Below, piece by piece: positions 1 to 64,000 of a stretch of 64,000 nucleotides of DNA; positions within the stretch are counted from its first letter, which is position 1; each line of letters opens with the position of its first letter. The notes under the pieces were generated by a model that worked only from the letters and a program-made list of their open reading frames with translations, was not told where the DNA came from and searched no databases. Made by a program: the position numbers and the translations under genes. Origin of the DNA: Sphingobacterium sp. UBA2700 (GTDB lineage Bacteria; Bacteroidota; Bacteroidia; Sphingobacteriales; Sphingobacteriaceae); the NCBI GenBank assembly GCA_002354335.1, contig DELI01000007.1, positions 72,590 through 136,589 on the forward strand. Reading direction: 5' to 3'.

Positions 1-1158
1 AGAGAACGAAGAGTAATAGTCGAACTTCTCTGAACCACCCGTGATGCTTGCGGTATGCTGTTGCATTGGATAGCTTTTATTCATCAGTACATCTTCCCAG
101 TTGGTATTCGCTACTCCTCTCCACTCATCTTTCGAGCTTGGATGCACAAAAGAATTGGGTTTTGACGGATCATTATAATGGGCCATCATGGCTTCCATCG
201 TCAAATCATCAAAATAGTTTCTCCCATTGACCCGCATTGACGCCTCATTCATGTAAGCGATGCGATCTTTGGTGTCGATAAAGTCGATCTTGCTTATTGG
301 GCTATTGGAAGAGAATAAGGTAGAAAAGCTGATTACTGGTTTATCTTTTTTACCGGATTTAGTGGTGATTAGGATAACCCCATAGGCAGCGCGAGCTCCG
401 TAGATTGCTGCCGAGGCTGCATCTTTTAAAATCGTCACGCTCTCGATATCCGAAGGACTGATCAGGTTCGGATCCATCGGCACGCCGTTAACTAGAATTA
501 ATGGACCTCCGCCATTGATGGATGTATTACCACGTACATTAAAGGTGGAACCCTTTCCTGGTGCACCGCTCCCTTGCGTAACGTTTAGGTTAGGGGCTGT
601 TCCCTGTAATCCCTGCCCCAAGGTAGTAATCGGGCGGCTTTCCAGTACCTCCGAAGTAACCGTTGAAACGGCACCAGTAAGATTTTCCTTCTTCTGCGTA
701 CCATATCCGATCACCACCACATCGCCAATGGAAGTCACATCCGATTGTAGCGTCACATCCGTAACACCACTACCTCCGATAGCAATTTCCTGTGTGATAT
801 AGCCTACGGTGCTGAAAACAAGCGTGTTTGCTTCATTATTGGCTTGTAGACTGTACTGACCGTCTGCATTGGTCGATGTCGCTGCGGTTGAACCCTTCAC
901 TTTCACACTCACCCCTTCGAGTGGAACACCGTCGGCATTTCGCACCGTCCCTGATAATGTTCGTTGTTGATTGATGTTGCTGTGCGCAACATGTGTTCTT
1001 TTGAGCGACTTGCCCTTGATCAAGGACAAGTTAGAATCGCGGTCGCTCTCGGAATAGGCCGATAGGCTCCCGGTACACATAATCAGCCCTGCGCTGATAA
1101 AGAATACTCGTAGGATTCGCGATAGTTGCTCTTGGCTGCTAATCTGTTCCATATACAT
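1..1158 (-). CDS. SusC/RagA-family TonB-dependent receptor, N-terminal part (runs off left edge)
   Basis: An open frame of 386 codons starts at 1158 (ATGTATATGGAACAG on the minus strand; a second ATG lies at 1152) and reaches base 1 without a stop. It encodes a hydrophobic signal segment (about residues 18-35), a carboxypeptidase-regulatory-like domain (from about residue 65, with GTVRNADGVPLEGVSVKV), the TonB-box region VVVIGYGTQKKEN, and a plug domain with VRGNTSINGG, GVPMDPN and ILKDAASAAIYGARAAYG, the standard SusC signature. It would sit in the outer membrane and import an oligomeric substrate with a SusD partner, which must lie beyond the window. It is divergent from the GntR regulator gene and shares its operator-bearing upstream region, so GntR control is likely. 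Substrate unknown. Confidence 0.92.
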   Translation of the reverse strand, partial: MYMEQISSQEQLSRILRVFFISAGLIMCTGSLSAYSESDRDSNLSLIKGKSLKRTHVAHSNINQQRTLSGTVRNADGVPLEGVSVKVKGSTAATSTNADGQYSLQANNEANTLVFSTVGYITQEIAIGGSGVTDVTLQSDVTSIGDVVVIGYGTQKKENLTGAVSTVTSEVLESRPITTLGQGLQGTAPNLNVTQGSGAPGKGSTFNVRGNTSINGGGPLILVNGVPMDPNLISPSDIESVTILKDAASAAIYGARAAYGVILITTKSGKKDKPVISFSTLFSSNSPISKIDFIDTKDRIAYMNEASMRVNGRNYFDDLTMEAMMAHYNDPSKPNSFVHPSSKDEWRGVANTNWEDVLMNKSYPMQQHTASITGGSEKFDYYSSFS

Positions 1159-1487
1159 TGATTGAATTAAACTTGACTCTGACCCCATTGCCCGAATCGC
1201 CAGGCATCGGGGTATAGCGAATATTTGTACACAAGAATTCCAGGGCCCTATTTTTCGCTATTATTTTAGGGCAGGTACTAGGTAATCGTTTAAGTCGTTG
1301 TTCAATGAATCCAAATGTATCGAACGCACGGTTTAGGGATCTTTCAAGCTAAACATTTGGATGCATCATCTAAGTTTCAGCATGTATGGAGAAGGATTTT
1401 TACAATAGTCATTGCTATTGTCTTCTCATAATTTTCGGTATTAAGTTTATCCGTTGATATAATTAGTTGAACAAATATATAAAAATA

Positions 1488-1501
1488 CTTGTATATACAA
1501 G
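1488..1501. promoter_or_regulatory. Perfect operator palindrome CTTGTATATACAAG
   Basis: A perfect 14-base palindrome. Its core TTGTATATACAA is the same as the operator described for the GntR/UTRA trehalose repressor TreR of Bacillus subtilis. It is the strongest of the three sites and lies closest to the susC start. Confidence 0.65.
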
Positions 1502-1599
1502 AAATAAAATATAAAAAGTTTAATTAAGTTGTTCGATTGACTGTAAATTGCTGTTTATCTATTGTTTAAGGCGCGATTTATTTTTTTTAACAAATTTTA

Positions 1600-1613
1600 T
1601 ATGTCTATACAAG
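1600..1613. promoter_or_regulatory. Degenerate operator copy TATGTCTATACAAG
   Basis: Matches the perfect site at 11 of 14 positions, with an intact right half (TATACAAG). Spacing to the neighbouring copies is 112 and 86 bases start to start. Confidence 0.4.
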
Positions 1614-1685
1614 TAATTAAAGTGGTTGATAGCATATGGCATTCACAACTTTTTGAGCAGATAGTCAACCAATTGCGAATTTTGA

Positions 1686-1699
1686 CCTGTATATACAAG
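1686..1699. promoter_or_regulatory. Operator copy CCTGTATATACAAG
   Basis: Differs from the perfect palindrome at one position. It ends 58 bases before the regulator's ATG, which fits autorepression. Confidence 0.55.
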
Positions 1700-1757
1700 A
1701 AAAGGCTTGAAAAATACTCATTGTTGAGTATATTTGTCTTTACTAAATATAGAGCTT

Positions 1758-2474
1758 ATGCAAAGATCGTCGGGAACCCCTCTCTACAAGAAAGTATTCG
1801 AAGAGTTAAAAAGCCAGATCGATTCTGGGCTATACAAAATGGGTGATTTATTGCCATCGGAGAACGAGCTTTGTAAACTTTATTTTACCACGCGCCCTAC
1901 CGTACGCCAAGCGCTCAACGACCTTAGTAACCTAGGTTATATTGTCAGACAGCATGGGAAGGGCAGCATCGTCTCTGAACCGAAGAATGGTCTAGGGATT
2001 TTATCGCTTAAAGGGTCTACAGCCGGCGTTGGAAAGCATAACCTAAAAACAGCCATCATTACGAAACCTATTAAGCAGACCTGGCCTGATTCCTTTGAAT
2101 TTGAACTAACCCCAGAGGAGAAAGAAGCGGGTTCCATTTACCTTTCGCGCCTGCGTTATGTTGATGGCTTGCCAACCCTATTCGAAGAGACTTATATCTC
2201 AAACATAGATTTACCCCGTTTTACGCTCCATAATTTGGAAAAAAACTCGCTCTTTGAGACATTAAAGAATTATCATGATGTGGAGGTAAAGGAGGGCGAA
2301 CAAAAAATATGGGCGATTGAGGCATCGAAAGATTTGGCGGAAATGTTCAATATCAAAACGAAAAAACCCGTTTTGCATATGAAACGTCGATTAAAAACCA
2401 ATAAGAAAAACCTGTTCATCTATTCTTTTCTTTATTGTAATACACAGGATTTCTTTATTCAGGATTATTTTTAG
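1758..2474 (+). CDS. GntR-family transcriptional regulator with UTRA effector domain
   Basis: A 238-residue protein. The N-terminal winged helix-turn-helix (about residues 1-70: GTPLYKKVFEELKSQIDSG, LLPSENELCKLYFTTRPTVR, QALNDLSNLGYIVRQHGKGS) is typical of the HutC/FadR-like GntR group. The rest (about 85-238) is a UTRA ligand-binding domain, with the usual LxRLRYVDGLPxxxEETYI pattern. I use the ATG at 1758; an upstream TTG at 1734 in frame would add eight residues not expected in the family. It probably binds a sugar or sugar phosphate and controls the divergent susC and itself through the palindromes at 1488-1699. The effector cannot be named, although the operator core resembles that of TreR. 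Confidence 0.9.
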   Translation: MQRSSGTPLYKKVFEELKSQIDSGLYKMGDLLPSENELCKLYFTTRPTVRQALNDLSNLGYIVRQHGKGSIVSEPKNGLGILSLKGSTAGVGKHNLKTAIITKPIKQTWPDSFEFELTPEEKEAGSIYLSRLRYVDGLPTLFEETYISNIDLPRFTLHNLEKNSLFETLKNYHDVEVKEGEQKIWAIEASKDLAEMFNIKTKKPVLHMKRRLKTNKKNLFIYSFLYCNTQDFFIQDYF

Positions 2475-2580
2475 GTAGTTGCTGAATACAGCTCTTCTTT
2501 CTGAAATTAACTAATTTCAATAAATCTCATCTTTTTTCGGGACAAACTTTCCGGCTGCTCGTCTTATTAATAAATCGCTT

Positions 2581-2943
2581 ATGAGGAGAGTCTTTTCATT
2601 ATTGTTGTTATTGATGGCTGCACTATGTTCAGTGTATGCGCAGGACTATGTAGATGAAGAGGCCTTATTCATGAAGATTGTACGTCAGGTACGCGCAAAG
2701 GATTTTGATTTGAAATCTTTAGACGGATTTAACCGGACGGCATTTATCAACCGAGAAAATAAGCTGGTAAGTATCAAGACGAAACCCGCCGAAACCAAGA
2801 CCTTGACGCGTTCTGAACTATTTAAGAAAAATAAACCCCATGTATATCGTTTTATCCGAGTTTTCCGCAATGCGGAAAGCGGTGCTTTAATGATAGAGAA
2901 TGTTGCAACGGCATTTCGCAGCCTTCAGTTTTCCGATCCATAG
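2581..2943 (+). CDS. Small secreted protein of unknown function
   Basis: A 120-residue protein with a clear signal peptide (MRRVFSLLLLLMAALCSVYAQ, cleavage near residue 20). The mature part is basic, about 100 residues, with no Cys and no recognisable motif. It lies 107 bases after the GntR gene and 259 before the next susC, in the same direction as both. Its role is unknown; a periplasmic accessory to one of the neighbouring uptake loci is a guess. Confidence 0.7.
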   Translation: MRRVFSLLLLLMAALCSVYAQDYVDEEALFMKIVRQVRAKDFDLKSLDGFNRTAFINRENKLVSIKTKPAETKTLTRSELFKKNKPHVYRFIRVFRNAESGALMIENVATAFRSLQFSDP

Positions 2944-3038
2944 CCCTTCTTCTATAAGCTGTTATTTCCTCAAAAATCAACTGTCAGGACAGTTCAGGAT
3001 GGTTTAATAATGAATATGAAAGATGAAGTAAAAAAATA

Positions 3039-3107
3039 TTAACAACATGTTAAAAATCAATGTTTTAAATATTGATATAGAAAGATAAGTAAGTTTTGTA
3101 ATTATAA
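3039..3107 (+). promoter_or_regulatory. Inverted repeats and a shared 14-mer upstream of susC
   Basis: Contains TTAAC/GTTAA arms (3039-3053), ATCAAT/ATTGAT arms (3056-3061 and 3071-3076) and TTTTGTAATTATAA (3094-3107). The last 14-mer is repeated exactly upstream of the susC at 47069 (46901-46914). It may be part of a promoter, as TTTTG resembles a Bacteroidota -33 element, but no good -7 element follows at normal spacing. Confidence 0.3.
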
Positions 3108-3201
3108 AACCCTGCAAATTGTGGTTATTATTTCGCGCTGTTCTTCAGGTATATTTGAATAGAGAAGACCACTTTTATTCACTAACCAAAATCTATTAAC
3201 T

Positions 3202-6200
3202 ATGGAAAGAAGATTACGTTTCATTTTGATGCTGGTTATCCCGTTATTAACTATGGCGTTCGCACAGGCGCAGCAGCGGACATACTCCGGTGTAGTTAGG
3301 GATACAGAAGGAAAGCCAATCGTTGGCGCCAGTATCGTTGTGGTGGGGACCGCTGTAGGGACCTCATCTTCGGAAACTGGACAGTACAGTATCCAGGCGA
3401 ATCAGGGAAGTAGGATCAGCTACTCACTTGTTGGCAAGGAGTCCGCGACAATAACCACGACCAGTAATACAACAATCAATGTGACCCTGAGTGATGCAAA
3501 TCAGGAAATTGAAGACGTCGTTGTAATTGCTTATGGTACGGCAAAGAAGAAGGATTTGACGGGAGCAATCAGCACTGTTGATTCAAAGGTGCTTGGTGCG
3601 CAGGCGAACTCAACGCTGACCAAAGCCTTGGAAGGCGCTGTTCCGGGTATTCAAGTCTCCTCTGTCGATGGGCAGCCGGGGGTCGATATGGGCGTTCGTG
3701 TTCGTGGTATTGGATCCTCCAGTCAGAACAACTCGAATGCGCTTATCGTTATCGATGGTGTTCCTGTGACGGCGGGTTTCAATCCCCTATCGACGATGAA
3801 TCCTAAGGATATCGAATCCGTGACGATTCTGAAGGATGCTGCATCAACGGCGCTATGGGGCTCCAGAGGAGCAAATGGTGTCATCATGGTTACTTCAAAA
3901 AAAGGCGCTCGAGGCGGAACAAAGATAGACTTCGACACTAAATTAGGAGCAAACATGATTGCTAACAACCAACCAAAACTTATTCGCGGTGTCGAAGACA
4001 ACTATGAAATGATGTGGGAAAGCATCTATAACTCGGTTCGGTACGGTAGCACGGAGAAATACAAAACCAACTTCAGCAATCCGAACATGTCGCATGAAGA
4101 AGCAGCCTTGTTTGCAAGTCAGCATTTATTCAACTATACCGGAAGCAAGACTAATTTCGCAGGCCCTAATGGCTTGTCGAACTGGATGTATTACCGTGTT
4201 CCCGGAGCAAGGTATGTTTCTACCGGTACAGGAGACACCCGATCGGCGACCATGCTGGACAACTACTTGATTGATCCGGCAACAGGAAAGATCAATAAAG
4301 ATGCTGTAAAGCTGTATGATGTGGATGATTGGAGAGATATCGCATACAGAGATCGCTTTCGCCAAGAGTATACCGTATCGGCGAGCGGAGGAACAGAGAA
4401 GACGGATTATTTTATCTCTACCGGTTTCTTATCCGATCCTTCCTATATCGCTAACTCTAACTTCAAGCGTTATAACGTGCGTTCGAATGTAAACTCTCAG
4501 ATTACCGAATGGTTGAAAGCAGGTATAAATGCGACCTACTCGAACCGTTCTACTCGTTTACAGAATGGTCGTTTCAGTTCGCGTAATCCGGGCGCTGCCG
4601 TTCAGAACGTGTTCCGTTGGACAGATGGGTATCGTCCATTAGCGTCCATTTATGAGCGCGATGAAAATGGGAATATGGTCTATGACGCAAGCGGCAACCC
4701 ACAGGTAGTTCGCTTGGTAGGCCAGCAGTATTCGCCACTAGGGGTTGTAACCCCAAAGGCGGGAGGATCTACATCAATGGGCTACGACTTAGAATATCAG
4801 ATGGAGAACTCCCAATCTGAATATGTATCCAACGATATTTCTACCATCGGTTATTTACAGGCAAAGTTCTGGAATGACTTCACATTCAATGTGCAGATGG
4901 CGGTAAACCAATCTTACCATATGCGTTATGTTTCCTTGCCGAAAGCGTGGGGAGAGTCTTCTAACGCTGAGCAGGGGATGATCGGTCGCTACCATACACA
5001 ATACTTAGATCTCAACTCACAACAAACATTGAATTGGGGACATGATTATGGCAAGCACCATGTGGATGCCATGATTGGCCATGAGTTCACTTGGATGAAA
5101 ACAGAGAACATGAACTACAAAGCGTCGCTATCGCTTATCGACAATTTCACAGGTTCAGGAAACTACTTGTTCTTAAACAACGGAGGAACTTTCTCTGGTG
5201 TTGGCTTCGGCACAAATAAGGAGGCCATGGAAGGTTACTTTGCTCGTGCAAATTATATATACGATAATAAATATATTGCTACAGGTTCCGTTCGTCGTGA
5301 TGGCTCATCGAAGTTCCGCTATGACGAAGATCGTTGGGGCATATTCTGGAGCTTAGGCGGTGCATGGCGTATTTCCTCAGAGGCCTTTATGGAGCCGACG
5401 AAAGGATGGTTAAACGACTTAAAGCTTCGCGCAAGCTACGGTGTCATCGGTAACCAAAATGGTATTGGACGCTACGCAGGGTACCAAACCTGGAATTATG
5501 GTGCTTTGGGTTACACGACGCCGGGTTCTTATGCCCCGAGCGGATATACCCTGACCATGGGCGCGGCAGTAAACAGTTCCTTGACCTGGGAGAAAAAGAA
5601 TACCATTGATGCAGGTCTCGACCTTAGCCTATTTAACCGTGTCAATGCAACCATAGACTGGTATAAAACCAATACAACGGATTTATTATTGGATGTTCCT
5701 GTTTCCTATGCCATGGCCGGACAATCCACCTTACTACAAAATGAAGGCGAGTTGGAGTCCAAAGGTTTGGAAGTCGATGTCAATGTTGATCTAATCAAAC
5801 GCGATGACTTCAATTGGTCGGTCAACGTCAATACCGGACATTATAAAGTAAAGGTAGTAAAGATGCCAGAGACGATGATCAACCAGCAGGATGCACTGCA
5901 CGATCACAAGTGGTGGTATGCTACGGCAGATGCCTGGGGAGCTGTAGGTAACACAGGTTCGGGTTCAGGAGCTGCATACAGACGTTGGATCGGTGGAGAT
6001 TACTATAATGTAATCTTCGCGAAATATATGGGCGTGGATAAGGGTACAGGTCTACCGCTTTACGGAGCGCTAGTAACCGAAGGAAACCAAGGTAAATTCC
6101 CGAATGCGAAAGTTGGAGATGTTGTCTCGACGACAGATTATTCCGAAGCTTATATGTTTGACTATGGAGATGCTACGCCGGATTTAATAGGTGGTTTCGG

Positions 6201-6711
6201 AACTTCCGTACGCTGGAAGAACTTTGATTTGGCAGCAAACTTCGCTTACCAATTAGGCGGCCTTTTCTTTAGTAATTTATACGGGAACTTTATCTACAAC
6301 ACTTCCGACATCGGAAACCAAATGTTATCAGAAGATCTGCTGAACAATACATTTAATGAGTCCAATCAGGATGCCAAATTCCCGATGCTTATGGTGAACT
6401 CCCCGAATGCAAGTACAATTTATAGCAATGGTACGCGGGTTTCATCGGGAAATACCTATACGGATCTTTCGGTGTTCGATGCTTCTTACCTAAACATCAA
6501 GAATATCACGGTGGGCTATACGCTACCCGAGAAATGGGCAAGCAAAGCGAAGATGGCAAGCGTACGTGCCTATGTATCGTTAGACAATATGTGGGTATTT
6601 GCTAAAAGTGGTATAGATCCGCGCAATTCCATCGTCGGAGGATTAGATGTAGGCGCATATACTTATCCGATGATACGTTCAAGTTCATTTGGTATAAAAG
6701 TAACCTTTTAA
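3202..6711 (+). CDS. SusC/RagA-family TonB-linked outer membrane protein
   Basis: A 1169-residue receptor. Signal peptide at residues 1-23 (ends MAFAQA), carboxypeptidase-regulatory-like domain about 27-100, TonB-box region VVVIAYGTAKKKD about 106-118, plug domain about 118-235 with VRGIGSSSQ, VIDGVPV and ILKDAASTALWGSRGANG, then a large beta-barrel ending in an aromatic residue (GIKVTF). There is no STN domain, so it is unlikely to signal to a FecR. The next gene, susD, overlaps its stop by one base (TAATG), indicating a transcriptionally and translationally coupled pair. The substrate is unknown. The converging ribokinase/ADP-ribosylglycohydrolase operon suggests a ribose-containing nutrient, but this is inference only. 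Confidence 0.95.
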   Translation: MERRLRFILMLVIPLLTMAFAQAQQRTYSGVVRDTEGKPIVGASIVVVGTAVGTSSSETGQYSIQANQGSRISYSLVGKESATITTTSNTTINVTLSDANQEIEDVVVIAYGTAKKKDLTGAISTVDSKVLGAQANSTLTKALEGAVPGIQVSSVDGQPGVDMGVRVRGIGSSSQNNSNALIVIDGVPVTAGFNPLSTMNPKDIESVTILKDAASTALWGSRGANGVIMVTSKKGARGGTKIDFDTKLGANMIANNQPKLIRGVEDNYEMMWESIYNSVRYGSTEKYKTNFSNPNMSHEEAALFASQHLFNYTGSKTNFAGPNGLSNWMYYRVPGARYVSTGTGDTRSATMLDNYLIDPATGKINKDAVKLYDVDDWRDIAYRDRFRQEYTVSASGGTEKTDYFISTGFLSDPSYIANSNFKRYNVRSNVNSQITEWLKAGINATYSNRSTRLQNGRFSSRNPGAAVQNVFRWTDGYRPLASIYERDENGNMVYDASGNPQVVRLVGQQYSPLGVVTPKAGGSTSMGYDLEYQMENSQSEYVSNDISTIGYLQAKFWNDFTFNVQMAVNQSYHMRYVSLPKAWGESSNAEQGMIGRYHTQYLDLNSQQTLNWGHDYGKHHVDAMIGHEFTWMKTENMNYKASLSLIDNFTGSGNYLFLNNGGTFSGVGFGTNKEAMEGYFARANYIYDNKYIATGSVRRDGSSKFRYDEDRWGIFWSLGGAWRISSEAFMEPTKGWLNDLKLRASYGVIGNQNGIGRYAGYQTWNYGALGYTTPGSYAPSGYTLTMGAAVNSSLTWEKKNTIDAGLDLSLFNRVNATIDWYKTNTTDLLLDVPVSYAMAGQSTLLQNEGELESKGLEVDVNVDLIKRDDFNWSVNVNTGHYKVKVVKMPETMINQQDALHDHKWWYATADAWGAVGNTGSGSGAAYRRWIGGDYYNVIFAKYMGVDKGTGLPLYGALVTEGNQGKFPNAKVGDVVSTTDYSEAYMFDYGDATPDLIGGFGTSVRWKNFDLAANFAYQLGGLFFSNLYGNFIYNTSDIGNQMLSEDLLNNTFNESNQDAKFPMLMVNSPNASTIYSNGTRVSSGNTYTDLSVFDASYLNIKNITVGYTLPEKWASKAKMASVRAYVSLDNMWVFAKSGIDPRNSIVGGLDVGAYTYPMIRSSSFGIKVTF

Positions 6712-8366
6712 TGATGAAAACTATGAGATACTTAATAGCACTTGTGATGATGGCGATGTTAGCCACATCGTGTAATAAGAAATTAGATATTGCCCCACCT
6801 GATAACATCATTGATGAGCAAGTGCGGGAGCTGTTGAGAACAGCCGATGAGGAAACAGTAAAAAGTTTATTGAAAAGTATTGCCGATGGACTTCCACCAC
6901 ATATGCGTGGGGGTGGCTATAATTTCCGCTTCTCTAACATGCTCGACAATACATGGAGCGGGCAGTTGTCGGCACGTATGATGTTAGGTAATGATGTTGT
7001 TGTCGGCAACTGGGCTATCCCGGCGGATAACGATTATTATTCAGGCCAGGACATAACCTCTGAGAATAATGCATCCAACCCGAGCTGGTGGCATCGCGCA
7101 TTCAGTATGACCGTGGCAGCCAATAAAGTCGCCAATATTATTACGCCGGATTTGCTGAAAGAAAACGCCAGCATCACCTTACGCGACTATTCTGGACGTG
7201 CCTATTTGATACGCGCTTTTGGCTATCTATATGCACAGCAAAACTTCGGAACGAATAAGTTGGGGATGTCTATCTATACGAAGTTCGACGTGGGACAGCC
7301 CCTGCAAGAGCGCTCTTCCGCATTAGCGACGCTTGATTCCATTATCAATTGGGCGACCACCGCAGATGAACTTTTTGCACAGGCCAATATTGGATTCAAA
7401 GCAACAAGCACATCGGACCTGACGCGCGGACTTACTAATTACGTCATCGCCAAAGCAGCGCTTTTGGCAGTTGAAGCCGAAGGTGCTAGCCCGGCAAAAT
7501 ACTACAGTATTGCTTCCGCAGCATGCGATCGCGTCATCAACAGCGGCGCACTCTCTTTAATGAAGGAAGACCAGTATGTGCAAAAACAATCCGGAACGGT
7601 GGTCGTGAATGGACTGACTTTGCCGATCTTTCTTGCCGAGACATCCGGATTCTTAAATTTTGCTAAAAACCCAGAAGCAGCATTCGGTTTCGGCTGGCAG
7701 TTTGGCGGCAATGGCCCGGCAATAGAGAGCAACCCATGGGGTGGTTCTTATCGTATCGATGACCGATTATTTAATAAAATAGACGATCGTGACTACCGCA
7801 AGAAGAACTTCCATAAAAATAGACCAACCGATTTCCCAACGATTTATTATCCTGGCCCTTCCAACTTTATGAACGGCGGACAGAGTGAGGTTCCTACCTA
7901 TTGGGTTTCCAAATTTGCCAATAACGTCGGATTGGGAAGCGTAGTGGGTGCTCAAAATGTTTCCAACCGCAATCGTGCTGACTATGCGATGGTGCGCCTA
8001 TCGGAGTTCTATTTGATGAAAGCAGAAGCGCAGGCGCGTTCCGGAGCGGAAGGCAATGCGAAAACGACTTTAAACACCCTTCTGGCGGCACGTACGGCTG
8101 CAGGAAGCAGCACGCTGACCGTGGACAATTATGCCAGCATGAGTGGATTGACCGTATTGCAAATGATTCAATTGCAGTCGCGTATCGAGCTTTGGGGCGA
8201 AGGAAGCCAAGAATGGGATAATAACAGACGCTGGAACATCCCGGTAGATCGTAAAGGATCAACTGTTCATTGGAACCCTTCATTGGTTTATCCGGTGTCT
8301 TTGATGACGATGAAAATTCCGTCAGAGGAGATATCGACCAATCCAAAAAGTCAGCAAAACCCTTAA
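6711..8366 (+). CDS. SusD/RagB-family nutrient-binding outer membrane lipoprotein
   Basis: A 551-residue lipoprotein with lipobox LATSC (Cys at about residue 21), followed by the usual NKKLDIAPP segment. Typical SusD features are the helical region with YLIRAFGYLYAQQNFG, the LSEFYLMKAEAQAR helix and the terminal W...PV...IPS segment near the C-terminus. Three ATGs (6711, 6714, 6723) could start translation; all leave the signal peptide intact. It forms the surface lid of the preceding SusC. A strong terminator follows at 8445, closing the two-gene unit. Confidence 0.93.
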   Translation: MMKTMRYLIALVMMAMLATSCNKKLDIAPPDNIIDEQVRELLRTADEETVKSLLKSIADGLPPHMRGGGYNFRFSNMLDNTWSGQLSARMMLGNDVVVGNWAIPADNDYYSGQDITSENNASNPSWWHRAFSMTVAANKVANIITPDLLKENASITLRDYSGRAYLIRAFGYLYAQQNFGTNKLGMSIYTKFDVGQPLQERSSALATLDSIINWATTADELFAQANIGFKATSTSDLTRGLTNYVIAKAALLAVEAEGASPAKYYSIASAACDRVINSGALSLMKEDQYVQKQSGTVVVNGLTLPIFLAETSGFLNFAKNPEAAFGFGWQFGGNGPAIESNPWGGSYRIDDRLFNKIDDRDYRKKNFHKNRPTDFPTIYYPGPSNFMNGGQSEVPTYWVSKFANNVGLGSVVGAQNVSNRNRADYAMVRLSEFYLMKAEAQARSGAEGNAKTTLNTLLAARTAAGSSTLTVDNYASMSGLTVLQMIQLQSRIELWGEGSQEWDNNRRWNIPVDRKGSTVHWNPSLVYPVSLMTMKIPSEEISTNPKSQQNP

Positions 8367-8444
8367 GATAGAATCGAAAAGAGATAAATAATTTGTAGGC
8401 TTCGATAGCCTCGAGATAATCAACAAAAAACCAAAAACAACTAG

Positions 8445-8476
8445 AGTAAGCTGCCAATCGGCAGCTTACTTTTTTA
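8445..8476 (+). terminator. Rho-independent terminator after susD
   Basis: Perfect 11-bp stem AGTAAGCTGCC / GGCAGCTTACT (8445-8455, 8460-8470) with a four-base loop AATC and a T run. Confidence 0.85.
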
Positions 8477-8959
8477 TGTAAAGGTCTGTTATCAAAGGAC
8501 CCAAGAGCTCTCATTCCTGTGGCTGTTTCAATGGCATATGAAAGGTTTTATATCACCCTTCTCTTCTCTATTTAGAGAAAATAAGCTTTCAAAAGACGAA
8601 TCGACTTCAGGATATCAAAGAACAGTTTCTGCCGAACCCTCACGGAGCGGAATAAAATATCTGGTTGATTCAAACAATCAATCCAGTATATCTTACCCCA
8701 CAAAACTATAGCAAGAGCCATTCAAAGTATGTTAATTAAGCTTTATCGTTTTATGAACCTGTATTAGCAGGCATCGTTTACCCCTTTATTTTTAAATATG
8801 GTATTTCAATTGTATCGCTATTCCTTGGGAGGAGTAAGGGTTGCCTCACTTATCAATGCACATGCGTAAAGCCACAACAAAAGGCGCCTCCTTTCGAAAG
8901 CGCCCTTAACCAAGTTAAAATATAACAAACAGTGTTATGAATAAAGATCTTTTCCTCGT
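8477..8959. other. Intergenic gap between convergent units, no gene seen
   Basis: About 480 bases between the susD terminator and the end of the minus-strand ADP-ribosylglycohydrolase gene. Only very short open frames are present. Apart from the minus-strand terminator at 8875-8907 I see nothing in it. Confidence 0.6.
8875..8907 (-). terminator. Terminator of the ribokinase operon
   Basis: On the minus strand AAGGGCGC pairs with GCGCCTT (one bulged G) around a loop containing TTTCGAAAGG, followed by TTTTGTTGT. It lies about 50 bases past the last stop codon of the operon. Confidence 0.5.
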
Positions 8960-10513
8960 TTAATGAACATGCTGCTCAATCCCTTTATTCGGCTGATCAG
9001 AATAGATGATATAACTATTCATATCTACCCAATACCCAGGCTTTTCTTCCGTCTGCACGAGCTTTACTTTATGCTTTCCTTTTGGAAGATCATACACCCA
9101 AAAGATCTCATCTTTTCTCCTCAAATAGTTTGTCGGATGTATAAATGATGCATGTTTCTTACCATCAATATAGATATCCAGCGGGATATCAAAATCAGGC
9201 ATGCTCTTCTCATTTTTCTTAGCAGCACCTACCAGTACAAAACCTGTACCCTCGATCTCAAACTCATAGCTACCTTTCAACTGCTTGTTCACCCCCACTT
9301 TACGAACAGGGTAAACCCCATCAAAAGCCTTCTCGAATCGTACGGCAACAGGTTGCTGAACCTTAATCTCCACGTCGTTCTTACTCACTTTTCCGCCATT
9401 ACGTTTAATCATCTCTAGCGCATGGTTGAAGCTCATTTTATATACACGGTTCAACGATGTTTTAGTGTATTTGAAATCGATGTCTTCCGCTTCAGCCAAT
9501 CCCATTTTCCAATATTTAGGGATCTTGCTGTAGCCATACATCGTGCCCAGGATACCTGCGGCACTTGCCGGATTACAGTCTGAATCCTGACCAGCACGTG
9601 TAGAAATCTCTAAGGTTTGTGTGAAATCACCCGCGCCATATAAAAGGCCAAGCACAACATAAGCCGCATTCACTTTCGCGTCGATGTTGTAAGGCATGTG
9701 CACGCCTTCAGGACAGCCAACTTCTTCAGCCCATTTTTGCTGAATTTCAAACCAGTTGCGCTTCCAGTTGTCCGGATGTTCTTTATGCCACTGAATCACA
9801 TCAGCAATACATTGATAGAATTCGCTTTCTGCCGGAATAGTCTTCAATGCTTCCGTAACGATGTAATTGATGTCGTCAGAAACAAAGGCTAAGGTGTACA
9901 TGGCGCCAATATAAACACCACCATACCAGCCGTCGCCATAGTTCATGATGTGACCGATCTTATCACTGATATCCGACGCGGTATTTGGCATACCAGGACT
10001 CATTAAGCCCGCGAAGTCAGCCTCGATTTGATAGTCAATATCATCCGCATGCGGATTGTTCTTCCAGTGGCCCGATTCCGGAGCCTTTATGCCTGTCAAA
10101 ATATTATAGCGTGCAGCTTGATTCGCGTGCCATAGCGAGTAGCTTGCATTCGCAAATGCATTCGCGAAAGAGTCTACTGGTGCATCCATACCCACACGAT
10201 CATAAACCTCAACGAAGGTCAGATCCATATAGATATCATCATATAAATGCGGATTATGAACCATCGTACTTTTGATATAGCCATCGTACCAGGCGAGGTT
10301 CTCATAGTCTTGAATGAACGTGCCACGGTATCGGAATTCTGTTGGACCACCAAAGGTTACACCAATGGTCTGCCCCGCCCATCCGCCTTTAATCTTATCT
10401 TGTAATTCCGCCTTTGTCAGCTTGACTTTCGCAGGCTGTTGGGCAACGACTACATTGCCAGCACAGATTAAACCAACTCCTAATAAAAGGGTACTCCAAA
10501 GCGATCTTTTCAT
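8960..10513 (-). CDS. Exported ADP-ribosylglycohydrolase-family protein
   Basis: A 517-residue protein with a signal peptide (about 1-24, ending VVVAQQ), so periplasmic or surface-exposed. Residues about 30-365 form an ADP-ribosylglycohydrolase-type all-helical domain: GGWAGQTIGVTFGGPTE near the start, YDDIYMD (91-97) and the metal-binding GQDSDCNPASAAG (308-320) with Asp310 and Asp312. The last 130 residues look like a beta-rich carbohydrate-binding-type module. The family hydrolyses N- or O-glycosidic bonds of ADP-ribose; the exact substrate here is unknown. It is the last gene of a minus-strand operon after ribokinase and a sugar permease, so release of ribose for import is the likely task. 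Confidence 0.85.
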   Translation of the reverse strand: MKRSLWSTLLLGVGLICAGNVVVAQQPAKVKLTKAELQDKIKGGWAGQTIGVTFGGPTEFRYRGTFIQDYENLAWYDGYIKSTMVHNPHLYDDIYMDLTFVEVYDRVGMDAPVDSFANAFANASYSLWHANQAARYNILTGIKAPESGHWKNNPHADDIDYQIEADFAGLMSPGMPNTASDISDKIGHIMNYGDGWYGGVYIGAMYTLAFVSDDINYIVTEALKTIPAESEFYQCIADVIQWHKEHPDNWKRNWFEIQQKWAEEVGCPEGVHMPYNIDAKVNAAYVVLGLLYGAGDFTQTLEISTRAGQDSDCNPASAAGILGTMYGYSKIPKYWKMGLAEAEDIDFKYTKTSLNRVYKMSFNHALEMIKRNGGKVSKNDVEIKVQQPVAVRFEKAFDGVYPVRKVGVNKQLKGSYEFEIEGTGFVLVGAAKKNEKSMPDFDIPLDIYIDGKKHASFIHPTNYLRRKDEIFWVYDLPKGKHKVKLVQTEEKPGYWVDMNSYIIYSDQPNKGIEQHVH

Positions 10514-10564
10514 GTTTTTCTTTTTATTATAGGTTTGTATTTATTTTCTTTTTGAATGTTACAA

Positions 10565-11569
10565 CTAGCTCCCTGACCAAATAATAAGGCCCAACCCGGC
10601 GATAAAGCACAGAAACATCGCCAGCAACAGGGAATTTACCTTACTGTCGGCTCCTTTGAATTCTTTCCATACCAGTACGCCCCATAGAGCAGCGACCAGA
10701 GTCGCCCCCTGTCCCAAGCCATAGGAAATAGCTGGGCCCGCTTTACCGGCTGCAATCAGATTTAGAATGTTGCCCAAGCCCCAAATACTTCCACCCAGGA
10801 TACCAATTAAGTGATAGCGGAATGAACCCGCAAAATACTCGCTATAGGTTAGCGGTTTGCCCTCCAACGGTTTTTTCATCAGTACACTGTTGAAAACGAT
10901 GTTGCTCAGGAAAATTCCTACAGCAAATACCACAAAAGCGCTATAAGGCGTCATTTTACCAGCCGCCGGCTGTTGGAAATTTTCTAAATCCATACCTGAT
11001 GCCAGGAAAGGATAGAACGAGGACATCAAGAAACCAGCGATAACCGATATGATGATCCACTTTCCGATGCCTGCTTTTTCGCTTCCGCCTTTATGCTTTT
11101 TGAAGGCAACAGCGTTCAGGATGATTGCCAAAGTGACCAAGCCAACACCCAAAAACAAAAGGGTAGGGTCGCCTTTCTGCTGAATCATATAGTTAAAAAA
11201 CACGCCCGCAACCAAGGCAATACCGATGCCAATGGGGAAGGCAACAGACATCCCTGCTGCCGCAATGGCTGCCGTTAAAAGGATATTAGCCAGGTTGAAG
11301 AGCACGCCGCTCAATAAGGCATTTAAAATATTGCTTGAACTCGTCTGGGCTATATCTTCTAGAAAAGGTCTCCCTTGTTCGCCCATGCTGCCCAGAGTAA
11401 AGGCGCTCAGTAGGGAAAAAATGAGGATACCGATTACATAATCCCAATAAAAAAGCTCAAAACGCCAGCCCTTTTGACTGATCTTTTGTGTGTTTGCCCA
11501 AGACCCCCAACAGATCATGGTGATAAAGCAAAACAGCACTGCCACATTATAATCAGATACAATAAACAT
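10565..11569 (-). CDS. GRP/DMT-superfamily sugar permease, probably for ribose
   Basis: A 334-residue integral membrane protein with about ten hydrophobic segments. ITMICWGSWANTQK near the N-terminus and the internal symmetry of two similar halves (FNLANILLTAAIAAAG; GLGNILNLIAAGKAGPAISY) match the glucose/ribose porter and rhamnose-symporter-like branch of the drug/metabolite transporter superfamily. It lies 36 bases after the ribokinase stop and 51 before the ADP-ribosylglycohydrolase gene, all on the minus strand. Ribose as substrate is inferred from this context; another pentose or a nucleoside is possible. Confidence 0.8.
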   Translation of the reverse strand: MFIVSDYNVAVLFCFITMICWGSWANTQKISQKGWRFELFYWDYVIGILIFSLLSAFTLGSMGEQGRPFLEDIAQTSSSNILNALLSGVLFNLANILLTAAIAAAGMSVAFPIGIGIALVAGVFFNYMIQQKGDPTLLFLGVGLVTLAIILNAVAFKKHKGGSEKAGIGKWIIISVIAGFLMSSFYPFLASGMDLENFQQPAAGKMTPYSAFVVFAVGIFLSNIVFNSVLMKKPLEGKPLTYSEYFAGSFRYHLIGILGGSIWGLGNILNLIAAGKAGPAISYGLGQGATLVAALWGVLVWKEFKGADSKVNSLLLAMFLCFIAGLGLIIWSGS

Positions 11570-11605
11570 AATTCTTCGGTTTAAAGGTTATCCATCCCTA
11601 ATGAC

Positions 11606-12523
11606 TTAGTCAAAGTAGGTCAGGAGAATTTCATTTCTATATGGAATAGAAGACTGAGCTCCCATTTTTGTCACCGCAATAGCAGCCGCGCGGCAGGCAA
11701 AAGTAACCGCATTTTTCAGGCTCTTGCCTTCTGATAATGCAACGGCAAACGCTCCGTTAAATACATCGCCTGCGGCGGTACTGTCTACTGCTTCTACTTT
11801 TGGCGCTTCAATATGCTGCACATCGTCTTCCGTGAGCAAAATAGCACCTTCTTCGCCCAAAGTGATAATGACCGTTTTGACCCCCAGCGCTTGAATTTTC
11901 TTCGCCGCAGCAATGGCGCTATCCACATCGCTGATGGGATGCTTGGATAAGGCTTCCGCTTCGTGCGCATTCGGTGTAATGATATCTATCTTATCCAACA
12001 ATTTGGATACTGCCGCATTCATGGGTGCGGGATTTAAAATCACGGTAATCTGCTTCGAGCGCGCATACCTGATGGCCGCCTCGACCGTTTCCATCGGAAT
12101 TTCCAACTGCACCAGCAATACGCCAGCCTGCGGATACTTGTCGAAAGCATCCTGTACGTTCGCCTCGTTCAAGAAAGCGTTCGCCCCAGGAGCAACAACA
12201 ATGCTATTTTCGCCCTTATCATCCACCGTGATCAAGGCAATGCCCGAAGGGCTGTTCATCTCTGCATAGATCCCGCCGATATCGACACCTTCATCGTCGA
12301 AAATCTTTGATGACTGCTTCCCGAAGATGTCATTGCCTATCTTGCTGATGAACGTTACATCGCCACCGAGACGAGCCACAGCAACGGCCTGGTTGGCGCC
12401 TTTGCCGCCGGGGTTCATAAAAAAAGTACCCCCCAAAACGGTCTCCCCTGGTTTAGGAATATGATCTGTTTTGACGACCATGTCCATATTTGTGCTGCCG
12501 ACTACGACTATTTTATTTTTCAT
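11606..12523 (-). CDS. rbsK: Ribokinase (PfkB family)
   Basis: A 305-residue cytoplasmic kinase that would phosphorylate D-ribose at O5 with ATP. The N-terminal GSTNMDMVVKTDHIPKPGET, the sugar-binding NPGGKGANQAVAVARLG (about 37-53) and the PfkB signature DSTAAGDVFNGAF (247-259) with catalytic Asp253 are all present, and the length is normal. It is the first gene of the minus-strand operon with the permease and ADP-ribosylglycohydrolase. The 144-base gap to the divergent gene at 12700 holds the operon promoter, which I cannot pin down. Confidence 0.93.
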   Translation of the reverse strand: MKNKIVVVGSTNMDMVVKTDHIPKPGETVLGGTFFMNPGGKGANQAVAVARLGGDVTFISKIGNDIFGKQSSKIFDDEGVDIGGIYAEMNSPSGIALITVDDKGENSIVVAPGANAFLNEANVQDAFDKYPQAGVLLVQLEIPMETVEAAIRYARSKQITVILNPAPMNAAVSKLLDKIDIITPNAHEAEALSKHPISDVDSAIAAAKKIQALGVKTVIITLGEEGAILLTEDDVQHIEAPKVEAVDSTAAGDVFNGAFAVALSEGKSLKNAVTFACRAAAIAVTKMGAQSSIPYRNEILLTYFD

Positions 12524-12699
12524 GTTTGCTTAGGTTTATTTGAAAAGATTCCTAAAATTAAATGCAAACCCATAAATAAAAAGACAAAAAGTTTAGTTAT
12601 CATATATTCCTAATTGCAATAAATGCTATTAAGTAAGGTTGCATTTTATTAATAATTAGTATATTAGTGTTTGTAAAACCTACAATTCTCGATAAACCT

Positions 12700-14169
12700 A
12701 TGTCCTACCAAGATCTTGAAAAACTGATATATTCCCTGTCCTCATCGGAGAAAAAGCAATTCCAGCTCTATACGAACCAATCGAAGAATGAAAAATACTA
12801 TGCATTGCTCTTCCAAATCATTCTGGAACATAGAAACAAGCAGGGTTCCCAATGGCAGCAGGATTTTCGACAGCGATATCCCGGCGTATCCTTAGAAAGC
12901 ACGGCAAATTACCTCTTTAAAGTACTTACCGATGTGCTGTTGCAAATCCGGATCGAACAAGACTCCTGGTTTCAACAGTATTATGGTCTGATGAAGGCGC
13001 GTTTATGTTTCGAACGCTCTATTCCAGACAAGGGTCTGAAAGAGATACAGGCGGTATATAAAAAAGCGAATCAAACGGAAAACTTCATTAATAAATACAG
13101 CGCGTTGCGCATGGAATTGGACGTGCTTCACAGTTCAAAATTCTCGAATTATAATGAGCAGGAAATCGTCGACAAGCAAATGGAGGCGAAATTGGCGCTT
13201 CAATCCATTCGCGAAGTGCAGGAGCATTACAGTCTTTACGAGCAATTAAATATCCGTTTGGCCCATAACCCTACATTGGATCAATATACAGATGATTTGA
13301 TCCTTGGCGAGTTGAGTTTATCTTTTCGGGGCAATAAGAGCCGCTTCGAAACACAGAAGCTACATTTGCTTTTTCAGGCTTTTTATTTCATTCATAAAGG
13401 CGAGTACCGCTCGGCATTGCAGATTTTTAAGGAGCTCTCGAAGTTATTTGAAGCGAATCTTTCCATGTGGAACTTCCCACCCTATGATTACCTATCAACA
13501 TTAGATGGTATCTTGAACAGTCTTGGAAATATGAGGCAATACACGGAAATGCAGGGTTACATTGATAAACTGGCTGAGTTGCAGCGAGGCAATTATACCG
13601 AACATTTTCACAACCTGGCAAAGCTTACTATCGCTTGCTATGAATTGCAGAAGCTGCTTGGCGAGCGGAAGATTAGCGAAGCGGCAGAATTTATCCAAAA
13701 TGCCAAAGAAAGTCACCTGCAGATCCATATCGGGGATGTGGAGAAGACCATGGAATGGTATTTCTTACTGGCTTCCACCAGTTTCTATTCCGGTAATTAT
13801 GCAGCATGCAAAAAGATATTGAATGAAATGTTTGATCATTGTGTCCATGGCACGCGCTACAGCATTTATCGAGCGGCCAAATTACTCTATCTAAAAACAA
13901 TATACGAGCTGCACGATTGCGATTACATGGAATCGGAAGTGCGCGCACATAAAAGGCAGTTGCAGAAACTCGGCAAGCGGTATAACACGGAAAACATGGT
14001 ATTTCGATTAATTGCGACCGAACCAAAGCGGCGTGGCAACGAATGGAAAAGGAAAACGCTCGGCAGCTATCAAAGTCAATTGATGGAACTGCAAGCCAAC
14101 CAAAAGGGCGAGCCACTATTGCGTTATTTCGACTATGAGAGCTGGGTGAACCGATTACTGAAAACCTAA
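12700..14169 (+). CDS. Large helical protein of unknown function
   Basis: A 489-residue protein that is soluble and predicted almost wholly helical. I start it at the ATG at 12700 (MSYQDLEKLIYSLSSSEKKQ) rather than the in-frame GTG at 12667. There is no signal peptide. Helix pairs such as KGEYRSALQIFKELSKLFEA, ISEAAEFIQNAKESH and GNYAACKKILNEMFDHCVHG suggest degenerate TPR-like repeats, and hence a scaffold role. It converges on the zinc-ribbon gene with only seven bases between stops. I do not recognise a family. Confidence 0.8.
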   Translation: MSYQDLEKLIYSLSSSEKKQFQLYTNQSKNEKYYALLFQIILEHRNKQGSQWQQDFRQRYPGVSLESTANYLFKVLTDVLLQIRIEQDSWFQQYYGLMKARLCFERSIPDKGLKEIQAVYKKANQTENFINKYSALRMELDVLHSSKFSNYNEQEIVDKQMEAKLALQSIREVQEHYSLYEQLNIRLAHNPTLDQYTDDLILGELSLSFRGNKSRFETQKLHLLFQAFYFIHKGEYRSALQIFKELSKLFEANLSMWNFPPYDYLSTLDGILNSLGNMRQYTEMQGYIDKLAELQRGNYTEHFHNLAKLTIACYELQKLLGERKISEAAEFIQNAKESHLQIHIGDVEKTMEWYFLLASTSFYSGNYAACKKILNEMFDHCVHGTRYSIYRAAKLLYLKTIYELHDCDYMESEVRAHKRQLQKLGKRYNTENMVFRLIATEPKRRGNEWKRKTLGSYQSQLMELQANQKGEPLLRYFDYESWVNRLLKT

Positions 14170-14176
14170 CAGCATG

Positions 14177-14680
14177 CTAGGAGCGTTTTTTTGCGCGCTG
14201 AATCAGTTTTAATAAATAGTCTCTGTTTTTTGAAGAGCTGACACCTTTTGGAAGGCGGCTACCTATGCTGCGGTTCATATACAATATTCCCGAGCGTCGG
14301 CGGTGCTGATCTTTGATATGTCGTTCGATAACCTCCAAGTGTTGTTCATTATATGCCCATAGCAGTCCATGCACCGTGTCCATTTGATACCAAACGCTGA
14401 AACCAAAGAAGGGATCGATTGGCGCATTCATATGGAGAACGCGACCGTATACAGCTTTCCCACGGCTGTTCTGGTAGAAGAGAACTTTCGGTGTATTCGC
14501 CAGCCGTATCGCATATCCGCAAGAAGAACACGAAAACCGAACCCGCTCTTCGATTTCATCTCTCGACGCATTCGCCATCGCCCCAATAACCAATGCTTTC
14601 TTCTGACATTTTGGACATAGCACATCAATGCGCTCTATAAAATCGCTATTTTGAACCGAATAGGCGTTAACTGACTCCAT
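14177..14680 (-). CDS. Zinc-ribbon protein of unknown function
   Basis: A 167-residue cytoplasmic protein. CPKC (Cys22, Cys25) and CSSC (Cys51, Cys54) form a plausible zinc ribbon, and the C-terminus is basic (SSKNRDYLLKLIQRAKKRS). The middle (about 60-130) has a globular look with FGFSVWYQMDTVHGLLWAYN. Zinc ribbon plus basic tail suggests nucleic acid binding, but no named family is recognised. It is a lone gene between a convergent neighbour and an intergenic repeat region. Confidence 0.75.
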   Translation of the reverse strand: MESVNAYSVQNSDFIERIDVLCPKCQKKALVIGAMANASRDEIEERVRFSCSSCGYAIRLANTPKVLFYQNSRGKAVYGRVLHMNAPIDPFFGFSVWYQMDTVHGLLWAYNEQHLEVIERHIKDQHRRRSGILYMNRSIGSRLPKGVSSSKNRDYLLKLIQRAKKRS

Positions 14681-14761
14681 TTGTTAATTCGTAGATCGTT
14701 TTTATTGTAGGGTAGATGGTCATATCTTATTGCAAAGATAGAGCTTGATAAGCGCAGCACT

Positions 14762-14786
14762 AATACCTAGTATCAGGTATTTTTTA
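14762..14786 (+). terminator. Terminator-like hairpin
   Basis: AATACCT / AGGTATT (14762-14768, 14775-14781) with a six-base loop, followed by TTTTT. It could end plus-strand transcripts from the gene at 12700 that run antisense through the zinc-ribbon gene. Confidence 0.45.
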
Positions 14787-14837
14787 ATGTTTGGTTATTC
14801 ATTGTACGAGAATCTGACGGCTCTTGTTTTGGTTAGT

Positions 14838-14910
14838 CCCCTTTCAAAGCCCTTTCAAACCCAATGTATAACCCTTTCATAACCGCTCGGAAAGGGCTAA
14901 GCATTGGGTG
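14838..14910 (+). repeat. Dispersed intergenic hairpin repeat, copy A
   Basis: Two CCCTTTC direct repeats, then a nested hairpin: CCCAATG (14860-14866), CCCTTTC (14872-14878), GAAAGGG (14890-14896), CATTGGG (14902-14908). It shares CCCAATGTATA and ACCGCTCG.AAAGGGCT with the copy at 37228 and, inverted, with the copy at 63506. It lies between the zinc-ribbon gene and the AraC-type regulator, in a 400-base gap that is largely made of repeats. Confidence 0.75.
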
Positions 14911-14958
14911 TGGAAGGAGAGAGGATGGGGATTTAGACCTTTGATATTAGAACGTGTC

Positions 14959-14997
14959 TTGAACCAGGATAGGAAGGATTTAAGGGTTGGCAGTATC
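14959..14997 (+). repeat. GAACCAGG element, single copy
   Basis: TTGAACCAGGATAGGAAGGA followed by TTTAAGGGTTGGCAGTATC. It matches, with few changes, the units repeated in both orientations at 63621-63852. Confidence 0.7.
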
Positions 14998-15040
14998 GGG
15001 CGTGTTGTCTTCCGTTCCTGATATTCAAAACAGACAGGGG

Positions 15041-15080
15041 TCTAAAATCTAACGTCTAAAATCTCATATCTAATATCTAA
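15041..15080 (-). repeat. TTAGAT-type element after a stop codon
   Basis: Read on the minus strand, TTAGATATTAGATATGAGA and TTTTAGACGTTAGATTTTAG follow the TAA of the AraC-type gene directly. The same words follow the stop codon of the gene ending at 63414. It is a short-period degenerate repeat of TTAGA(T/C) words. Confidence 0.65.
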
Positions 15081-16175
15081 TTATGGAATCTTCTTTGTTT
15101 TTTTGATTACTTTTTCCCTATAATCGTGGGGGCTGCATTTCTTTTCGATCTTGAAATGCCTGTAGAAGGAAGCTCGTGAATTGAAACCACATTGAAAGGC
15201 CAGTTCGTCGATAGCGATATTCAGCACCTCTTTTTCCAATTCCAGACAAGCCGCGTCGATTCGTAGAATATTGATGGCTTGTATAAATCCGAATCCAAAT
15301 AAGCTTTTGAATAATAGATTAATCTGTTGCTGCGTTAATTTGAGATCTTTTTTTATTTTCTCGACGTTGAAGGCAGCGGCTAGATAGGGGTGAGTTGCGA
15401 GATATTGCAAGATTTTCTCTTGGTCGTTGCTGTGGGGGAGGTTTGTTTTAATCCCGATGGAGGGAATCGCTTGCTGAATATGATTAATCCTGCTGATCAA
15501 GCTGCTGTCGGAACTGAGATGACGATTCAGGAGGTTGAAGAAATAGTTGTGTATGATTATCATGACGATCAACATGATCAGGTAGACGAAGTTGCTGGAT
15601 GCGCCATAGGTTTTAGACAGCGAAGATCCGTTGTAGGACAGGGCATAGGGTATTTCGAAGGAAGCCAACAGCAGCATCATCATGGTAAAGAAGAAGTACT
15701 TTTTTTGATTCGGATTATTCTCTCTCACCTTCGAGGTTGCTTTAAACAAAAGGACGGTGGGATAGAGAAGCCAACTGATGCCAAAGGAGATGTATAAGAT
15801 TTTTAGATAAGCTATGCCGTATAGGTTTCTGAATTCTTCGGAAACAAGAAAGATAATATAGACGCTTAGAAATAAGAAAAAGGGCAGAAGATTGTAGAAA
15901 AGGGTCTGTTTCGAGAATTTGTCGTGATCCATAGAAACAAATAACTGGAAAAGTAAAGGGCCGTAAATCAGGCCGACCGGCGCGCCCAGATCGACATACC
16001 TTAATTGGGGTATAATTTCTCTGAAGATGCCCCCATAAATCGCATGAAGTCCAACAAGGCAGTTGAAAATAAGAATGACTTCGTCGAATTTTGTTTTTAA
16101 GGGGAGTCGTTTGTAGTAGCGTAAATTAATACAGCTAAAAACGACGATAACCGTAAATAAGATTAAACTGAACAT
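15081..16175 (-). CDS. Membrane-anchored AraC-family transcriptional regulator
   Basis: A 364-residue protein starting at the ATG at 16175 (MFSLILFTVIVVFSCIN); an in-frame TTG at 16232 is possible but would put polar residues before the first membrane segment. About residues 1-215 hold six to seven hydrophobic segments. The last 95 residues are an AraC-type double helix-turn-helix, with ELAFQCGFNSRASFYRHFKI as its second helix pair. Such proteins sense a signal at the membrane and bind DNA directly. It is divergent from the susC-susD pair at 16594-21437 and is the obvious candidate regulator of it. Confidence 0.88.
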   Translation of the reverse strand: MFSLILFTVIVVFSCINLRYYKRLPLKTKFDEVILIFNCLVGLHAIYGGIFREIIPQLRYVDLGAPVGLIYGPLLFQLFVSMDHDKFSKQTLFYNLLPFFLFLSVYIIFLVSEEFRNLYGIAYLKILYISFGISWLLYPTVLLFKATSKVRENNPNQKKYFFFTMMMLLLASFEIPYALSYNGSSLSKTYGASSNFVYLIMLIVMIIIHNYFFNLLNRHLSSDSSLISRINHIQQAIPSIGIKTNLPHSNDQEKILQYLATHPYLAAAFNVEKIKKDLKLTQQQINLLFKSLFGFGFIQAINILRIDAACLELEKEVLNIAIDELAFQCGFNSRASFYRHFKIEKKCSPHDYREKVIKKTKKIP

Positions 16176-16593
16176 GGCAGTCGATTTAAGGCAGATGTAA
16201 ATTTCCTCTCGTCCTCCCGAACCTATCGCCAAAGTTAATCATCGATAGGCATGTGTGATAAACAATTTCTTAAAATCTGTATCAATTTTCTCGATTTGAA
16301 GAGAATCGGCAAGATGTTGCGAAAAAATTGAAGCCGAAGAAGGACGAGCTGTGAATACCTGCATACAGATTGTTCGGCGCTCTGCGTATATATTTTACCG
16401 CTTTCCTCATAAAAATATCCTATTCTCATAACAAAATGGTTACAATGACGTTAAAAGTATAGCCGTTCGTTCTGCTGTGTAATAAATTAGGATGCTTTTT
16501 CCTTATTGCTTAAACGTTTTACCTAAACCGTCCATAGCCGTTATACGTAGAGTGATTTATGATTACGATTCTTTTAACATTTTATTTAAACAT
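16176..16593. promoter_or_regulatory. Divergent region between AraC-type regulator and susC
   Basis: About 420 bases without a credible gene. It holds a 7-bp inverted repeat CCTATCG/CGATAGG (16222-16228, 16243-16249) 47 bases upstream of the regulator's ATG, a possible operator or 5'UTR hairpin. No promoter consensus is clear. Confidence 0.45.
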
Positions 16594-19500
16594 ATGATGC
16601 AAAACCTCTATTATTCACTCTTCATGATCTGTGCGCTGATATTTTATGGGCAGCGTAGTGAGGCAAAAAATCTAAATAGCCTCCATCGGAATCACTTAAA
16701 TTCGACTAAGCTGAAGTCCATTGCTAAGTTAGACTCTATCAAAATTACAGGAAAAGTAACTGACGCCAATGGCACTGCCTTGGAAGGGGTGGTGATTACG
16801 GAGAAGAACACGACGAACTCCAGTATTTCCGATAAAGATGGTGCTTATGAGCTCTCCGCGGGAGCTAGCGGCACCTTGGTGTTTCTAAAGTCAGGCTTCC
16901 AAACAAAAGAAGTGCCCGTAAATAATCAAAAAGAAATTATTGTGAGCTTATTGGCTGGTGAAGACAAGCCGGAGGCTGCGGCTGAGCAGGACACTTTGAA
17001 AAAAGAAGTGCCTGATACGGTTGCGAAGCAAGTTCCCAAATCTAATGTACAGGCTCCGACAACGCAAGCTCAGGGTACCGTTAGTGGTACAGTTTCTGGC
17101 CCGTCGGGTCCTTTAGCTGGCGTTACGGTACAGGTGCGGGGCACGAGTGTGAGCAGCAGTACCGATCAAGACGGGAAGTTTGAAATTGCGGCGTCGCCAG
17201 GGCAGACCTTAACCTTCAATTCGGTGGGCTATGCCCCTAGTAGTCGGACAGTGGGCGATAGCAAGACGCTTCAGGTTACTCTCGAAACGGAGACCAATAC
17301 CATTGAATCAGTACAGGTCGTTGCTGTTGGTTATGGTACGATGAAACGTGCAACCTTGCCTACGGCGGTATCCAGTATTGGCGCCTCGGAAATTGAAAAT
17401 GAAGTGTTGCCAAGTATTACACAAGCTATCCAAGGGAAAGCCGGCGGTGTGCAGGTGACGCAGAAATCGGGTTCTCCAGGTTCAGGAATTAATATCCGCG
17501 TGCGTGGTACGACCTCTATTAATGCGAGTTCAGATCCCTTATATGTGGTTGACGGTATTCCAGTGAACAGCACGACAAACTTTACCGGGGGTTCGAGCTT
17601 TGAGCTTGGAGGTGGAACGCAGGGTATCAATGTGTTGGCATCGATCAACCCTTCGGATGTGCAATCCATTGAGATATTGAAGGATGCGGCTTCGTCATCC
17701 ATTTACGGATCCCGCGCGGCTAATGGCGTGGTGCTGATAACGACAAAAAAAGGAGTTGCAGGCAAAAGTGAGTTTAATTTCAATATGTATGAAGGCTTTT
17801 CGAATGTTCCGCGCGAGCGCTATCATAAAATGATGAATACCACGCAGTATCAGGATTACATGACTGATATGTATAAATATGTGAAGGAGAATAATCCCAA
17901 TGCGACGATCCCTGATCAGATTTTTGCAAATCCGGATGTGAATACGGACTGGCAGGATGCGATCTTCCGCACCGCTCCAACGAGAAGCTATGAGCTATCG
18001 GCGAGCGGCGGCAGTGAGAAAACGCAGTATTACACTTCAGTTGGCTATATGCGACAGGGGGGGGTATTGTTGAATTCTGATTTCAACAGGCTGAGTGGCC
18101 GTTTAAACCTGAATCATCAGCATAATGAGAAGTTGCGCTTTGCTGCTTCGATTAACCTGACACGTGCTATCAATCAGCGGGTTCAGGAGGAAAACTCCAA
18201 AGAGGGTCCGACGAAGAACGGGATTTTCTCGCCACCTAATATCGGAATCTATGATGCGCAGGGGAATTATGCTTATGATATGGTCACGAGAACCCGTGAG
18301 AACCCTGTAGCGATGTTAGAATTGCCGACCAACGAAGCGAATACTTTCCGTGCATTAGCGAATGCAAGTGCTGAGTATAGCTTTATTCCTGAATTAACGT
18401 TGAAGACGAGCTTTGGAACCGATATCAGTTTTATCGACGAGACCTTCTTTATGCCACCAATCGGGCTTCGCTCCTGGGCGAGTCGTGGAGGTGTAGGCGC
18501 AAGAAGAAATACCAGAGACCAGTTATGGATCAATGAGACGACTTTGACCTACGATAAAACGGTAGGCGATCACTACTTCAATGCCTTAGCAGGGTTCTCG
18601 GTGCAAGAGTCTCGATTGGAATTTGTACATGGGCAGCGTTCGAATTTTCCGAGCAACGATATCAATCAGCTCGTTGCGGGCGGTATAGTCGATAATGCGA
18701 ACGCCTTTCCTGAGGAATGGGCAATTGCGTCGGGGTTTGCCAGGGTAAATTATAATTACTTGGAAAAATATATCTTAAATCTAAACTTGAGAGCTGATGG
18801 CTCCTCACGATTTGGTGCGGATAATCGTTGGGCATATTTCCCATCGGTTGCTGCTGCCTGGAGAATTAATCAGGAGGATTTCTTAAAAGACAATAAAACC
18901 TTCAGTGATTTGAAGCTTCGTGCAAGCTGGGGTATTACCGGGAATCAGAACATTGGTAACTATGCTAGCCGTTCTCTGTATTCTGCGGGGAATAACTACA
19001 TGGGCGTACCGGGATTTGTTCCGAATGTCTTGGGAGATCAAGGCTTGAAATGGGAAACGACCATGCAGTGGAATGTGGGTACCGATGTTGGTCTTTTCAA
19101 TAACCGAATCTCTTTGTTGGCAGATTATTACCATAAGAAAACGACTGACCTGCTATTGGGCATGCCGATTCTGCTGAGTTCAGGATTCGGGACTTATTTT
19201 ACGAATGCTGGTAATATCGAGAATAAGGGTTTTGAGTTCGAATTAAGTTCAAAGAATTTAGTCGGTGAGTTTAAATGGTCAACTTCCTTGAACATGACTT
19301 TCAATAGGAATAAGATTTTGAAGCTTGCGGATGGTGTTGACGAAATGTTCGGTGGTATCGAAGGGGTGAACCGTGCGCGGATAGGCGAGCCGCTGGGTGT
19401 TTTTTACGGATATAAAGCGGTAGGTGTGAATACGCAGACGGGTATGATCGATTACCAAGCTCATGACGGCTCTGTTGGTCCGCCGAAGGATAATAATTTC

Positions 19501-20031
19501 TATAAGATTGGCGATCCGAATCCCCAGTTCTTCGGAGGTATCAGCAATAACTTCAGCTACAAAAACTTTGATTTAAGTATCCTGGGGCAATTTACCTATG
19601 GCAATGATATTCTGAACTATGGTTTAGCAAATGGTTTGGAAGGCTATAATGTGAGCTCGAATGCATTCGTAGACTGGGAGCGGAGATGGAGACAGCCGGG
19701 CGATATAACCGATGTACCTAGACCGACGCCGAGCAACTCCGACAATGGTAAAGTATCTACTCGATTTATTCAGGATGGTTCTTTTTTCAGGATTCGTAAT
19801 GTTACTTTTGGCTATACCTTGCCAGAGTCTATTTCGGAAAAAATCAGAATGAAAAAGCTTCGTTGGTATTTCACCGTGCAGAACGCTTATGTCTTTACGA
19901 ACTACAGAGGTTTTGACCCCGAAGTAAGCTCGAGCCATGGCGGCGCGAATGCAGGTCTTATTTATGGATATGACTATGGAAGTTATCCGCAGCCAAGAAT
20001 GTTTACTACCGGCTTTAACATCACGTTCTAA
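16594..20031 (+). CDS. SusC-family receptor with two N-terminal carboxypeptidase-regulatory-like domains
   Basis: About 1145 residues from the ATG at 16594 (MMQNLYYSLFMICALIFYGQ); an ATG at 16492 would add 34 residues before the signal peptide. After the signal peptide come a first regulatory-like domain (about 50-120, ITGKVTDANGTALEGVVITE), a Pro/Ala/Gln/Lys-rich linker (about 121-161) and a second such domain (about 162-232, GTVSGPSGPLAGVTVQVRGT). The TonB-box region (VVAVGYGTMKR), plug (VRGTTSINASSDPLYVVDGI; ILKDAASSSIYGSRAANG) and barrel follow. Most SusC proteins have one such domain, so the duplication is unusual. It pairs with the susD 17 bases downstream. Confidence 0.94.
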   Translation: MMQNLYYSLFMICALIFYGQRSEAKNLNSLHRNHLNSTKLKSIAKLDSIKITGKVTDANGTALEGVVITEKNTTNSSISDKDGAYELSAGASGTLVFLKSGFQTKEVPVNNQKEIIVSLLAGEDKPEAAAEQDTLKKEVPDTVAKQVPKSNVQAPTTQAQGTVSGTVSGPSGPLAGVTVQVRGTSVSSSTDQDGKFEIAASPGQTLTFNSVGYAPSSRTVGDSKTLQVTLETETNTIESVQVVAVGYGTMKRATLPTAVSSIGASEIENEVLPSITQAIQGKAGGVQVTQKSGSPGSGINIRVRGTTSINASSDPLYVVDGIPVNSTTNFTGGSSFELGGGTQGINVLASINPSDVQSIEILKDAASSSIYGSRAANGVVLITTKKGVAGKSEFNFNMYEGFSNVPRERYHKMMNTTQYQDYMTDMYKYVKENNPNATIPDQIFANPDVNTDWQDAIFRTAPTRSYELSASGGSEKTQYYTSVGYMRQGGVLLNSDFNRLSGRLNLNHQHNEKLRFAASINLTRAINQRVQEENSKEGPTKNGIFSPPNIGIYDAQGNYAYDMVTRTRENPVAMLELPTNEANTFRALANASAEYSFIPELTLKTSFGTDISFIDETFFMPPIGLRSWASRGGVGARRNTRDQLWINETTLTYDKTVGDHYFNALAGFSVQESRLEFVHGQRSNFPSNDINQLVAGGIVDNANAFPEEWAIASGFARVNYNYLEKYILNLNLRADGSSRFGADNRWAYFPSVAAAWRINQEDFLKDNKTFSDLKLRASWGITGNQNIGNYASRSLYSAGNNYMGVPGFVPNVLGDQGLKWETTMQWNVGTDVGLFNNRISLLADYYHKKTTDLLLGMPILLSSGFGTYFTNAGNIENKGFEFELSSKNLVGEFKWSTSLNMTFNRNKILKLADGVDEMFGGIEGVNRARIGEPLGVFYGYKAVGVNTQTGMIDYQAHDGSVGPPKDNNFYKIGDPNPQFFGGISNNFSYKNFDLSILGQFTYGNDILNYGLANGLEGYNVSSNAFVDWERRWRQPGDITDVPRPTPSNSDNGKVSTRFIQDGSFFRIRNVTFGYTLPESISEKIRMKKLRWYFTVQNAYVFTNYRGFDPEVSSSHGGANAGLIYGYDYGSYPQPRMFTTGFNITF

Positions 20032-20048
20032 CTATAATTGCAAAACAC

Positions 20049-21437
20049 ATGAAAAAGAATATAATCAGATTATTAATATGTTGCGGGTTAGGGCTATCGG
20101 TTTCTTCCTGTGATAAGTTTTTGGATCGCGAGCCGTTAGGACAGATCGGTGCGAGCGAATATTTTAAGACGGAAACGAATGCGAATTCTGCAGTCATGGG
20201 AATGTACCGGACGATGATGAATTCCTTTTCTTTCGGGCAATCCTTTATTACAGTTCCGGAGTTCTCGGCGGTTCATATTGAGCATTCCGCGAAATTTCAG
20301 GAGTACGAGTTGATGGCGATTCATAAGATCAATACGGTGAATCCATGGATGAAGAATATATGGCAGGCGGCCTATACAACCATTAACGCGGCAAACAATA
20401 TTATTGCGGAGGTTCCTAATATGGCTGAGGGATCGATTTCGAATGAAAAGAGAGATCAGTTTGTTGGGGAAGCGAAGTTTGTGCGCGCGTTGAACTTTTT
20501 CTTCTTGGTTCGTGCGTTTGGTAATATACCAGTGCCATTAACGGCGACGAAGGAGGGGACAGCTCATGATTTGGATCAGTCGGCACCTGCCGAAGTGTAC
20601 AAGCAGATTGTTCAGGATTTGACAGATGCGAGCAGCTTACTGCCTGTGAATAATCCGAATACGGGTGATGCCGTTCGTGGAAGAGCTTCGCATTGGGCAG
20701 CAAAGGCGCTGTTGTCGAAGGTTTACTTATATCAAGGTTCATTGACGAATGATTACTCAAAGGCAGCAAGTTTAGCGGAGGAGGTTATCAAATCTGGCAA
20801 ATATTCGTTGGCTAGTGATTTCAGCTCGATATGGATAACAGAGAATAGTGCGGAAGCGATTTTTGAGCTTCAGTTTGATGGTCAAGCAACTAATCCCTTG
20901 GCCTCTGTCGCAAATAACAATGCGAGTGTTTTGTTCTTTGCAAAAGAGCCTTTCATTGATGGCTTGTTTGAGGCGACAGATAAGCGGAAGGCTTTTTCCT
21001 ATAAAAAAGAGGCTTTGAAGACTGACCCAAAGACTACGAGAGCGTTTATGGGGAAATTTCCAAACTTCTCTCCGGCCAGTCAGAACTTTCCAGCAATCCG
21101 ATTGGCGGAGCTGTATTTAATTCATGCGGAAGCGAAAGCCAGAGTTGACAACAGTGTCAGCGCGGCATCTTACGCTTCTTTGAAAATGGTTCAAGATCGC
21201 GCAGGTATCAGCAAGCCGATCAGCACCTACACAAGCTTGGCGGATTATATTACAGCCATACAGGATGAAAAAGAGCGAGAGCTAGTTTTTGAGGGGGAAA
21301 CTTGGTTTGATCAATGCCGTACGAAATACGCTTTGAAAAAGCACAGTACGTTGACCAGTGAGAACTTTTTCCTATATCCAATCCCTGTGGATGAGATTAA
21401 TCAAAGTAGTAAATTAAAGCAGAATCCGGGATATTAA
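20049..21437 (+). CDS. SusD/RagB-family lipoprotein
   Basis: A 462-residue lipoprotein with lipobox SVSSC (Cys at about residue 21), then DKFLDREPLGQIGASEYFKT, a typical SusD start. Further signatures are VGEAKFVRALNFFFLVRAFG, PAIRLAELYLIHAEAKARV and the C-terminal LYPIPVDEINQSSKLKQNPG. It is the partner of the SusC encoded just upstream. A strong terminator follows. Confidence 0.94.
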   Translation: MKKNIIRLLICCGLGLSVSSCDKFLDREPLGQIGASEYFKTETNANSAVMGMYRTMMNSFSFGQSFITVPEFSAVHIEHSAKFQEYELMAIHKINTVNPWMKNIWQAAYTTINAANNIIAEVPNMAEGSISNEKRDQFVGEAKFVRALNFFFLVRAFGNIPVPLTATKEGTAHDLDQSAPAEVYKQIVQDLTDASSLLPVNNPNTGDAVRGRASHWAAKALLSKVYLYQGSLTNDYSKAASLAEEVIKSGKYSLASDFSSIWITENSAEAIFELQFDGQATNPLASVANNNASVLFFAKEPFIDGLFEATDKRKAFSYKKEALKTDPKTTRAFMGKFPNFSPASQNFPAIRLAELYLIHAEAKARVDNSVSAASYASLKMVQDRAGISKPISTYTSLADYITAIQDEKERELVFEGETWFDQCRTKYALKKHSTLTSENFFLYPIPVDEINQSSKLKQNPGY

Positions 21438-21451
21438 TAGGATTCGATAGG

Positions 21452-21487
21452 TATAGCGCTCAATAGCATTGGGCGCTATATTTTTTT
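21452..21487 (+). terminator. Rho-independent terminator after susD
   Basis: Stem TATAGCGCTCAAT / ATTGGGCGCTATA (13 pairs, one wobble), loop AGC, then a run of seven Ts. Confidence 0.9.
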
Positions 21488-21524
21488 CTAGATAGTCGGG
21501 TTTTAAGTGTCGTGAAGAAGTGTG

Positions 21525-22379
21525 TTACGGCTCGATGGATCGAAGAAATTGCTCCAGGTCGCTTTCTTTCGGTAGTTCGAATTTCTGTTTTAAGCGGTAT
21601 TTGAACATTCTTACACTTTGAGCTTCAATATGCAGCACCTGCGCTATTTGTTTCGTGCTCATCTGAAGGTAGATATATGCGCAATATCGTAAATCAAGGG
21701 CGGTAAGTTTATTATTGGATTTCTCCATGAGGCGTTGGAAGAAGTTGGGATGGAGTTGAGAAATCTGCCAGCGAATGTCTTCGAAGTCCGCATTTAGCAG
21801 CGCTTCTTCTTTTAAAAGTTTGTTGATGTCTTGTGCATCTCCTGCTTGCAATTTCAGTTTAATCTGCTTGAGCATGTCATTCTTATGCTCAATTAATAAG
21901 CTATTAGCTAAAGCTTCTTTTTGTAGTTGCTGATGTTTCAATTCGAGTAGGTCTTGTTCGGCTTTTAGTCTAGCCTGCTCTTCTTTTTCTAGCCGTACCT
22001 GCATCTTTGCTGTTTGTTCAGCATCCTCCTTTTCCTTAGCGAGTTTCTTTTCCCGCTCGATGGAGTAGCGTAATTTATAATGATACGACCGGAACATAAA
22101 TCCTAATCCCAACAAAGCCAATAGCGCCACGCCTCCATAGAGGTAGTTCATGGTTTGCCGTAGATTCGCGGTTTCCGTCAAGAGTTTGAGCTGCTGATCC
22201 TTCTTTTCTGTCTCGTATTGCATTTCAAGCTTCTGCGCATTGAATATCTGAAGCTGATCAAAGTTCTTTTTTAACACTTCTTCAGCTTTTTCTTGACAGG
22301 CTATCGCTGTTGGGTAGTCCTTCTTTTTTTTACTGATGTCGACCAGGCCTTTATATAGCGTATGCTCTAACCAAAGCAT
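21525..22379 (-). CDS. TPR/coiled-coil/HTH regulator, 3' fragment of a frameshifted gene
   Basis: A 284-residue reading frame that is the C-terminal half of the gene starting at 23328. It contains the end of a TPR region (about 1-45), a membrane segment (YLYGGVALLALLGLGFMF, about 79-96), a long charged coiled coil (about 105-175) and a C-terminal helix-turn-helix (LTALDLRYCAYIYLQMSTKQ followed by IAQVLHIEAQSVRMFKYRL), similar to the Bacteroidota TPR regulators with a LuxR-like tail. The open frame extends upstream of this ATG to about 22410 (VKQFEQQNDNS), directly abutting the other fragment, so the ATG here is not a natural start. Confidence 0.8.
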   Translation of the reverse strand: MLWLEHTLYKGLVDISKKKKDYPTAIACQEKAEEVLKKNFDQLQIFNAQKLEMQYETEKKDQQLKLLTETANLRQTMNYLYGGVALLALLGLGFMFRSYHYKLRYSIEREKKLAKEKEDAEQTAKMQVRLEKEEQARLKAEQDLLELKHQQLQKEALANSLLIEHKNDMLKQIKLKLQAGDAQDINKLLKEEALLNADFEDIRWQISQLHPNFFQRLMEKSNNKLTALDLRYCAYIYLQMSTKQIAQVLHIEAQSVRMFKYRLKQKFELPKESDLEQFLRSIEP

Positions 22380-22407
22380 GCTATTGTCGTTTTGCTGCTC
22401 AAATTGT

Positions 22408-23328
22408 TTAACCTTCTAAGAGGTAATTTTCAGCGGTTTCCAGATCGCCCTCCGGCATAGCAAATTCGCTCTTTATTCCGTATATATTCACCCAGCGTTT
22501 GAACGGCGCTCGCTTTTCCTCTAAGGTAGTCTCCGCTATTTTAAGATATTTGTAGGCCTCGACTTTTCGGGTAGTCAGGGACTCCGAGGAATGTTCTAGG
22601 AGATAATTTGCGAAATTGATCATCATGATGACCAGCGTGCTGCCGCTCACTTCTGTGGGATGGCTTTGATATGTTTTATATGCTTTTTGTAGGTAAAATT
22701 GATTACTATCCAAGTCGGATACTTTGTTGTTTTCTCGGAAGCGAAAGAGGTAGATGGCAGATAGACCTAGATCTACATTGGCTTTGTAATTAGGATTTCC
22801 ACTTTGCTGCGCATACTTATCACATTCTTTGATATACTGCATCATCTTATCTTCGTCCTTCCATCCGCTATAGGTAGCATATAAGAGGTAGTTTAGATGA
22901 TACTTGAGGTCTAGGTGTCCTTCTTGGTTTTCTATAAGTTGGAGCCCTGTTATAGCGTCTTTTACCACCTCGTCCGGCAAATTGAAAAAGCTATTTAGCA
23001 GACTTTTGAATCGAAAAGCTACCGCTTTGGAAACCGGGCTCTTCGCATTCGGTAGAAATTCAAGGCTTTTTTCAATAGCTTCTCTCGCCAATTTCACACT
23101 GTCAATATTGATATAAAGCCCGCCTAAATATCCATAAAGCTGTGTGAGATCATCCTCCGTATTCTTTGGATTAGCAATCGCGTTCTCTATAGTTTTGATA
23201 CCCTCATCAAACTTATTCTTCTGCGAGAGTTGCTCCACCTTACTTATGCACTTTTCAGTAGATTGGCGTAGCACTTGCGCATGGGTAGAGAATGATAGCA
23301 GTGATAAAAAGGTGAGAATAATTCGCAT
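22408..23328 (-). CDS. TPR/coiled-coil/HTH regulator, 5' fragment of a frameshifted gene
   Basis: A 306-residue frame with a signal peptide (MRIILTFLSLLSFSTHAQ) followed by helical TPR-like repeats (DLTQLYGYLGGLYINIDSVK, NPNYKANVDLGLSAIYLF, EAYKYLKIAETTLEE) and ending abruptly at NYLLEG. The TPR repeat resumes in another frame at once: removing one G of the GAAGGTTAAACAA sequence near 22412 gives a continuous protein of roughly 600 residues. The intact protein would have a periplasmic TPR sensor, one membrane span, a cytoplasmic coiled coil and a DNA-binding domain. Sequencing error or recent inactivation cannot be separated here. Confidence 0.8.
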   Translation of the reverse strand: MRIILTFLSLLSFSTHAQVLRQSTEKCISKVEQLSQKNKFDEGIKTIENAIANPKNTEDDLTQLYGYLGGLYINIDSVKLAREAIEKSLEFLPNAKSPVSKAVAFRFKSLLNSFFNLPDEVVKDAITGLQLIENQEGHLDLKYHLNYLLYATYSGWKDEDKMMQYIKECDKYAQQSGNPNYKANVDLGLSAIYLFRFRENNKVSDLDSNQFYLQKAYKTYQSHPTEVSGSTLVIMMINFANYLLEHSSESLTTRKVEAYKYLKIAETTLEEKRAPFKRWVNIYGIKSEFAMPEGDLETAENYLLEG

Positions 23329-23633
23329 AGGTGATTGACTATTAGTATATACAATCTATAAATTATTTTCTAAATAGCCCTGATGGGATCAGTTTGAAGC
23401 GAGTGCGTTTATTGGACTAAAAGTCCGTGGAGCACTTTCAGGTACATTTTGGTAGATAAAATGTATATACGAATGTATGTAGTCTGTATTGGAGTATAAC
23501 AAGCGATTAGCCCCAAATGTAGCAGATATGGTCACATTCGTTAAATCAAGTTCTCATGCATAATTGGTATTCAATAAGTACATAAAAAAGCCGTCTTTAT
23601 GGACGGCTCTAAATGTCTTTATTTTTTGAAAGC
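23329..23633. other. Intergenic gap, little seen
   Basis: About 305 bases upstream of the TPR-regulator gene. It holds a small hairpin GGACT-AAA-AGTCC (about 23414-23426) and, at its right end, the terminator of the small membrane protein gene. No gene is visible. Confidence 0.5.
23583..23608 (-). terminator. Terminator of the small membrane protein gene
   Basis: On the minus strand AGCCGTC/GACGGCT with loop CATAAA is followed by TTTTTTAT. It lies about 26 bases after the stop codon at 23634. Confidence 0.8.
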
Positions 23634-23888
23634 TTATATAACGCGCTGCGTTCTAGTACGCAGCTCTTGCTTAATTTCTCTTAATTTTAATAATCCTGGA
23701 AGCGTACTTAAAATAGATGCAATCACTAACACAGGCAATACAATATCCTGTTGTTGATTCAAATAGATCGTTGCGAAGCTCAACATGATGATATTTAACA
23801 TCAAAGAAGCTAATACGAAATTATAACTATTCCTGCGTTGAATATTTAGTTGTCTATTGCTTAACTCAGAGACATTATAATTCTTCAT
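23634..23888 (-). CDS. Small membrane protein of unknown function
   Basis: An 84-residue protein with two hydrophobic segments (about 25-44, NFVLASLMLNIIMLSFATIY, and about 51-67, VLPVLVIASILSTLPGL) and charged tails, the C-terminal one basic. It stands alone with its own terminator. No family is recognised. Confidence 0.65.
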   Translation of the reverse strand: MKNYNVSELSNRQLNIQRRNSYNFVLASLMLNIIMLSFATIYLNQQQDIVLPVLVIASILSTLPGLLKLREIKQELRTRTQRVI

Positions 23889-24068
23889 GATCTATTTCTA
23901 AATTTTAACCTAGCATCAGTACACATTTTAGTAATGTACCAATGGAAAGTTTAAACTTAGGAAATAGTAGGAGTAAGTGCAATAGTTTTTTTTACTTTTA
24001 TTCAAAGCTTTTTAAAAGATTAAAGAAAAGCTGTAGAAAATAAGCCACATGCGCTATCGATTTTCAGT

Positions 24069-24137
24069 CATTACATAACATTTGTAATGTATCATGTAAC
24101 AACCGCCATTACACGTTTCTGCCGGACGCGTAATGGC
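24069..24137. other. Two adjacent stem-loops in an otherwise empty gap (23889-24328)
   Basis: CATTAC/GTAATG (24069-24074, 24084-24089) is followed by GCCATTACACG/CGCGTAATGGC (24105-24115, 24127-24137; one mismatch, 11-base loop). The two hairpins share the word ATTAC/GTAAT. They lie upstream of the small membrane protein gene and downstream of the fimbrillin-like gene on the minus strand. Neither is followed by a T run. The rest of this 440-base gap shows nothing else. Confidence 0.4.
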
Positions 24138-24328
24138 TTATTGGGGATAACCTTAAACAATCAATGTTAAAATCATCAAAAAAAACAGTGTTGTTTAAGC
24201 CAATTGGTTGTCTACATGTTTGCATGTTTTAATTTCCTGCTGTTCTAACGCATCGCACGTTTTTAAACGGAGTTTGAAGGATGTTGAAACTTCCTATGAT
24301 ATTGATGTTTAGCAATTCAGTTTCCATT

Positions 24329-25279
24329 CTATTGAAGAAGGCGTTTGAGAGGTAAAGCTCTGGAACCTGCATTAATCAACGGAGGTAAAGCTATTATCTC
24401 ATTGGAAGTCCACACGTTAGCAGAGTTTCCGAAGCTATTTCCAAAGTCTAAGCTTAGTAGCTCAAATATACTGATTGCATTACCCTGTCCATTGTAGTTG
24501 AAACGGAGTTTATTGCTCGGGTAAGGAGCTGCTGTTCCGCTAGCGGGGTATTCATAATAGCCCAATCCACCGACATTTCCCCTACTTCCCGAATGGGATA
24601 ACAGATTGTCGTAGTCTGCTTCCGTAGCAATGCGCCATACGCCTTCCGGATACACTAAGCTGCATGGGTCTACATCTTGATCTCGAACGGCCCAGTTTTC
24701 AGGAAGGTGCGCTTTGAAAGCGAAGTAACTATTACGACTGCTATTGTGGTTGTAGGTGTGGTTAAAACGGTAAGGGTTGTGCCCCGCTTCATAATAGATA
24801 TTCTGTCTTGCCCATTTTACGGTTCCCACGGTTAACGCGGATTCGATCATATCTACACTAACTGTACGACTTACTCCTAAAGACGAATTAGCTAAATTGA
24901 CCGACGAAAGCACAACTGGCGTCGTAAAACTGCGTATACTGCCGTCATCGATATGGATGCTGAGTTTATTTAAGATAACCTGAAAATTGTTGATTGTATT
25001 CGGATTAGCGGTATAAAAGTAAGCAACGTTGCGGTCGCCATAAGCATATCCCGGCACTTGTTGAAAGTTAGAAGATACCGGCGTTGCGGAATAATTTCCC
25101 TCGTTGCTGACTGCGCCAGTAAATAGATTTAATGTCACTTTCCCAAAATAATTACCACCAAACGTAATCTCCGCGGCGCTCAGGTCTGCAAACATTCCCA
25201 TGGTGTTTAGCTCGACGGCAACTCTGGATAACTTATGTTTAAAAACAATACCTAATGGCGTGTTTCCCGTATTGGCCAC
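24329..25279 (-). CDS. Fimbrillin-like lipoprotein, 3' fragment of a frameshifted gene
   Basis: A 316-residue frame formally starting at a GTG at 25279, but the frame is open further upstream through the C run at 25341-25346 and there reads PFSKHTYRRDYDLLYATDTI. The DLLYA motif and following FKHKLSRVAVELNT are typical of the fimbrillin-family/FimB-Mfa2-like surface lipoproteins of Bacteroidota. The C-terminal part resembles the conserved module of the family, with GVWRIATEADYDNLL, YNGQGN and WTSNEI. It is the C-terminal part of the protein beginning at 25881. Confidence 0.75.
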   Translation of the reverse strand: MANTGNTPLGIVFKHKLSRVAVELNTMGMFADLSAAEITFGGNYFGKVTLNLFTGAVSNEGNYSATPVSSNFQQVPGYAYGDRNVAYFYTANPNTINNFQVILNKLSIHIDDGSIRSFTTPVVLSSVNLANSSLGVSRTVSVDMIESALTVGTVKWARQNIYYEAGHNPYRFNHTYNHNSSRNSYFAFKAHLPENWAVRDQDVDPCSLVYPEGVWRIATEADYDNLLSHSGSRGNVGGLGYYEYPASGTAAPYPSNKLRFNYNGQGNAISIFELLSLDFGNSFGNSANVWTSNEIIALPPLINAGSRALPLKRLLQ

Positions 25280-25281
25280 TT

Positions 25282-25881
25282 CTATGGTGTCTGTAGCATA
25301 GAGTAAGTCATAGTCTCGCCTGTAGGTATGTTTGGAGAAAGGGGGGCGGAGACATTCGGCAATGGGATGCTATTATCTCTATTGTAGGAGTATGCGATCC
25401 ATCGATAGCTAGCACCTTTTACAACATCAATCTTTAGCTCCGTGCCGGCGGTCGCTTCGACATTCGCATGCAAACTGCCATCCATATTGCAAAGCAGCAT
25501 CCTGAAGAGGATTCCTGAGGCTACAGACTCTGCTCTGATACCTCCAGACGACTGCTTATTCTTACTTGATGATATCAGCCTGATCTTATCGTTTGTCTTA
25601 TATTCATCGCGTTTAACATCGATGACATAATCGAGCGCCCCCTCGGTTTGGATGGTCGGGCGAGTAAGTATGGAACTTCTCACGTTGCTTGATGCCTTTT
25701 GGCCGTTTGGATTATCTTCAGTCGCGATAGTCTCAGTTCCGAGAATGGAAACCGTCAATCCTGCGAGTTTAGATGGGTCGATCTCGTTAGAAACTTCCCT
25801 AGAGCAAGATGTTAAAATGAAGATGTAGAGGATCAAAAGCCCTATTATTTGAAACCTCTTATATATAATACGTTTTTTCAT
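25282..25881 (-). CDS. Fimbrillin-like lipoprotein, 5' fragment of a frameshifted gene
   Basis: A 199-residue frame from the ATG at 25881 (MKKRIIYKRFQIIG), with a lipobox FILTSC (Cys26). The frame is open upstream of this ATG, but only the 25881 start gives a proper signal peptide. The beta-rich mature part (KRDEYKTNDKIRLISSSKN, AYSYN) matches the N-terminal region of fimbrillin-family proteins. The frame is lost at a run of six Cs (minus strand; 25341-25346): one more C restores a single protein of about 530 residues. It follows a very small gene by 35 bases. Confidence 0.75.
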   Translation of the reverse strand: MKKRIIYKRFQIIGLLILYIFILTSCSREVSNEIDPSKLAGLTVSILGTETIATEDNPNGQKASSNVRSSILTRPTIQTEGALDYVIDVKRDEYKTNDKIRLISSSKNKQSSGGIRAESVASGILFRMLLCNMDGSLHANVEATAGTELKIDVVKGASYRWIAYSYNRDNSIPLPNVSAPLSPNIPTGETMTYSMLQTP

Positions 25882-25916
25882 GTGAAAATCTATGTCGATT
25901 GTAGAAATAATTAAGG

Positions 25917-26111
25917 TTAAAGTTCTCCTCTTACGGTATCTGAAGATTGTTCCGCGCCCCAAGGGTCAACGGCTGGCGTATATTCATTGGAGGAGTTCTC
26001 ACCTCCGGATACTGTTGCCGACGATTGAGCAATACCCGACTCCAGTTCGACAAACGTCCAGCTTATTTGAGCGCTTTTGTATTTTTGTTTCTGTTGTTCC
26101 ATGTTTTTCAA
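25917..26111 (-). CDS. Small hydrophilic protein preceding the fimbrillin-like gene
   Basis: A 64-residue (from 26111) or 61-residue (from the second ATG, 26102) protein without signal peptide or membrane segment. It has a basic start (MEQQKQKYKSAQ), the segment WTFVELESGIAQSSATVSGG and an acidic Ser-rich tail with EYTPAVDPWGAE. Position and spacing (35 bases before the lipoprotein ATG, same strand) suggest an operon. I recall similar short proteins next to fimbrillin-type genes in Sphingobacteriaceae but cannot check. Function unknown. Confidence 0.55.
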   Translation of the reverse strand: MKNMEQQKQKYKSAQISWTFVELESGIAQSSATVSGGENSSNEYTPAVDPWGAEQSSDTVRGEL

Positions 26112-26717
26112 ATTAAGTTGTATGTGTTCTGTTGTTGCTCGGTATAATCAACAAGTCATACAGCGTCATCAGAGATACCATATCCGATATCGAGATCTAT
26201 ATCTCCGGTCCTAATACGGGGCACAGCAAATAGATTCGATCCAGTTGACTTGTTCGATGACTTTTAAAATGAAAAACAGTAAAAAATGCTTGCTACTTTA
26301 CACGAAACGGATGCCGTGTCCGGCTCCTTGTGCTCGATCGCTTTATAATGTTTAGCAGGCAGAGAAAGATTTTAGAAACGATTCGAAAATCTTAATAATA
26401 TCTTAATATTTAAAATTTATCCTTTTCAAATATTTTTTTAAAATAATGCAAATATAATAACAACATGATTATGTTGGTATCTGGTAATAATGATTTTTGA
26501 ATAAAAAGACCTTTCAACCTACTCTTTTGGAGGATTTACGGCTATTTATTTTGTGATTTTTAGCAATTCATCTTCTCTTTTTTATGTCTCGAAATAGTGA
26601 GGTGTAGACGGATTGTATATGGCCGTTATAAGCGCTGTAGATGGTTTATCTATGCTAAATCTAAGGTTATCAAAGAAATAACATTCAACTTAGGGTCGTA
26701 CTAAAAATCGAATTATT
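26112..26717. other. Intergenic gap, no gene seen
   Basis: About 600 bases between the small protein gene (minus) and the DUF4870 gene (plus), so it should hold both promoters. The part from 26370 to 26480 is very AT-rich. A weak ACACG/CGTGT inverted repeat lies near 26300. Nothing more can be supported. Confidence 0.5.
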
Positions 26718-27038
26718 ATGAACGGAAAAACACATTCAATACTAAGCTATTTAGGGATTTTATGGCTGGTTGCATTTTTTGCAGGGAAAGACACGAGAGA
26801 TGATCTAAGCAGGTTCCATCTTAAACAGGGTTTCGGACTTTTTATTATTGGAATTATCTTCAACGTAGTTGTTATGATCATTGCGATGGTAGCTCCATCT
26901 ATCGGGCTTATTTTAAGCTATTTCGGAATCGCATTCGTCGTTTTGATGATTATTGGAATCATCCATGCTGTTAACGAAGTTAAAAAGCCACTACCTATTA
27001 TTGGAAATGTGTTCGTCGACAAGTTCGACTTTGTCTAG
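26718..27038 (+). CDS. DUF4870 (Tic20-like) small membrane protein
   Basis: A 106-residue protein with three to four hydrophobic segments. SILSYLGILWLVAFFAGKD, then the LSRFHLKQGFGLFIIGII motif and the final IGIIHAVNEVKKPLPIIG, match the DUF4870/Tic20-like family of small inner-membrane proteins with unknown role. It is a single gene followed by a long hairpin. Confidence 0.85.
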   Translation: MNGKTHSILSYLGILWLVAFFAGKDTRDDLSRFHLKQGFGLFIIGIIFNVVVMIIAMVAPSIGLILSYFGIAFVVLMIIGIIHAVNEVKKPLPIIGNVFVDKFDFV

Positions 27039-27053
27039 CGGTCGTTAAAGTTG

Positions 27054-27093
27054 CCCCTTATTGTACTAATGCGTTTGAAAGTACAATAGGGGG
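27054..27093. other. Long hairpin after the DUF4870 gene (in gap 27039-27348)
   Basis: CCCCTTATTGTACT (27054-27067) pairs with AGTACAATAGGGGG (27080-27093), 14 pairs with one wobble and a 12-base loop. No T run follows on either strand, so it is not a textbook terminator; it may stabilise the mRNA end or terminate by another route. The remainder of this 310-base gap is AT-rich and leads to the sigma factor gene. Confidence 0.6.
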
Positions 27094-27348
27094 AACTTAA
27101 AACTTCAATCAAAATTTAAATTAGTGACGGAAAGAGGTAGCAACTTGAGAGAAGTTACATTTTATAGCTTAATTAATGACAAACCTCAACCATCTTTCAA
27201 GAAATGTTGAGTTACTTTTAGTTTTATTTAATATTATTTTAATATTGTAGAAAAATTTATACATTTACCCTGAGCATTTAAATTATGAAAAGCAATTCTT
27301 CTCGGGACTTGCATCATACACTAATAACGAAACAAAGGGTAAATCATA

Positions 27349-27873
27349 ATGGTAGTCGCGGATAAGGTATTATTCACAAAATACTATAAACTGCTGTGTT
27401 TCTTTGCATGGAAGATGGTAAAGGATCAAGCGCAAGCCGAAGATCTGGCTCAGGATGCCTTTGTTTCTTATTTTCAAAATAAATCACGCGTATCTACCGA
27501 CGAAGCTGCTATCAAGTCTTTCCTATATTCCGCAGTCCGTTTTGCTGTATTCAACCAAAATAGAAAAAGTCTTTCTGAGAAAAAATATTGGGAAAGAAGT
27601 CCGTTTTCAGAAGCAGATTCTATCGACTACGAGCACCAAATTATTCAAGCAGAATTCACGTTCGAAATACATGCTGCCCTTCAAAAACTTCCAGAGGCAT
27701 GCCAGAAAGTATTTACCCTCAGCTACCTTGAAGGGATGACTACGGAAGAAATTGCTAACGAGCTTGGGGTAAGTATCAACACCATTAAAACCCATAAAAA
27801 GAGGGGTTTAAAAGCGCTAAGGGATATGTTGCGCCCTGAATTCTTCTCCTTATTTTTACTCTTCTTAAAATAA
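27349..27873 (+). CDS. ECF-type RNA polymerase sigma factor (FecI-like)
   Basis: A 174-residue sigma-70 family protein. Region 2 is about residues 8-75 (YYKLLCFFAWKMVKDQAQAE, DLAQDAFVSYFQN) and region 4 about 110-165 (LPEACQKVFTLSYLEGMTTE, EIANELGVSINTIKTHKKRG). It precedes a FecR gene by 64 bases and a SusC with an STN domain, the standard three-part cell-surface signalling arrangement. It would direct transcription of the downstream uptake genes when FecR releases it. Confidence 0.93.
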   Translation: MVVADKVLFTKYYKLLCFFAWKMVKDQAQAEDLAQDAFVSYFQNKSRVSTDEAAIKSFLYSAVRFAVFNQNRKSLSEKKYWERSPFSEADSIDYEHQIIQAEFTFEIHAALQKLPEACQKVFTLSYLEGMTTEEIANELGVSINTIKTHKKRGLKALRDMLRPEFFSLFLLFLK

Positions 27874-27937
27874 TTTCACTTTTTTTTATTTTCCTGTCAC
27901 CCCAAAATCCTCTTTGCGTTTCTTAGTCTTAGATCAC

Positions 27938-29077
27938 ATGATTATAACCGCAATCAGAATAGCTAAATTATTGGTCAAAAAGTATCGTAACGAACTTACG
28001 GACCAAGATCGAATGGAATTAGAGAGATGGTATTCAGCCCATCCTACGAATAAGCCGTTCGAAGATACACTTATGTCCAACGATGTCGACCAAAAGGAGC
28101 TTGCATGGTTGGATTCTATAGATAGTGAAGCTGCTTGGAAGAAAGCCGAGAAACGGCACCCTAGAAGAAAGAAAATTATCTATTGGGGTACCGCAGCGGC
28201 AATTCTTGCTATTACTAGTTTTGGCTATTTGGCATTAAAAGAAAGATCTACTCTCGAAACGATGCAACAAGATGTCATTGCTTCGGTGATCGAAGAAGAT
28301 ATTAATCCAGCGTTGCTTGGCGCGAAGATCATTCTTGCGAATGGAGAACAAAAGCAGGTTGCTGAGAAATTAAGCTTATCGGAGAGTAGTAATCTTTTTA
28401 CTACGGAGAGCCAATCTCAGAATTTATCAGCGCGTTCCGTTGTTACCATGTTGAATACGTTGGTCGTTCCTATGGCGAATCATTTTCAACTAACTCTTTC
28501 CGATGGAACGTCCATTTGGGTTAATGCTAATAGCGAGTTAAAATTTCCTACAAAATTCAGCGAGAGTGAAAGAAAGGTCTACTTGAAAGGAGAGGCTTAT
28601 TTCGAGGTTGCCAAAGATGCAAAAAAACCGTTCTATGTAGTGACAGAAAATGGGACAGTGAAAGTTCTGGGAACACACTTTAATGTCTCAGCCTATGGAA
28701 ATACTTCCAAAACAACCCTTTCCGAAGGTTTGGTAGAGGTTTCTAAATCAGGAAATAGAGAGATCATCAAGCCCGGTGAGAAGGCCGAAATAAGAGGGGA
28801 TGAGATACAAGTTAAGAAAGCTAATCTTCAAAAAGATCTAGCTTGGAAAAACAATGAATTTTATTTCAACAAAGATAACATCGTAGATATTGCAACCCAG
28901 TTAAAGATGTGGTATGATTTAGATGTGTCCTTAGGATCTGATGTATCACTTACAGAAACTTATTCAGGAGAGATCAAGAGAGATTCTAAGTTATCGGAGG
29001 TAATAAATATGTTGGAATTCGTCAGCGACTTAAAATTTGCACTGAACAAAAATAAATTATTGATAACCAAAAAATAG
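27938..29077 (+). CDS. FecR-family anti-sigma factor
   Basis: A 379-residue protein from the ATG at 27938 (MIITAIRIAKLLVKKYRNEL); an in-frame TTG at 27914 is less likely. The N-terminal cytoplasmic helical part (about 1-75) would bind the sigma factor. A single membrane span follows (IIYWGTAAAILAITSFGYLA, about 82-101), then the periplasmic FecR domain (about 180-280, LTLSDGTSIWVNANSELKFP, KGEAYFEVAKDAKKPFYV, LGTHFNVSAYG) and a C-terminal DUF4974-type segment (WKNNEFYFNKDNIVDIATQL). It relays the state of the STN-bearing SusC to the sigma factor. Confidence 0.93.
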   Translation: MIITAIRIAKLLVKKYRNELTDQDRMELERWYSAHPTNKPFEDTLMSNDVDQKELAWLDSIDSEAAWKKAEKRHPRRKKIIYWGTAAAILAITSFGYLALKERSTLETMQQDVIASVIEEDINPALLGAKIILANGEQKQVAEKLSLSESSNLFTTESQSQNLSARSVVTMLNTLVVPMANHFQLTLSDGTSIWVNANSELKFPTKFSESERKVYLKGEAYFEVAKDAKKPFYVVTENGTVKVLGTHFNVSAYGNTSKTTLSEGLVEVSKSGNREIIKPGEKAEIRGDEIQVKKANLQKDLAWKNNEFYFNKDNIVDIATQLKMWYDLDVSLGSDVSLTETYSGEIKRDSKLSEVINMLEFVSDLKFALNKNKLLITKK

Positions 29078-29120
29078 ATTATGGAAATAAAAATTTACAC
29101 AAACCAATAGCAATAAAAAA

Positions 29121-29150
29121 ACAGGAGTGTTGCAGCACTCCTGTAAGTTT
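29121..29150 (+). terminator. Hairpin between fecR and susC
   Basis: ACAGGAGTG/CACTCCTGT (29121-29129, 29136-29144), loop TTGCAG, then AAGTTTTAT. The T tract is weak. It could end the sigma/anti-sigma message or attenuate read-through into susC. Confidence 0.6.
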
Positions 29151-29204
29151 TATCAAGTTAAAAAACAAATAGTAACCTAATTCATTAACTCAATTATCAA
29201 ATGT

Positions 29205-32200
29205 ATGAATAACATTTCATTTGGCAAAAGGGCTCGAAACCTCTATGGTTCCCCTTTTGGCATAATTATCCGAATTATGAAAATTACAACATTTCTCTTG
29301 TTGGTTTTTATGTCTTGTGCTTATGCCGATGGAATTGCACAAAACGTTTCCTTGCGTCTTAAAGATGCAAAACTAGAGGATGCTTTTCTTTCTATATCAA
29401 AGCAAACGAAATATAAGTTTCTATATAGCGACGATGTTTTAAGGCATGCACCTAATGTAAATCTTAATGTTAATAACGCTCCATTAAGGGACGTATTGGC
29501 GCAACTATTGAATGATGATAGCTTTTCATTTAAGATTATTGCAAATACCATCTCTGTAAATTACAAGCCATCAACAAAAGTACTCGCGACTACTGTAAAC
29601 GCTGTTCAACATCAAGTAAGTGGAACGGTGAAAGGATCAGATGGAAAGGCGCTTTCAAATGCTTCTGTTCAAGTAAAAGGCGGTGCTGCAGGAACGTCGA
29701 CCAGCGACAATGGATCGTATAGTCTTAACGCACCAGCGAACGCTACGTTAGTCGTTCGTTATGTGGGGTATAAGACTAGAGAAATTGCAGTGGATGGTCG
29801 CTCGACGATTCACATCGTGTTAGAATCCTCAGAACAAGCTATTGACGAAGTAAACGTTGTTGCAACAGGATACCAAAACTTAGATCGTAAGCTATTTACC
29901 GGTGCTACAACTCGTGTTAATGCAAAAGATGCTGAAAGAAACGGGGTGCCAGATATCTCTAGAATGCTAGAAGGTCAAGTGGCAGGTGTTGCCGTTCAAA
30001 ACGTGTCAGGTACTTTTGGAGCTGCTCCGAAAATCCGTGTGCGTGGTGCGACCTCCCTGTCTGGAGAAAATAAACCTCTTTGGGTAGTAGACGGTATTAT
30101 CTTAGAAGATCTTGTGAATATCTCAAATGAAGCCTTATCAACAGGGGATGCTAATACCTTAATCGGTTCATCGGTGGCAGGATTAAACCCTGATGATATC
30201 GAATCTTTTACCATCCTAAAAGATGCTGCTGCAACAGCGATGTACGGTGCAAGAGCCATGAATGGAGTTATCGTCGTGACGACTAAAAAGGGTAGAAATA
30301 CAGATGGTAAACCAAATGTAAACTATTCCGGTAACTTTACAACTTACTTGAAACCAAATTACGACCAATTCGACATTATGAATTCTGCTGAACAGATGTC
30401 GATTCTGTTAGAGCTAGATAATAAAGGATATTTCAATCACTCTAGTGTTTCACGAAGTTCAAGTGGTGGTATTTTCGCTAAGATGTACAACAAAATGTAC
30501 GAGTATGATGAGTCGAACGGAACGTTTGGTTTAGAGAATACTACAGAAGCAAAGCTCGGTTTCCTTGAGCGTTATGCGAAGGCGAATACTGACTGGTTCG
30601 ACGTACTTTTCAAAAACTCGTTATTGCAAGACCACTCCGTAAGTATAACTTCAGGATCTGCAAAATCGCAAACATACTTATCAACAAGTTTTGTACATGA
30701 CTCTGGACAAACCCTAGGTGATAATGTTAAGCGATATACAGCGAACTTCAGAAACAATATGCGTTTCAGCGAGAAATTCAGCGCTGAAATCTTGGTTAAT
30801 GGATCCATCCGTGATCAACGTGCTCCAGGAACGCTGACGAGGACTTCAGACCCTGTTTATGGAAAGTATTCGAGAGATTTTGATATCAACCCATATTCAT
30901 ATGCATTAAACACAAGCCGTTTAATTACGCCTTATGATGAATTTGGAAACCTTGAATACAACACCATTAACTACGCTCCATTTAATATCTTAAGTGAGCT
31001 TGACAACAACTATTTAAATCTGAACAATATGGATTTAAAAGTTCAAGGGGGCTTGCGTTATAAAATTATTCCGCAATTAACAGCTTCTGTTGATGCAGCT
31101 TATCGCTATGCAACAACAGAAAGACAACACTATATCAAGGAAGAATCAAATATGGCAAACGCGTTCAGAGCCGCTGGCGATGCTACAATTGCTGACGGTA
31201 ACAAATATCTGTACAACGATCCTGATTTACCAAATTCACTTCCTCAGGTTATTCTTCCTGAAGGTGGTTTCTTCAATTCTAACATGAATAACCTGAAAAA
31301 CTTTTATTTCAGATCGAACTTAGAATTTGATGAGACATTCAAGCAACATCACCGTCTGAATCTATTTGGATCATTCGAGATCAGACATACAGATCGCCAG
31401 AATTCCGAATATGAAGGTGTAGGATACCAATATGCTAACGGAGGACTAGTGAATCCAAACTATAGGTTCTTCAAAAAGATGATCGAAGCAGGTGATCCAT
31501 ATTTTGGTATGGGTTATGAGTACGACCGTTTCGTTGCAGGTATGTTCCGCGCAGCATACGCTTATAAAGATAAATACAGTATCAATGCCACCACACGTAT
31601 TGACGGATCGAATAAACTAGGCGAATCTAAAGTTGCTCGTTGGTTGCCTACCTGGAATGTTTCAGGTAAATGGAATATTGACCAAGAAGATTTCTTCAAC
31701 GAAGATAATGGTATCTTATCAGCTGTCGGAGTTCGTGCGACTTATGGTTTAGTTGCAAGTCTGGGGAGTGCCACAAACTCTGCTCCTGTATTCTATAACC
31801 GTATCTCTTACCGTCCTTACGAAGATGAGAAAGAAGCAATTACATTCATTAGCGGTCTGGAGAACTCAGAACTTACATGGGAGAAATTATACGAGTTAAA
31901 TATCGGAGCCGACTTACAGTTATTCAATAAAATCGATGTAACTGCTGATTGGTATAAACGTGATATTTTCGACTTAATCGGTACGATCAGAACATCCGGT
32001 ATCGGTGGACAGTATAACAAGCAAGCCAACTATGCGGATATGAAAGCTTCTGGTTTTGAATTAACGTTAGCGGGATTTCCTATTCGAAGAGAAAGCGGAT
32101 TTACTTGGAGAACTCAATTCAACTTTGGTATCAACAAAAATGAAGTAACGAAGTTAGATGTTAACCAAAACATTTGGACGCTTGTACGTGCCGAAGGTGC

Positions 32201-32906
32201 CGCGGTATTAAACCACGCGCAGAGAGGCCTGTTTTCAGCAAAATTCGATGGCCTAGACCCGAATTATGGTTTCCCTACTTTTATCGGAACAGAAGGAATT
32301 AAAGATACTTATATCAACCCTCAAAGTGAAGACATCGATTATTTAACGTACCATGGCCCGGTTGACCCAACATTTACAGGAGGTTTCTATAATAACTTCA
32401 GATATAAGAACTTTGGTTTAACGGCTTTATTCACATTCTCTACAGGGAACTACATTCGTTTACAACCAACTTATGAAGCGTCTTATAACGATCTAACAGC
32501 AATTAGTAAAGACATGGTAAATCGTTGGTTAATACCTGGTGACGAGCAGCTTACTAATATACCGTCTTTGTTGGATGCACATTCAATGAATTATAACGTG
32601 TTACGTCCGAATGGATCAGCTGTATCAGCGGTGTACCCTTATAACATGTACAACTATTCTGACCAACGTGTTGCGAAAGGTGATTTTATTAGATTGAAAC
32701 AAGTACAATTGTCTTATACCCTTCCTCAGAGCATCGCGAACAGATTAAGAATGACAACAGCGCAAGTTTCGTTGGTAGGAAACAACATCGCCTTGCTTTA
32801 TTCTGATAAGAAGCTTAATGGAGCAGATCCAGAATTCTTTAATAACGGTGGTGTAGCAATGCCAGTTCCAAGACAATACACGCTTTCACTAAAAGTTGGA
32901 TTTTAA
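29205..32906 (+). CDS. SusC-family receptor with N-terminal STN signalling domain
   Basis: A 1233-residue TonB-dependent transducer. The N-terminus is extended before the signal segment (MKITTFLLLVFMSCAYADG, from residue 25; an ATG at 29277 is the alternative start). The STN/secretin-like domain (about 45-125: VSLRLKDAKLEDAFLSISKQ, YKFLYSDDVL) contacts FecR. A carboxypeptidase-regulatory-like domain (about 137-210, SGTVKGSDGKALSNASVQVK), TonB-box region VVATGYQNLDRK, plug (VRGATSLSGENKPLWVVDGI; ILKDAAATAMYGARAMNG) and barrel follow. Together with the upstream fecI/fecR it forms a substrate-sensing uptake system. Confidence 0.95.
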   Translation: MNNISFGKRARNLYGSPFGIIIRIMKITTFLLLVFMSCAYADGIAQNVSLRLKDAKLEDAFLSISKQTKYKFLYSDDVLRHAPNVNLNVNNAPLRDVLAQLLNDDSFSFKIIANTISVNYKPSTKVLATTVNAVQHQVSGTVKGSDGKALSNASVQVKGGAAGTSTSDNGSYSLNAPANATLVVRYVGYKTREIAVDGRSTIHIVLESSEQAIDEVNVVATGYQNLDRKLFTGATTRVNAKDAERNGVPDISRMLEGQVAGVAVQNVSGTFGAAPKIRVRGATSLSGENKPLWVVDGIILEDLVNISNEALSTGDANTLIGSSVAGLNPDDIESFTILKDAAATAMYGARAMNGVIVVTTKKGRNTDGKPNVNYSGNFTTYLKPNYDQFDIMNSAEQMSILLELDNKGYFNHSSVSRSSSGGIFAKMYNKMYEYDESNGTFGLENTTEAKLGFLERYAKANTDWFDVLFKNSLLQDHSVSITSGSAKSQTYLSTSFVHDSGQTLGDNVKRYTANFRNNMRFSEKFSAEILVNGSIRDQRAPGTLTRTSDPVYGKYSRDFDINPYSYALNTSRLITPYDEFGNLEYNTINYAPFNILSELDNNYLNLNNMDLKVQGGLRYKIIPQLTASVDAAYRYATTERQHYIKEESNMANAFRAAGDATIADGNKYLYNDPDLPNSLPQVILPEGGFFNSNMNNLKNFYFRSNLEFDETFKQHHRLNLFGSFEIRHTDRQNSEYEGVGYQYANGGLVNPNYRFFKKMIEAGDPYFGMGYEYDRFVAGMFRAAYAYKDKYSINATTRIDGSNKLGESKVARWLPTWNVSGKWNIDQEDFFNEDNGILSAVGVRATYGLVASLGSATNSAPVFYNRISYRPYEDEKEAITFISGLENSELTWEKLYELNIGADLQLFNKIDVTADWYKRDIFDLIGTIRTSGIGGQYNKQANYADMKASGFELTLAGFPIRRESGFTWRTQFNFGINKNEVTKLDVNQNIWTLVRAEGAAVLNHAQRGLFSAKFDGLDPNYGFPTFIGTEGIKDTYINPQSEDIDYLTYHGPVDPTFTGGFYNNFRYKNFGLTALFTFSTGNYIRLQPTYEASYNDLTAISKDMVNRWLIPGDEQLTNIPSLLDAHSMNYNVLRPNGSAVSAVYPYNMYNYSDQRVAKGDFIRLKQVQLSYTLPQSIANRLRMTTAQVSLVGNNIALLYSDKKLNGADPEFFNNGGVAMPVPRQYTLSLKVGF

Positions 32907-32918
32907 TACCTGATAACA

Positions 32919-34397
32919 ATGAAAATTTATAAATATATTCTATTAAGTTTCCTCGGGGTTGGTTCACTAACTTCTTGTGAAAAATATTTAGATCATGCCC
33001 CTGATATGCGAACTAAGATCGATAATGTCGAAAAAGTAGCGCAGTTGGTAGGCTCTGCATATCCGAGATATAACTATCTAGCGATGGCAGAATCATATTC
33101 TGATAATGTCATCGACAAGGGGGCAGCGATTGGTCATATTGATGATCCTTATGTTTCCTTTTACATGTGGGAAGATGTCGAGGGCAGTGGAAACAATACC
33201 CCAACACAATATTGGAATGGCGTATATGAAGGGATAGCAGCTGCAAACCAAGCTTTGGAGGCAATTGCAGACAATAATTTCGGAGCGGAAGCAAACGCGT
33301 ACAAAGGCGAAGCCTTAGTGGCGAGAGCTTATGGGCATTTTATGCTTTCAATTTTCTTCGCGCAACCTTATAATATTGCCGGTGATAATTCTTCCCCGGG
33401 TATTCCGTATGTCGATGCGCCCGAAAAAGTCGCTTTAAAATCCTATGATAGAGAAACGGTAAAGGATACCTACGACAAAATCAGAAAAGATCTTGAAGAA
33501 GGTCTTCCATTATTGCAAGGCGGTAAATGGAAAGTTCCAAAATACCATTTTACATCTGCTGCAGCCAACGCTTTCGCAGCCCGCTTTTATATGTTTACGG
33601 GCGAATGGGATAAGGCAATTGCTGCTGCAAATAATGTGTTCCCTGGCGGAGACTATGCTGGAAAAATTAGACCGATCACAACGACAATTCAGAATTATAG
33701 CCTAGCGCAGCAATTGATTGAGTTGACCAAAGCAGATAAAGATTATAATCTCTTATTGCGGGAGACTTACTCAGTTTATCAAAGAACTAACTCGTCTATT
33801 TATTCGAGATTCGGTTATGGGCAGCGAAAATATAATGAGATGTTCAACACACCTGTATTTACAGGAACAACTATGCATTCGAGAGGGATTAGTTATAACT
33901 CTGGGCAGCATTACTCGGTGTATATGTACAATGAATATTTCTACTACACGAACGTACAAGCTGGAATCGGCTATCCTTATATTATGCAACCCTTGCTTAC
34001 TGCAGATGAAGCATTAATCAATCGCGCGGAAGCGTATGTGCAAAAAGGCGATTTTGGAAAAGCATTAGCAGACATTAACCAATTTTTAAGCACAAGAGTT
34101 CAAAACTTTGCTATCGGTACGCATGGATTGACCGTGGAGAAAGCTACCAGTTTTTATGGAATAGACGATCCGAAAAAAGCAATAACTGAGGCGATTTTGA
34201 GAATCAAGCAAAGAGCATTTATGTCAGAAGGTGTTCGTTGGATGGATATCGTTAGACATAAACTTCCGGTAACTCATGTAGTAATTGCTCCTGATGACAC
34301 CGAATCTGAAATTGTTCTTGAACCAAATGATTTAAGAAGAGTATTCCAAATTCCTAGTGAAGCACAATTAGCTGGTGTTGAACTTAACCCAAGGTAA
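32919..34397 (+). CDS. SusD/RagB-family lipoprotein
   Basis: A 492-residue lipoprotein with lipobox SLTSC (Cys20), followed by EKYLDHAPDMRTKIDNVEK. ANAYKGEALVARAYGHFMLS and the C-terminal RRVFQIPSEAQLAG fit the SusD family, although the PLLTADEALINRAEAYVQKG helix is somewhat divergent. It lies 12 bases after susC and eight before the metallohydrolase ATG, so it belongs to the same transcript. Confidence 0.92.
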   Translation: MKIYKYILLSFLGVGSLTSCEKYLDHAPDMRTKIDNVEKVAQLVGSAYPRYNYLAMAESYSDNVIDKGAAIGHIDDPYVSFYMWEDVEGSGNNTPTQYWNGVYEGIAAANQALEAIADNNFGAEANAYKGEALVARAYGHFMLSIFFAQPYNIAGDNSSPGIPYVDAPEKVALKSYDRETVKDTYDKIRKDLEEGLPLLQGGKWKVPKYHFTSAAANAFAARFYMFTGEWDKAIAAANNVFPGGDYAGKIRPITTTIQNYSLAQQLIELTKADKDYNLLLRETYSVYQRTNSSIYSRFGYGQRKYNEMFNTPVFTGTTMHSRGISYNSGQHYSVYMYNEYFYYTNVQAGIGYPYIMQPLLTADEALINRAEAYVQKGDFGKALADINQFLSTRVQNFAIGTHGLTVEKATSFYGIDDPKKAITEAILRIKQRAFMSEGVRWMDIVRHKLPVTHVVIAPDDTESEIVLEPNDLRRVFQIPSEAQLAGVELNPR

Positions 34398-34404
34398 AAA
34401 AGTT

Positions 34405-35787
34405 ATGAAAAGATTATTCAACTGCATATTAGCACTAACCTTAGGGTTAGGAATATCATCTTGTAGTAAGGATGAAAACTTAGATGTCGATTTAACTAAA
34501 TATAACTATGACACATTTGAGAAACTTCCAATAGATGATTATATAAATACCAACTTAACGGTTCCTTATAACATTGAAGTGGTATACCGTTTTGACAGAA
34601 GTCAAACTGATATCAATAAAAACATATCGCCTCCGAAAATCGAACAAGTTCAACCGGCTGTTGATATGGTGATAAACGGCTTCTTAAAAGTATTTGAAAA
34701 GGTCGCAGGCCCAACGTTTATTAAAACTTACACGCCTAAACAATTTGTATTGTTTGGTTCGCACGCTTATAACTCCAATGGGTCGGTGACATTAGGAACC
34801 GCAGATGGTGGACGCAGAGTTGTACTTTATGATATCAATAATGTCAATCCTAACAGTCCGACTGATATTAAGCGTCGCTTAAGAACGATTCATCATGAAT
34901 TTACGCACATCGTCAATCAAATCGTTGCAATTCCTCCTTCTTTTAGAGAGGTTACGACAGACCATGTTGCGGACTGGACCGCCGCTGCAAATACGGACGC
35001 GGAGGCTTTGCGCCTAGGATTTATTTCTCAATATTCGAGAAGTAATTTTGGTGAAGATTTCGCAGAAACCGTAGCCCATCTTTTAATCGAAGGTCAAGCG
35101 TACTATAATCAACGTATTGCAGCCTCTTCTGAGGATGGTGCAAAGAAGCTAAGAGCAAAGCAAACCATCGTTGAAGACTACTACAAACAGTTCTTTGATA
35201 TTGATTTTAAAGAATTACAGTACGAAGTTTACTTGATGTTAAACCAGACTTATGGTGACCAAAGTCAGGCGTTTTTGACGAACTTGAAGAACAACCGTGT
35301 TGCTTCAATTAACTTCAACTTGGATTCAGGAACTGAATACACCTTGTACGGTAAATCGGTAGCATTTGACGCCGTTTGGAAAGAAGTTAAAGCGAAATTA
35401 CCTACGATTTCAAACAACGCAGGTCGTCAGGCGGTATCTTTCAACTTAGTTTTCTTAAATGAAAACAAAGTTCAATTGCAGGCTGGGTATAAAAATGCTG
35501 CAGGATCTAATCTTGCGGCATGGTATGATTTCACGATGACATACAATACTGATGGCACAATCAAACTCAAATATGTAGATGAAGGGCTGACTGATACAGG
35601 ATATGGAAATGGCCGAATTGTAATCGAAGGTTGGAGGGCGTTAATTACGTATTTAGAAACAAATACGTTCAGACCTGATTGGGTGTCTCCAACGATTGTA
35701 GGTTATAATAACTCCATGAAATTCGCTGGATTCTATGTTGCTGGCGATGAAACAAATTATTTATATGGTCCAGTTACCTTAAAATAA
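34405..35787 (+). CDS. Substrate-import-associated zinc metallohydrolase lipoprotein
   Basis: A 460-residue lipoprotein from the ATG at 34405 (MKRLFNCILALTLGLGISSC; Cys20 acylated). The zincin motif HEFTH is at residues 164-168 (RTIHHEFTHIVNQIVAIPPS), and a likely third ligand region follows with FAETVAHLL. This matches the family of HExxH lipoproteins encoded beside SusC/SusD and DUF4302 genes in Bacteroidota. It probably acts at the cell surface on the imported substrate, most likely a peptide or protein, but no activity is established. An in-frame upstream start overlapping susD at 34375 is less likely because it would bury the signal peptide. Confidence 0.9.
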   Translation: MKRLFNCILALTLGLGISSCSKDENLDVDLTKYNYDTFEKLPIDDYINTNLTVPYNIEVVYRFDRSQTDINKNISPPKIEQVQPAVDMVINGFLKVFEKVAGPTFIKTYTPKQFVLFGSHAYNSNGSVTLGTADGGRRVVLYDINNVNPNSPTDIKRRLRTIHHEFTHIVNQIVAIPPSFREVTTDHVADWTAAANTDAEALRLGFISQYSRSNFGEDFAETVAHLLIEGQAYYNQRIAASSEDGAKKLRAKQTIVEDYYKQFFDIDFKELQYEVYLMLNQTYGDQSQAFLTNLKNNRVASINFNLDSGTEYTLYGKSVAFDAVWKEVKAKLPTISNNAGRQAVSFNLVFLNENKVQLQAGYKNAAGSNLAAWYDFTMTYNTDGTIKLKYVDEGLTDTGYGNGRIVIEGWRALITYLETNTFRPDWVSPTIVGYNNSMKFAGFYVAGDETNYLYGPVTLK

Positions 35788-35793
35788 GAAAAA

Positions 35794-37113
35794 ATGAAAA
35801 AGATATTAATATATATAGTTGGCCTTTTCTTATTAGCTGGTTGTGAAGAAGAAAAGGTAGATCTTACGTTCGGCGAAAAGCCCGAAGAACGCATGAGCGA
35901 GCGCTTGAATGAGCTTCGTGGAATGTTAACCTCAGCGGAAAATGGATGGAAAGCACATCTAACAACAGGTGCTAAAGGGGGGTATGGATTCTATTTTGAT
36001 TTTGAAGATGCGAAAAATGTAAAAATGCTTAGCGATCTTACCGCTGCAACTTCTACATCTGCGAATACATCAACATATCGTGTAATTTGGGCAATGAATG
36101 CATCTTTAGTTTTTGATACGTTCAATTATTTAACGATGCTTCAGGAACCTTCTGGAAATTACGGAGGAACAGCACCGAACGGATATCAAAGTGATATTGA
36201 ATTTGAATACGTGAAAAACTCTGGCGATTCTATCTACATGCGCGGGAAGAGGTATAAGCAACCCCTGATATTAACTAAAGCAACCGCGGCGGAAAAGGTT
36301 GCTTACAACGATGGATCTTATAAGACATCTATAGATAAAACAACTGCTGTTTACCAATCTTATAGCAACCCTTATATCGAAGTGGATCTTGCCGGCGTTA
36401 AAACAAGAATTGCATTGACTTTGTCAAACACATCAAAGACAATTGATTTCGGATCTGTTGATGCTAGTAATAAAGCGATCATTAATACGTCTAAATTTGC
36501 ATTCAATCTAACAGGCTTCGATATTTTAAGTGGCGGATTGCATAGAGATGTATTATTTACTAGAGGAGAAGTTGAGGGCAATAATCTCTCTGTTTATGAC
36601 TCCAACGGTACGAAATATCCTGTAATGAGCACTAATATGCCAATCTTGCCGATTGATGTTATGTTCAATTATTCAGGTGCTTTCAACGGAATGGCAATCA
36701 ATGGTTTAACTTTGCCTCCGGGAATCAATTCTAGCTTTAATGCTACTTGGACAGCGCTTACAAATTTCCATGCTTCGAATAATATGAGAACCGTGTCGCT
36801 TACATTTAAATTGACCAGTGCCCGCGTTGCAACTTTGGATGTTCGTTTCACAAATGGCTCAACGGTTTATTCTGCGGCTGCAGACTATAACTATACTTTG
36901 GTGGATGGAACACTAACCCTAACCAGCCCAATCTCTACAAATGGAAACTGGAATAATGGATGGGTATCATTGGCAGTGAGAAATTATTTTGACAAAGGAG
37001 TCTTTAAATTGACTTATTTGACTAGCTCGGATCCTAACGCAGGAACTATCGGCGGATTAATCAAGTCTAATGACGAGACAGCGATCTTCTACGGAAAGTT
37101 AGGAAGATACTAA
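35794..37113 (+). CDS. DUF4302 lipoprotein
   Basis: A 439-residue lipoprotein (lipobox LLAGC, Cys17). The mature start EEEKVDLTFGEKPEERMSER and LTSAENGWKAHLTTGAKGGY match DUF4302 proteins, found together with the zinc metallohydrolase lipoprotein and SusCD. The rest is beta-rich. It starts six bases after the previous stop and ends the operon before a terminator. Its function is unknown; a surface substrate-binding role is plausible. Confidence 0.88.
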   Translation: MKKILIYIVGLFLLAGCEEEKVDLTFGEKPEERMSERLNELRGMLTSAENGWKAHLTTGAKGGYGFYFDFEDAKNVKMLSDLTAATSTSANTSTYRVIWAMNASLVFDTFNYLTMLQEPSGNYGGTAPNGYQSDIEFEYVKNSGDSIYMRGKRYKQPLILTKATAAEKVAYNDGSYKTSIDKTTAVYQSYSNPYIEVDLAGVKTRIALTLSNTSKTIDFGSVDASNKAIINTSKFAFNLTGFDILSGGLHRDVLFTRGEVEGNNLSVYDSNGTKYPVMSTNMPILPIDVMFNYSGAFNGMAINGLTLPPGINSSFNATWTALTNFHASNNMRTVSLTFKLTSARVATLDVRFTNGSTVYSAAADYNYTLVDGTLTLTSPISTNGNWNNGWVSLAVRNYFDKGVFKLTYLTSSDPNAGTIGGLIKSNDETAIFYGKLGRY

Positions 37114-37158
37114 AAACAAAGTAATCGAATTAACATTCCCTAATCATTCATAAAAAAA

Positions 37159-37184
37159 GAAAGGCTGCCTATTGGCAGCCTTTC
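37159..37184. terminator. Terminator after the DUF4302 gene
   Basis: Perfect 11-bp stem GAAAGGCTGCC/GGCAGCCTTTC with loop TATT. On the plus strand the T tract is short (TTTCCTATT); on the minus strand the stem is followed by a run of seven Ts, so it may also stop antisense transcripts. Confidence 0.7.
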
Positions 37185-37227
37185 CTATTATCATTCCTCC
37201 CGACCTCAACCCTTCTTTAACTTAAAA

Positions 37228-37297
37228 CCCTTTCACTCCCCTTTCACTCCCAATGTATAGCCCAATCACAACCGCTCGCAAAGGGCTTTGATATGGG
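37228..37297 (+). repeat. Dispersed intergenic hairpin repeat, copy B
   Basis: Two CCCTTTCACTCC-type direct repeats, then CCCAATGTATAGCCC, ACAACCGCTCGCAAAGGGCT and ATATGGG. It has the same order of elements as copy A at 14838, including CCCAATGTATA and ACCGCTCG.AAAGGGCT, but with weaker outer pairing. It lies between a terminator and the next gene. Confidence 0.7.
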
Positions 37298-37380
37298 TCT
37301 GAAAAGCTTATAATAAACGACATCCTCGAATCATTCCTCAAAAAGATTCGCTATCTTCAAGTAATAGCCAATCCGAAACC

Positions 37381-37662
37381 ATGAAAGATTATAAACTACT
37401 GCTCGCTTATGGCTCCTTTCTGCTCAATGTCGCATATTTTGGCTCTTGGGTATATTGCTCATCCATGCATGAAACCATGGTCGATGCGGTGGTAGCCTTC
37501 GAAAAAGTGCCAATCTTTGTACATTTTTATTGGGATGTTATTTTCTTTATCGCAACGATCCTCGCTATCATTGTTTTCGCTAGGCGAAAGGGTATCCTCA
37601 GTAAGGCCGCTCTGATCCTGCAGATTCTCTTTGCAAGCGGATACCTGTGGACACATATGTAA
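37381..37662 (+). CDS. Small integral membrane protein of unknown function
   Basis: A 93-residue protein with three hydrophobic segments (about 5-25 LLLAYGSFLLNVAYFGSWVY, 45-65 IFVHFYWDVIFFIATILAII, 72-90 LSKAALILQILFASGYLW). I do not recognise a family. It stands alone between repeat copy B and the LacI regulator gene. The ATG at 37381 is the only start that keeps all membrane segments. Confidence 0.65.
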   Translation: MKDYKLLLAYGSFLLNVAYFGSWVYCSSMHETMVDAVVAFEKVPIFVHFYWDVIFFIATILAIIVFARRKGILSKAALILQILFASGYLWTHM

Positions 37663-37733
37663 ACAGCAGGAGATAAGCGTTCTTCGTGGAATCAATCCCT
37701 TAAAATACTTTAGCAGTAGATGTGCAAATTTGC

Positions 37734-37810
37734 TATATTAGCACACAATCTTTATGAATAGAATCGCTGTAAAAACATCACCTCTATCCGTGAAAGATTG
37801 TGCTAGTATA
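37734..37810. promoter_or_regulatory. Large inverted repeat in the lacI-type gene leader
   Basis: TATATTAGCACACAATCTTT (37734-37753) is the inverse of AAAGATTGTGCTAGTATA (37793-37810), with one extra dinucleotide and one mismatch, around a 39-base spacer. It ends 14 bases before the LacI-type ATG. Either two inverted operator copies for autoregulation or a 5'UTR hairpin would explain it. Confidence 0.55.
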
Positions 37811-37824
37811 AGATAGACGCTGTT

Positions 37825-38835
37825 ATGGCAAAGATTGATATTATCCAATTGGCAAAAGTGCTGAACTTGTCGAAGTCCACGGTTTCTCGTGCGTTTCGGG
37901 ACAGTAGTGATATCAATCCGAAGACGAAGGAGCGTATCTTGAAGGTTGCGAAGGAACTCAATTACCAACCGAATCATTATGCGAGCAATCTGCGCGAACA
38001 AAAGAGCAAGACCATTGCCATTGTTCTGCCAGAACTAGCCAACAACTACTTTACTCAGATTATTCAGGGCGCCGAGAAGGAAGCTAAAAAACACGGATAT
38101 CATATCTTGATCTTTGTTACCGATGATGATATCGCAAAAGAACGCGATTTCATCCGTAGTCTTGCGAGTGGGCGTGTGGATGGCGTCATTATGTCGGCAT
38201 CGGGCGAGTCGACGGATCACAGTTATTTGGAGAGCATCAATTACGAGCATCTTCCGATTGTGTTATTCGACCGTATCTATGATGATATAGATTTGCCAAA
38301 AATTGTTACAGACGATTACCATAGTAGCTTTATGGCAACGGAGCATCTTATCCAGAATGGCTGTCAGCGTATTGCTTATCTGGTTATCAATAAGGAATTA
38401 TCGATTGGTAAGACCCGTATGCAGGGCTATGAAGATGCGCTGAAGAAATATAAGATTCCATTACGGAAGCGCTTGATTATTGACTGTTCAAATTCTTATG
38501 AGGAAAACAGTGAGATTATTGAGACAGCTATTCGCAAGCAAGCACCAGACGGGATCCTTGCTTCGGTAGAGCGTTTAGCATTTTCAACCTACTATGTGTG
38601 TCGACGCATGGGCATACAAATTCCGCAAGACCTCAAGGTCGTATCCTTTTCTAGCCTGGAAATAGCAGGGCTGTTGCATCCTCCGCTATCTGTTGTGCGC
38701 CAACCGGCAGTGCTAATCGGGGAGAAGGCTGCCGCAACCTTATTGAAGCAGCTTTCAGGAGAATCATTAGCCGAAGAGGAAAAGTTTGTAATGATGCGTT
38801 CGGATTTAGTTGTCCGAAATTCTTCACAAGCTTAA
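37825..38835 (+). CDS. LacI-family transcriptional regulator (maltodextrin locus)
   Basis: A 336-residue regulator. The N-terminal helix-turn-helix (residues about 4-25, IIQLAKVLNLSKSTVSRAFR) and hinge helix (YQPNHYASNLR) are followed by a periplasmic-binding-protein-like effector domain (about 60-330, KTIAIVLPELANNYFTQIIQ; DGVIMSASGE). Its gene is tail to tail with the MFS transporter gene, one base between stops. In Bacteroidota such regulators sit beside maltose MFS/GH65/GH13/susCD genes, so a maltose-responsive role is likely but not shown. Confidence 0.93.
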   Translation: MAKIDIIQLAKVLNLSKSTVSRAFRDSSDINPKTKERILKVAKELNYQPNHYASNLREQKSKTIAIVLPELANNYFTQIIQGAEKEAKKHGYHILIFVTDDDIAKERDFIRSLASGRVDGVIMSASGESTDHSYLESINYEHLPIVLFDRIYDDIDLPKIVTDDYHSSFMATEHLIQNGCQRIAYLVINKELSIGKTRMQGYEDALKKYKIPLRKRLIIDCSNSYEENSEIIETAIRKQAPDGILASVERLAFSTYYVCRRMGIQIPQDLKVVSFSSLEIAGLLHPPLSVVRQPAVLIGEKAAATLLKQLSGESLAEEEKFVMMRSDLVVRNSSQA

Positions 38836-38836
38836 A

Positions 38837-40177
38837 CTAGTCTGCCTTGACGGTCATCGTCGAGGCTGCCGCAAGAAGCATAAAAACTCCCGCCATCGTT
38901 AAACAATACACCGCCTGATGTTGAAATACATGCTTCACCAATACCGTACCGAGTACTCCATTGACCAATTGAGGCAAGGTGATAAAGAAATTGAATAAAC
39001 CCATATACAAGCCCATCTTCTTTGCGGGCACAACGCCCGATAGGATGGAATATGGCGTAGCCAAAATACTTGCCCAGGCAATGCCGACCGCAATCATTGG
39101 GATATACAATAAGTTGGGGTCTTGTATAAATAGAATCGATATAAGGCCAATACCTGAAACGCCTAAAGCCAGCATATGCGTTTTCTTTTTCCCTATAGCC
39201 TGATAGAGTTTGGGTAGGATAAGGGCGAATATCGTCGCCACCAAATTGTACACCCCGAACAGCACCCCGGTTAAATTTCCAGCATCGGCATACGCTGCGG
39301 ACGAGGTGTCCGACGTCGGCAGATGGTAAATATGTTGTGCAATGGCGGGCGTCGTGAATACCCACATGGAAAACAAGGCAAACCAAGAGAAGAACTGCAC
39401 TAAGCCTAGTTGCTTCATCGCTGTTGGCATATTCTTAAAGTCTTTAAAAATAGAGCCGAAGCTATGTGCATGCTGTTCCTCGTCATCAGCATGCTCGTCA
39501 AAGGAACGCAGTTCTTCTGCAGAGTATTCTTTCGTCGTGATGACTGTCCACAACAGGGAGAGTACCAATACGATGGCTCCGGCATAGAATGACCAGATAA
39601 CATTGTCGGGCACATGTCCCTGTTCTGCGATTTTTGATACGCCGAGATATTCGGAAAGCACATAAGGCAAAAAAGACCCTATAATGGCACCGGCTCCGAT
39701 TAAGAAGGTCTGCACCGCATAGCCATAGCCATGTTGTTCTTTGGGCAGGTTGTCAGCAACTAAAGCGCGGAACGGCTCCATCGAAACGTTAAAAGCAACA
39801 TCCATGATCATTAGCATTCCGGCGCCGATAAGTAAGGGCGGGATCAGTAGGGTCAGGACGGAAGCATTGGGCATCAGGGCAAGGGCTGCCGCTGCCACCA
39901 GCGCTCCGCCTAGAAAAAAAGGTCTGCGTCTTCCCAATCTGGTCCAGGTCTTATCCGAGAAATAACCTATAATCGGCTGAATGAGCATTCCTGAAAGGGG
40001 GGCAACTAACCAAAAAAGCGATAAATGTTCCACATCGGCACCGAAGGTTTGTAGTATGCGGGAGGCGTTTCCTGTCTGCAGGGCAAAGCCAAATTGTATA
40101 CCGAAAAACCCAAAGCTCATGTTGAAAATTTGAGCACGGGTAAGCCTAGGCTTTGATCGTTTTGAAGTCTGTTGCAT
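38837..40177 (-). CDS. SLC45/GPH-type MFS sugar transporter, probably for maltose or maltodextrins
   Basis: A 446-residue protein with 12 expected membrane segments. The loop motif SDKTWTRLGRRRPFFLGG (about 74-91) is characteristic of the SLC45/GPH disaccharide symporters, and MSFGFFGIQFGFALQTGNAS is the typical first helix of the bacterial maltose branch. It would move maltose or short maltodextrins across the inner membrane by cation symport. It is the last gene of a minus-strand unit with two esterases and an alcohol dehydrogenase (27 bases from the preceding stop). Confidence 0.88.
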   Translation of the reverse strand: MQQTSKRSKPRLTRAQIFNMSFGFFGIQFGFALQTGNASRILQTFGADVEHLSLFWLVAPLSGMLIQPIIGYFSDKTWTRLGRRRPFFLGGALVAAAALALMPNASVLTLLIPPLLIGAGMLMIMDVAFNVSMEPFRALVADNLPKEQHGYGYAVQTFLIGAGAIIGSFLPYVLSEYLGVSKIAEQGHVPDNVIWSFYAGAIVLVLSLLWTVITTKEYSAEELRSFDEHADDEEQHAHSFGSIFKDFKNMPTAMKQLGLVQFFSWFALFSMWVFTTPAIAQHIYHLPTSDTSSAAYADAGNLTGVLFGVYNLVATIFALILPKLYQAIGKKKTHMLALGVSGIGLISILFIQDPNLLYIPMIAVGIAWASILATPYSILSGVVPAKKMGLYMGLFNFFITLPQLVNGVLGTVLVKHVFQHQAVYCLTMAGVFMLLAAASTMTVKAD

Positions 40178-40203
40178 GTGTAGTTTCGTTTATTGATTGG
40201 TTT

Positions 40204-40998
40204 CTAGAAACGTAAATTAAAAAATAATATCGTTTTCATAATATTATTTTTCCAATAGTCCCAGCTATGCCCACCTTCAAACTCTTCATAATCGTGGGGA
40301 ATATTGGCTTCTAATAGCTTAGAGTGAAGTTTTTGGTTGTATGCAAGGAGTAGATCATCTTTTCCACAATCGAATCTGAAGTAAGGCAATCGTTCTTTGT
40401 TAGCTATTAAACTATCTATCAAGGATAGTTCTGTATCCATTTGGTAACTGTCGAGATTTTCTTCTACGAGATGTGCAAACTCAGCAATGCTGGTAATGGA
40501 CGAAAGGCCTGCGAACGAAGTGAAAACATCCGGATGTCGAGCGCCAATTCTCATGGCGCCATAGCCGCCCATAGAAAGCCCTGCAATAAAGAATTTGGAA
40601 GCCTGACTGATCTGATCTGGGGCTAGCTGTCGGGCAACTGCGATGACATCCTCCACAATCCACTTTTCAAAATCCTGCTTCTGATGTTTTACATAGCCGG
40701 AACCGTCACCCCAAAGCCCGTCAGAGGGCATCACAAGAATCAGTGGCTTGATTATGCCCTCTTTTATTGCTTGATCGACCTGCTTATGAACGCCCGACGA
40801 TAGCGGCCAGCTCCAGGCACTTCCATAAACACCATGCAACAAAATCACTACCGGGACATCCATAGGGCAATTTTCTGGTATATAGATGCAAATATCGCCA
40901 CGTGACCCCAACTGTGGCGACTTAATGGTTACAAAGTGTAAATTCCGGATACCGTAATTGGGATTAGATTGCTCTATGGATCTGAATGTTTCTTTCAT
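40204..40998 (-). CDS. Alpha/beta-hydrolase esterase (esterase D/CE1-like)
   Basis: A 264-residue hydrolase without signal peptide, hence cytoplasmic. VVILLHGVYGSAWSWPLS contains the oxyanion HG, GLSMGG carries nucleophile Ser142, and DCGKDD and GGHSWDYW supply the likely Asp and His. The fold resembles esterase D, S-formylglutathione hydrolase and carbohydrate esterase family 1. It lies six bases after the dehydrogenase gene and 26 before the MFS gene. Deacylation of an imported sugar ester is the natural guess. Confidence 0.85.
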   Translation of the reverse strand: MKETFRSIEQSNPNYGIRNLHFVTIKSPQLGSRGDICIYIPENCPMDVPVVILLHGVYGSAWSWPLSSGVHKQVDQAIKEGIIKPLILVMPSDGLWGDGSGYVKHQKQDFEKWIVEDVIAVARQLAPDQISQASKFFIAGLSMGGYGAMRIGARHPDVFTSFAGLSSITSIAEFAHLVEENLDSYQMDTELSLIDSLIANKERLPYFRFDCGKDDLLLAYNQKLHSKLLEANIPHDYEEFEGGHSWDYWKNNIMKTILFFNLRF

Positions 40999-41004
40999 AA
41001 ATGA

Positions 41005-42123
41005 TTATTTAAATAGGATAACGCCCTTCGCATTTTTGCCCTTCAGCATATCATCAAAGGCTAAAGGCAAATTCTCTAAGTTATAACGTGCGGAAATCAT
41101 TTCATCCAATAGCAATTCGCCATGCTGATAATGTTGGATGATACGATCGAAGTCCCTATGCGGGTTGCATTTGCCATACAGCGGATTCAGGTATAGTTTG
41201 TCCCATTCGAATAGGTTCATATCGAAAGGTATTTCCTGCTCGATTCCACTGACTTGTATGGCAGTTCCTGCATTTCTGATCATCGCAAGCGGTGCTGCAC
41301 CGAGTTCGGGGCGAGCGGTACATTCAAAAGCATAATCTGCGCCCCTGCCACCGCACAATTGCTTCACCTGTTGAGCCATCTGTAATAAGCCTTGATCCTG
41401 AGCGTCGGCCAGTAGACAGTGGGTGGCCCCAAATTGCTTCGCCATTTCCAATCGTTTTGGATTGACGTCAATTCCAATGATCATTCCTGCCTTAGCAATT
41501 TTGGCAACTTGGATAACGCTCAAACCTACGCCGCCGGTCCCCAAAACAACGACAGAACATCCCGCTTGGACTTTCGCAGCATTGACTACCGAGCCATAGC
41601 CTGTCATAACCCCACAACCTATAATTGCAGCACATTCATAGGGAAGTGTTGCGGTCTTTATTTTCGTCACGGCTGCGGCTTTGACTAGCGTATATTCCGA
41701 AAGCGTTCCTAAGTGAAAGGATCGCGCTATAGATTCGCCCTTCCACAGGCAGCCAGCTGCATGTGCATGTCCTAAATTACTGGCATGCCCTTGCCCGGTG
41801 ACAGGTGAATTCTGTTCGCAGATATGATAGTTCTCCAACTTACACTGAAAACAGGTCATGCAGGGGATTGCCCAGTTTAGCAAAACCGGATCATCGGCTT
41901 TCACGTGGCTAACATGGGAACCGACTTGATAAACGATGCCAGCACCTTCATGGCCTAATACTAAGGGTTGGTTCCAATTGAGCGAGTCATAATCCGTATG
42001 ACAGACCCCCGCAGCCTTGATTTTAACGAGTACCTCATCTGGGGCGGGTTCAGCCACCTGAATGTTGTCAATAAAGTATTGGCCTTTTCCGTCGGTGATC
42101 GCTGCTCTGCACGTTATTTTCAT
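41005..42123 (-). CDS. Zinc-dependent alcohol dehydrogenase (MDR superfamily)
   Basis: A 372-residue enzyme. Catalytic zinc ligands are Cys41 (GVCHTD) and His58-Glu59 (LGHEGAG); structural zinc ligands are Cys88, Cys91, Cys94 and Cys102. The Rossmann motif GTGGVGL appears mid-protein. Length and pattern fit the class III/aryl-alcohol dehydrogenase branch with NAD(P). Its ATG overlaps the stop of the upstream esterase gene (ATGA), indicating translational coupling. A zinc dehydrogenase between two esterases is unusual for a sugar locus; the substrate is unknown. Confidence 0.9.
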   Translation of the reverse strand: MKITCRAAITDGKGQYFIDNIQVAEPAPDEVLVKIKAAGVCHTDYDSLNWNQPLVLGHEGAGIVYQVGSHVSHVKADDPVLLNWAIPCMTCFQCKLENYHICEQNSPVTGQGHASNLGHAHAAGCLWKGESIARSFHLGTLSEYTLVKAAAVTKIKTATLPYECAAIIGCGVMTGYGSVVNAAKVQAGCSVVVLGTGGVGLSVIQVAKIAKAGMIIGIDVNPKRLEMAKQFGATHCLLADAQDQGLLQMAQQVKQLCGGRGADYAFECTARPELGAAPLAMIRNAGTAIQVSGIEQEIPFDMNLFEWDKLYLNPLYGKCNPHRDFDRIIQHYQHGELLLDEMISARYNLENLPLAFDDMLKGKNAKGVILFK

Positions 42124-43244
42124 TTTTTTGGAAATAGGAATTTATAGGGTATGTGTAATCTTTTTGACCAAGCAATTTCATTGTGCGGGTCGTCCGGGAA
42201 CTCTTCATACCGCAGATTGATATGTTTGTCTTTCGTTAAAATGTCTCTCACTATTTGGTTGCTCGGGAGGAAATCATAGTCGAGGTCTTTGCCTCCGCAA
42301 TCCAAGTAGATTTTGCTATGTTGGAACGGAGCTAGATCCTTTCTGATCTGCTCCATGATATTCCCGTCGTCGAAATAAAACCCGCTGGATAAGCAAGCGG
42401 CTTTGGAGAAGATCTGTGGATATTTGTAGAGGGCATAAAAGGAGATTAAACCACCCATAGAAGAACCAATAATCGCTGTATGCTCTCTGTCGGTCTTTGT
42501 TCTGTAGGTTTTGTCGATAAAGGGTTTCAGTTCGGTACTGATAAACCGAAGGTAATTATCGCCTTCGGGCGTTCCGTTATATTCAATCCAGCGATCTTTA
42601 GTGTTCGCCATGCCGACGATGATGAACTCCTCAATTTCTCCCTTACGCATCAGACTATCGGCTACTTCGTCCATACGCCATTCGCTTCCGCTCAAATTGG
42701 TATGATCGAAAAGGTTCTGTCCATCATGGGCGTATAGAACGGGGTATCGCCTATTTGAGTCTTTCGCATAGCTCGGAGGAAGCCATACGACAATATTGCG
42801 GGTGTTGCGAAGATAGCTGCTCGAGTAATTATGATGATAGCGCACGCTGCCCACGATACTTCGCTGATAGATATCGTTCCAATTGCTTGGACTGAGGGTG
42901 ATTGTTGTATCCTTCGTCAACGTGAATTTTACAGGTTGCGCGCTATGTCCGTTTCCGTTGTAAAGCGCTTCTTTATAGTAAGATCCTCGCGTAATCTTAA
43001 ACTCAATAGGGCTGTTTACAGGTATACTGTAGGTATCCTCCCATACATTGTTTCCTTTAGGTTTTAGCGCTTTGCTCTTCGGATAGATCCAAAATCCCCA
43101 AATGCCTTGATTACCGATTGGCAGAATAGAATCCTGAGCGGGTGTGGTCGCAGGGGCGATCACACGAATCGTTAATTTGGCGTCCTGCGCAAAAAGCGAA
43201 AAAGCGAAGACAGTCAAGAGGGTCAGTGTGACAAATTTCTTCAT
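42120..43244 (-). CDS. Secreted esterase with N-terminal starch-binding-like domain
   Basis: A 374-residue protein with a signal peptide (MKKFVTLTLLTVFAFSLFAQ). Residues about 22-125 form a beta-sandwich resembling CBM20/48-like domains (IGNQGIWGFW, NNVWEDTYSIPVNSPIEFKI). The esterase domain (about 130-374) has YPVLYAHDGQNLFD, the nucleophile elbow GSSMGG with Ser262, DCGGKDLDYDF and a final His in DDPHNE. It looks like a CE1-type periplasmic esterase. It is first in a minus-strand operon with dehydrogenase, second esterase and MFS genes, and divergent from an AraC regulator 121 bases away. Confidence 0.88.
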   Translation of the reverse strand: MKKFVTLTLLTVFAFSLFAQDAKLTIRVIAPATTPAQDSILPIGNQGIWGFWIYPKSKALKPKGNNVWEDTYSIPVNSPIEFKITRGSYYKEALYNGNGHSAQPVKFTLTKDTTITLSPSNWNDIYQRSIVGSVRYHHNYSSSYLRNTRNIVVWLPPSYAKDSNRRYPVLYAHDGQNLFDHTNLSGSEWRMDEVADSLMRKGEIEEFIIVGMANTKDRWIEYNGTPEGDNYLRFISTELKPFIDKTYRTKTDREHTAIIGSSMGGLISFYALYKYPQIFSKAACLSSGFYFDDGNIMEQIRKDLAPFQHSKIYLDCGGKDLDYDFLPSNQIVRDILTKDKHINLRYEEFPDDPHNEIAWSKRLHIPYKFLFPKK

Positions 43245-43365
43245 TGCTGTTTATAATGGTTATACTAAGTTGTTAGTTTTCAATAAGTACTCGTCGTACA
43301 ATTTTAATCGAAATATGGCTTATTTTGGAAATTTCACTTAACTTGATGGATAGAAAGTCCAATAT

Positions 43366-44211
43366 ATGCAAAAAGCAAAGCCCGAGATATTACAGAACGG
43401 TCTGCAGGAGTCATTCTTGATTCGGACCTTTGGCCACGAGGCATTTTTGGCTCCCTATCATTATCATCCGGAGTACGAGCTTACTTATATTATCCGTGGC
43501 AAAGGTAAGCGCTATGTCGGCAACCGTCTGGACGATTTCGGCGATGGCGACTTCGTATTGATTGGTCCTAATCAGCCTCATTGCTGGAAATTGGATCAAC
43601 CCGATACGAAAGCCTCTGCGGTCGTCATCCAGTTTACGCATGACTTCCTAGGTGCTGAATTCTTCGAAAAACCAGAATTTTCCCCAATTAATGCACTGTT
43701 GAAAGAGAGCCAGGCGGTGCTTAGCTTTCCCCAACCCAAGGAAATGACCAAATATATCCTTCGCCTTCGTAAGTCGGAAGGGGTAGAAAGGATCCTTCAT
43801 TTGCTGGAATTACTGAAATTGCTTACCGAACAAAATTATAAAGCTATCGATATCGGAGCGTTGGAAAACAACAGTGATAGTAATGCGGATAGCAATCGGA
43901 TCAATGTGATCATGGCCTATATTGTCGAGAACTTTAAGAACGATATTAGCTTAGACGATGTGGCTAATGTGGCGAATCTGACACCGAACGCCTTCTGTAA
44001 ATATTTCAAGAAGCTGACGCGAAAGACCTTTGTGGAGATGTTGGTGCAATATCGGATGAACTATGCTGTTCAACAGCTATTGCATACCGACGATCCAATC
44101 AGTGCGATCGCTTTAGCATCCGGTTTTAATGATATGTCTTATTTCTACAAAACTTTCCGATCGAAGATGGGTATGAGCCCTCTTGCCTATCGGAAAGAAT
44201 TTATGGAATAA
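43366..44211 (+). CDS. AraC-family transcriptional regulator with cupin sensor
   Basis: A 281-residue regulator. The N-terminal cupin (about 15-95, YHYHPEYELTYIIRGKGKRY, GDFVLIGPNQPHCWKL) would bind a sugar or other small molecule. The last 100 residues form the double helix-turn-helix (ISLDDVANVANLTPNAFCKY; DPISAIALASGFNDMSYFYK). It is divergent from the esterase/dehydrogenase/MFS unit, which it most likely controls, and its stop lies seven bases from the convergent GH13 gene. Confidence 0.92.
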   Translation: MQKAKPEILQNGLQESFLIRTFGHEAFLAPYHYHPEYELTYIIRGKGKRYVGNRLDDFGDGDFVLIGPNQPHCWKLDQPDTKASAVVIQFTHDFLGAEFFEKPEFSPINALLKESQAVLSFPQPKEMTKYILRLRKSEGVERILHLLELLKLLTEQNYKAIDIGALENNSDSNADSNRINVIMAYIVENFKNDISLDDVANVANLTPNAFCKYFKKLTRKTFVEMLVQYRMNYAVQQLLHTDDPISAIALASGFNDMSYFYKTFRSKMGMSPLAYRKEFME

Positions 44212-44217
44212 GAAGGC

Positions 44218-45801
44218 TTAATTGATAGACCATACCTGCGTACTATAGCCGGCAATACTAATCGCCTGCTGCTTGTTTTTCCACTCGCCTGTATTTTCAC
44301 CATAGACTATTTTCGGCACCCCCTCTGCTATGGGGATCTCAAGATTTACGGCATCTGCTGAAAGATTGATCAAGACCATTGCTTTTTTTGGCCCTTTCGT
44401 TCTGTAGAAGCTGACGACGCTTTTGCTATCATTTGGGATGGATTGGTATCCCCCCTGAATGAGTAGGGGTTCTTGTTTTCGAAGCTTAATCAAGGCTTTA
44501 TAAGTGTTGAGAAGTGAATTAGGATCGCTCGCTTGCTCTTCTACCGAAATGCCATCATTGCTTTTTACCGTGCTGGTTTCCCACCAAGGGCCAGAGTCTC
44601 TATACCAATAGGCCATTCCCGGACTATCTTTATCCTTTGTCCATTCGAAGGCTTCCCGATAGGGTATTTCATTCGCATCAGTAATGCCGCCATATTTACC
44701 GAAGAAGCTGTCGCCTAGCATTCCGATCTCTTGTCCGTAATAAATGGACGGTACTCCTGCCATCAATAAGTTTAGCGCAGCGCCGACTTTTTCCTTGCCT
44801 TTGTCTTGCTTTACCGCGGTCGAGAAGCGCGGGATATCATGGTTTTCGATGAAGATAATTTGGTTATTTCCTTCCGGACTATCGCGAAAGGTCGTGTCCG
44901 CATAAGCCATGATCTTGTCCTTGTCCATTGTGCGTATGGCTTGCTGAATGCGGAAGGCAAAGACCCAGTCTACTTTAGCTTTCGTCAGGTAATCGATTCC
45001 ATAGGATCCCCAATCGGCTTGTTCGGCCATAATATGAATCTTCGGGTTGATGCTTTTCAGTGTATCAATCAGTGGAACCCAAAAGTCTTTGAATAGATTC
45101 GTCAATCGACCTTTGTTATCTAGGTCGTCCATCATATGATCGAGCCGGAATCCATCAACCCCATCGTCGAAGTTTCCATCTTGATTAGGGTCGAGCCAAT
45201 AAGCAAAAAGATCTTTGTTGTACTGTATCACATTTTTGTTGAGCAGATTTACGGTAGTAATCTTTCTGCGCTGCCCATCATATCCTCTTAAGTCGTATAG
45301 ATCGAATACAATAGTGGATGGCTTGCGCTGTTCTTTATCGTCGTAAAGAATATAGTCGGAATAGGGCGAACTTGGATTTCCATAAGAGTCTGTATACCAG
45401 GGATGATCCTCCGTAGCGTATTGGGTTTCCATGTCCATGTATAGCTTCATGCCGCGTTTGTGCATTTCTTTCACTAAAGAAAGGTATTCCTCCTTAGTTC
45501 CGTAGGTCGAGTCGATTTTCTCGAAAGCGCTGGAATAGTAGTTATGGTAATATACCGACTCATACAACGGGGTCATTAAAATGGATGTAACTCCGAGATC
45601 CTGAAGATAATCAAGCTTCTGTTGGATGCCGGGTAAATCGCCATGCTGATCACCATTGCTATCAAAGAAACTCCGCTGGAAGACATGATAGATAATCTCG
45701 TCTTTAACCGAGTCCGTATCTGTTTGCTTCTTCTGACAACTCGTGAGCATTCCAGCAGCCCAGCATAGTGTCAAAAGGAGAATGTGCTGTAGTCCTTTCA
45801 T
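44218..45801 (-). CDS. GH13 alpha-amylase-family lipoprotein with altered region I
   Basis: A 527-residue lipoprotein (lipobox MLTSC, Cys22) with a GH13 barrel. Catalytic residues are visible: nucleophile Asp221 (DGFRLDH), acid/base Glu260 (MAEQADW) and stabiliser Asp322 (IENHD). Region I, normally DVVxNH, reads DMETQY (123-128), so the conserved Asn and His are replaced by Gln and Tyr. A beta-rich C-domain ends the protein. It would act on alpha-glucans or maltodextrins at the periplasmic face or cell surface. It follows the dioxygenase-like gene by 20 bases on the same strand. Confidence 0.9.
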   Translation of the reverse strand: MKGLQHILLLTLCWAAGMLTSCQKKQTDTDSVKDEIIYHVFQRSFFDSNGDQHGDLPGIQQKLDYLQDLGVTSILMTPLYESVYYHNYYSSAFEKIDSTYGTKEEYLSLVKEMHKRGMKLYMDMETQYATEDHPWYTDSYGNPSSPYSDYILYDDKEQRKPSTIVFDLYDLRGYDGQRRKITTVNLLNKNVIQYNKDLFAYWLDPNQDGNFDDGVDGFRLDHMMDDLDNKGRLTNLFKDFWVPLIDTLKSINPKIHIMAEQADWGSYGIDYLTKAKVDWVFAFRIQQAIRTMDKDKIMAYADTTFRDSPEGNNQIIFIENHDIPRFSTAVKQDKGKEKVGAALNLLMAGVPSIYYGQEIGMLGDSFFGKYGGITDANEIPYREAFEWTKDKDSPGMAYWYRDSGPWWETSTVKSNDGISVEEQASDPNSLLNTYKALIKLRKQEPLLIQGGYQSIPNDSKSVVSFYRTKGPKKAMVLINLSADAVNLEIPIAEGVPKIVYGENTGEWKNKQQAISIAGYSTQVWSIN

Positions 45802-45821
45802 TTACTTTTCTCCTTCAGCTT

Positions 45822-46640
45822 TTACAATAATAGCGGATTAATTTCGGAGTCTGCTAAGCTTCCTGCTTCCTTACCCATTAGCCATTGCTGTCGGTCATTC
45901 TCCTGCCATTTATGCTTCGGTTGGGTTACTTTAGCGCCATCCGCATAGTAGATGATCGTCATAACGGCGCGCATCTTGTCAGATGAGTTGCCCGGTGCAT
46001 TGTGAATCGTATAGCCATAATGGAATGTGGCATCACCCGCGTTCATGTAGTCGGGATGTACGACAGGGAAGTTGTTTTCTTTGACATATTCGGAGAATGT
46101 TTTTTCCGATTCATCCGAAATAATAACATCCGATACGTTGTTTTGCTTGTGAGAACCTGTGGCAAAGGTCAGCATACCCATCTCTGGATTGGGAATATCG
46201 ACAAGTGGCATCCACATGGTGATCGTATTTTTTGTATCCAATGGCCAATAGTTTTGATCTTGATGCCACGGCGTCGGGCCGCCGCCAGCTTCTTTAAATA
46301 AGGCCTGATCATGGTAGAGCCTCACATTTTCAACACCCAATAGGTCAGCGGCGATCTTCGCGAAACGCTTCGCCATCACGAACTGCTTCACTTCCTCATC
46401 GACGCGCCAAAGGTTCATGATCTGTAAAAAGGCTTTGCCATAGGTGTCACGATCTTCCAGCTTTCTTTTTTCTTCGTTATGCTTGTCGGCCGCTTGACTG
46501 ATTACCTCACGGAAGTGCTCCGCAGTTTTTCTATCTAGTATATCACGAATGAGAATATGTCCATTATCTTGAAACTCGGCAGTCTCTGCTGCGGATACAG
46601 GTTTTACCTGATCAAGAATTTGATTCGTTTTTGTGCTCAT
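45822..46640 (-). CDS. Phytanoyl-CoA dioxygenase (PhyH)-family protein
   Basis: A 272-residue cytoplasmic protein. The iron motif HxD is His126-Asp128 (PWHQDQNYWPL), the distal His is probably His213 (YTIHNAPGNSS), and a nearby Arg (KMRAV) would bind 2-oxoglutarate. This is an Fe(II)/2-oxoglutarate-dependent hydroxylase fold. It is co-directed with the GH13 lipoprotein gene and divergent from susC. Its substrate is unknown, and such an enzyme is not an expected part of a starch locus. Confidence 0.88.
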   Translation of the reverse strand: MSTKTNQILDQVKPVSAAETAEFQDNGHILIRDILDRKTAEHFREVISQAADKHNEEKRKLEDRDTYGKAFLQIMNLWRVDEEVKQFVMAKRFAKIAADLLGVENVRLYHDQALFKEAGGGPTPWHQDQNYWPLDTKNTITMWMPLVDIPNPEMGMLTFATGSHKQNNVSDVIISDESEKTFSEYVKENNFPVVHPDYMNAGDATFHYGYTIHNAPGNSSDKMRAVMTIIYYADGAKVTQPKHKWQENDRQQWLMGKEAGSLADSEINPLLL

Positions 46641-47068
46641 GATTTATAAAGTTGGTTTATACTCAAAGTTACGGACGAAGCAGAGCAGACTCTCGGGGGG
46701 ATTTAATCTGTTATATGGTTTATTTTATCCTAATTGCCTTACATGTCATCAATTTTGATAAAATAGACTGTGTTGTTTCGCGGTATTATTTGGGGAGCTT
46801 TTTTCTGTAAATAGTAGATTTTAAGAAGAAAATGCTGTTTTGATTCGGGAACGTTCTCGAATATTCCCGGGGGTTTTTATTGTTTTTGAGTCGATTTTTG
46901 TTTTGTAATTATAATGAAATCAAAAGGTTACAATAATAAAATGCATATTTTTGTATAAAAATAAAAAAATCAGAAAACTCTTTTTTTTATAAATTTTCTA
47001 CAATAATTTAGTAGTCAACCAAAAGGGAGACAATGTACGTCTGCCGATTATAAACAAAAAATAAAATT
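46641..47068. promoter_or_regulatory. Divergent region upstream of the maltodextrin susC operon
   Basis: This 428-base gap has no gene. It carries a CG-centred palindrome (46846-46859), the TTTTGTAATTATAA 14-mer also found upstream of the susC at 3202 (46901-46914), and a match to the Bacteroidota -7 element TAnnTTTG (TATTTTTG, 46946-46953) without a clear -33 partner. Confidence 0.5.
46846..46859. promoter_or_regulatory. Candidate LacI-family operator CGGGAACGTTCTCG
   Basis: A 14-base palindrome matching its own complement at 12 of 14 positions and centred on CG, as is typical of LacI-family operators. It lies about 210 bases before the susC ATG. It overlaps CGGGAA/TTCCCG arms (46846-46851, 46864-46869) that could alternatively form a terminator-like hairpin before a T-rich stretch. 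Confidence 0.45.
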
Positions 47069-50032
47069 ATGGTTAGGGATTTTTACAATTGGCACTTTCG
47101 GCTAATAGTTATCTTCATCTTCAGTTTTCAATTTGTTTCGGCTCAACAGAATTTACAGCTTTCGGGGAAAGTGGTAGATGATGCGGGTAAGGAGCTTGCT
47201 GGAGCGACGGTAAGTATTAAAGGAACAAACATGCAAGTTTCAACGGATGAGTCCGGGAACTATGTATTGCAAGGAATAAATGCGGGGGCTATGATCGTAC
47301 AGGCGTCCTATGTTGGCCACGCCAGCTCGGAACAAAGCATAAACCTGACGGCTTCGCAAAGTTTAAACTTCACTTTATCTTCTAATGCCGCTGAAATCGG
47401 TGAGGTTGTGGTGATTGGTTATGGCACGGTCGAGCGTAAGCATGTGACCGGTGCGGTTTCCAATGTGCAATCGAAGGACTTTCAAAAGGGAGCAATCACT
47501 TCTCCGGATCAATTGATTCAAGGTAAGGTATCGGGTGTTTCTATTACCTCCAATGGGGGTGCGCCGGGTGCAGGAAGTACGATCCGCGTGCGCGGGGGAG
47601 CTTCATTGTCCGCAAGTAACAACCCGTTGATCGTTGTTGATGGAAACCCACTAAGTGGTGAGAATGTATCAGGAGCCGCAAACCCACTTTCGCTTATCAA
47701 TCCGAATGATATCGAATCGATGACCATCTTAAAAGATGCGAATGCGACAGCTATCTACGGTTCTAGAGCATCTAACGGTGTCATCTTGATTACAACTAAA
47801 AAGGGCAAGATGGGCAGACCGAAGCTGAATCTCTCAACAGTGAACTCTCTATCGACTATCGCAAATCAAGTGGATGTCCTAACGGCTGATGAGGTGCGGT
47901 CTTATGTGAATGAATATGGAACTGCAACGCAGAAAGGCTTAGTAGGATCGGCAAATACAGATTGGCAAGACTTGATTTATCACAATGCATTTACCACAGA
48001 TAACAACATCTCGCTGTCGGGCGGTGTAAAAAATATGCCTTATCGTGTTTCCATCGGATATTTGGAGCAAGCAGGGATCTTAAAGACGGATATGCTTAGA
48101 AGAGGAACCGCAGGGGTAAATATTTCTCCTCGTTTCTTTGACAATCACTTGAAATTGGATATCAACTTTAAAGGTACATTGACGAATCAAGAGTTTGCAA
48201 ATACAGGAGCGATTGGTTCTGCCATTGTATTCGACCCTACTCAAAATGTATATGATCCGAACAGTCCGTATGGTGGGTTCTTCGAATGGCAAGAGGGCGC
48301 AGTTCCGAATTCCTTGTCCCCAAGAAACCCAGTGTCCTTGTTAGAGAACTATGGTAATAGAGCGGCTGCGGGTAGAAGTATCGGTAATGCGCAATTGGAT
48401 TATTCTTTCCACTTCCTTCCGGAGTTACACGCGAATATTAATGTGGGTTATGATATCGCTTCAGGTAAAGGTGCAACCAGCATTCCTGATTTTGCAGCAT
48501 CAAACTTTGCAAACAAAGGCTTCTTTCAACGCTATAGAGGCAGACAGAACAATACCTTTATCGAGGGATATCTGAACTACGTTAAAGACATTGAAAGTAT
48601 CAATAGCAATATCAACGTAACAGCAGGATATGGCTATTACGATAATAAAGAGACAAACTACAACTTCAATTCTTATAACGCGCATGGCGATATAATCACT
48701 ACACCAGTGCATGTGGACAATGTTCCACAGAATAGATTGCTTTCTTATTATGGAAGATTGATCTACTCTTTTGCTGACCGATATATCCTATCCGGTACCA
48801 TTCGTGCGGATGGGTCTTCGAAATTTAATCCGGACGGACGTTGGGGTATTTTTCCTTCAGCAGCATTTACATGGCGTATTAAAGGAGAGAACTTCCTAAA
48901 GGATAACAACAGTGTATCTGACTTAAAGCTTCGTTTAAGCTATGGCGAGACTGGAAATAAAGATGGTATTACGAACTATGGTTATATCCCGGTTTACTAC
49001 TACAGTACGAATGAAGCGCAATATCAAATCGGCGATCAATTCTACCATGTGTATTCGCCAATTGCATATGATAAAACTCTCCGTTGGGAATCTACTGCGA
49101 CAACTAACATCGGTTTAGACTATGGATTCTGGGGAGGACGCATCTATGGTGCAATCGATGCTTATCATAAGAAAACAAAAGATTTGTTGGCAACGACGGA
49201 AATCTCTGTAGGAACGAACTACAGTAACCAATTATTGACTAACGTTGGTAACATGGAGAATCGCGGTATCGAGGGTAGCATCAATATTCAGGCGGTGAAG
49301 TCAGAAAACTTCAATTGGGACTTAGGTTTCAATATGACGGTTAATGAAAGCAAGGTGACTAATCTAACCTTGAATGATAACCCAGGATATCAGTTGGCAG
49401 CAGGTTGGATTACCGGTGGTACAGGTAATGTGATCCAATACCATACAGTAGGTCTGGCACCATTCCAATACTATGTTTACAAGCAAGTTTATGATCAGCA
49501 AGGGAATCCGTTAGAAGGCGTATATGAAGATCTGAATGGCGACGGCGCTGTAACACCTGCCGACCGTTATTATTATCAAAAACCGGCACCAGATTACTTT
49601 ATGGGTTTTACAACATCCATCAATTACAAACGCCTAACGTTGAACACGGTATTGAGAGCAAGCTTCGGAAACTATGTTTATGATAATATCTCTTCCAACT
49701 TCGGCGTGGCTCGTAATATTTTAAATCCTTCGGGCTTCATCAATAACGCAACAACGGATATCTACAACACGAATTTTAATAATAACCAATACTCAAGCGA
49801 TTACTACATCAACAATGCATCCTTCCTACGTATGGACAACCTAGGTTTAGTTTACAACGTCGGAAACTTAGATAAAGAAGGAACGGTGACAATGATGATC
49901 AATGCGAATGTTCAGAACGTATTCACAGTCTCTAAGTACAAAGGAATTGATCCGGAATTGTTCAATGGTATTGACTATACGCTATATCCAAGACCAAGAG
50001 TTTATTCATTAGGGTTGAACTTCGGGTTTTAA
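47069..50032 (+). CDS. susC: SusC-family receptor of the maltodextrin locus
   Basis: A 987-residue receptor, close to the length of starch SusC. Signal peptide about 1-25 (FIFSFQFVSA), carboxypeptidase-regulatory-like domain about 28-105 (SGKVVDDAGKELAGATVSIK), TonB-box region VVVIGYGTVERKH, plug with VRGGASLSASNNPLIVVDGN and ILKDANATAIYGSRASNG, then the barrel ending GLNFGF. There is no STN domain, so control is by cytoplasmic regulators. The genes that follow (SusD, SusE, GH13, phosphoglucomutase, GH65) indicate maltodextrins or starch as substrate. Confidence 0.95.
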   Translation: MVRDFYNWHFRLIVIFIFSFQFVSAQQNLQLSGKVVDDAGKELAGATVSIKGTNMQVSTDESGNYVLQGINAGAMIVQASYVGHASSEQSINLTASQSLNFTLSSNAAEIGEVVVIGYGTVERKHVTGAVSNVQSKDFQKGAITSPDQLIQGKVSGVSITSNGGAPGAGSTIRVRGGASLSASNNPLIVVDGNPLSGENVSGAANPLSLINPNDIESMTILKDANATAIYGSRASNGVILITTKKGKMGRPKLNLSTVNSLSTIANQVDVLTADEVRSYVNEYGTATQKGLVGSANTDWQDLIYHNAFTTDNNISLSGGVKNMPYRVSIGYLEQAGILKTDMLRRGTAGVNISPRFFDNHLKLDINFKGTLTNQEFANTGAIGSAIVFDPTQNVYDPNSPYGGFFEWQEGAVPNSLSPRNPVSLLENYGNRAAAGRSIGNAQLDYSFHFLPELHANINVGYDIASGKGATSIPDFAASNFANKGFFQRYRGRQNNTFIEGYLNYVKDIESINSNINVTAGYGYYDNKETNYNFNSYNAHGDIITTPVHVDNVPQNRLLSYYGRLIYSFADRYILSGTIRADGSSKFNPDGRWGIFPSAAFTWRIKGENFLKDNNSVSDLKLRLSYGETGNKDGITNYGYIPVYYYSTNEAQYQIGDQFYHVYSPIAYDKTLRWESTATTNIGLDYGFWGGRIYGAIDAYHKKTKDLLATTEISVGTNYSNQLLTNVGNMENRGIEGSINIQAVKSENFNWDLGFNMTVNESKVTNLTLNDNPGYQLAAGWITGGTGNVIQYHTVGLAPFQYYVYKQVYDQQGNPLEGVYEDLNGDGAVTPADRYYYQKPAPDYFMGFTTSINYKRLTLNTVLRASFGNYVYDNISSNFGVARNILNPSGFINNATTDIYNTNFNNNQYSSDYYINNASFLRMDNLGLVYNVGNLDKEGTVTMMINANVQNVFTVSKYKGIDPELFNGIDYTLYPRPRVYSLGLNFGF

Positions 50033-50049
50033 CATTAAATAAGAAATTC

Positions 50050-51249
50050 ATGAAAAGATTAATAAAAAATACGATTTGGGGCAGCATGCTGATCTTGTCT
50101 GTTTCTTCATGTAGTGAAGACTTATTGAACTTAAGCCCAAAGAATGATATTACTGCAGATCAGGTTTATGGATCTGAGCTAGGTTATAAAGAAGCTTTCC
50201 TAAAAGTGTATGGCAGTCTTTCGATGACTTCTGGCGGAGGCGAAGGAGCAAGTGATCTAGCAGGTATTGATGCCGGCCAATCTGATTTCTTGCGTCTGTA
50301 TTGGAATATTCAGCAATTAACATCAGATGAAACCTTATGTGGCTGGAATGACCCTGGCGTTCCTGACATGGTTTATGGTACTCCCGACGCAGATGATATC
50401 ATGGTCAAAGGATTATACACCCGCTGTATCTACACCATCACCGTGGCAAACGAGTTCCTTCGTGAAAGCACGCCAGACAAGCTGTCTGCCAGAGGAATAA
50501 CTAATACTGCGGAGATTGACGCTTATCGGGCAGAGGCGAGATTCGTCAGAGCTTACCAATATTGGGTATTGCTAGATTTATTCGGTAATCCTCCTTTTGT
50601 AACCGAGGAAAATCTGATAGGTAAAGTCTCTCCTAACCAAATCAAGCGTCCCGACCTGTTCAATTATGTGGAGAAGGAATTGTTGGAGATCGAACCATTG
50701 ATGAAAGCACCCAAGCAGAACGAATACGGGCGTGCAGATCAGGGAGCGGTTTGGACCTTGTTAACAAGATTATACTTGAATGCGCAGGTGTACACAGGAA
50801 CTGCTAAATACACCGAAGCAATTACTTATGCGAATAAGATTATCAACGGAGGATACGCTTTAGCGAGCAATTATGCGAACTTATTCTTAGAAGATAACTA
50901 TGTGACGAGCAAAGATGAAATCATCTTTACCATCAATTATGATGGCGTAAAAACCAGAAACTACGGCGGTACGACTTTCTTGATCAACTCACTGATCAAC
51001 GGTGAGATGGGACCTGCTTCATATGGAGTTCCTACTGGTGGCTGGGGTGGTAATCGCGCTACGAAAGCACTTCCTACCGCTTTCCCGGATTATAGCGGCA
51101 ACACCGATAAACGAGCGATGTTCTTTGGCGACAAGCTGGAGAATGATGAGCTAGGAGAGTTTAAAGATGGTCTTCGCGTAACGAAGTTTAAAAATGTGAA
51201 TCAAACGGTACGCCTGGTGCTTCGCAAGGAGGAACATTCAGCTCCTTAG
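50050..51249 (+). CDS. susD: SusD-family lipoprotein of the maltodextrin locus, 5' part of a frameshifted gene
   Basis: A 399-residue frame with lipobox SVSSC (Cys21), NLSPKNDITADQVYGSELGY and AEARFVRAYQYWVLLDLFGN, clearly SusD. After KFKNVNQ the reading changes to TVRLVLRKEEHSAP and stops. In the next frame the sequence reads NGTPGASQGG and continues into LDFPLFRLADVYLMYAEAVL, the expected SusD sequence. One extra A in the CAAACGG sequence near 51206 would join both parts into a protein of about 525 residues. It lies 18 bases after susC. Confidence 0.88.
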   Translation: MKRLIKNTIWGSMLILSVSSCSEDLLNLSPKNDITADQVYGSELGYKEAFLKVYGSLSMTSGGGEGASDLAGIDAGQSDFLRLYWNIQQLTSDETLCGWNDPGVPDMVYGTPDADDIMVKGLYTRCIYTITVANEFLRESTPDKLSARGITNTAEIDAYRAEARFVRAYQYWVLLDLFGNPPFVTEENLIGKVSPNQIKRPDLFNYVEKELLEIEPLMKAPKQNEYGRADQGAVWTLLTRLYLNAQVYTGTAKYTEAITYANKIINGGYALASNYANLFLEDNYVTSKDEIIFTINYDGVKTRNYGGTTFLINSLINGEMGPASYGVPTGGWGGNRATKALPTAFPDYSGNTDKRAMFFGDKLENDELGEFKDGLRVTKFKNVNQTVRLVLRKEEHSAP

Positions 51250-51266
51250 ACTTCCCGCTATTCCGA

Positions 51267-51629
51267 TTGGCAGATGTTTACTTGATGTATGCGGAGGCGG
51301 TACTACGTGGCGGATCCGGAGGTTCTACTGCACAAGCATTAGGATACTTCAACCAAGTGAGAGCTAGAGCGTATGGTAATGCTAGTGGCAATGCATCGGC
51401 AATTACGCTGGATGATATCTTAAATGAGCGCGCGAGAGAGCTATACTTTGAAGGATATCGCAGAACAGACTTAATTCGTTTTGGGAAATTCACAGGTGGC
51501 AATTACATATGGCCATGGAAAGGTGGAGTTAAAGACGGAAGATCTATCGCTGATTTCAGAGCGCTCCTTCCGTTACCATCATCTGATGTTATTGCCAATA
51601 CCAACTTAACGCAAAACCAAGGCTATTAA
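51267..51629 (+). CDS. susD: SusD-family lipoprotein, 3' part of the frameshifted gene
   Basis: A 120-residue frame formally starting inside the conserved RLADVYLMYAEAVLRGGSGG helix; the frame is open upstream to at least 51210. It holds the C-terminal SusD segment with ILNERARELYFEGYRRTDLI and the final LLPLPSSDVIANTNLTQNQG. It has no signal peptide and cannot be a separate gene product in function. It precedes the SusE-like gene by 17 bases. Confidence 0.85.
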   Translation: MADVYLMYAEAVLRGGSGGSTAQALGYFNQVRARAYGNASGNASAITLDDILNERARELYFEGYRRTDLIRFGKFTGGNYIWPWKGGVKDGRSIADFRALLPLPSSDVIANTNLTQNQGY

Positions 51630-51646
51630 CATTAACACTAGAAATT

Positions 51647-52663
51647 ATGAACCTTATTAATAGACTTCTGATATTATTCTGCCTGAGTAGCCTGATGTTC
51701 ACTTCATGCGAAAAGGATGAAGTAAAAACAATAGCAAAAGACGGGCAATCAGGTAACCTGACGAGCTCAGCAACATCTGTTGCACTCTCGAAAGCAACCT
51801 TGAACGACAAGGTCATTGAGTTTAACCATACGCTTTCTGATTTCGGCTATAATGCCGGAATCACTTATTCTCTTCAATTTGGATTGAAAGGAACCAACTT
51901 TACGCCAGCAAGAGAGGTCGTACTAGAAAACGGAGTGACTACGAAATCCTATACCGGGCTTGAGCTAAATAATCTTTTGTCGGCTATGAACCTATCATTT
52001 GATGAAAACTCAGATGTAGAAGTTCGTCTGAAGTCGGCAATATCAAATAGCGTTGCGGTTTACAGTAATGTGGTCAATATCAGTACTAAACCTATTCCAT
52101 TGACTTCATGGATCTATCTACCGGGAGCTTATCAGGGATGGAACCCTGCAACGGCAGATAGTTTGATCTCACCTACAGGCAACGGTATTTATACCGGCAT
52201 CCTACGCTTCCCGGCCAAAGATTCGGAGTTCAAAATTACGCCTGCGAAGAACTGGAATGTGAACTACGGAGATGGTGGCAACGGAACTATTAGCCCAACA
52301 GGAGGCAACTTTAAGTCTATTGCCGAGGGCACCGTGTTGATCACTATGGATATGAACAGCAATACCTGGATGATGGAGACGGCAGCGACATGGGGCATGA
52401 TAGGAGATGCGGTTCCAAATTCGAACTGGTCGGTTGATGCAGACATGAAATTCGTAAATGATGGCGCTGGAAACTGGGTACTTCAGACTGTTCTTAATCC
52501 AGGTAAATTCAAGTTCCGTAGAAACCACGATTGGGGAACCAACCTAGGTGGCAGTGGAGGCACATTAACATTGGGCGGTGCTGATATCGCGATTACGGAA
52601 ACTGGAAACTACACCGTGACCATGAACCCGACTGCTTTAACTTATACAATCGTAAAAAACTAA
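51647..52663 (+). CDS. SusE/SusF-family starch-binding lipoprotein
   Basis: A 338-residue lipoprotein (lipobox MFTSC, Cys21). The N-terminal SusE-type domain (about 25-150) is followed by two similar beta-sandwich modules (about 150-245, LPGAYQGWNPATADSLISPT, and about 248-338, MIGDAVPNSNWSVDADMKF), like the starch-binding modules of SusE and SusF. It would sit on the cell surface and help hold alpha-glucan for the SusCD transporter. It stands where susE is expected, between susD and the GH13 gene. Confidence 0.9.
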   Translation: MNLINRLLILFCLSSLMFTSCEKDEVKTIAKDGQSGNLTSSATSVALSKATLNDKVIEFNHTLSDFGYNAGITYSLQFGLKGTNFTPAREVVLENGVTTKSYTGLELNNLLSAMNLSFDENSDVEVRLKSAISNSVAVYSNVVNISTKPIPLTSWIYLPGAYQGWNPATADSLISPTGNGIYTGILRFPAKDSEFKITPAKNWNVNYGDGGNGTISPTGGNFKSIAEGTVLITMDMNSNTWMMETAATWGMIGDAVPNSNWSVDADMKFVNDGAGNWVLQTVLNPGKFKFRRNHDWGTNLGGSGGTLTLGGADIAITETGNYTVTMNPTALTYTIVKN

Positions 52664-52676
52664 ACAACAAACGAAT

Positions 52677-54512
52677 ATGAGGATCGTTATTGCCATTATC
52701 TTTATTTTCATACATCTAGCCTCCTTTGCGCAGGTAGATCGTATTGAACCGTTGAACTGGTGGGTTGGAATGAATAATCCCAATGTTCAATTATTGATCT
52801 ATGGCAATAACATCTCTAAAAAAACAGTCCGTATCGACTACCCCGGTGTTGAGCTAATCAGACAACAGCAGGTAGAAAACCCGAACTATTTATTCTTGGA
52901 CCTCAAGATACATCCAGATGCAAAAGCTGGAAAGGTTTCTTTGGTATTCCAAGAAAAAGGAAAGAAAGATTATGTGAAAGCGTATGAGCTAAAAGCGCGA
53001 GATGCCGCTAAGCGCGCCCTCCAAGGCGTTGATGCGTCAGACTTCGTCTATCTCATTATGCCGGACCGCTTTGCCAATGGCGACCCTTCCAATGATCGTA
53101 TTAAAGGGATGGCCGATCAATCCCTAAATAGGGATAGCATGTACTATCGTCATGGCGGCGATTTACAAGGAATCATCAATAATCTCGATTATCTGGAAGA
53201 GCTTGGCGTCACAGCTTTATGGCTAAATCCAGTATTGACCAATGATCAGCCGTTGACCTCCTACCATGGTTATGCAAATACCGAAAGCTATTATGTTGAT
53301 CCTCGGTTTGGTGGTAATGAGGCTTATCGTAAGTTGATTGAGGAATGCCACAAGCGAAGCATCAAAATGATTCAGGACCTAGTGCATAATCATTTCGGAA
53401 CGGAGCATTTTACGGTAAAGGATATGCCGATGAAAGACTGGGTACATCAATGGGACAGCTTTACTAAAACTAATTACCGCGAGCAAGTGCATATGGATCC
53501 TTATGCGGCGGAGGCGGATAAGGACATCATGTTGAATGGTTGGTTTGATAGGCATATGCCGGATATGAATCAACATAATCCATATGTTAAAAATTATATC
53601 ACTCAAAGTCATATTTGGTGGATCGAGGAGATGGGGATCGATGGGTTCCGATTAGATACCTACGCATACAACGATTTAGGCTTTATGGCAGAATGGGGAA
53701 AAGCAATCGATGCGGAATATCCTAAGATGACCTATTTCGGTGAAACTTGGGTACATGGAATTCCTAATCAGGCTTACTTTACCAAAGCCGACAAGATCAG
53801 CCAGGGTATTGATACCAAGTTGCAGGGGGTGACGGATTTCCAAGCCTATTGGGCAATCAATGAAGCCCTGAATGGGAAGTTCGGATGGATGGACGGCGTA
53901 GTCCGTCTTTACAATACATTTGCCAGCGACTTTATGTACGAAGACCCTTATCGTAATGTCGTATTCTTAGACAACCATGATTTAAGCCGTTTCTTATCTG
54001 TCGTAGGTGAGGATTTCAATAAGTATAAATCAGGTATTGCGTGGTTATTGACCACGCGCGGCATCCCGCAACTGTATTACGGAACAGAGATTCTGATGAA
54101 AAACTTTGCCAGTCCCGACGGTCTTGTACGTGAAGACTTTCCAGGCGGATGGAAGAACGATAAAGCCAATAAGTTTACCGCTGCCGGACGAACTGAAAAA
54201 GAGAATGAAGCATTTAACTATGTTAAAACACTAGCGAATTATCGCAAGAACAATCCGGTTCTTCAAGACGGGAAGATGCTGCAATTTATACCCGAAGACG
54301 GTATCTATGTTTATTTCCGCTACAATGATGATAAACGCGTAATGGTGATCATGAATAGCAAGCAGGAAAGTGTAAAGCTCCAAACCAAGCGCTATCAAGA
54401 GGGCATAGGTCAATATACGCAAGCAACCAATGTCGTGACTGGGGCCAATATTGAAAACTTACAAGAGTTGGATATCCCAGCGGTTAGCACACAGGTATTC
54501 GAGTTAAAATAA
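52677..54512 (+). CDS. GH13 neopullulanase/cyclomaltodextrinase (SusA-like)
   Basis: A 611-residue enzyme with a signal peptide (MRIVIAIIFIFIHLASFAQ) and no lipobox, so periplasmic. The N-terminal beta-sandwich (about 20-110, PLNWWVGMNNPNVQLLIYG) is the cyclomaltodextrinase N-domain. The GH13 barrel shows region I DLVHNH (234-239), nucleophile Asp327 (DGFRLD), acid/base Glu356 (FGETWVH) and Asp435 (LDNHD). All catalytic residues are present. It would cleave imported maltodextrins, cyclodextrins or pullulan to maltose and short oligomers for the MFS transporter. Confidence 0.94.
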   Translation: MRIVIAIIFIFIHLASFAQVDRIEPLNWWVGMNNPNVQLLIYGNNISKKTVRIDYPGVELIRQQQVENPNYLFLDLKIHPDAKAGKVSLVFQEKGKKDYVKAYELKARDAAKRALQGVDASDFVYLIMPDRFANGDPSNDRIKGMADQSLNRDSMYYRHGGDLQGIINNLDYLEELGVTALWLNPVLTNDQPLTSYHGYANTESYYVDPRFGGNEAYRKLIEECHKRSIKMIQDLVHNHFGTEHFTVKDMPMKDWVHQWDSFTKTNYREQVHMDPYAAEADKDIMLNGWFDRHMPDMNQHNPYVKNYITQSHIWWIEEMGIDGFRLDTYAYNDLGFMAEWGKAIDAEYPKMTYFGETWVHGIPNQAYFTKADKISQGIDTKLQGVTDFQAYWAINEALNGKFGWMDGVVRLYNTFASDFMYEDPYRNVVFLDNHDLSRFLSVVGEDFNKYKSGIAWLLTTRGIPQLYYGTEILMKNFASPDGLVREDFPGGWKNDKANKFTAAGRTEKENEAFNYVKTLANYRKNNPVLQDGKMLQFIPEDGIYVYFRYNDDKRVMVIMNSKQESVKLQTKRYQEGIGQYTQATNVVTGANIENLQELDIPAVSTQVFELK

Positions 54513-54521
54513 AAGTTAAAG

Positions 54522-55172
54522 ATGGGATTGCAAGCAGTTTTATTTGATCTTGACGGTGTGTTGGTCGACACCGCTAAATACCATTACTTAGCCTGGAAGC
54601 AATTAGCAAACTCGTTAGGGTTTGACTTTACGGAGCTTCAAAATGAAGAGCTTAAGGGCATCAGCCGCGTGGAGAGTTTAAAGAAAATACTCACATGGGG
54701 CGGTCTGGATTTCCCCCAAGAACGACAGGATGAGCTTGCCAGTTTAAAGAACGGCTGGTATGTGGAAATGATCTCCGAAATGAAGGCAGATGAAGTACTG
54801 CCCGGCTCATTTGAGCTGTTGGAAGAACTCCGGACAAATCAGATTAAGATCGCATTAGGCTCCGCAAGCAAAAACGCGCAGCTAATATTGGATAACACAG
54901 GGCTAACGCCTTATTTTGATGCCATTGTAGATGGCAATGTGGTCAGTAAATCGAAACCCGCCCCGGAAGTTTTCTTAAAAGGAGCCGAGATGTTGCATAT
55001 TTCACCGAGCGGCTGTGTGGTCTTCGAAGATGCAAGCGCTGGCGTCGAAGCAGCATTGCGCGCGACCATGAAAGCCATTGGAATAGGCTCGCCCAAGGAG
55101 CTCAGAAAGGCGCACCTTGTTGTTGAAGATTTGACAAAAATACAATTGAAGGCTATTCAAAATCTGTTTTAG
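54522..55172 (+). CDS. pgmB: Beta-phosphoglucomutase
   Basis: A 216-residue HAD-superfamily enzyme converting beta-D-glucose 1-phosphate to glucose 6-phosphate. FDLDGVLVDTAKYHYLAWKQ has nucleophile Asp9 and acid/base Asp11 and the typical cap-domain start. ALGSASKNA, KSKPAPEVFL and FEDASAGVEAA are the remaining HAD motifs. It lies 10 bases after the GH13 gene and 22 before the GH65 gene, whose product makes its substrate. Confidence 0.95.
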   Translation: MGLQAVLFDLDGVLVDTAKYHYLAWKQLANSLGFDFTELQNEELKGISRVESLKKILTWGGLDFPQERQDELASLKNGWYVEMISEMKADEVLPGSFELLEELRTNQIKIALGSASKNAQLILDNTGLTPYFDAIVDGNVVSKSKPAPEVFLKGAEMLHISPSGCVVFEDASAGVEAALRATMKAIGIGSPKELRKAHLVVEDLTKIQLKAIQNLF

Positions 55173-55193
55173 CACATACATAATTATCTATTT

Positions 55194-57503
55194 ATGAAAA
55201 ACTACATCCAAGCCGATCCCTGGAATATTATTGAAGAGGGCTTTGATCCTCACCTAAATAAAATATCCGAAAGTTTATTTAGTATCGGTAATGGTAAAAT
55301 GGGGCAAAGAGCAAACTTCGAGGAAGCCTATTCCGGTGAAAGTCTGCAAGGCTCTTATGTGGCGGGAATCTATTTCCCAGATAAAACCAGAGTGGGCTGG
55401 TGGAAAAACGGATATCCGCCAACATTCGATAAAGTTATCAATTCGACGAATTGGATAGGCATCGATATCTACATCAACAACGTATTATTGGATTTAGCCC
55501 AATGTCAAGTAACCCAGTTTAAACGGGTGTTGAATATGCAGGAGGGTTATCTGCAGCGCACTTTTAGAGCAACGATAAATGAGGGACAAGAGATTGAGGT
55601 GAATAGTATCCGCTTCTGCAGTATTGCTGATGATGAAATCGGTGCGATACAATACAGCTTAACGGCATTAAATTTTGATGCCGCGATTAAAGTCGTGTCG
55701 AAGTTGGATGGTGATATCGTCAATGAGGATAGTAATTACGACTTTAAGTTTTGGGAACCCGTAGCGGATCAGCAATCCGAAAATGGGGTATTCTTACAGA
55801 CCAAGACTTTGAAGACGGGGTTCGAATTATGTGTTGGCGCGAAGACGCAGATATATGCGGATGGGCACTTAGTGAAACTAAATCAACAGGGCGTATTACA
55901 ACAGAATAAATGGATAGCAGAAGAGTTTCACTTGGATATTACTTCAGGCAATATGATTAACATCGTTAAGCTCGCCTGTGTGCAGTCATCGCTCAATCAT
56001 CCTGCGGAAGCTTTATTGGCAACCTGCGAGGAAAAACTTGCAATCGCGAATACCGTGGGATTTGAGAAACTGAAAGAAACGCAGAAGGTAGCTTGGGCGA
56101 ACAAATGGTTGCAAAGCGACATTCAGATCGAAGGCGATGTGAAAGCGCAGCAAGCAATTCGTTTCAACATCTTCCAACTGTTCCAAACCTATACCGGTAC
56201 GGACTCCAGACTAAACATTGGCCCTAAAGGTTTTACGGGCGAGAAATATGCGGGTGCTACCTATTGGGATACCGAAGCCTATTGCATCCCGTTCTACTTG
56301 TCCACGGCACCACAGGAAGTTGGTCGCAACTTATTGGTCTATCGGTATAACCATTTAGAAAAGGCGATTGAGAACGCCGAGATGTTGGGCTTCAAAAATG
56401 GCGCAGCCCTATATCCTATGGTTACCATGGATGGTACAGAAAGTCATAACGAATGGGAAATTACATTCGAAGAGATCCATAGAAATGGCGCAATCGCCTA
56501 TGCGATTTACAATTACATCAACTATACGCAAGATTGGGACTACCTTGCACAATATGGCTTAGAGGTGTTGGTTGCCATTGCGCGCTTTTGGGCACAACGC
56601 GTAAACTGGAGCGAGGAACGCGAGAAATACGTAATGCTTGGCGTGACGGGTCCTAATGAATATGAAAACAACGTCAACAACAACTGGTATACCAACTACT
56701 TAGCTGTATGGTGCTTGAACTATACGCGTGAAGCGCTGGATTACGTAAAACAACAGGACGTTGCGCGCTTCGAAGCGATCTTGGATAAGATAAGTTTCGA
56801 TCTAGAGGAACTCGAACTATGGCAAGAGGTTGCGAATAACATGTACTATCCTTATCATGAGAAGCTAAAAATCTATCTTCAACAGGACGGCTACTTGGAT
56901 AAAGAGCAATGGTTGGTGAAAGATCTTCCGGCTTCTGAAAGACCTTTAAATCAAAAGTGGAGCTGGGACCGAATTCTCCGTTCTTGTTTTATCAAGCAGG
57001 CGGATGTTTTGCAGGGCATGTATTTCTTCGAGGATCAGTTTGACTTAGACGATATACGTCGGAATTTTGATTTCTATGAACCTCGTACGGTGCATGAAAG
57101 CTCGCTGTCGCCCTGCATACACAGTATTTTAGCTGCTAAGCTCAATGACGAGGCAAGGGCATACGAATTCTATTTACGAACTGCTCGATTAGATTTAGAC
57201 GATTATAACAATGACACCGAAGACGGGCTGCACATCACATCCATGGCAGGAACTTGGATGAGCATTGTACAGGGCTTCGCTGGAATGCGTATCAAGAATA
57301 ATCAATTGTATTTTCAGCCCTTCCTTCCTGAACAGTGGGAATCCTTTACTTTTAATATTGGGTTTAGAGGTAAAATTTTATCCATCCGTATCAGCAAAGG
57401 AGAAATGGAAATCGAAAACACGTCCAGCGAGGTGCTAGACATGCAAGTAGGAGATGCGAATTATTCCATTCCAGGAAATTCTTCGCAGATTATTAATATC
57501 TAA
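55194..57503 (+). CDS. GH65 maltose phosphorylase
   Basis: A 769-residue cytoplasmic enzyme of the usual length. The N-terminal beta-sandwich (about 1-270, with ESLFSIGNGKMGQRANFEEA) precedes the (alpha/alpha)6 barrel. The general acid is Glu489 in VTGPNEYENN, and KQADVLQGMYFF and HESSLSPCIHS are family motifs of the phosphate-binding side. It would split maltose with phosphate into glucose and beta-glucose 1-phosphate. Trehalose or kojibiose phosphorylase activity is possible in this family, but the locus points to maltose. It is the last gene of the operon before a strong terminator. Confidence 0.93.
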   Translation: MKNYIQADPWNIIEEGFDPHLNKISESLFSIGNGKMGQRANFEEAYSGESLQGSYVAGIYFPDKTRVGWWKNGYPPTFDKVINSTNWIGIDIYINNVLLDLAQCQVTQFKRVLNMQEGYLQRTFRATINEGQEIEVNSIRFCSIADDEIGAIQYSLTALNFDAAIKVVSKLDGDIVNEDSNYDFKFWEPVADQQSENGVFLQTKTLKTGFELCVGAKTQIYADGHLVKLNQQGVLQQNKWIAEEFHLDITSGNMINIVKLACVQSSLNHPAEALLATCEEKLAIANTVGFEKLKETQKVAWANKWLQSDIQIEGDVKAQQAIRFNIFQLFQTYTGTDSRLNIGPKGFTGEKYAGATYWDTEAYCIPFYLSTAPQEVGRNLLVYRYNHLEKAIENAEMLGFKNGAALYPMVTMDGTESHNEWEITFEEIHRNGAIAYAIYNYINYTQDWDYLAQYGLEVLVAIARFWAQRVNWSEEREKYVMLGVTGPNEYENNVNNNWYTNYLAVWCLNYTREALDYVKQQDVARFEAILDKISFDLEELELWQEVANNMYYPYHEKLKIYLQQDGYLDKEQWLVKDLPASERPLNQKWSWDRILRSCFIKQADVLQGMYFFEDQFDLDDIRRNFDFYEPRTVHESSLSPCIHSILAAKLNDEARAYEFYLRTARLDLDDYNNDTEDGLHITSMAGTWMSIVQGFAGMRIKNNQLYFQPFLPEQWESFTFNIGFRGKILSIRISKGEMEIENTSSEVLDMQVGDANYSIPGNSSQIINI

Positions 57504-57537
57504 GGATTTATATTGAAAAATCGGTTATAGTGTTGAT

Positions 57538-57571
57538 GAAGCTGTCCGAAAGGACAGCTTCTTTTTTTTTT
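57538..57571 (+). terminator. Rho-independent terminator of the maltodextrin operon
   Basis: GAAGCTGTCC/GGACAGCTTC with a GAAA tetraloop, followed by ten Ts. Confidence 0.93.
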
Positions 57572-57580
57572 AACGCCTCT

Positions 57581-58588
57581 TTACTTCTTCGGCTGATACA
57601 TCATCAGCTCATCGATTACTTCTTCCAACTTCTCATATGGATACTTGTGGAAAATAAAGCGATGCAACCCCTTTTCGTCGGGAATCCAGGTATTCGAACC
57701 ATCTTCTTCAACCTTAAACGTTCCATTGCCACTTAAATAGAAATAGTCTGCAGGGTTTCTCGCTGCCAACAAAACCGCCGTTTGGTCCCATGAACTCCTT
57801 GCCTTTTCAGGTTTATCCAAATAATGTGGCAGATTGAGTTGATAGCCCGTTGAAACAGGACTGCTTTGATCATTCTTTGCCGCAATCATAGCACCGGTTT
57901 TGATTTTGTTTCCCAGCTCAACCCCTGTAAAGAGGATAGGTCTTGGAAAATGATTGAAGAAATAGAATGAAGAAGAAGCATCTTTAAAAACGTTGAACTC
58001 TCGTCCTTGCGGAAAACCGCCGGCCATACTGACCCAATTCTTCACCTTCTTTTTAACTAAGTCCATGCCGCTTAATTTGGAATACTGATCCGCCGGAGAC
58101 TTAAGCAGTTCTGCCAGACTAGTCATAAAACCTACCGTAATAATCGTTACGGAGTTATCAGGTTGCTTGGCCAATACTTCGCGGTACACCTCGGCAGCAG
58201 GTTTATAGGTCTTATTTTTGACCTCAGGAGCAAATTTCTGAATTAATGCATCATTCCAATTTGTCTTTGCTGTAAAGTTTGGTGCAAGCTGCTTATTTGC
58301 TTGTCCAATGGGAATCTGAGGTTTATTGAAATACCTGTTGAAAACTTCGATAGTCGGTGCGATATCCGGATGTGCATCACTTGCTACAGTTGCCAGAATA
58401 TCGAGCTCTCCACGATCGGCAAGCGCATGCAAAACGGCAATTTCGCCAACATCATCATAGTCTGGCCCCATATCGGTATCAAATATCACCTTCACAGGTT
58501 TTGACACAGTTTTCTGTGCAAAACAATGAGGTGAGAAAGACATTACTAGAACGACGCCTACGAAGTAGCTAATCAAAGTTTTCTTCAT
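57581..58588 (-). CDS. Exported nucleoside hydrolase-family protein
   Basis: A 335-residue protein with a signal peptide (about 1-24, ending SPHCFAQ). The calcium-binding start DTDMGPDYDD (38-47), the central VTIITVGFMTSLAEL and AMIAAKNDQSS fit the inosine-uridine N-ribohydrolase family. It would release ribose and a base from nucleosides in the periplasm. It lies four bases after the isomerase gene. With the ribokinase operon at 8960-12523 it suggests ribonucleoside salvage. Confidence 0.9.
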   Translation of the reverse strand: MKKTLISYFVGVVLVMSFSPHCFAQKTVSKPVKVIFDTDMGPDYDDVGEIAVLHALADRGELDILATVASDAHPDIAPTIEVFNRYFNKPQIPIGQANKQLAPNFTAKTNWNDALIQKFAPEVKNKTYKPAAEVYREVLAKQPDNSVTIITVGFMTSLAELLKSPADQYSKLSGMDLVKKKVKNWVSMAGGFPQGREFNVFKDASSSFYFFNHFPRPILFTGVELGNKIKTGAMIAAKNDQSSPVSTGYQLNLPHYLDKPEKARSSWDQTAVLLAARNPADYFYLSGNGTFKVEEDGSNTWIPDEKGLHRFIFHKYPYEKLEEVIDELMMYQPKK

Positions 58589-58592
58589 AATA

Positions 58593-59651
58593 CTATCCTC
58601 CCAATCCTAATATCTTCTTGTTGAAAGCTTCATCCATACCTGTTGCAACGAAATCATCGAAAGCCTTATCGGTCACCTTGATAATATGATTTTTAATGAA
58701 TTCAGCACCTTCAATAGCACCATCCACACTGTTCTTCAACGCACATTCCCATTCCAACACTGCCCAACCTTCGTAATCATAAGCCGCTAACTTGCTGAAA
58801 ATGCTCTTGAAGTCCACCTGCCCGTCACCAAGCGAACGGAATCTTCCCGCACGTTCAACCCAGCCGCTGTATCCACCATAAACTCCCTGCTTTCCATTCG
58901 GGTTGAACTCTGCATCTTTCACATGGAACATCTTGATGCGATCATGATAATGATCGATATAGCTTAAATAATCCATGCCCTGAAGCAATAGGTGCGATGG
59001 GTCATACAATAAACAAGCACGTTCATGCATATTCGTCGCTTCTAGGAATCGCTCATAGCTAACCCCATCATGCAAATCCTCGCCGGGATGTATCTCATAG
59101 CATAGATCCACGCCATGTTTGTCGAATTCATTTAAGATCGGTAACCAGCGCTTGGCAAGTTCCTGGAAACCGGTCTCTACAACACCGGCAGGGCGTTGCG
59201 GCCAAGGGTAAACCATATGCCATAACAAAGCCCCAGAGAACGTCGCATGTGCATTCAAGCCTAAGTTTGCCGAAGCCTTTGCTGCGTATTTTAATTGCTC
59301 AGTAGCCCATTCTGTACGCGCTTTTGGATTCTTTCTTACCGCTGCCGGCGCGAAACCATCAAAAAGCTCATCGTAGGCCGGATTTACAGCAATCAACTGC
59401 CCTTGTAGGTGTGTAGAGAGTTCAGTAATTTCCAAGCCTATTTCCTGCAATTTGCCTTTAATCTCCTCTGCATAGGTTTTGCTTTCTGCGGCTTGCTGCA
59501 AATCGAAGAACGCGGGGTCATTGGTAGGAATTTGCACGCCTTTATATCCTAAGGACTGCACCCATTTCCCGATGTTTTCTAATGTATTATATGGGGCTTC
59601 TTCCGCGATAAATTGTGCTAGGAAGATACCAGGGCCTTTTAATGTCTTCAT
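58593..59651 (-). CDS. Sugar phosphate isomerase/epimerase (AP endonuclease 2-like TIM barrel)
   Basis: A 352-residue cytoplasmic protein. EITELSTHLQGQLIAVNPAY, CYEIHPGEDLHDG, LYDPSHLLLQGMDYLSYIDH, FHVKDAEF and AVLEWECAL are the metal-ligand strands of the xylose isomerase-like TIM barrel with Glu, His and Asp ligands. The exact reaction cannot be read from sequence; members act on sugars, sugar phosphates or inositols. It is first in a two-gene minus-strand unit with the nucleoside hydrolase. Confidence 0.88.
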   Translation of the reverse strand: MKTLKGPGIFLAQFIAEEAPYNTLENIGKWVQSLGYKGVQIPTNDPAFFDLQQAAESKTYAEEIKGKLQEIGLEITELSTHLQGQLIAVNPAYDELFDGFAPAAVRKNPKARTEWATEQLKYAAKASANLGLNAHATFSGALLWHMVYPWPQRPAGVVETGFQELAKRWLPILNEFDKHGVDLCYEIHPGEDLHDGVSYERFLEATNMHERACLLYDPSHLLLQGMDYLSYIDHYHDRIKMFHVKDAEFNPNGKQGVYGGYSGWVERAGRFRSLGDGQVDFKSIFSKLAAYDYEGWAVLEWECALKNSVDGAIEGAEFIKNHIIKVTDKAFDDFVATGMDEAFNKKILGLGG

Positions 59652-59964
59652 GTTGATTTAAGTTTCGCTAAAGATAATGAAATTAAATCTTCTCTTTTTG
59701 TAAGAAAAACAAAAGCATACAACTCGAAAAGGACAGCAAATGCATACAAAAATATAAAGGCGGCCACTGTTATAGCCGCCAAAAATAAACTGTAGAAAAA
59801 TAATTCTGAAGACTAGAAAACTTTATTTTAACCGCTTTTAAGTAGAATTATTCTAGCTGAAAGGAAATGTAACAAACGTTAAAAAATAAAGGTGAACATT
59901 AATTGGCATAATGATTGGAACTGTCCATTCGAATTGTACAATATTTAACTAGAGGAATAAGACT
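59652..59964. other. Intergenic gap with one GC-rich hairpin
   Basis: About 310 bases with divergent promoters for the isomerase and lipoprotein genes. A GGCGGC/GCCGCC hairpin (59759-59764, 59775-59780) is followed on the minus strand by a T-rich stretch, so it could block minus-strand transcription arriving from the right. Confidence 0.5.
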
Positions 59965-60375
59965 ATGAAAAAGGTATTGATGCTATTATTTGTTGCAATT
60001 GGCTTGGCTTCTTGTAGCAAGGATACGCTAGATAGTATCGAGCGTGATACTACGGTAAATATTATCAGAGCAAATAAATGGTTTGATGTAGTAAAAACAG
60101 TGAGTGTAGAAGGACAAGAAAGCGTTAGAACGGTTATAGTTGGGGATGAAGTTTATAAAAACTTAGAATTTAAATCAAATAACAATGCATACATCATGAA
60201 AGCGGATGAAACGATGTCTGCACCTATTCCTTATAAGCTTGAGGGAGAAAAAGTGATGTGGTTCGATGGTGTCAAATATGAGATTCAAGAAAATATTATT
60301 TCAACAATCACACACTTCACACTTAAAAATGTTGAAGGACTTACAACTACTACAATAAGATTCGAAAGACGTTAA
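59965..60375 (+). CDS. Small lipoprotein of unknown function
   Basis: A 136-residue lipoprotein (lipobox GLASC, Cys17). The mature part has alternating beta-strand character (RANKWFDVVKTVSVEGQESV; VMWFDGVKYEIQENIISTIT), reminiscent of small lipocalin-like proteins. It is a single gene followed by a terminator. No family is assigned. Confidence 0.75.
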   Translation: MKKVLMLLFVAIGLASCSKDTLDSIERDTTVNIIRANKWFDVVKTVSVEGQESVRTVIVGDEVYKNLEFKSNNNAYIMKADETMSAPIPYKLEGEKVMWFDGVKYEIQENIISTITHFTLKNVEGLTTTTIRFERR

Positions 60376-60397
60376 ATATAAACTTGAGATGAGAATT

Positions 60398-60429
60398 GAG
60401 GCTGTCCGATTAGGGTAGCCTCTTTTTTT
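60398..60429 (+). terminator. Rho-independent terminator after the lipoprotein gene
   Basis: GAGGCTGTCC/GGGTAGCCTC (two wobble pairs) with loop GATTA and seven Ts. The T run touches the stop codon of the convergent glycosyltransferase gene. Confidence 0.85.
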
Positions 60430-61645
60430 ACCCTTTATTCTTGGCTTCAATCCAGAGCGACATATACTTTGTTGCGCTAAATTGATTGCTCCATAGGATC
60501 TGCCCCATGATGTTTTGCCGCCTATGCACATCTAAATTCGCTTGGAGCTTTTCGATTGTTGACATAAATTCCGAGAATAACGCTTCTGAATTTAATGCTT
60601 TAAGCAGTTGCTCTCCCTTTTCCGACGCTTGTTGCCAATCGCTTTCATGGGAAGCTAGTTGTACAGCATTCGACACAAAGTCTTTTTCCACATCTGTGAT
60701 ATAGCCATTCCACAGCTCATTATTCGAGAATCCTTCGGCTCCAATTGTCGTTGTTATTGAAGGCGTCCCGGCTCGTAATGCATCAATGAACTTCCCCTTC
60801 AAGCCGGCGCCGAAAGGAATAGGCGCTAGCAGTACACGATATTGTGCCAGCGTTTCGATTGCATTTTCCGCACGCCCTTTAATGATAAATCCATCTTTAG
60901 GCTTATTCAGTTCCCAAACTTTTTGACTCGGATAGGCTCCATAAATATGAAGTTCCGAAGCAGGCAATTGTTTCCGTATTGAAGGCCATATTTTCTTCAA
61001 TGCAAGTACGGTTTGCCAATTAGGCTCATGAATGAAATTTCCTATAAAAGCGAAGTTTGCGCGGTCTGGGAAACCGGGGTTTTCGCGTTGTTCAGCAGTA
61101 ATATGGAAAGGCAAGAATTGCAAAAGCTCAGGGGCTACTCGAAATACCCGGTCTAGCACCTCCATCTCATAGGATGAAATAATCAAAGATAAGTCGCAGC
61201 GCAGTATTGCTGCAATTTCGCGCAGGCTATGAGCATTAGCATAGGAATCTTCTGATAAGTCCTTATTGTTTTTATGGGATTGCTGCCTAGCCAAACGAAT
61301 ACTATGTAGATCTTCCGTATCTAAGATCAGCAGGGCGTTAGGACATGCCGATTTCACCCGCCAGCTATATTGTTCCTCGACCATAAAACGATCGAATAGC
61401 ACAATGTCCGGATGGAGTTCAGTAATAAAGCGATCGAAGGAACTGTCGTTCAATAGGATGTTATGTTCGCTGACCTGTAAATCAGTTAATGGGAAGGAAT
61501 ATTCCGATTTTCCGGCAGCACAGGCAAAATGGACGTCGTAGCCATATGCTAGGAAGCATTTTACTAATTCCAACATCCGCCAACCGGCCGCCGAGGAGTT
61601 CGGCTCCGGCCATACTAACCCCATTATTAAAACGCGCTTTCCCAT
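60428..61645 (-). CDS. Glycosyltransferase, GT4-like (GT-B fold)
   Basis: A 405-residue protein from the ATG at 61645 (MGKRVLIMGLVWPEPNSSAA); an ATG at 61660 would add five residues. The N-terminal half has FACAAGKSEYSF and the acceptor-side Rossmann fold; the C-terminal half has NFAFIGNFIHEPNWQTVLAL, FIIKGRAEN and LLAPIPFGAGLKGKFIDALR, the donor-binding region with the conserved glycine-rich loop, followed by AGTPSITTTIGAEG. The sugar donor and acceptor are unknown. It stands alone between the lipoprotein gene and divergent miaE. Confidence 0.88.
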   Translation of the reverse strand: MGKRVLIMGLVWPEPNSSAAGWRMLELVKCFLAYGYDVHFACAAGKSEYSFPLTDLQVSEHNILLNDSSFDRFITELHPDIVLFDRFMVEEQYSWRVKSACPNALLILDTEDLHSIRLARQQSHKNNKDLSEDSYANAHSLREIAAILRCDLSLIISSYEMEVLDRVFRVAPELLQFLPFHITAEQRENPGFPDRANFAFIGNFIHEPNWQTVLALKKIWPSIRKQLPASELHIYGAYPSQKVWELNKPKDGFIIKGRAENAIETLAQYRVLLAPIPFGAGLKGKFIDALRAGTPSITTTIGAEGFSNNELWNGYITDVEKDFVSNAVQLASHESDWQQASEKGEQLLKALNSEALFSEFMSTIEKLQANLDVHRRQNIMGQILWSNQFSATKYMSLWIEAKNKG

Positions 61646-61723
61646 GATGCAAATTAACATAATTAGGGCGATTCCACCGGATGAATTTTGTTTTCGTACC
61701 TTTGCGCTATAATATGAGCAGCT

Positions 61724-62305
61724 ATGTTAGGATTAAAATTATTGACAGATCCCCGTTGGGCAAATATTGCGGAGTCGAACTTAGAAGAGATATTGACAGA
61801 CCACGCTTGGTGCGAGCAAAAGGCCGCATCGAACGCGATTTCCTTGATCACACAGAACTCAGAGCATGAGGACTTGGTGCATGAATTGACGGCAATTGCC
61901 ATCGAAGAGATGGAACACTTTAAAATGGTGATCGATATTATCCAGCAGCGCGGCTATATCTTAGGGAGAGAGCGCAAGGATGATTACGTAGGCCAATTAA
62001 TGAAATTTGCAAAGAAAGACGGTTCTCGCAATATGGCATTTATCGATCGCTTGCTATTTGCGGCAATGATTGAAGCGCGAAGCTGCGAACGCTTTCGCGT
62101 ATTGTCTAAGAATATTGCCGACCAAGAATTAGCGAAGTTCTACCATGAACTGATGGTATCGGAAGCAAACCATTATACAACGTTCTTGAACTTTGCAAGA
62201 AAATATACGATAGACGTCGATGTGGATAAGCGTTGGAAAGAATGGCTTGATTTTGAGGGCGAGCTGATCCAATCTTATGGAAAAAAAGAACATATCCACG
62301 GGTAG
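61724..62305 (+). CDS. miaE: tRNA-(ms[2]io[6]A)-hydroxylase
   Basis: A 193-residue ferritin-like diiron enzyme that hydroxylates the isopentenyl group of modified A37 in tRNA. Iron ligands are in AIEEMEHFKMVI, MIEARSCERF and VSEANHYTTF, each with the Glu or His expected for the family, and the start MLGLKLLTDPRWANI is characteristic. A terminator separates it from the next gene, so it is monocistronic. Confidence 0.92.
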   Translation: MLGLKLLTDPRWANIAESNLEEILTDHAWCEQKAASNAISLITQNSEHEDLVHELTAIAIEEMEHFKMVIDIIQQRGYILGRERKDDYVGQLMKFAKKDGSRNMAFIDRLLFAAMIEARSCERFRVLSKNIADQELAKFYHELMVSEANHYTTFLNFARKYTIDVDVDKRWKEWLDFEGELIQSYGKKEHIHG

Positions 62306-62332
62306 AAGATCTTTCTTAACATATATCAATGT

Positions 62333-62358
62333 ATAGCCTGTTCATTCAGGCTATTTTT
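62333..62358 (+). terminator. Rho-independent terminator after miaE
   Basis: ATAGCCTG/CAGGCTAT with loop TTCATT, followed by TTTTG. Confidence 0.85.
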
Positions 62359-62382
62359 GTTTAACATTTAAGGAGAAATATC

Positions 62383-63414
62383 ATGGAATTAGGAATAGGC
62401 ATGTTTGGTGATTTACAAATAAATCCACAAACAGGTGAAATACAGAATACACAAGTTCGCTTAGGCGAAATCATAGAAGAGATCAAATTGATGGATGAAG
62501 TCGGCGTAGACTTCTTCGGTATGGGCGAGCACCACCGTGCAGACTATGCTGTTGCTTCCCCAGAGATAATCTTAGCCGCCGCCGCAACAGTGACGAAGAA
62601 CATCAAACTAGGAAGCGCAGTTTCCGTATTGAGCTCCGCAGATCCCGTAAAATTATATCAGGATTTCGCTACGGTCGACTTGTTGTCCAATGGTCGTGCG
62701 GAAATTATGGCGGGACGCGGTTCGTTCATTGAATCTTTCCCACTATTTGGTTTTGATTTAAAAGACTACAGCTCGCTATTCGAAGAGAAATTGAATCTTT
62801 TAACACGCTTAAATAACGCTGAGACTATCACTTGGACGGGCAAGCATCGCCCAAGCCTGATCAATCAATCGATCTATCCAAGACCAACCAACGGTAAAAT
62901 GCCGATCTGGGTTGCGGTAGGTGGTACAACAGAATCGGTTATCCGTGCCGGAAAATTAGGATTGCCCGTGATGTTCGCGATTATTGGCGGTTCGCCGATA
63001 AACTTCAAACCTTTGTTTGAGGTTTATGAACAAGCTTTTGTAGACTCCGGACATAACCGTGAGGATATGCAAGTCGGCGTGCATATGCATTCTTTCTTCG
63101 GGGAAGATTCGCAAGAAATAGCAAACTGGTACTACCCTTTCTACGCTGCACAAATGGATAGAATCGGGGCTTCCCGCGGCTGGCCTTCTTACCAACGCAC
63201 GCAATACGATTACGGCCGCTCAAGACATGGACACTTAATTGTTGGCGATGTCAACGAGTCGGTAGACAAAATCCTCCAAATGCAAGAAACTTTCGGTCTG
63301 ACCCGTTTCTCAGCGCACATGGACGTAGGTAGCCCGGACCATAGCAAAATGATGAAAGCTATCGAACTGTATGGTAATAAGATTATTCCACAGGTGAAGA
63401 AAGGACTTGTTTAG
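62383..63414 (+). CDS. LLM-class flavin-dependent oxidoreductase
   Basis: A 343-residue luciferase-like TIM barrel. MELGIGMFGDLQ, FGMGEHHRADYAVASPEIIL, KLGSAVSVLSSADPVKLYQD, RAEIMAGRGSFIESFPLFG and MPIWVAVGGTTESVIRAGKL are the usual FMN-binding strands of this class. It would use reduced flavin and oxygen on an unknown small substrate. It stands alone, and a TTAGAT-type repeat begins at its stop codon. Confidence 0.92.
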   Translation: MELGIGMFGDLQINPQTGEIQNTQVRLGEIIEEIKLMDEVGVDFFGMGEHHRADYAVASPEIILAAAATVTKNIKLGSAVSVLSSADPVKLYQDFATVDLLSNGRAEIMAGRGSFIESFPLFGFDLKDYSSLFEEKLNLLTRLNNAETITWTGKHRPSLINQSIYPRPTNGKMPIWVAVGGTTESVIRAGKLGLPVMFAIIGGSPINFKPLFEVYEQAFVDSGHNREDMQVGVHMHSFFGEDSQEIANWYYPFYAAQMDRIGASRGWPSYQRTQYDYGRSRHGHLIVGDVNESVDKILQMQETFGLTRFSAHMDVGSPDHSKMMKAIELYGNKIIPQVKKGLV

Positions 63415-63443
63415 ACATTAGATTTTAGATATGAGATATTAGA
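63412..63443 (+). repeat. TTAGAT-type element overlapping a stop codon
   Basis: TAGACATTAGATTTTAGATA followed by TGAGATATTAGA. It starts with the stop codon of the monooxygenase gene and matches, in the same sense relative to the gene, the element after the AraC-type gene at 15041-15080. Confidence 0.65.
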
Positions 63444-63505
63444 GCGAAGTCGGCTAAGTATAATTAGGCAGACTGCGTTGTAAGATAAGTCTACATAAAC
63501 TAAAT

Positions 63506-63590
63506 CACACCCAATACTAACCCCTATCAAAGCCCTTTCGAAGCGGCTATGATAGGGGGTTGTATTGGGTTTACATTGGGTTTGAAAGGG
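63506..63590 (-). repeat. Dispersed intergenic hairpin repeat, copy C (inverted)
   Basis: On the minus strand this reads CCCTTTCAAACCCAATGTA, then CCGCTTCGAAAGGGCT, like copies A and B. Pairing is near perfect: ACCCAATAC/GTATTGGGT (63509-63517, 63562-63570) and AACCCCTATCA/TGATAGGGGGTT (63519-63529, 63550-63561, one extra G), giving a stem of over 20 pairs. Confidence 0.75.
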
Positions 63591-63620
63591 AATTAAGCAG
63601 TATTTGGTAGGGTGTGTTGT

Positions 63621-63852
63621 TTTGAACCAGGCAAGGAAGGATGCAAGGATTGTCAGGATCGGGTGGAAATGAAAGATGAAAGGATTGGCAGGATGTCTGG
63701 TCTTTGAACCAGGAAAGGAAGGATGCAAGAATTGGCTGGATCAAGGTCATCCTTTTATCCTTCCTTTCCTGGTTCAGACAAAATAGAAATTTAAGGATTT
63801 AAGGATTGGTAGGATCCTGTTCATCCTAAAATCCTTTCTTTCCTGGTTCAAA
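63621..63852. repeat. Cluster of GAACCAGG elements in both orientations
   Basis: Forward units TTTGAACCAGGCAAGGAAGG (from 63621) and TTTGAACCAGGAAAGGAAGG (from 63703), reverse units TCCTTCCTTTCCTGGTTC (ending 63775) and ATCCTTTCTTTCCTGGTTCA (ending 63850), and partial AAGGATTGGCAGGAT-type tails at 63680 and 63800. The spacing is irregular. No open frame here looks coding. Confidence 0.75.
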
Positions 63853-64000
63853 ACAAATTTTCCTTACAGATTCAAAACAAACGAATACAATTTTCCTTTT
63901 TCGTTCAAAACGAACAAAACGAACAAAACGAACAAAATACCCCCGCTTTTCGCTAAAAGATAGCGACCATATCTAGCCGTCATATGTCCATCCCTGAAAT
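63853..64000. other. AT-rich end of the window with short tandem repeat
   Basis: Three tandem copies of AAAACGAAC (63907-63933), then a short GC-richer stretch. No gene is visible up to the right edge. With the repeats before it, the whole stretch 63415-64000 is non-coding. Confidence 0.6.

What the first reader, a model, noticed from the sequence alone, without database searches (positions are those of the whole stretch)
14838..14910. A three-copy family of intergenic hairpin repeats (14838, 37228, 63506)
Three gaps carry a 70-85 base element with the same order of parts: CCCTTTC direct repeats, CCCAATGTA, a central ACCGCTCG-like loop region, AAAGGGCT, and a final ATTGGG or ATGGG. Two copies point one way and one the other. 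In copies A and C the arms vary in sequence but still pair (GAAAGGG/CCCTTTC in A; TATC/GATA extensions in C), which looks like compensatory change preserving a hairpin. No transposase is nearby. It could be a REP/MITE-like element moved in trans, or a structured RNA or terminator element.
Basis: seen in the sequence. Interest (0 to 1): 0.7.

Follow-up and report, generated by a model that had tools for sequence, protein, structure and literature searches.

The report
Evenly spaced palindromes along a chromosome
The three hairpin repeats belong to a family of more than 130 short DNA elements that sit between genes at strikingly even steps of about 23,000 bases along a Sphingobacterium chromosome, which suggests that they organise the chromosome or repelled one another when they spread.

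Summary
The three copies belong to a family with at least 134 places in the nearest held genome, G001 (Sphingobacterium). The constrained element is about 176 bp: arrays of 11-bp units (CCCTTTCAAA, CCCAATACAAA and others) leading into an imperfect palindrome, with A/T-versus-G/C columns phased at 11 bp beyond the arms. Arms are matched copy by copy: swapping arms weakens folding (G001 z -7.8, G045 z -6.5, control -0.6), but not in S. humi (z +0.6).

The unexpected result is spacing. Of 134 gaps none is under 10 kb (35 expected); the peak is 20-25 kb. In 800 kb scanned completely, the smallest of 31 gaps is 15.0 kb; in 20,000 random intergenic placements it never exceeded 7.1 kb. G045 agrees; a sparse relative, G101, also lacks close pairs.

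Sites are shared with G045 (12 of 12 testable), partly with S. humi and G101. The family is patchy: 5 of 93 genus genomes. No RAYT-type transposase was detected.

Best reading: a protein-bound or bent double-stranded DNA site that organises the chromosome (0.40). Main rival: a fossil mobile element with long-range transposition immunity (0.32). Neither is shown.

The parts
14791..14967 (+). Copy A, full constrained element (positions -92 to +84 around core C at 14883, bounds taken from the family profile); R1 match 14819-14948; palindrome roughly 14850-14917
37180..37356 (+). Copy B, full constrained element (core C at 37272, bounds from the family profile); R1 match 37207-37332; hairpin weak in this copy
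63462..63638 (-). Copy C, full constrained element (core C at 63546, bounds from the family profile); R1 match 63489-63609; strong hairpin

Best explanation
The element is a cis-acting double-stranded DNA site of about 16 helical turns. A multimeric DNA-binding or DNA-bending protein, or the intrinsic bend of the phased tracts, acts on one face of the helix, and the palindrome lets the site sit at, or extrude at, the tip of a supercoiled loop. Sites are kept between genes about 23 kb apart on the native chromosome and so divide it into loops or patches of that size. Shown: copy number, spacing, intergenic location, 11-bp phasing over about 176 bp, arm matching in two genomes, shared sites between species, species dialects, and near-absence from two long gaps that carry conjugative-element genes. 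Inferred: that a protein binds, that loops form, and that spacing is selected for function.
For: Spacing: 0 of 134 G001 gaps <10 kb, 35 expected, 20 the lowest of 10,000 simulations; in 800 contiguous kb 32 elements, smallest gap 14,990 bp, CV 0.33, against 20,000 random intergenic placements under each of two weightings with largest minimum 7,099 bp and lowest CV 0.50. Scans with R1 at E<=5 leave no credible hidden copy there (the one hit away from a copy, E 0.004, shows no element). G045: 1 of 132 listed gaps <10 kb, 33 expected. Three other repeat patterns in the first 400 kb have CV 0.87-1.36. DNA rather than RNA: A-or-T columns outside the hairpin are phased at 11 bp (left F 9.0, above all 500 nulls, other periods <=1.7; right F 3.2, above the 95% null 2.5 but not its maximum 3.5, other periods <=1.6), and column constraint ends near -92 and +84. 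Arms matched in G001 and G045. All gene contexts; no strand bias by GC-skew half, 19/17 and 47/45. Same site and orientation in G045: 12 of 12 testable, of 17. The 224- and 147-kb gaps hold one weak copy and carry conjugative-element genes.
Against: G101 carries only 29 listed copies with gaps up to 766 kb, hard to square with a need for a site every 23 kb. 88 of 93 genus genomes have no match. No cognate protein was found or sought systematically. At 6 S. humi sites shared with G001 orientation is mixed (3 same, 3 opposite), and at the site of window copy C it is opposite too. One S. humi element has no counterpart in G001. Retention in G045 is not exceptional: other repeats were retained 12/16, 13/16, 18/21, 2/12 and 1/1. 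Element identity (81%) is only a little above intergenic (75%) and below coding (85%). The ten strongest palindromes of another repeat family in the same 400 kb are also no closer than 22.9 kb, so even placement may not be unique, though in G045 that family has pairs 7.6 and 10.1 kb apart. No bend was computed or measured.
Confidence: 0.4

Rival explanations
1. A non-autonomous mobile element family that spread with long-range transposition (target) immunity, as in Mu, Tn7 or Tn3, until new copies could land only some 15-25 kb from old ones. The transposase is now lost or unrecognised, and the even spacing is a fossil of that repulsion.
For: Repulsion without full coverage in G101: 0 of 29 gaps <30 kb, 5.1 expected; P 0.0018 for a minimum gap as large as 31.9 kb. 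Patchy distribution. S. humi shares sites with mixed orientation and no sequence memory: orthologous-site identity 0.578 against 0.589 for all pairs, as for independent insertions. One S. humi site is empty in G001. A random-adsorption model with exclusion 20 kb matches the 20-25 kb peak (38.8 against 40 gaps). Mu cis-immunity is strongest near 5 kb and decays between 5 and 25 kb (PMC7350765, passages).
Against: No clear target-site duplication: the best boundary pair for 5- to 7-mers (-103/+90 and neighbours) has 4, 3 and 3 of 120 copies, among about 5,300 pairs tried. The two element-poor gaps with conjugative genes are hardly colonised. Sites and orientation fixed between G001 and G045. No single exclusion distance tried (10-20 kb) fits: 20 kb forbids the 25 gaps observed below 20 kb, and shorter ones give lower, earlier peaks; graded immunity was not modelled. 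A 176-bp helically phased site seems longer than a transposon end needs.
Confidence: 0.32
2. REP/REPIN-type element mobilised by a RAYT (Y1 HUH) transposase.
For: Intergenic, more than 100 copies, inverted arms with copy-specific pairing, as in REPINs (PMC3116915, passages).
Against: No Y1_Tnp at E<=0.1 in 5 of 5 carrier genomes, while the same search rings in 8 of 14 control genomes, 6 over the cut-off. REP doublets are reported as randomly distributed in extragenic space; these elements are strongly overdispersed.
Confidence: 0.07
3. A transcribed RNA structure: terminator, mRNA 3' stabiliser or small RNA.
For: Stable folds; convergent gaps somewhat enriched, 20 of 64 against 17 of 100 background gaps.
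Against: 12 of 64 lie between divergent genes; no T-run in the consensus (read); no wobble excess; no Rfam match at gathering score; phased A/T columns beyond the arms; even spacing has no evident RNA rationale.
Confidence: 0.08

Closest known systems
REP/REPIN elements with RAYT transposases
   Same: Short, intergenic, >100 copies, inverted arms able to form hairpins, patchy between species
   Different: No Y1 transposase detected in 5 carriers; about 176 bp with 11-bp unit arrays; overdispersed spacing, not random; a GTAG/CGTC tag was not scanned for
Transposons with target immunity (Mu, Tn7, Tn3) and their miniature derivatives
   Same: Mutual exclusion over kilobases would give minimum spacing; non-coding miniature elements are known (recalled)
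   Different: No clear target-site duplication, no sharp ends, no transposase identified, two element-poor gaps with conjugative genes hardly colonised
Dispersed chromosome-organising sites (parS, matS, Noc sites, gyrase-binding BIMEs; recalled)
   Same: Many dispersed protein-binding sites with a chromosomal role, palindromic in several cases
   Different: Those are 13-16 bp or confined to ori/ter domains (recalled); here a long phased site lies evenly around most of the chromosome
Plectoneme-pinning sequences (PMC6301789, abstract and outline)
   Same: Sequence-encoded curvature can fix the place of supercoiled loops; 11-bp phased tracts are candidates
   Different: Pinning and curvature were not tested here; the abstract places plectonemes upstream of promoters, not in an evenly spaced repeat family

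Membership tests
REP/REPIN | Cognate RAYT (Y1_Tnp) in the genome | tested here: not met
   0 of 5 carrier genomes at E<=0.1; 8 of 14 control genomes ring
REP/REPIN | Two inverted arms forming a hairpin, arms co-varying | tested here: met
   Arm swap worsens folding in G001 and G045 (z -7.8, -6.5) but not in 20 S. humi copies (z +0.6)
REP/REPIN | Random distribution in extragenic space | tested here: not met
   Minimum gap 14,990 bp against at most 7,099 in 20,000 intergenic placements
REP/REPIN | GTAG or CGTC tag at the foot of a short stem | not tested
   No scan was made
MITE or miniature transposon | Target-site duplication | tested here: not met
   Best 5-mer boundary pair 4 of 120 copies (0.4 expected) among about 5,300 pairs; ends are not sharp and orthologous copies are counted twice, so a TSD at ragged ends could be missed
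MITE or miniature transposon | Presence/absence polymorphism at otherwise syntenic sites | tested here: inconclusive
   G001-G045 12 of 12 shared; S. humi 1 site absent from G001, but that gap also differs by a gene
Target-immune transposon | Repulsion between copies over kilobases | tested here: met
   G001, G045, G101
Target-immune transposon | Transposase with AAA+ partner, or a Tn3-type transposase, acting on the element | not tested
Rho-independent terminator | G+C-rich hairpin followed by a U-run at gene ends | tested here: not met
   No T-run in the consensus (read); 12 of 64 between divergent genes
Chromosome-organising protein site | Bound in vivo by a nucleoid or segregation protein | not testable with these tools
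   Needs ChIP or pull-down
Rfam RNA family | Covariance-model match at gathering score | tested here: not met
   0 matches in the window and in 7 loci

The most novel reading that the evidence does not exclude
A chromosome ruler: a new class of about 176-bp, helically phased, palindromic DNA sites that nucleate a protein assembly or pin a supercoiled loop about every 23 kb on native chromosomal DNA, in species-specific dialects, while acquired conjugative DNA stays almost unmarked, so that host and foreign DNA become physically different.
Probability: 0.28. Interest if true: 0.93.

Novelty: new variant of a known kind. Interest (0 to 1): 0.8.

Why it matters
REP doublets, the best studied dispersed bacterial palindromes, are reported to lie at random between genes. 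An intergenic family with a minimum distance of 10-15 kb and a peak at 20-25 kb is unusual under either leading reading: a sequence-encoded unit of chromosome folding, or a natural, genome-wide record of transposition immunity near saturation. Both can be tested in a culturable Sphingobacterium by contact mapping and pull-down. Searches of the held library (listings) showed no description of such a family; most subscription journals are not in it.

Tried and rejected
Rejected or weak: (1) Spacing-pattern chains between G001 and G045 did not discriminate (89 of 135 G001 copies in chains against 73-82 in 5 shuffles; longest 14 against 9-12); replaced by sequence synteny. (2) The genome contigs exact pattern found nothing. 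(3) Looking for an unrelated even family in 200 kb of G005 gave only 3 unlike 11-nt arrays. (4) My first S. humi register was off by one (one search failed); between-species identities are taken only. The S. humi arm swap used the same register, so its split lies one base off within the loop. (5) Ranking of the G101 site-A copy was invalid (shift clipped); one search replaces it. (6) A single-frequency period-11 test on the outer arms was negative in G001 and G045, and positive only on the right in S. humi; the phase-resolved test, which allows two A/T positions per turn, was positive, more weakly on the right. (7) With G001 alone axis 13 is top (z 4.0) but axis 0 reaches 3.5, so the column-permutation test is weaker than arm-swap folding. 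(8) Fewer same-strand neighbours than expected in G001 (52 of 134) was not clearly repeated in G045 (60 of 132). (9) The checkpoint note says 18 elements in 3.0-3.4 Mb; one search lists 17, and 17 is used. (10) On checking, I had overstated the random-adsorption result against the immunity rival and the strength of the right-arm phasing; both are mended, and the odds moved from 0.42/0.30 to 0.40/0.32 (novel case 0.30 to 0.28).

Full report
OBSERVATION. The three copies are real. A sequence-only model (R1) of 30 G001 copies finds them at E 1.7e-27 to 1.7e-26 and nothing else in the window at E<=1, apart from their own reverse strands. Hairpins are clear in A and C, not in B. The window's assembly is not held; the nearest genome, G001 (one contig, 4,373,748 bp), shares 97% of sampled 31-mers. 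The window corresponds to about 111.7-175.7 kb of G001, where the same three copies lie at the same distances.

FAMILY. The core pattern with up to 2 mismatches has 62 matches in G001, against 6 for the reversed pattern. R1 gives 156 matches; the listed rows fall into 134 distinct places. Only 150 of 1240 first-look candidates were scored, so this is a lower bound. One further weak copy was found later. The first 30 copies align without any gap. In the middle of the element CC and GG tracts recur every 11 bp, with a core CCGCTC-N-GAAAGGGCT. A sequence-blind scan for 11-nt autocorrelation in 400 kb of G001 found 13 peaks, all 13 on family elements; other periods pick up other repeats, chiefly 7 and 14.

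SPACING. Of 134 gaps none is below 10 kb (35 expected; lowest of 10,000 simulations 20), and 41 lie at 20-25 kb. With the added weak copy, 104 gaps below 35 kb have mean 23.3 kb, sd 5.3 kb. I checked for hidden copies: 800 contiguous kb (3.0-3.8 Mb) were scanned with a weight matrix (32 elements) and with R1 at E<=5 (17 + 15 elements). The one hit away from a copy (L228, E 0.004) shows no element. Against random placement in the 188 intergenic gaps >=150 bp of that stretch, the observed minimum of 14,990 bp exceeds every one of 20,000 simulations under each of two weightings (largest 7,099), and CV 0.33 lies below all (lowest 0.50). By simple ORF calling 29 of 32 elements fall in those gaps. 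Three other repeat patterns in the first 400 kb have CV 0.87-1.36 and minimum gaps of 1.3-3.1 kb. However, the ten strongest copies of one of them (full palindromes) are at least 22.9 kb apart there, while in G045 pairs lie 7.6 and 10.1 kb apart. G045: 132 listed places, again from 150 scored candidates, 1 gap <10 kb (33 expected). G101: 29 copies, 0 gaps <30 kb (5.1 expected); P 0.0018 for so large a minimum gap. S. humi is a draft with 35 candidates scored, and its spacing was not tested formally.

ANATOMY. In 120 copies (86 G001, 34 G045, some of them orthologs) A/T-versus-G/C columns are constrained from about -92 to +84 and not outside (22-bp steps; the matrix that placed the copies covers only -66 to +67). 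Several outer columns accept A or T almost equally (for example -77, -66, -55, +43, +57, +68) and are phased at 11 bp, strongly on the left and less so on the right. That looks like indirect readout of a double helix rather than base pairing. Inside, complementarity is highest at two axes 11 apart. Arms match copy by copy: swapping arms between copies raises mean MFE from -36.0 to -32.6 in G001 and from -35.3 to -30.9 in G045 (0 of 30 permutations as low in either), while swapping only sequence beyond +40 does nothing (z -0.6). In 20 S. humi copies there was no effect (20 of 30 permutations as low). Of 64 copies 50 fit axis 13, 10 fit axis 2, 4 tie. Wobble-type mismatches are at expectation. 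Among 12 G001-G045 ortholog pairs, at axis 13, 6 base pairs changed on both sides with pairing kept, 70 were broken and 57 gained (sums), so ortholog data alone give little for compensation. Whole units can swap words between orthologs.

CONTEXT. By simple ORF calling 60 of 64 elements (45 G001, 19 G045) lie between genes and 4 overlap ORFs of 97-132 aa; flanks: 20 convergent, 12 divergent, 32 tandem, against 17/26/57 of 100 background gaps. There is no bias by GC-skew half: 19/17 and 47/45. Of 8 window proteins near the copies, six have ordinary Pfam matches (AraC-type, DUF4302, LacI, glycosyltransferase, MiaE, luciferase-like) and two none; no transposase. The 224- and 147-kb gaps hold one weak copy between them. 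Among the 20 ORFs tested there, both gaps have a TraG-type conjugation ATPase, one also a coupling protein, besides SusD, metal-transport and other genes. I infer conjugative islands; their borders were not mapped. The single element of G069 lies in DNA 97.9% identical over 1757 bp to the weak copy of the G001 gap, a likely lateral transfer.

COMPARISON BETWEEN SPECIES. G046 is inferred to be S. humi JCM 31225 and G005 Sphingobacterium sp. CZ-2, from equal contig lengths. G001-G045: 12 of 12 elements in syntenic DNA (5 of 17 not mappable) have an element at the same place and orientation, and the reverse holds for 12 of 12 (place only). Other repeats are also often retained (12/16, 13/16, 18/21, 2/12, 1/1), so retention alone proves little. 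S. humi: of 20 elements tested (of 35 listed), 6 have a G001 element at the matching place (166 and 176 by one flank only, 178 less exactly), 3 in the same and 3 in the opposite orientation; 1 has none; 13 could not be placed. G001 DNA held was mostly element-centred, which favours finding shared sites. Starting from the window without that bias: the gap after the gene beside copy C also holds an S. humi element, on the other strand (R1 scores 25.8 and 24.6 bits for the two strands; the C-rich arm is read on + by eye), and of 50 loci scanned (of 80 fetched) the other 49 have none at E<0.01. Site A is shared with G045 and G101; site B with G045 but not G101 (read against 27 and 67). Identity within species is about 0.70. 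Between G001 and S. humi it is 0.589 for all pairs and 0.578 for the shared sites (8 comparisons at 6 sites), so there is no memory of site; for 10 G001-G045 orthologs it is 0.795 against 0.720. Among 86 G001 copies the site-A copy is one of the two tied best matches of the G101 site-A element. Hence dialects, with older memory at some sites.

DISTRIBUTION. 5 of 93 Sphingobacterium genomes, G001 included, match at E<=1e-5 (G001, G045, G046, G101, and G069 with one place). 7 of 301 family genomes match at E<=1e-6; the two added have one hit each in other genera. Both searches used stricter filters, and strongly diverged dialects could be missed.

MECHANISM. Two readings fit most facts. Architectural site: explains 11-bp phasing over about 16 turns, lack of a clear target-site duplication, indifference to gene and replication direction, near-absence from the two gaps with conjugative genes, and fixity between G001 and G045. 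Immune mobile element: explains repulsion without coverage in G101, patchiness, dialects, and flipped orientation at shared S. humi sites. Mu immunity decays between 5 and 25 kb (PMC7350765, passages), and a 20-kb exclusion model reproduces the height of the 20-25 kb peak though not the 25 shorter gaps. I give 0.40 and 0.32. They may be joined: a domesticated element. REPIN and RNA readings are disfavoured. Curvature and plectoneme pinning were not computed; PMC6301789 was seen as abstract and outline only. PMC12306157, PMC2267715 and PMC3733652 were seen as passages and do not describe this family in what I saw. parS, matS, Noc and BIME comparisons are recalled.

Noticed in passing
window 14958-14997, 63617-63856: A second palindromic intergenic repeat (GAACCAGGAAAGGAAGGAT...ATCCTTCCTTTCCTGGTTC). 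In 400 kb of G001 11 of 21 clusters lie within 600 bp of an element and all clusters together are not even, yet its ten strongest palindromes are at least 22.9 kb apart; in G045 pairs lie 7.6 and 10.1 kb apart.
   Followed up: partly
window 15041-15081 and 63410-63443: Short TCTAATATCTAA-type repeats beside copies A and C; also found in other G001 and G045 gaps.
   Followed up: partly
L090:7825-9176, L087:7915-9266, L023:1671-3016, L071:2436-3787: A 1.35-kb insertion sequence with a Mutator-type transposase (PF00872), copies 98% alike, sits roughly 90-210 bp from the 5' side of four elements.
   Followed up: partly
window 28000-46999: 97% identical to G045 here but about 86% at window 6-24 kb, suggesting recent exchange between the species.
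   Followed up: no
L144:3770, L146:844, L150:16730 (G005); L152:78 (G101): Unrelated 11-nt arrays of other sequence in G005 (no family match) and in G101; two of the G005 arrays are also palindrome peaks.
   Followed up: partly
L229:364-515 (G001): One element place with R1 matches on both strands that each start at an outer end, as if it had two 5' arms; counted as one place.
   Followed up: no
G303:C26:4228-4322 and G131:C39:154442-154556: Single R1 matches in two other genera of the family (E 8e-9 and 7e-7); could mark further dialects.
   Followed up: no
window 37153-37190: A terminator-like hairpin lies just upstream of copy B (read by eye), so B is probably not that gene's terminator.
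   Followed up: no
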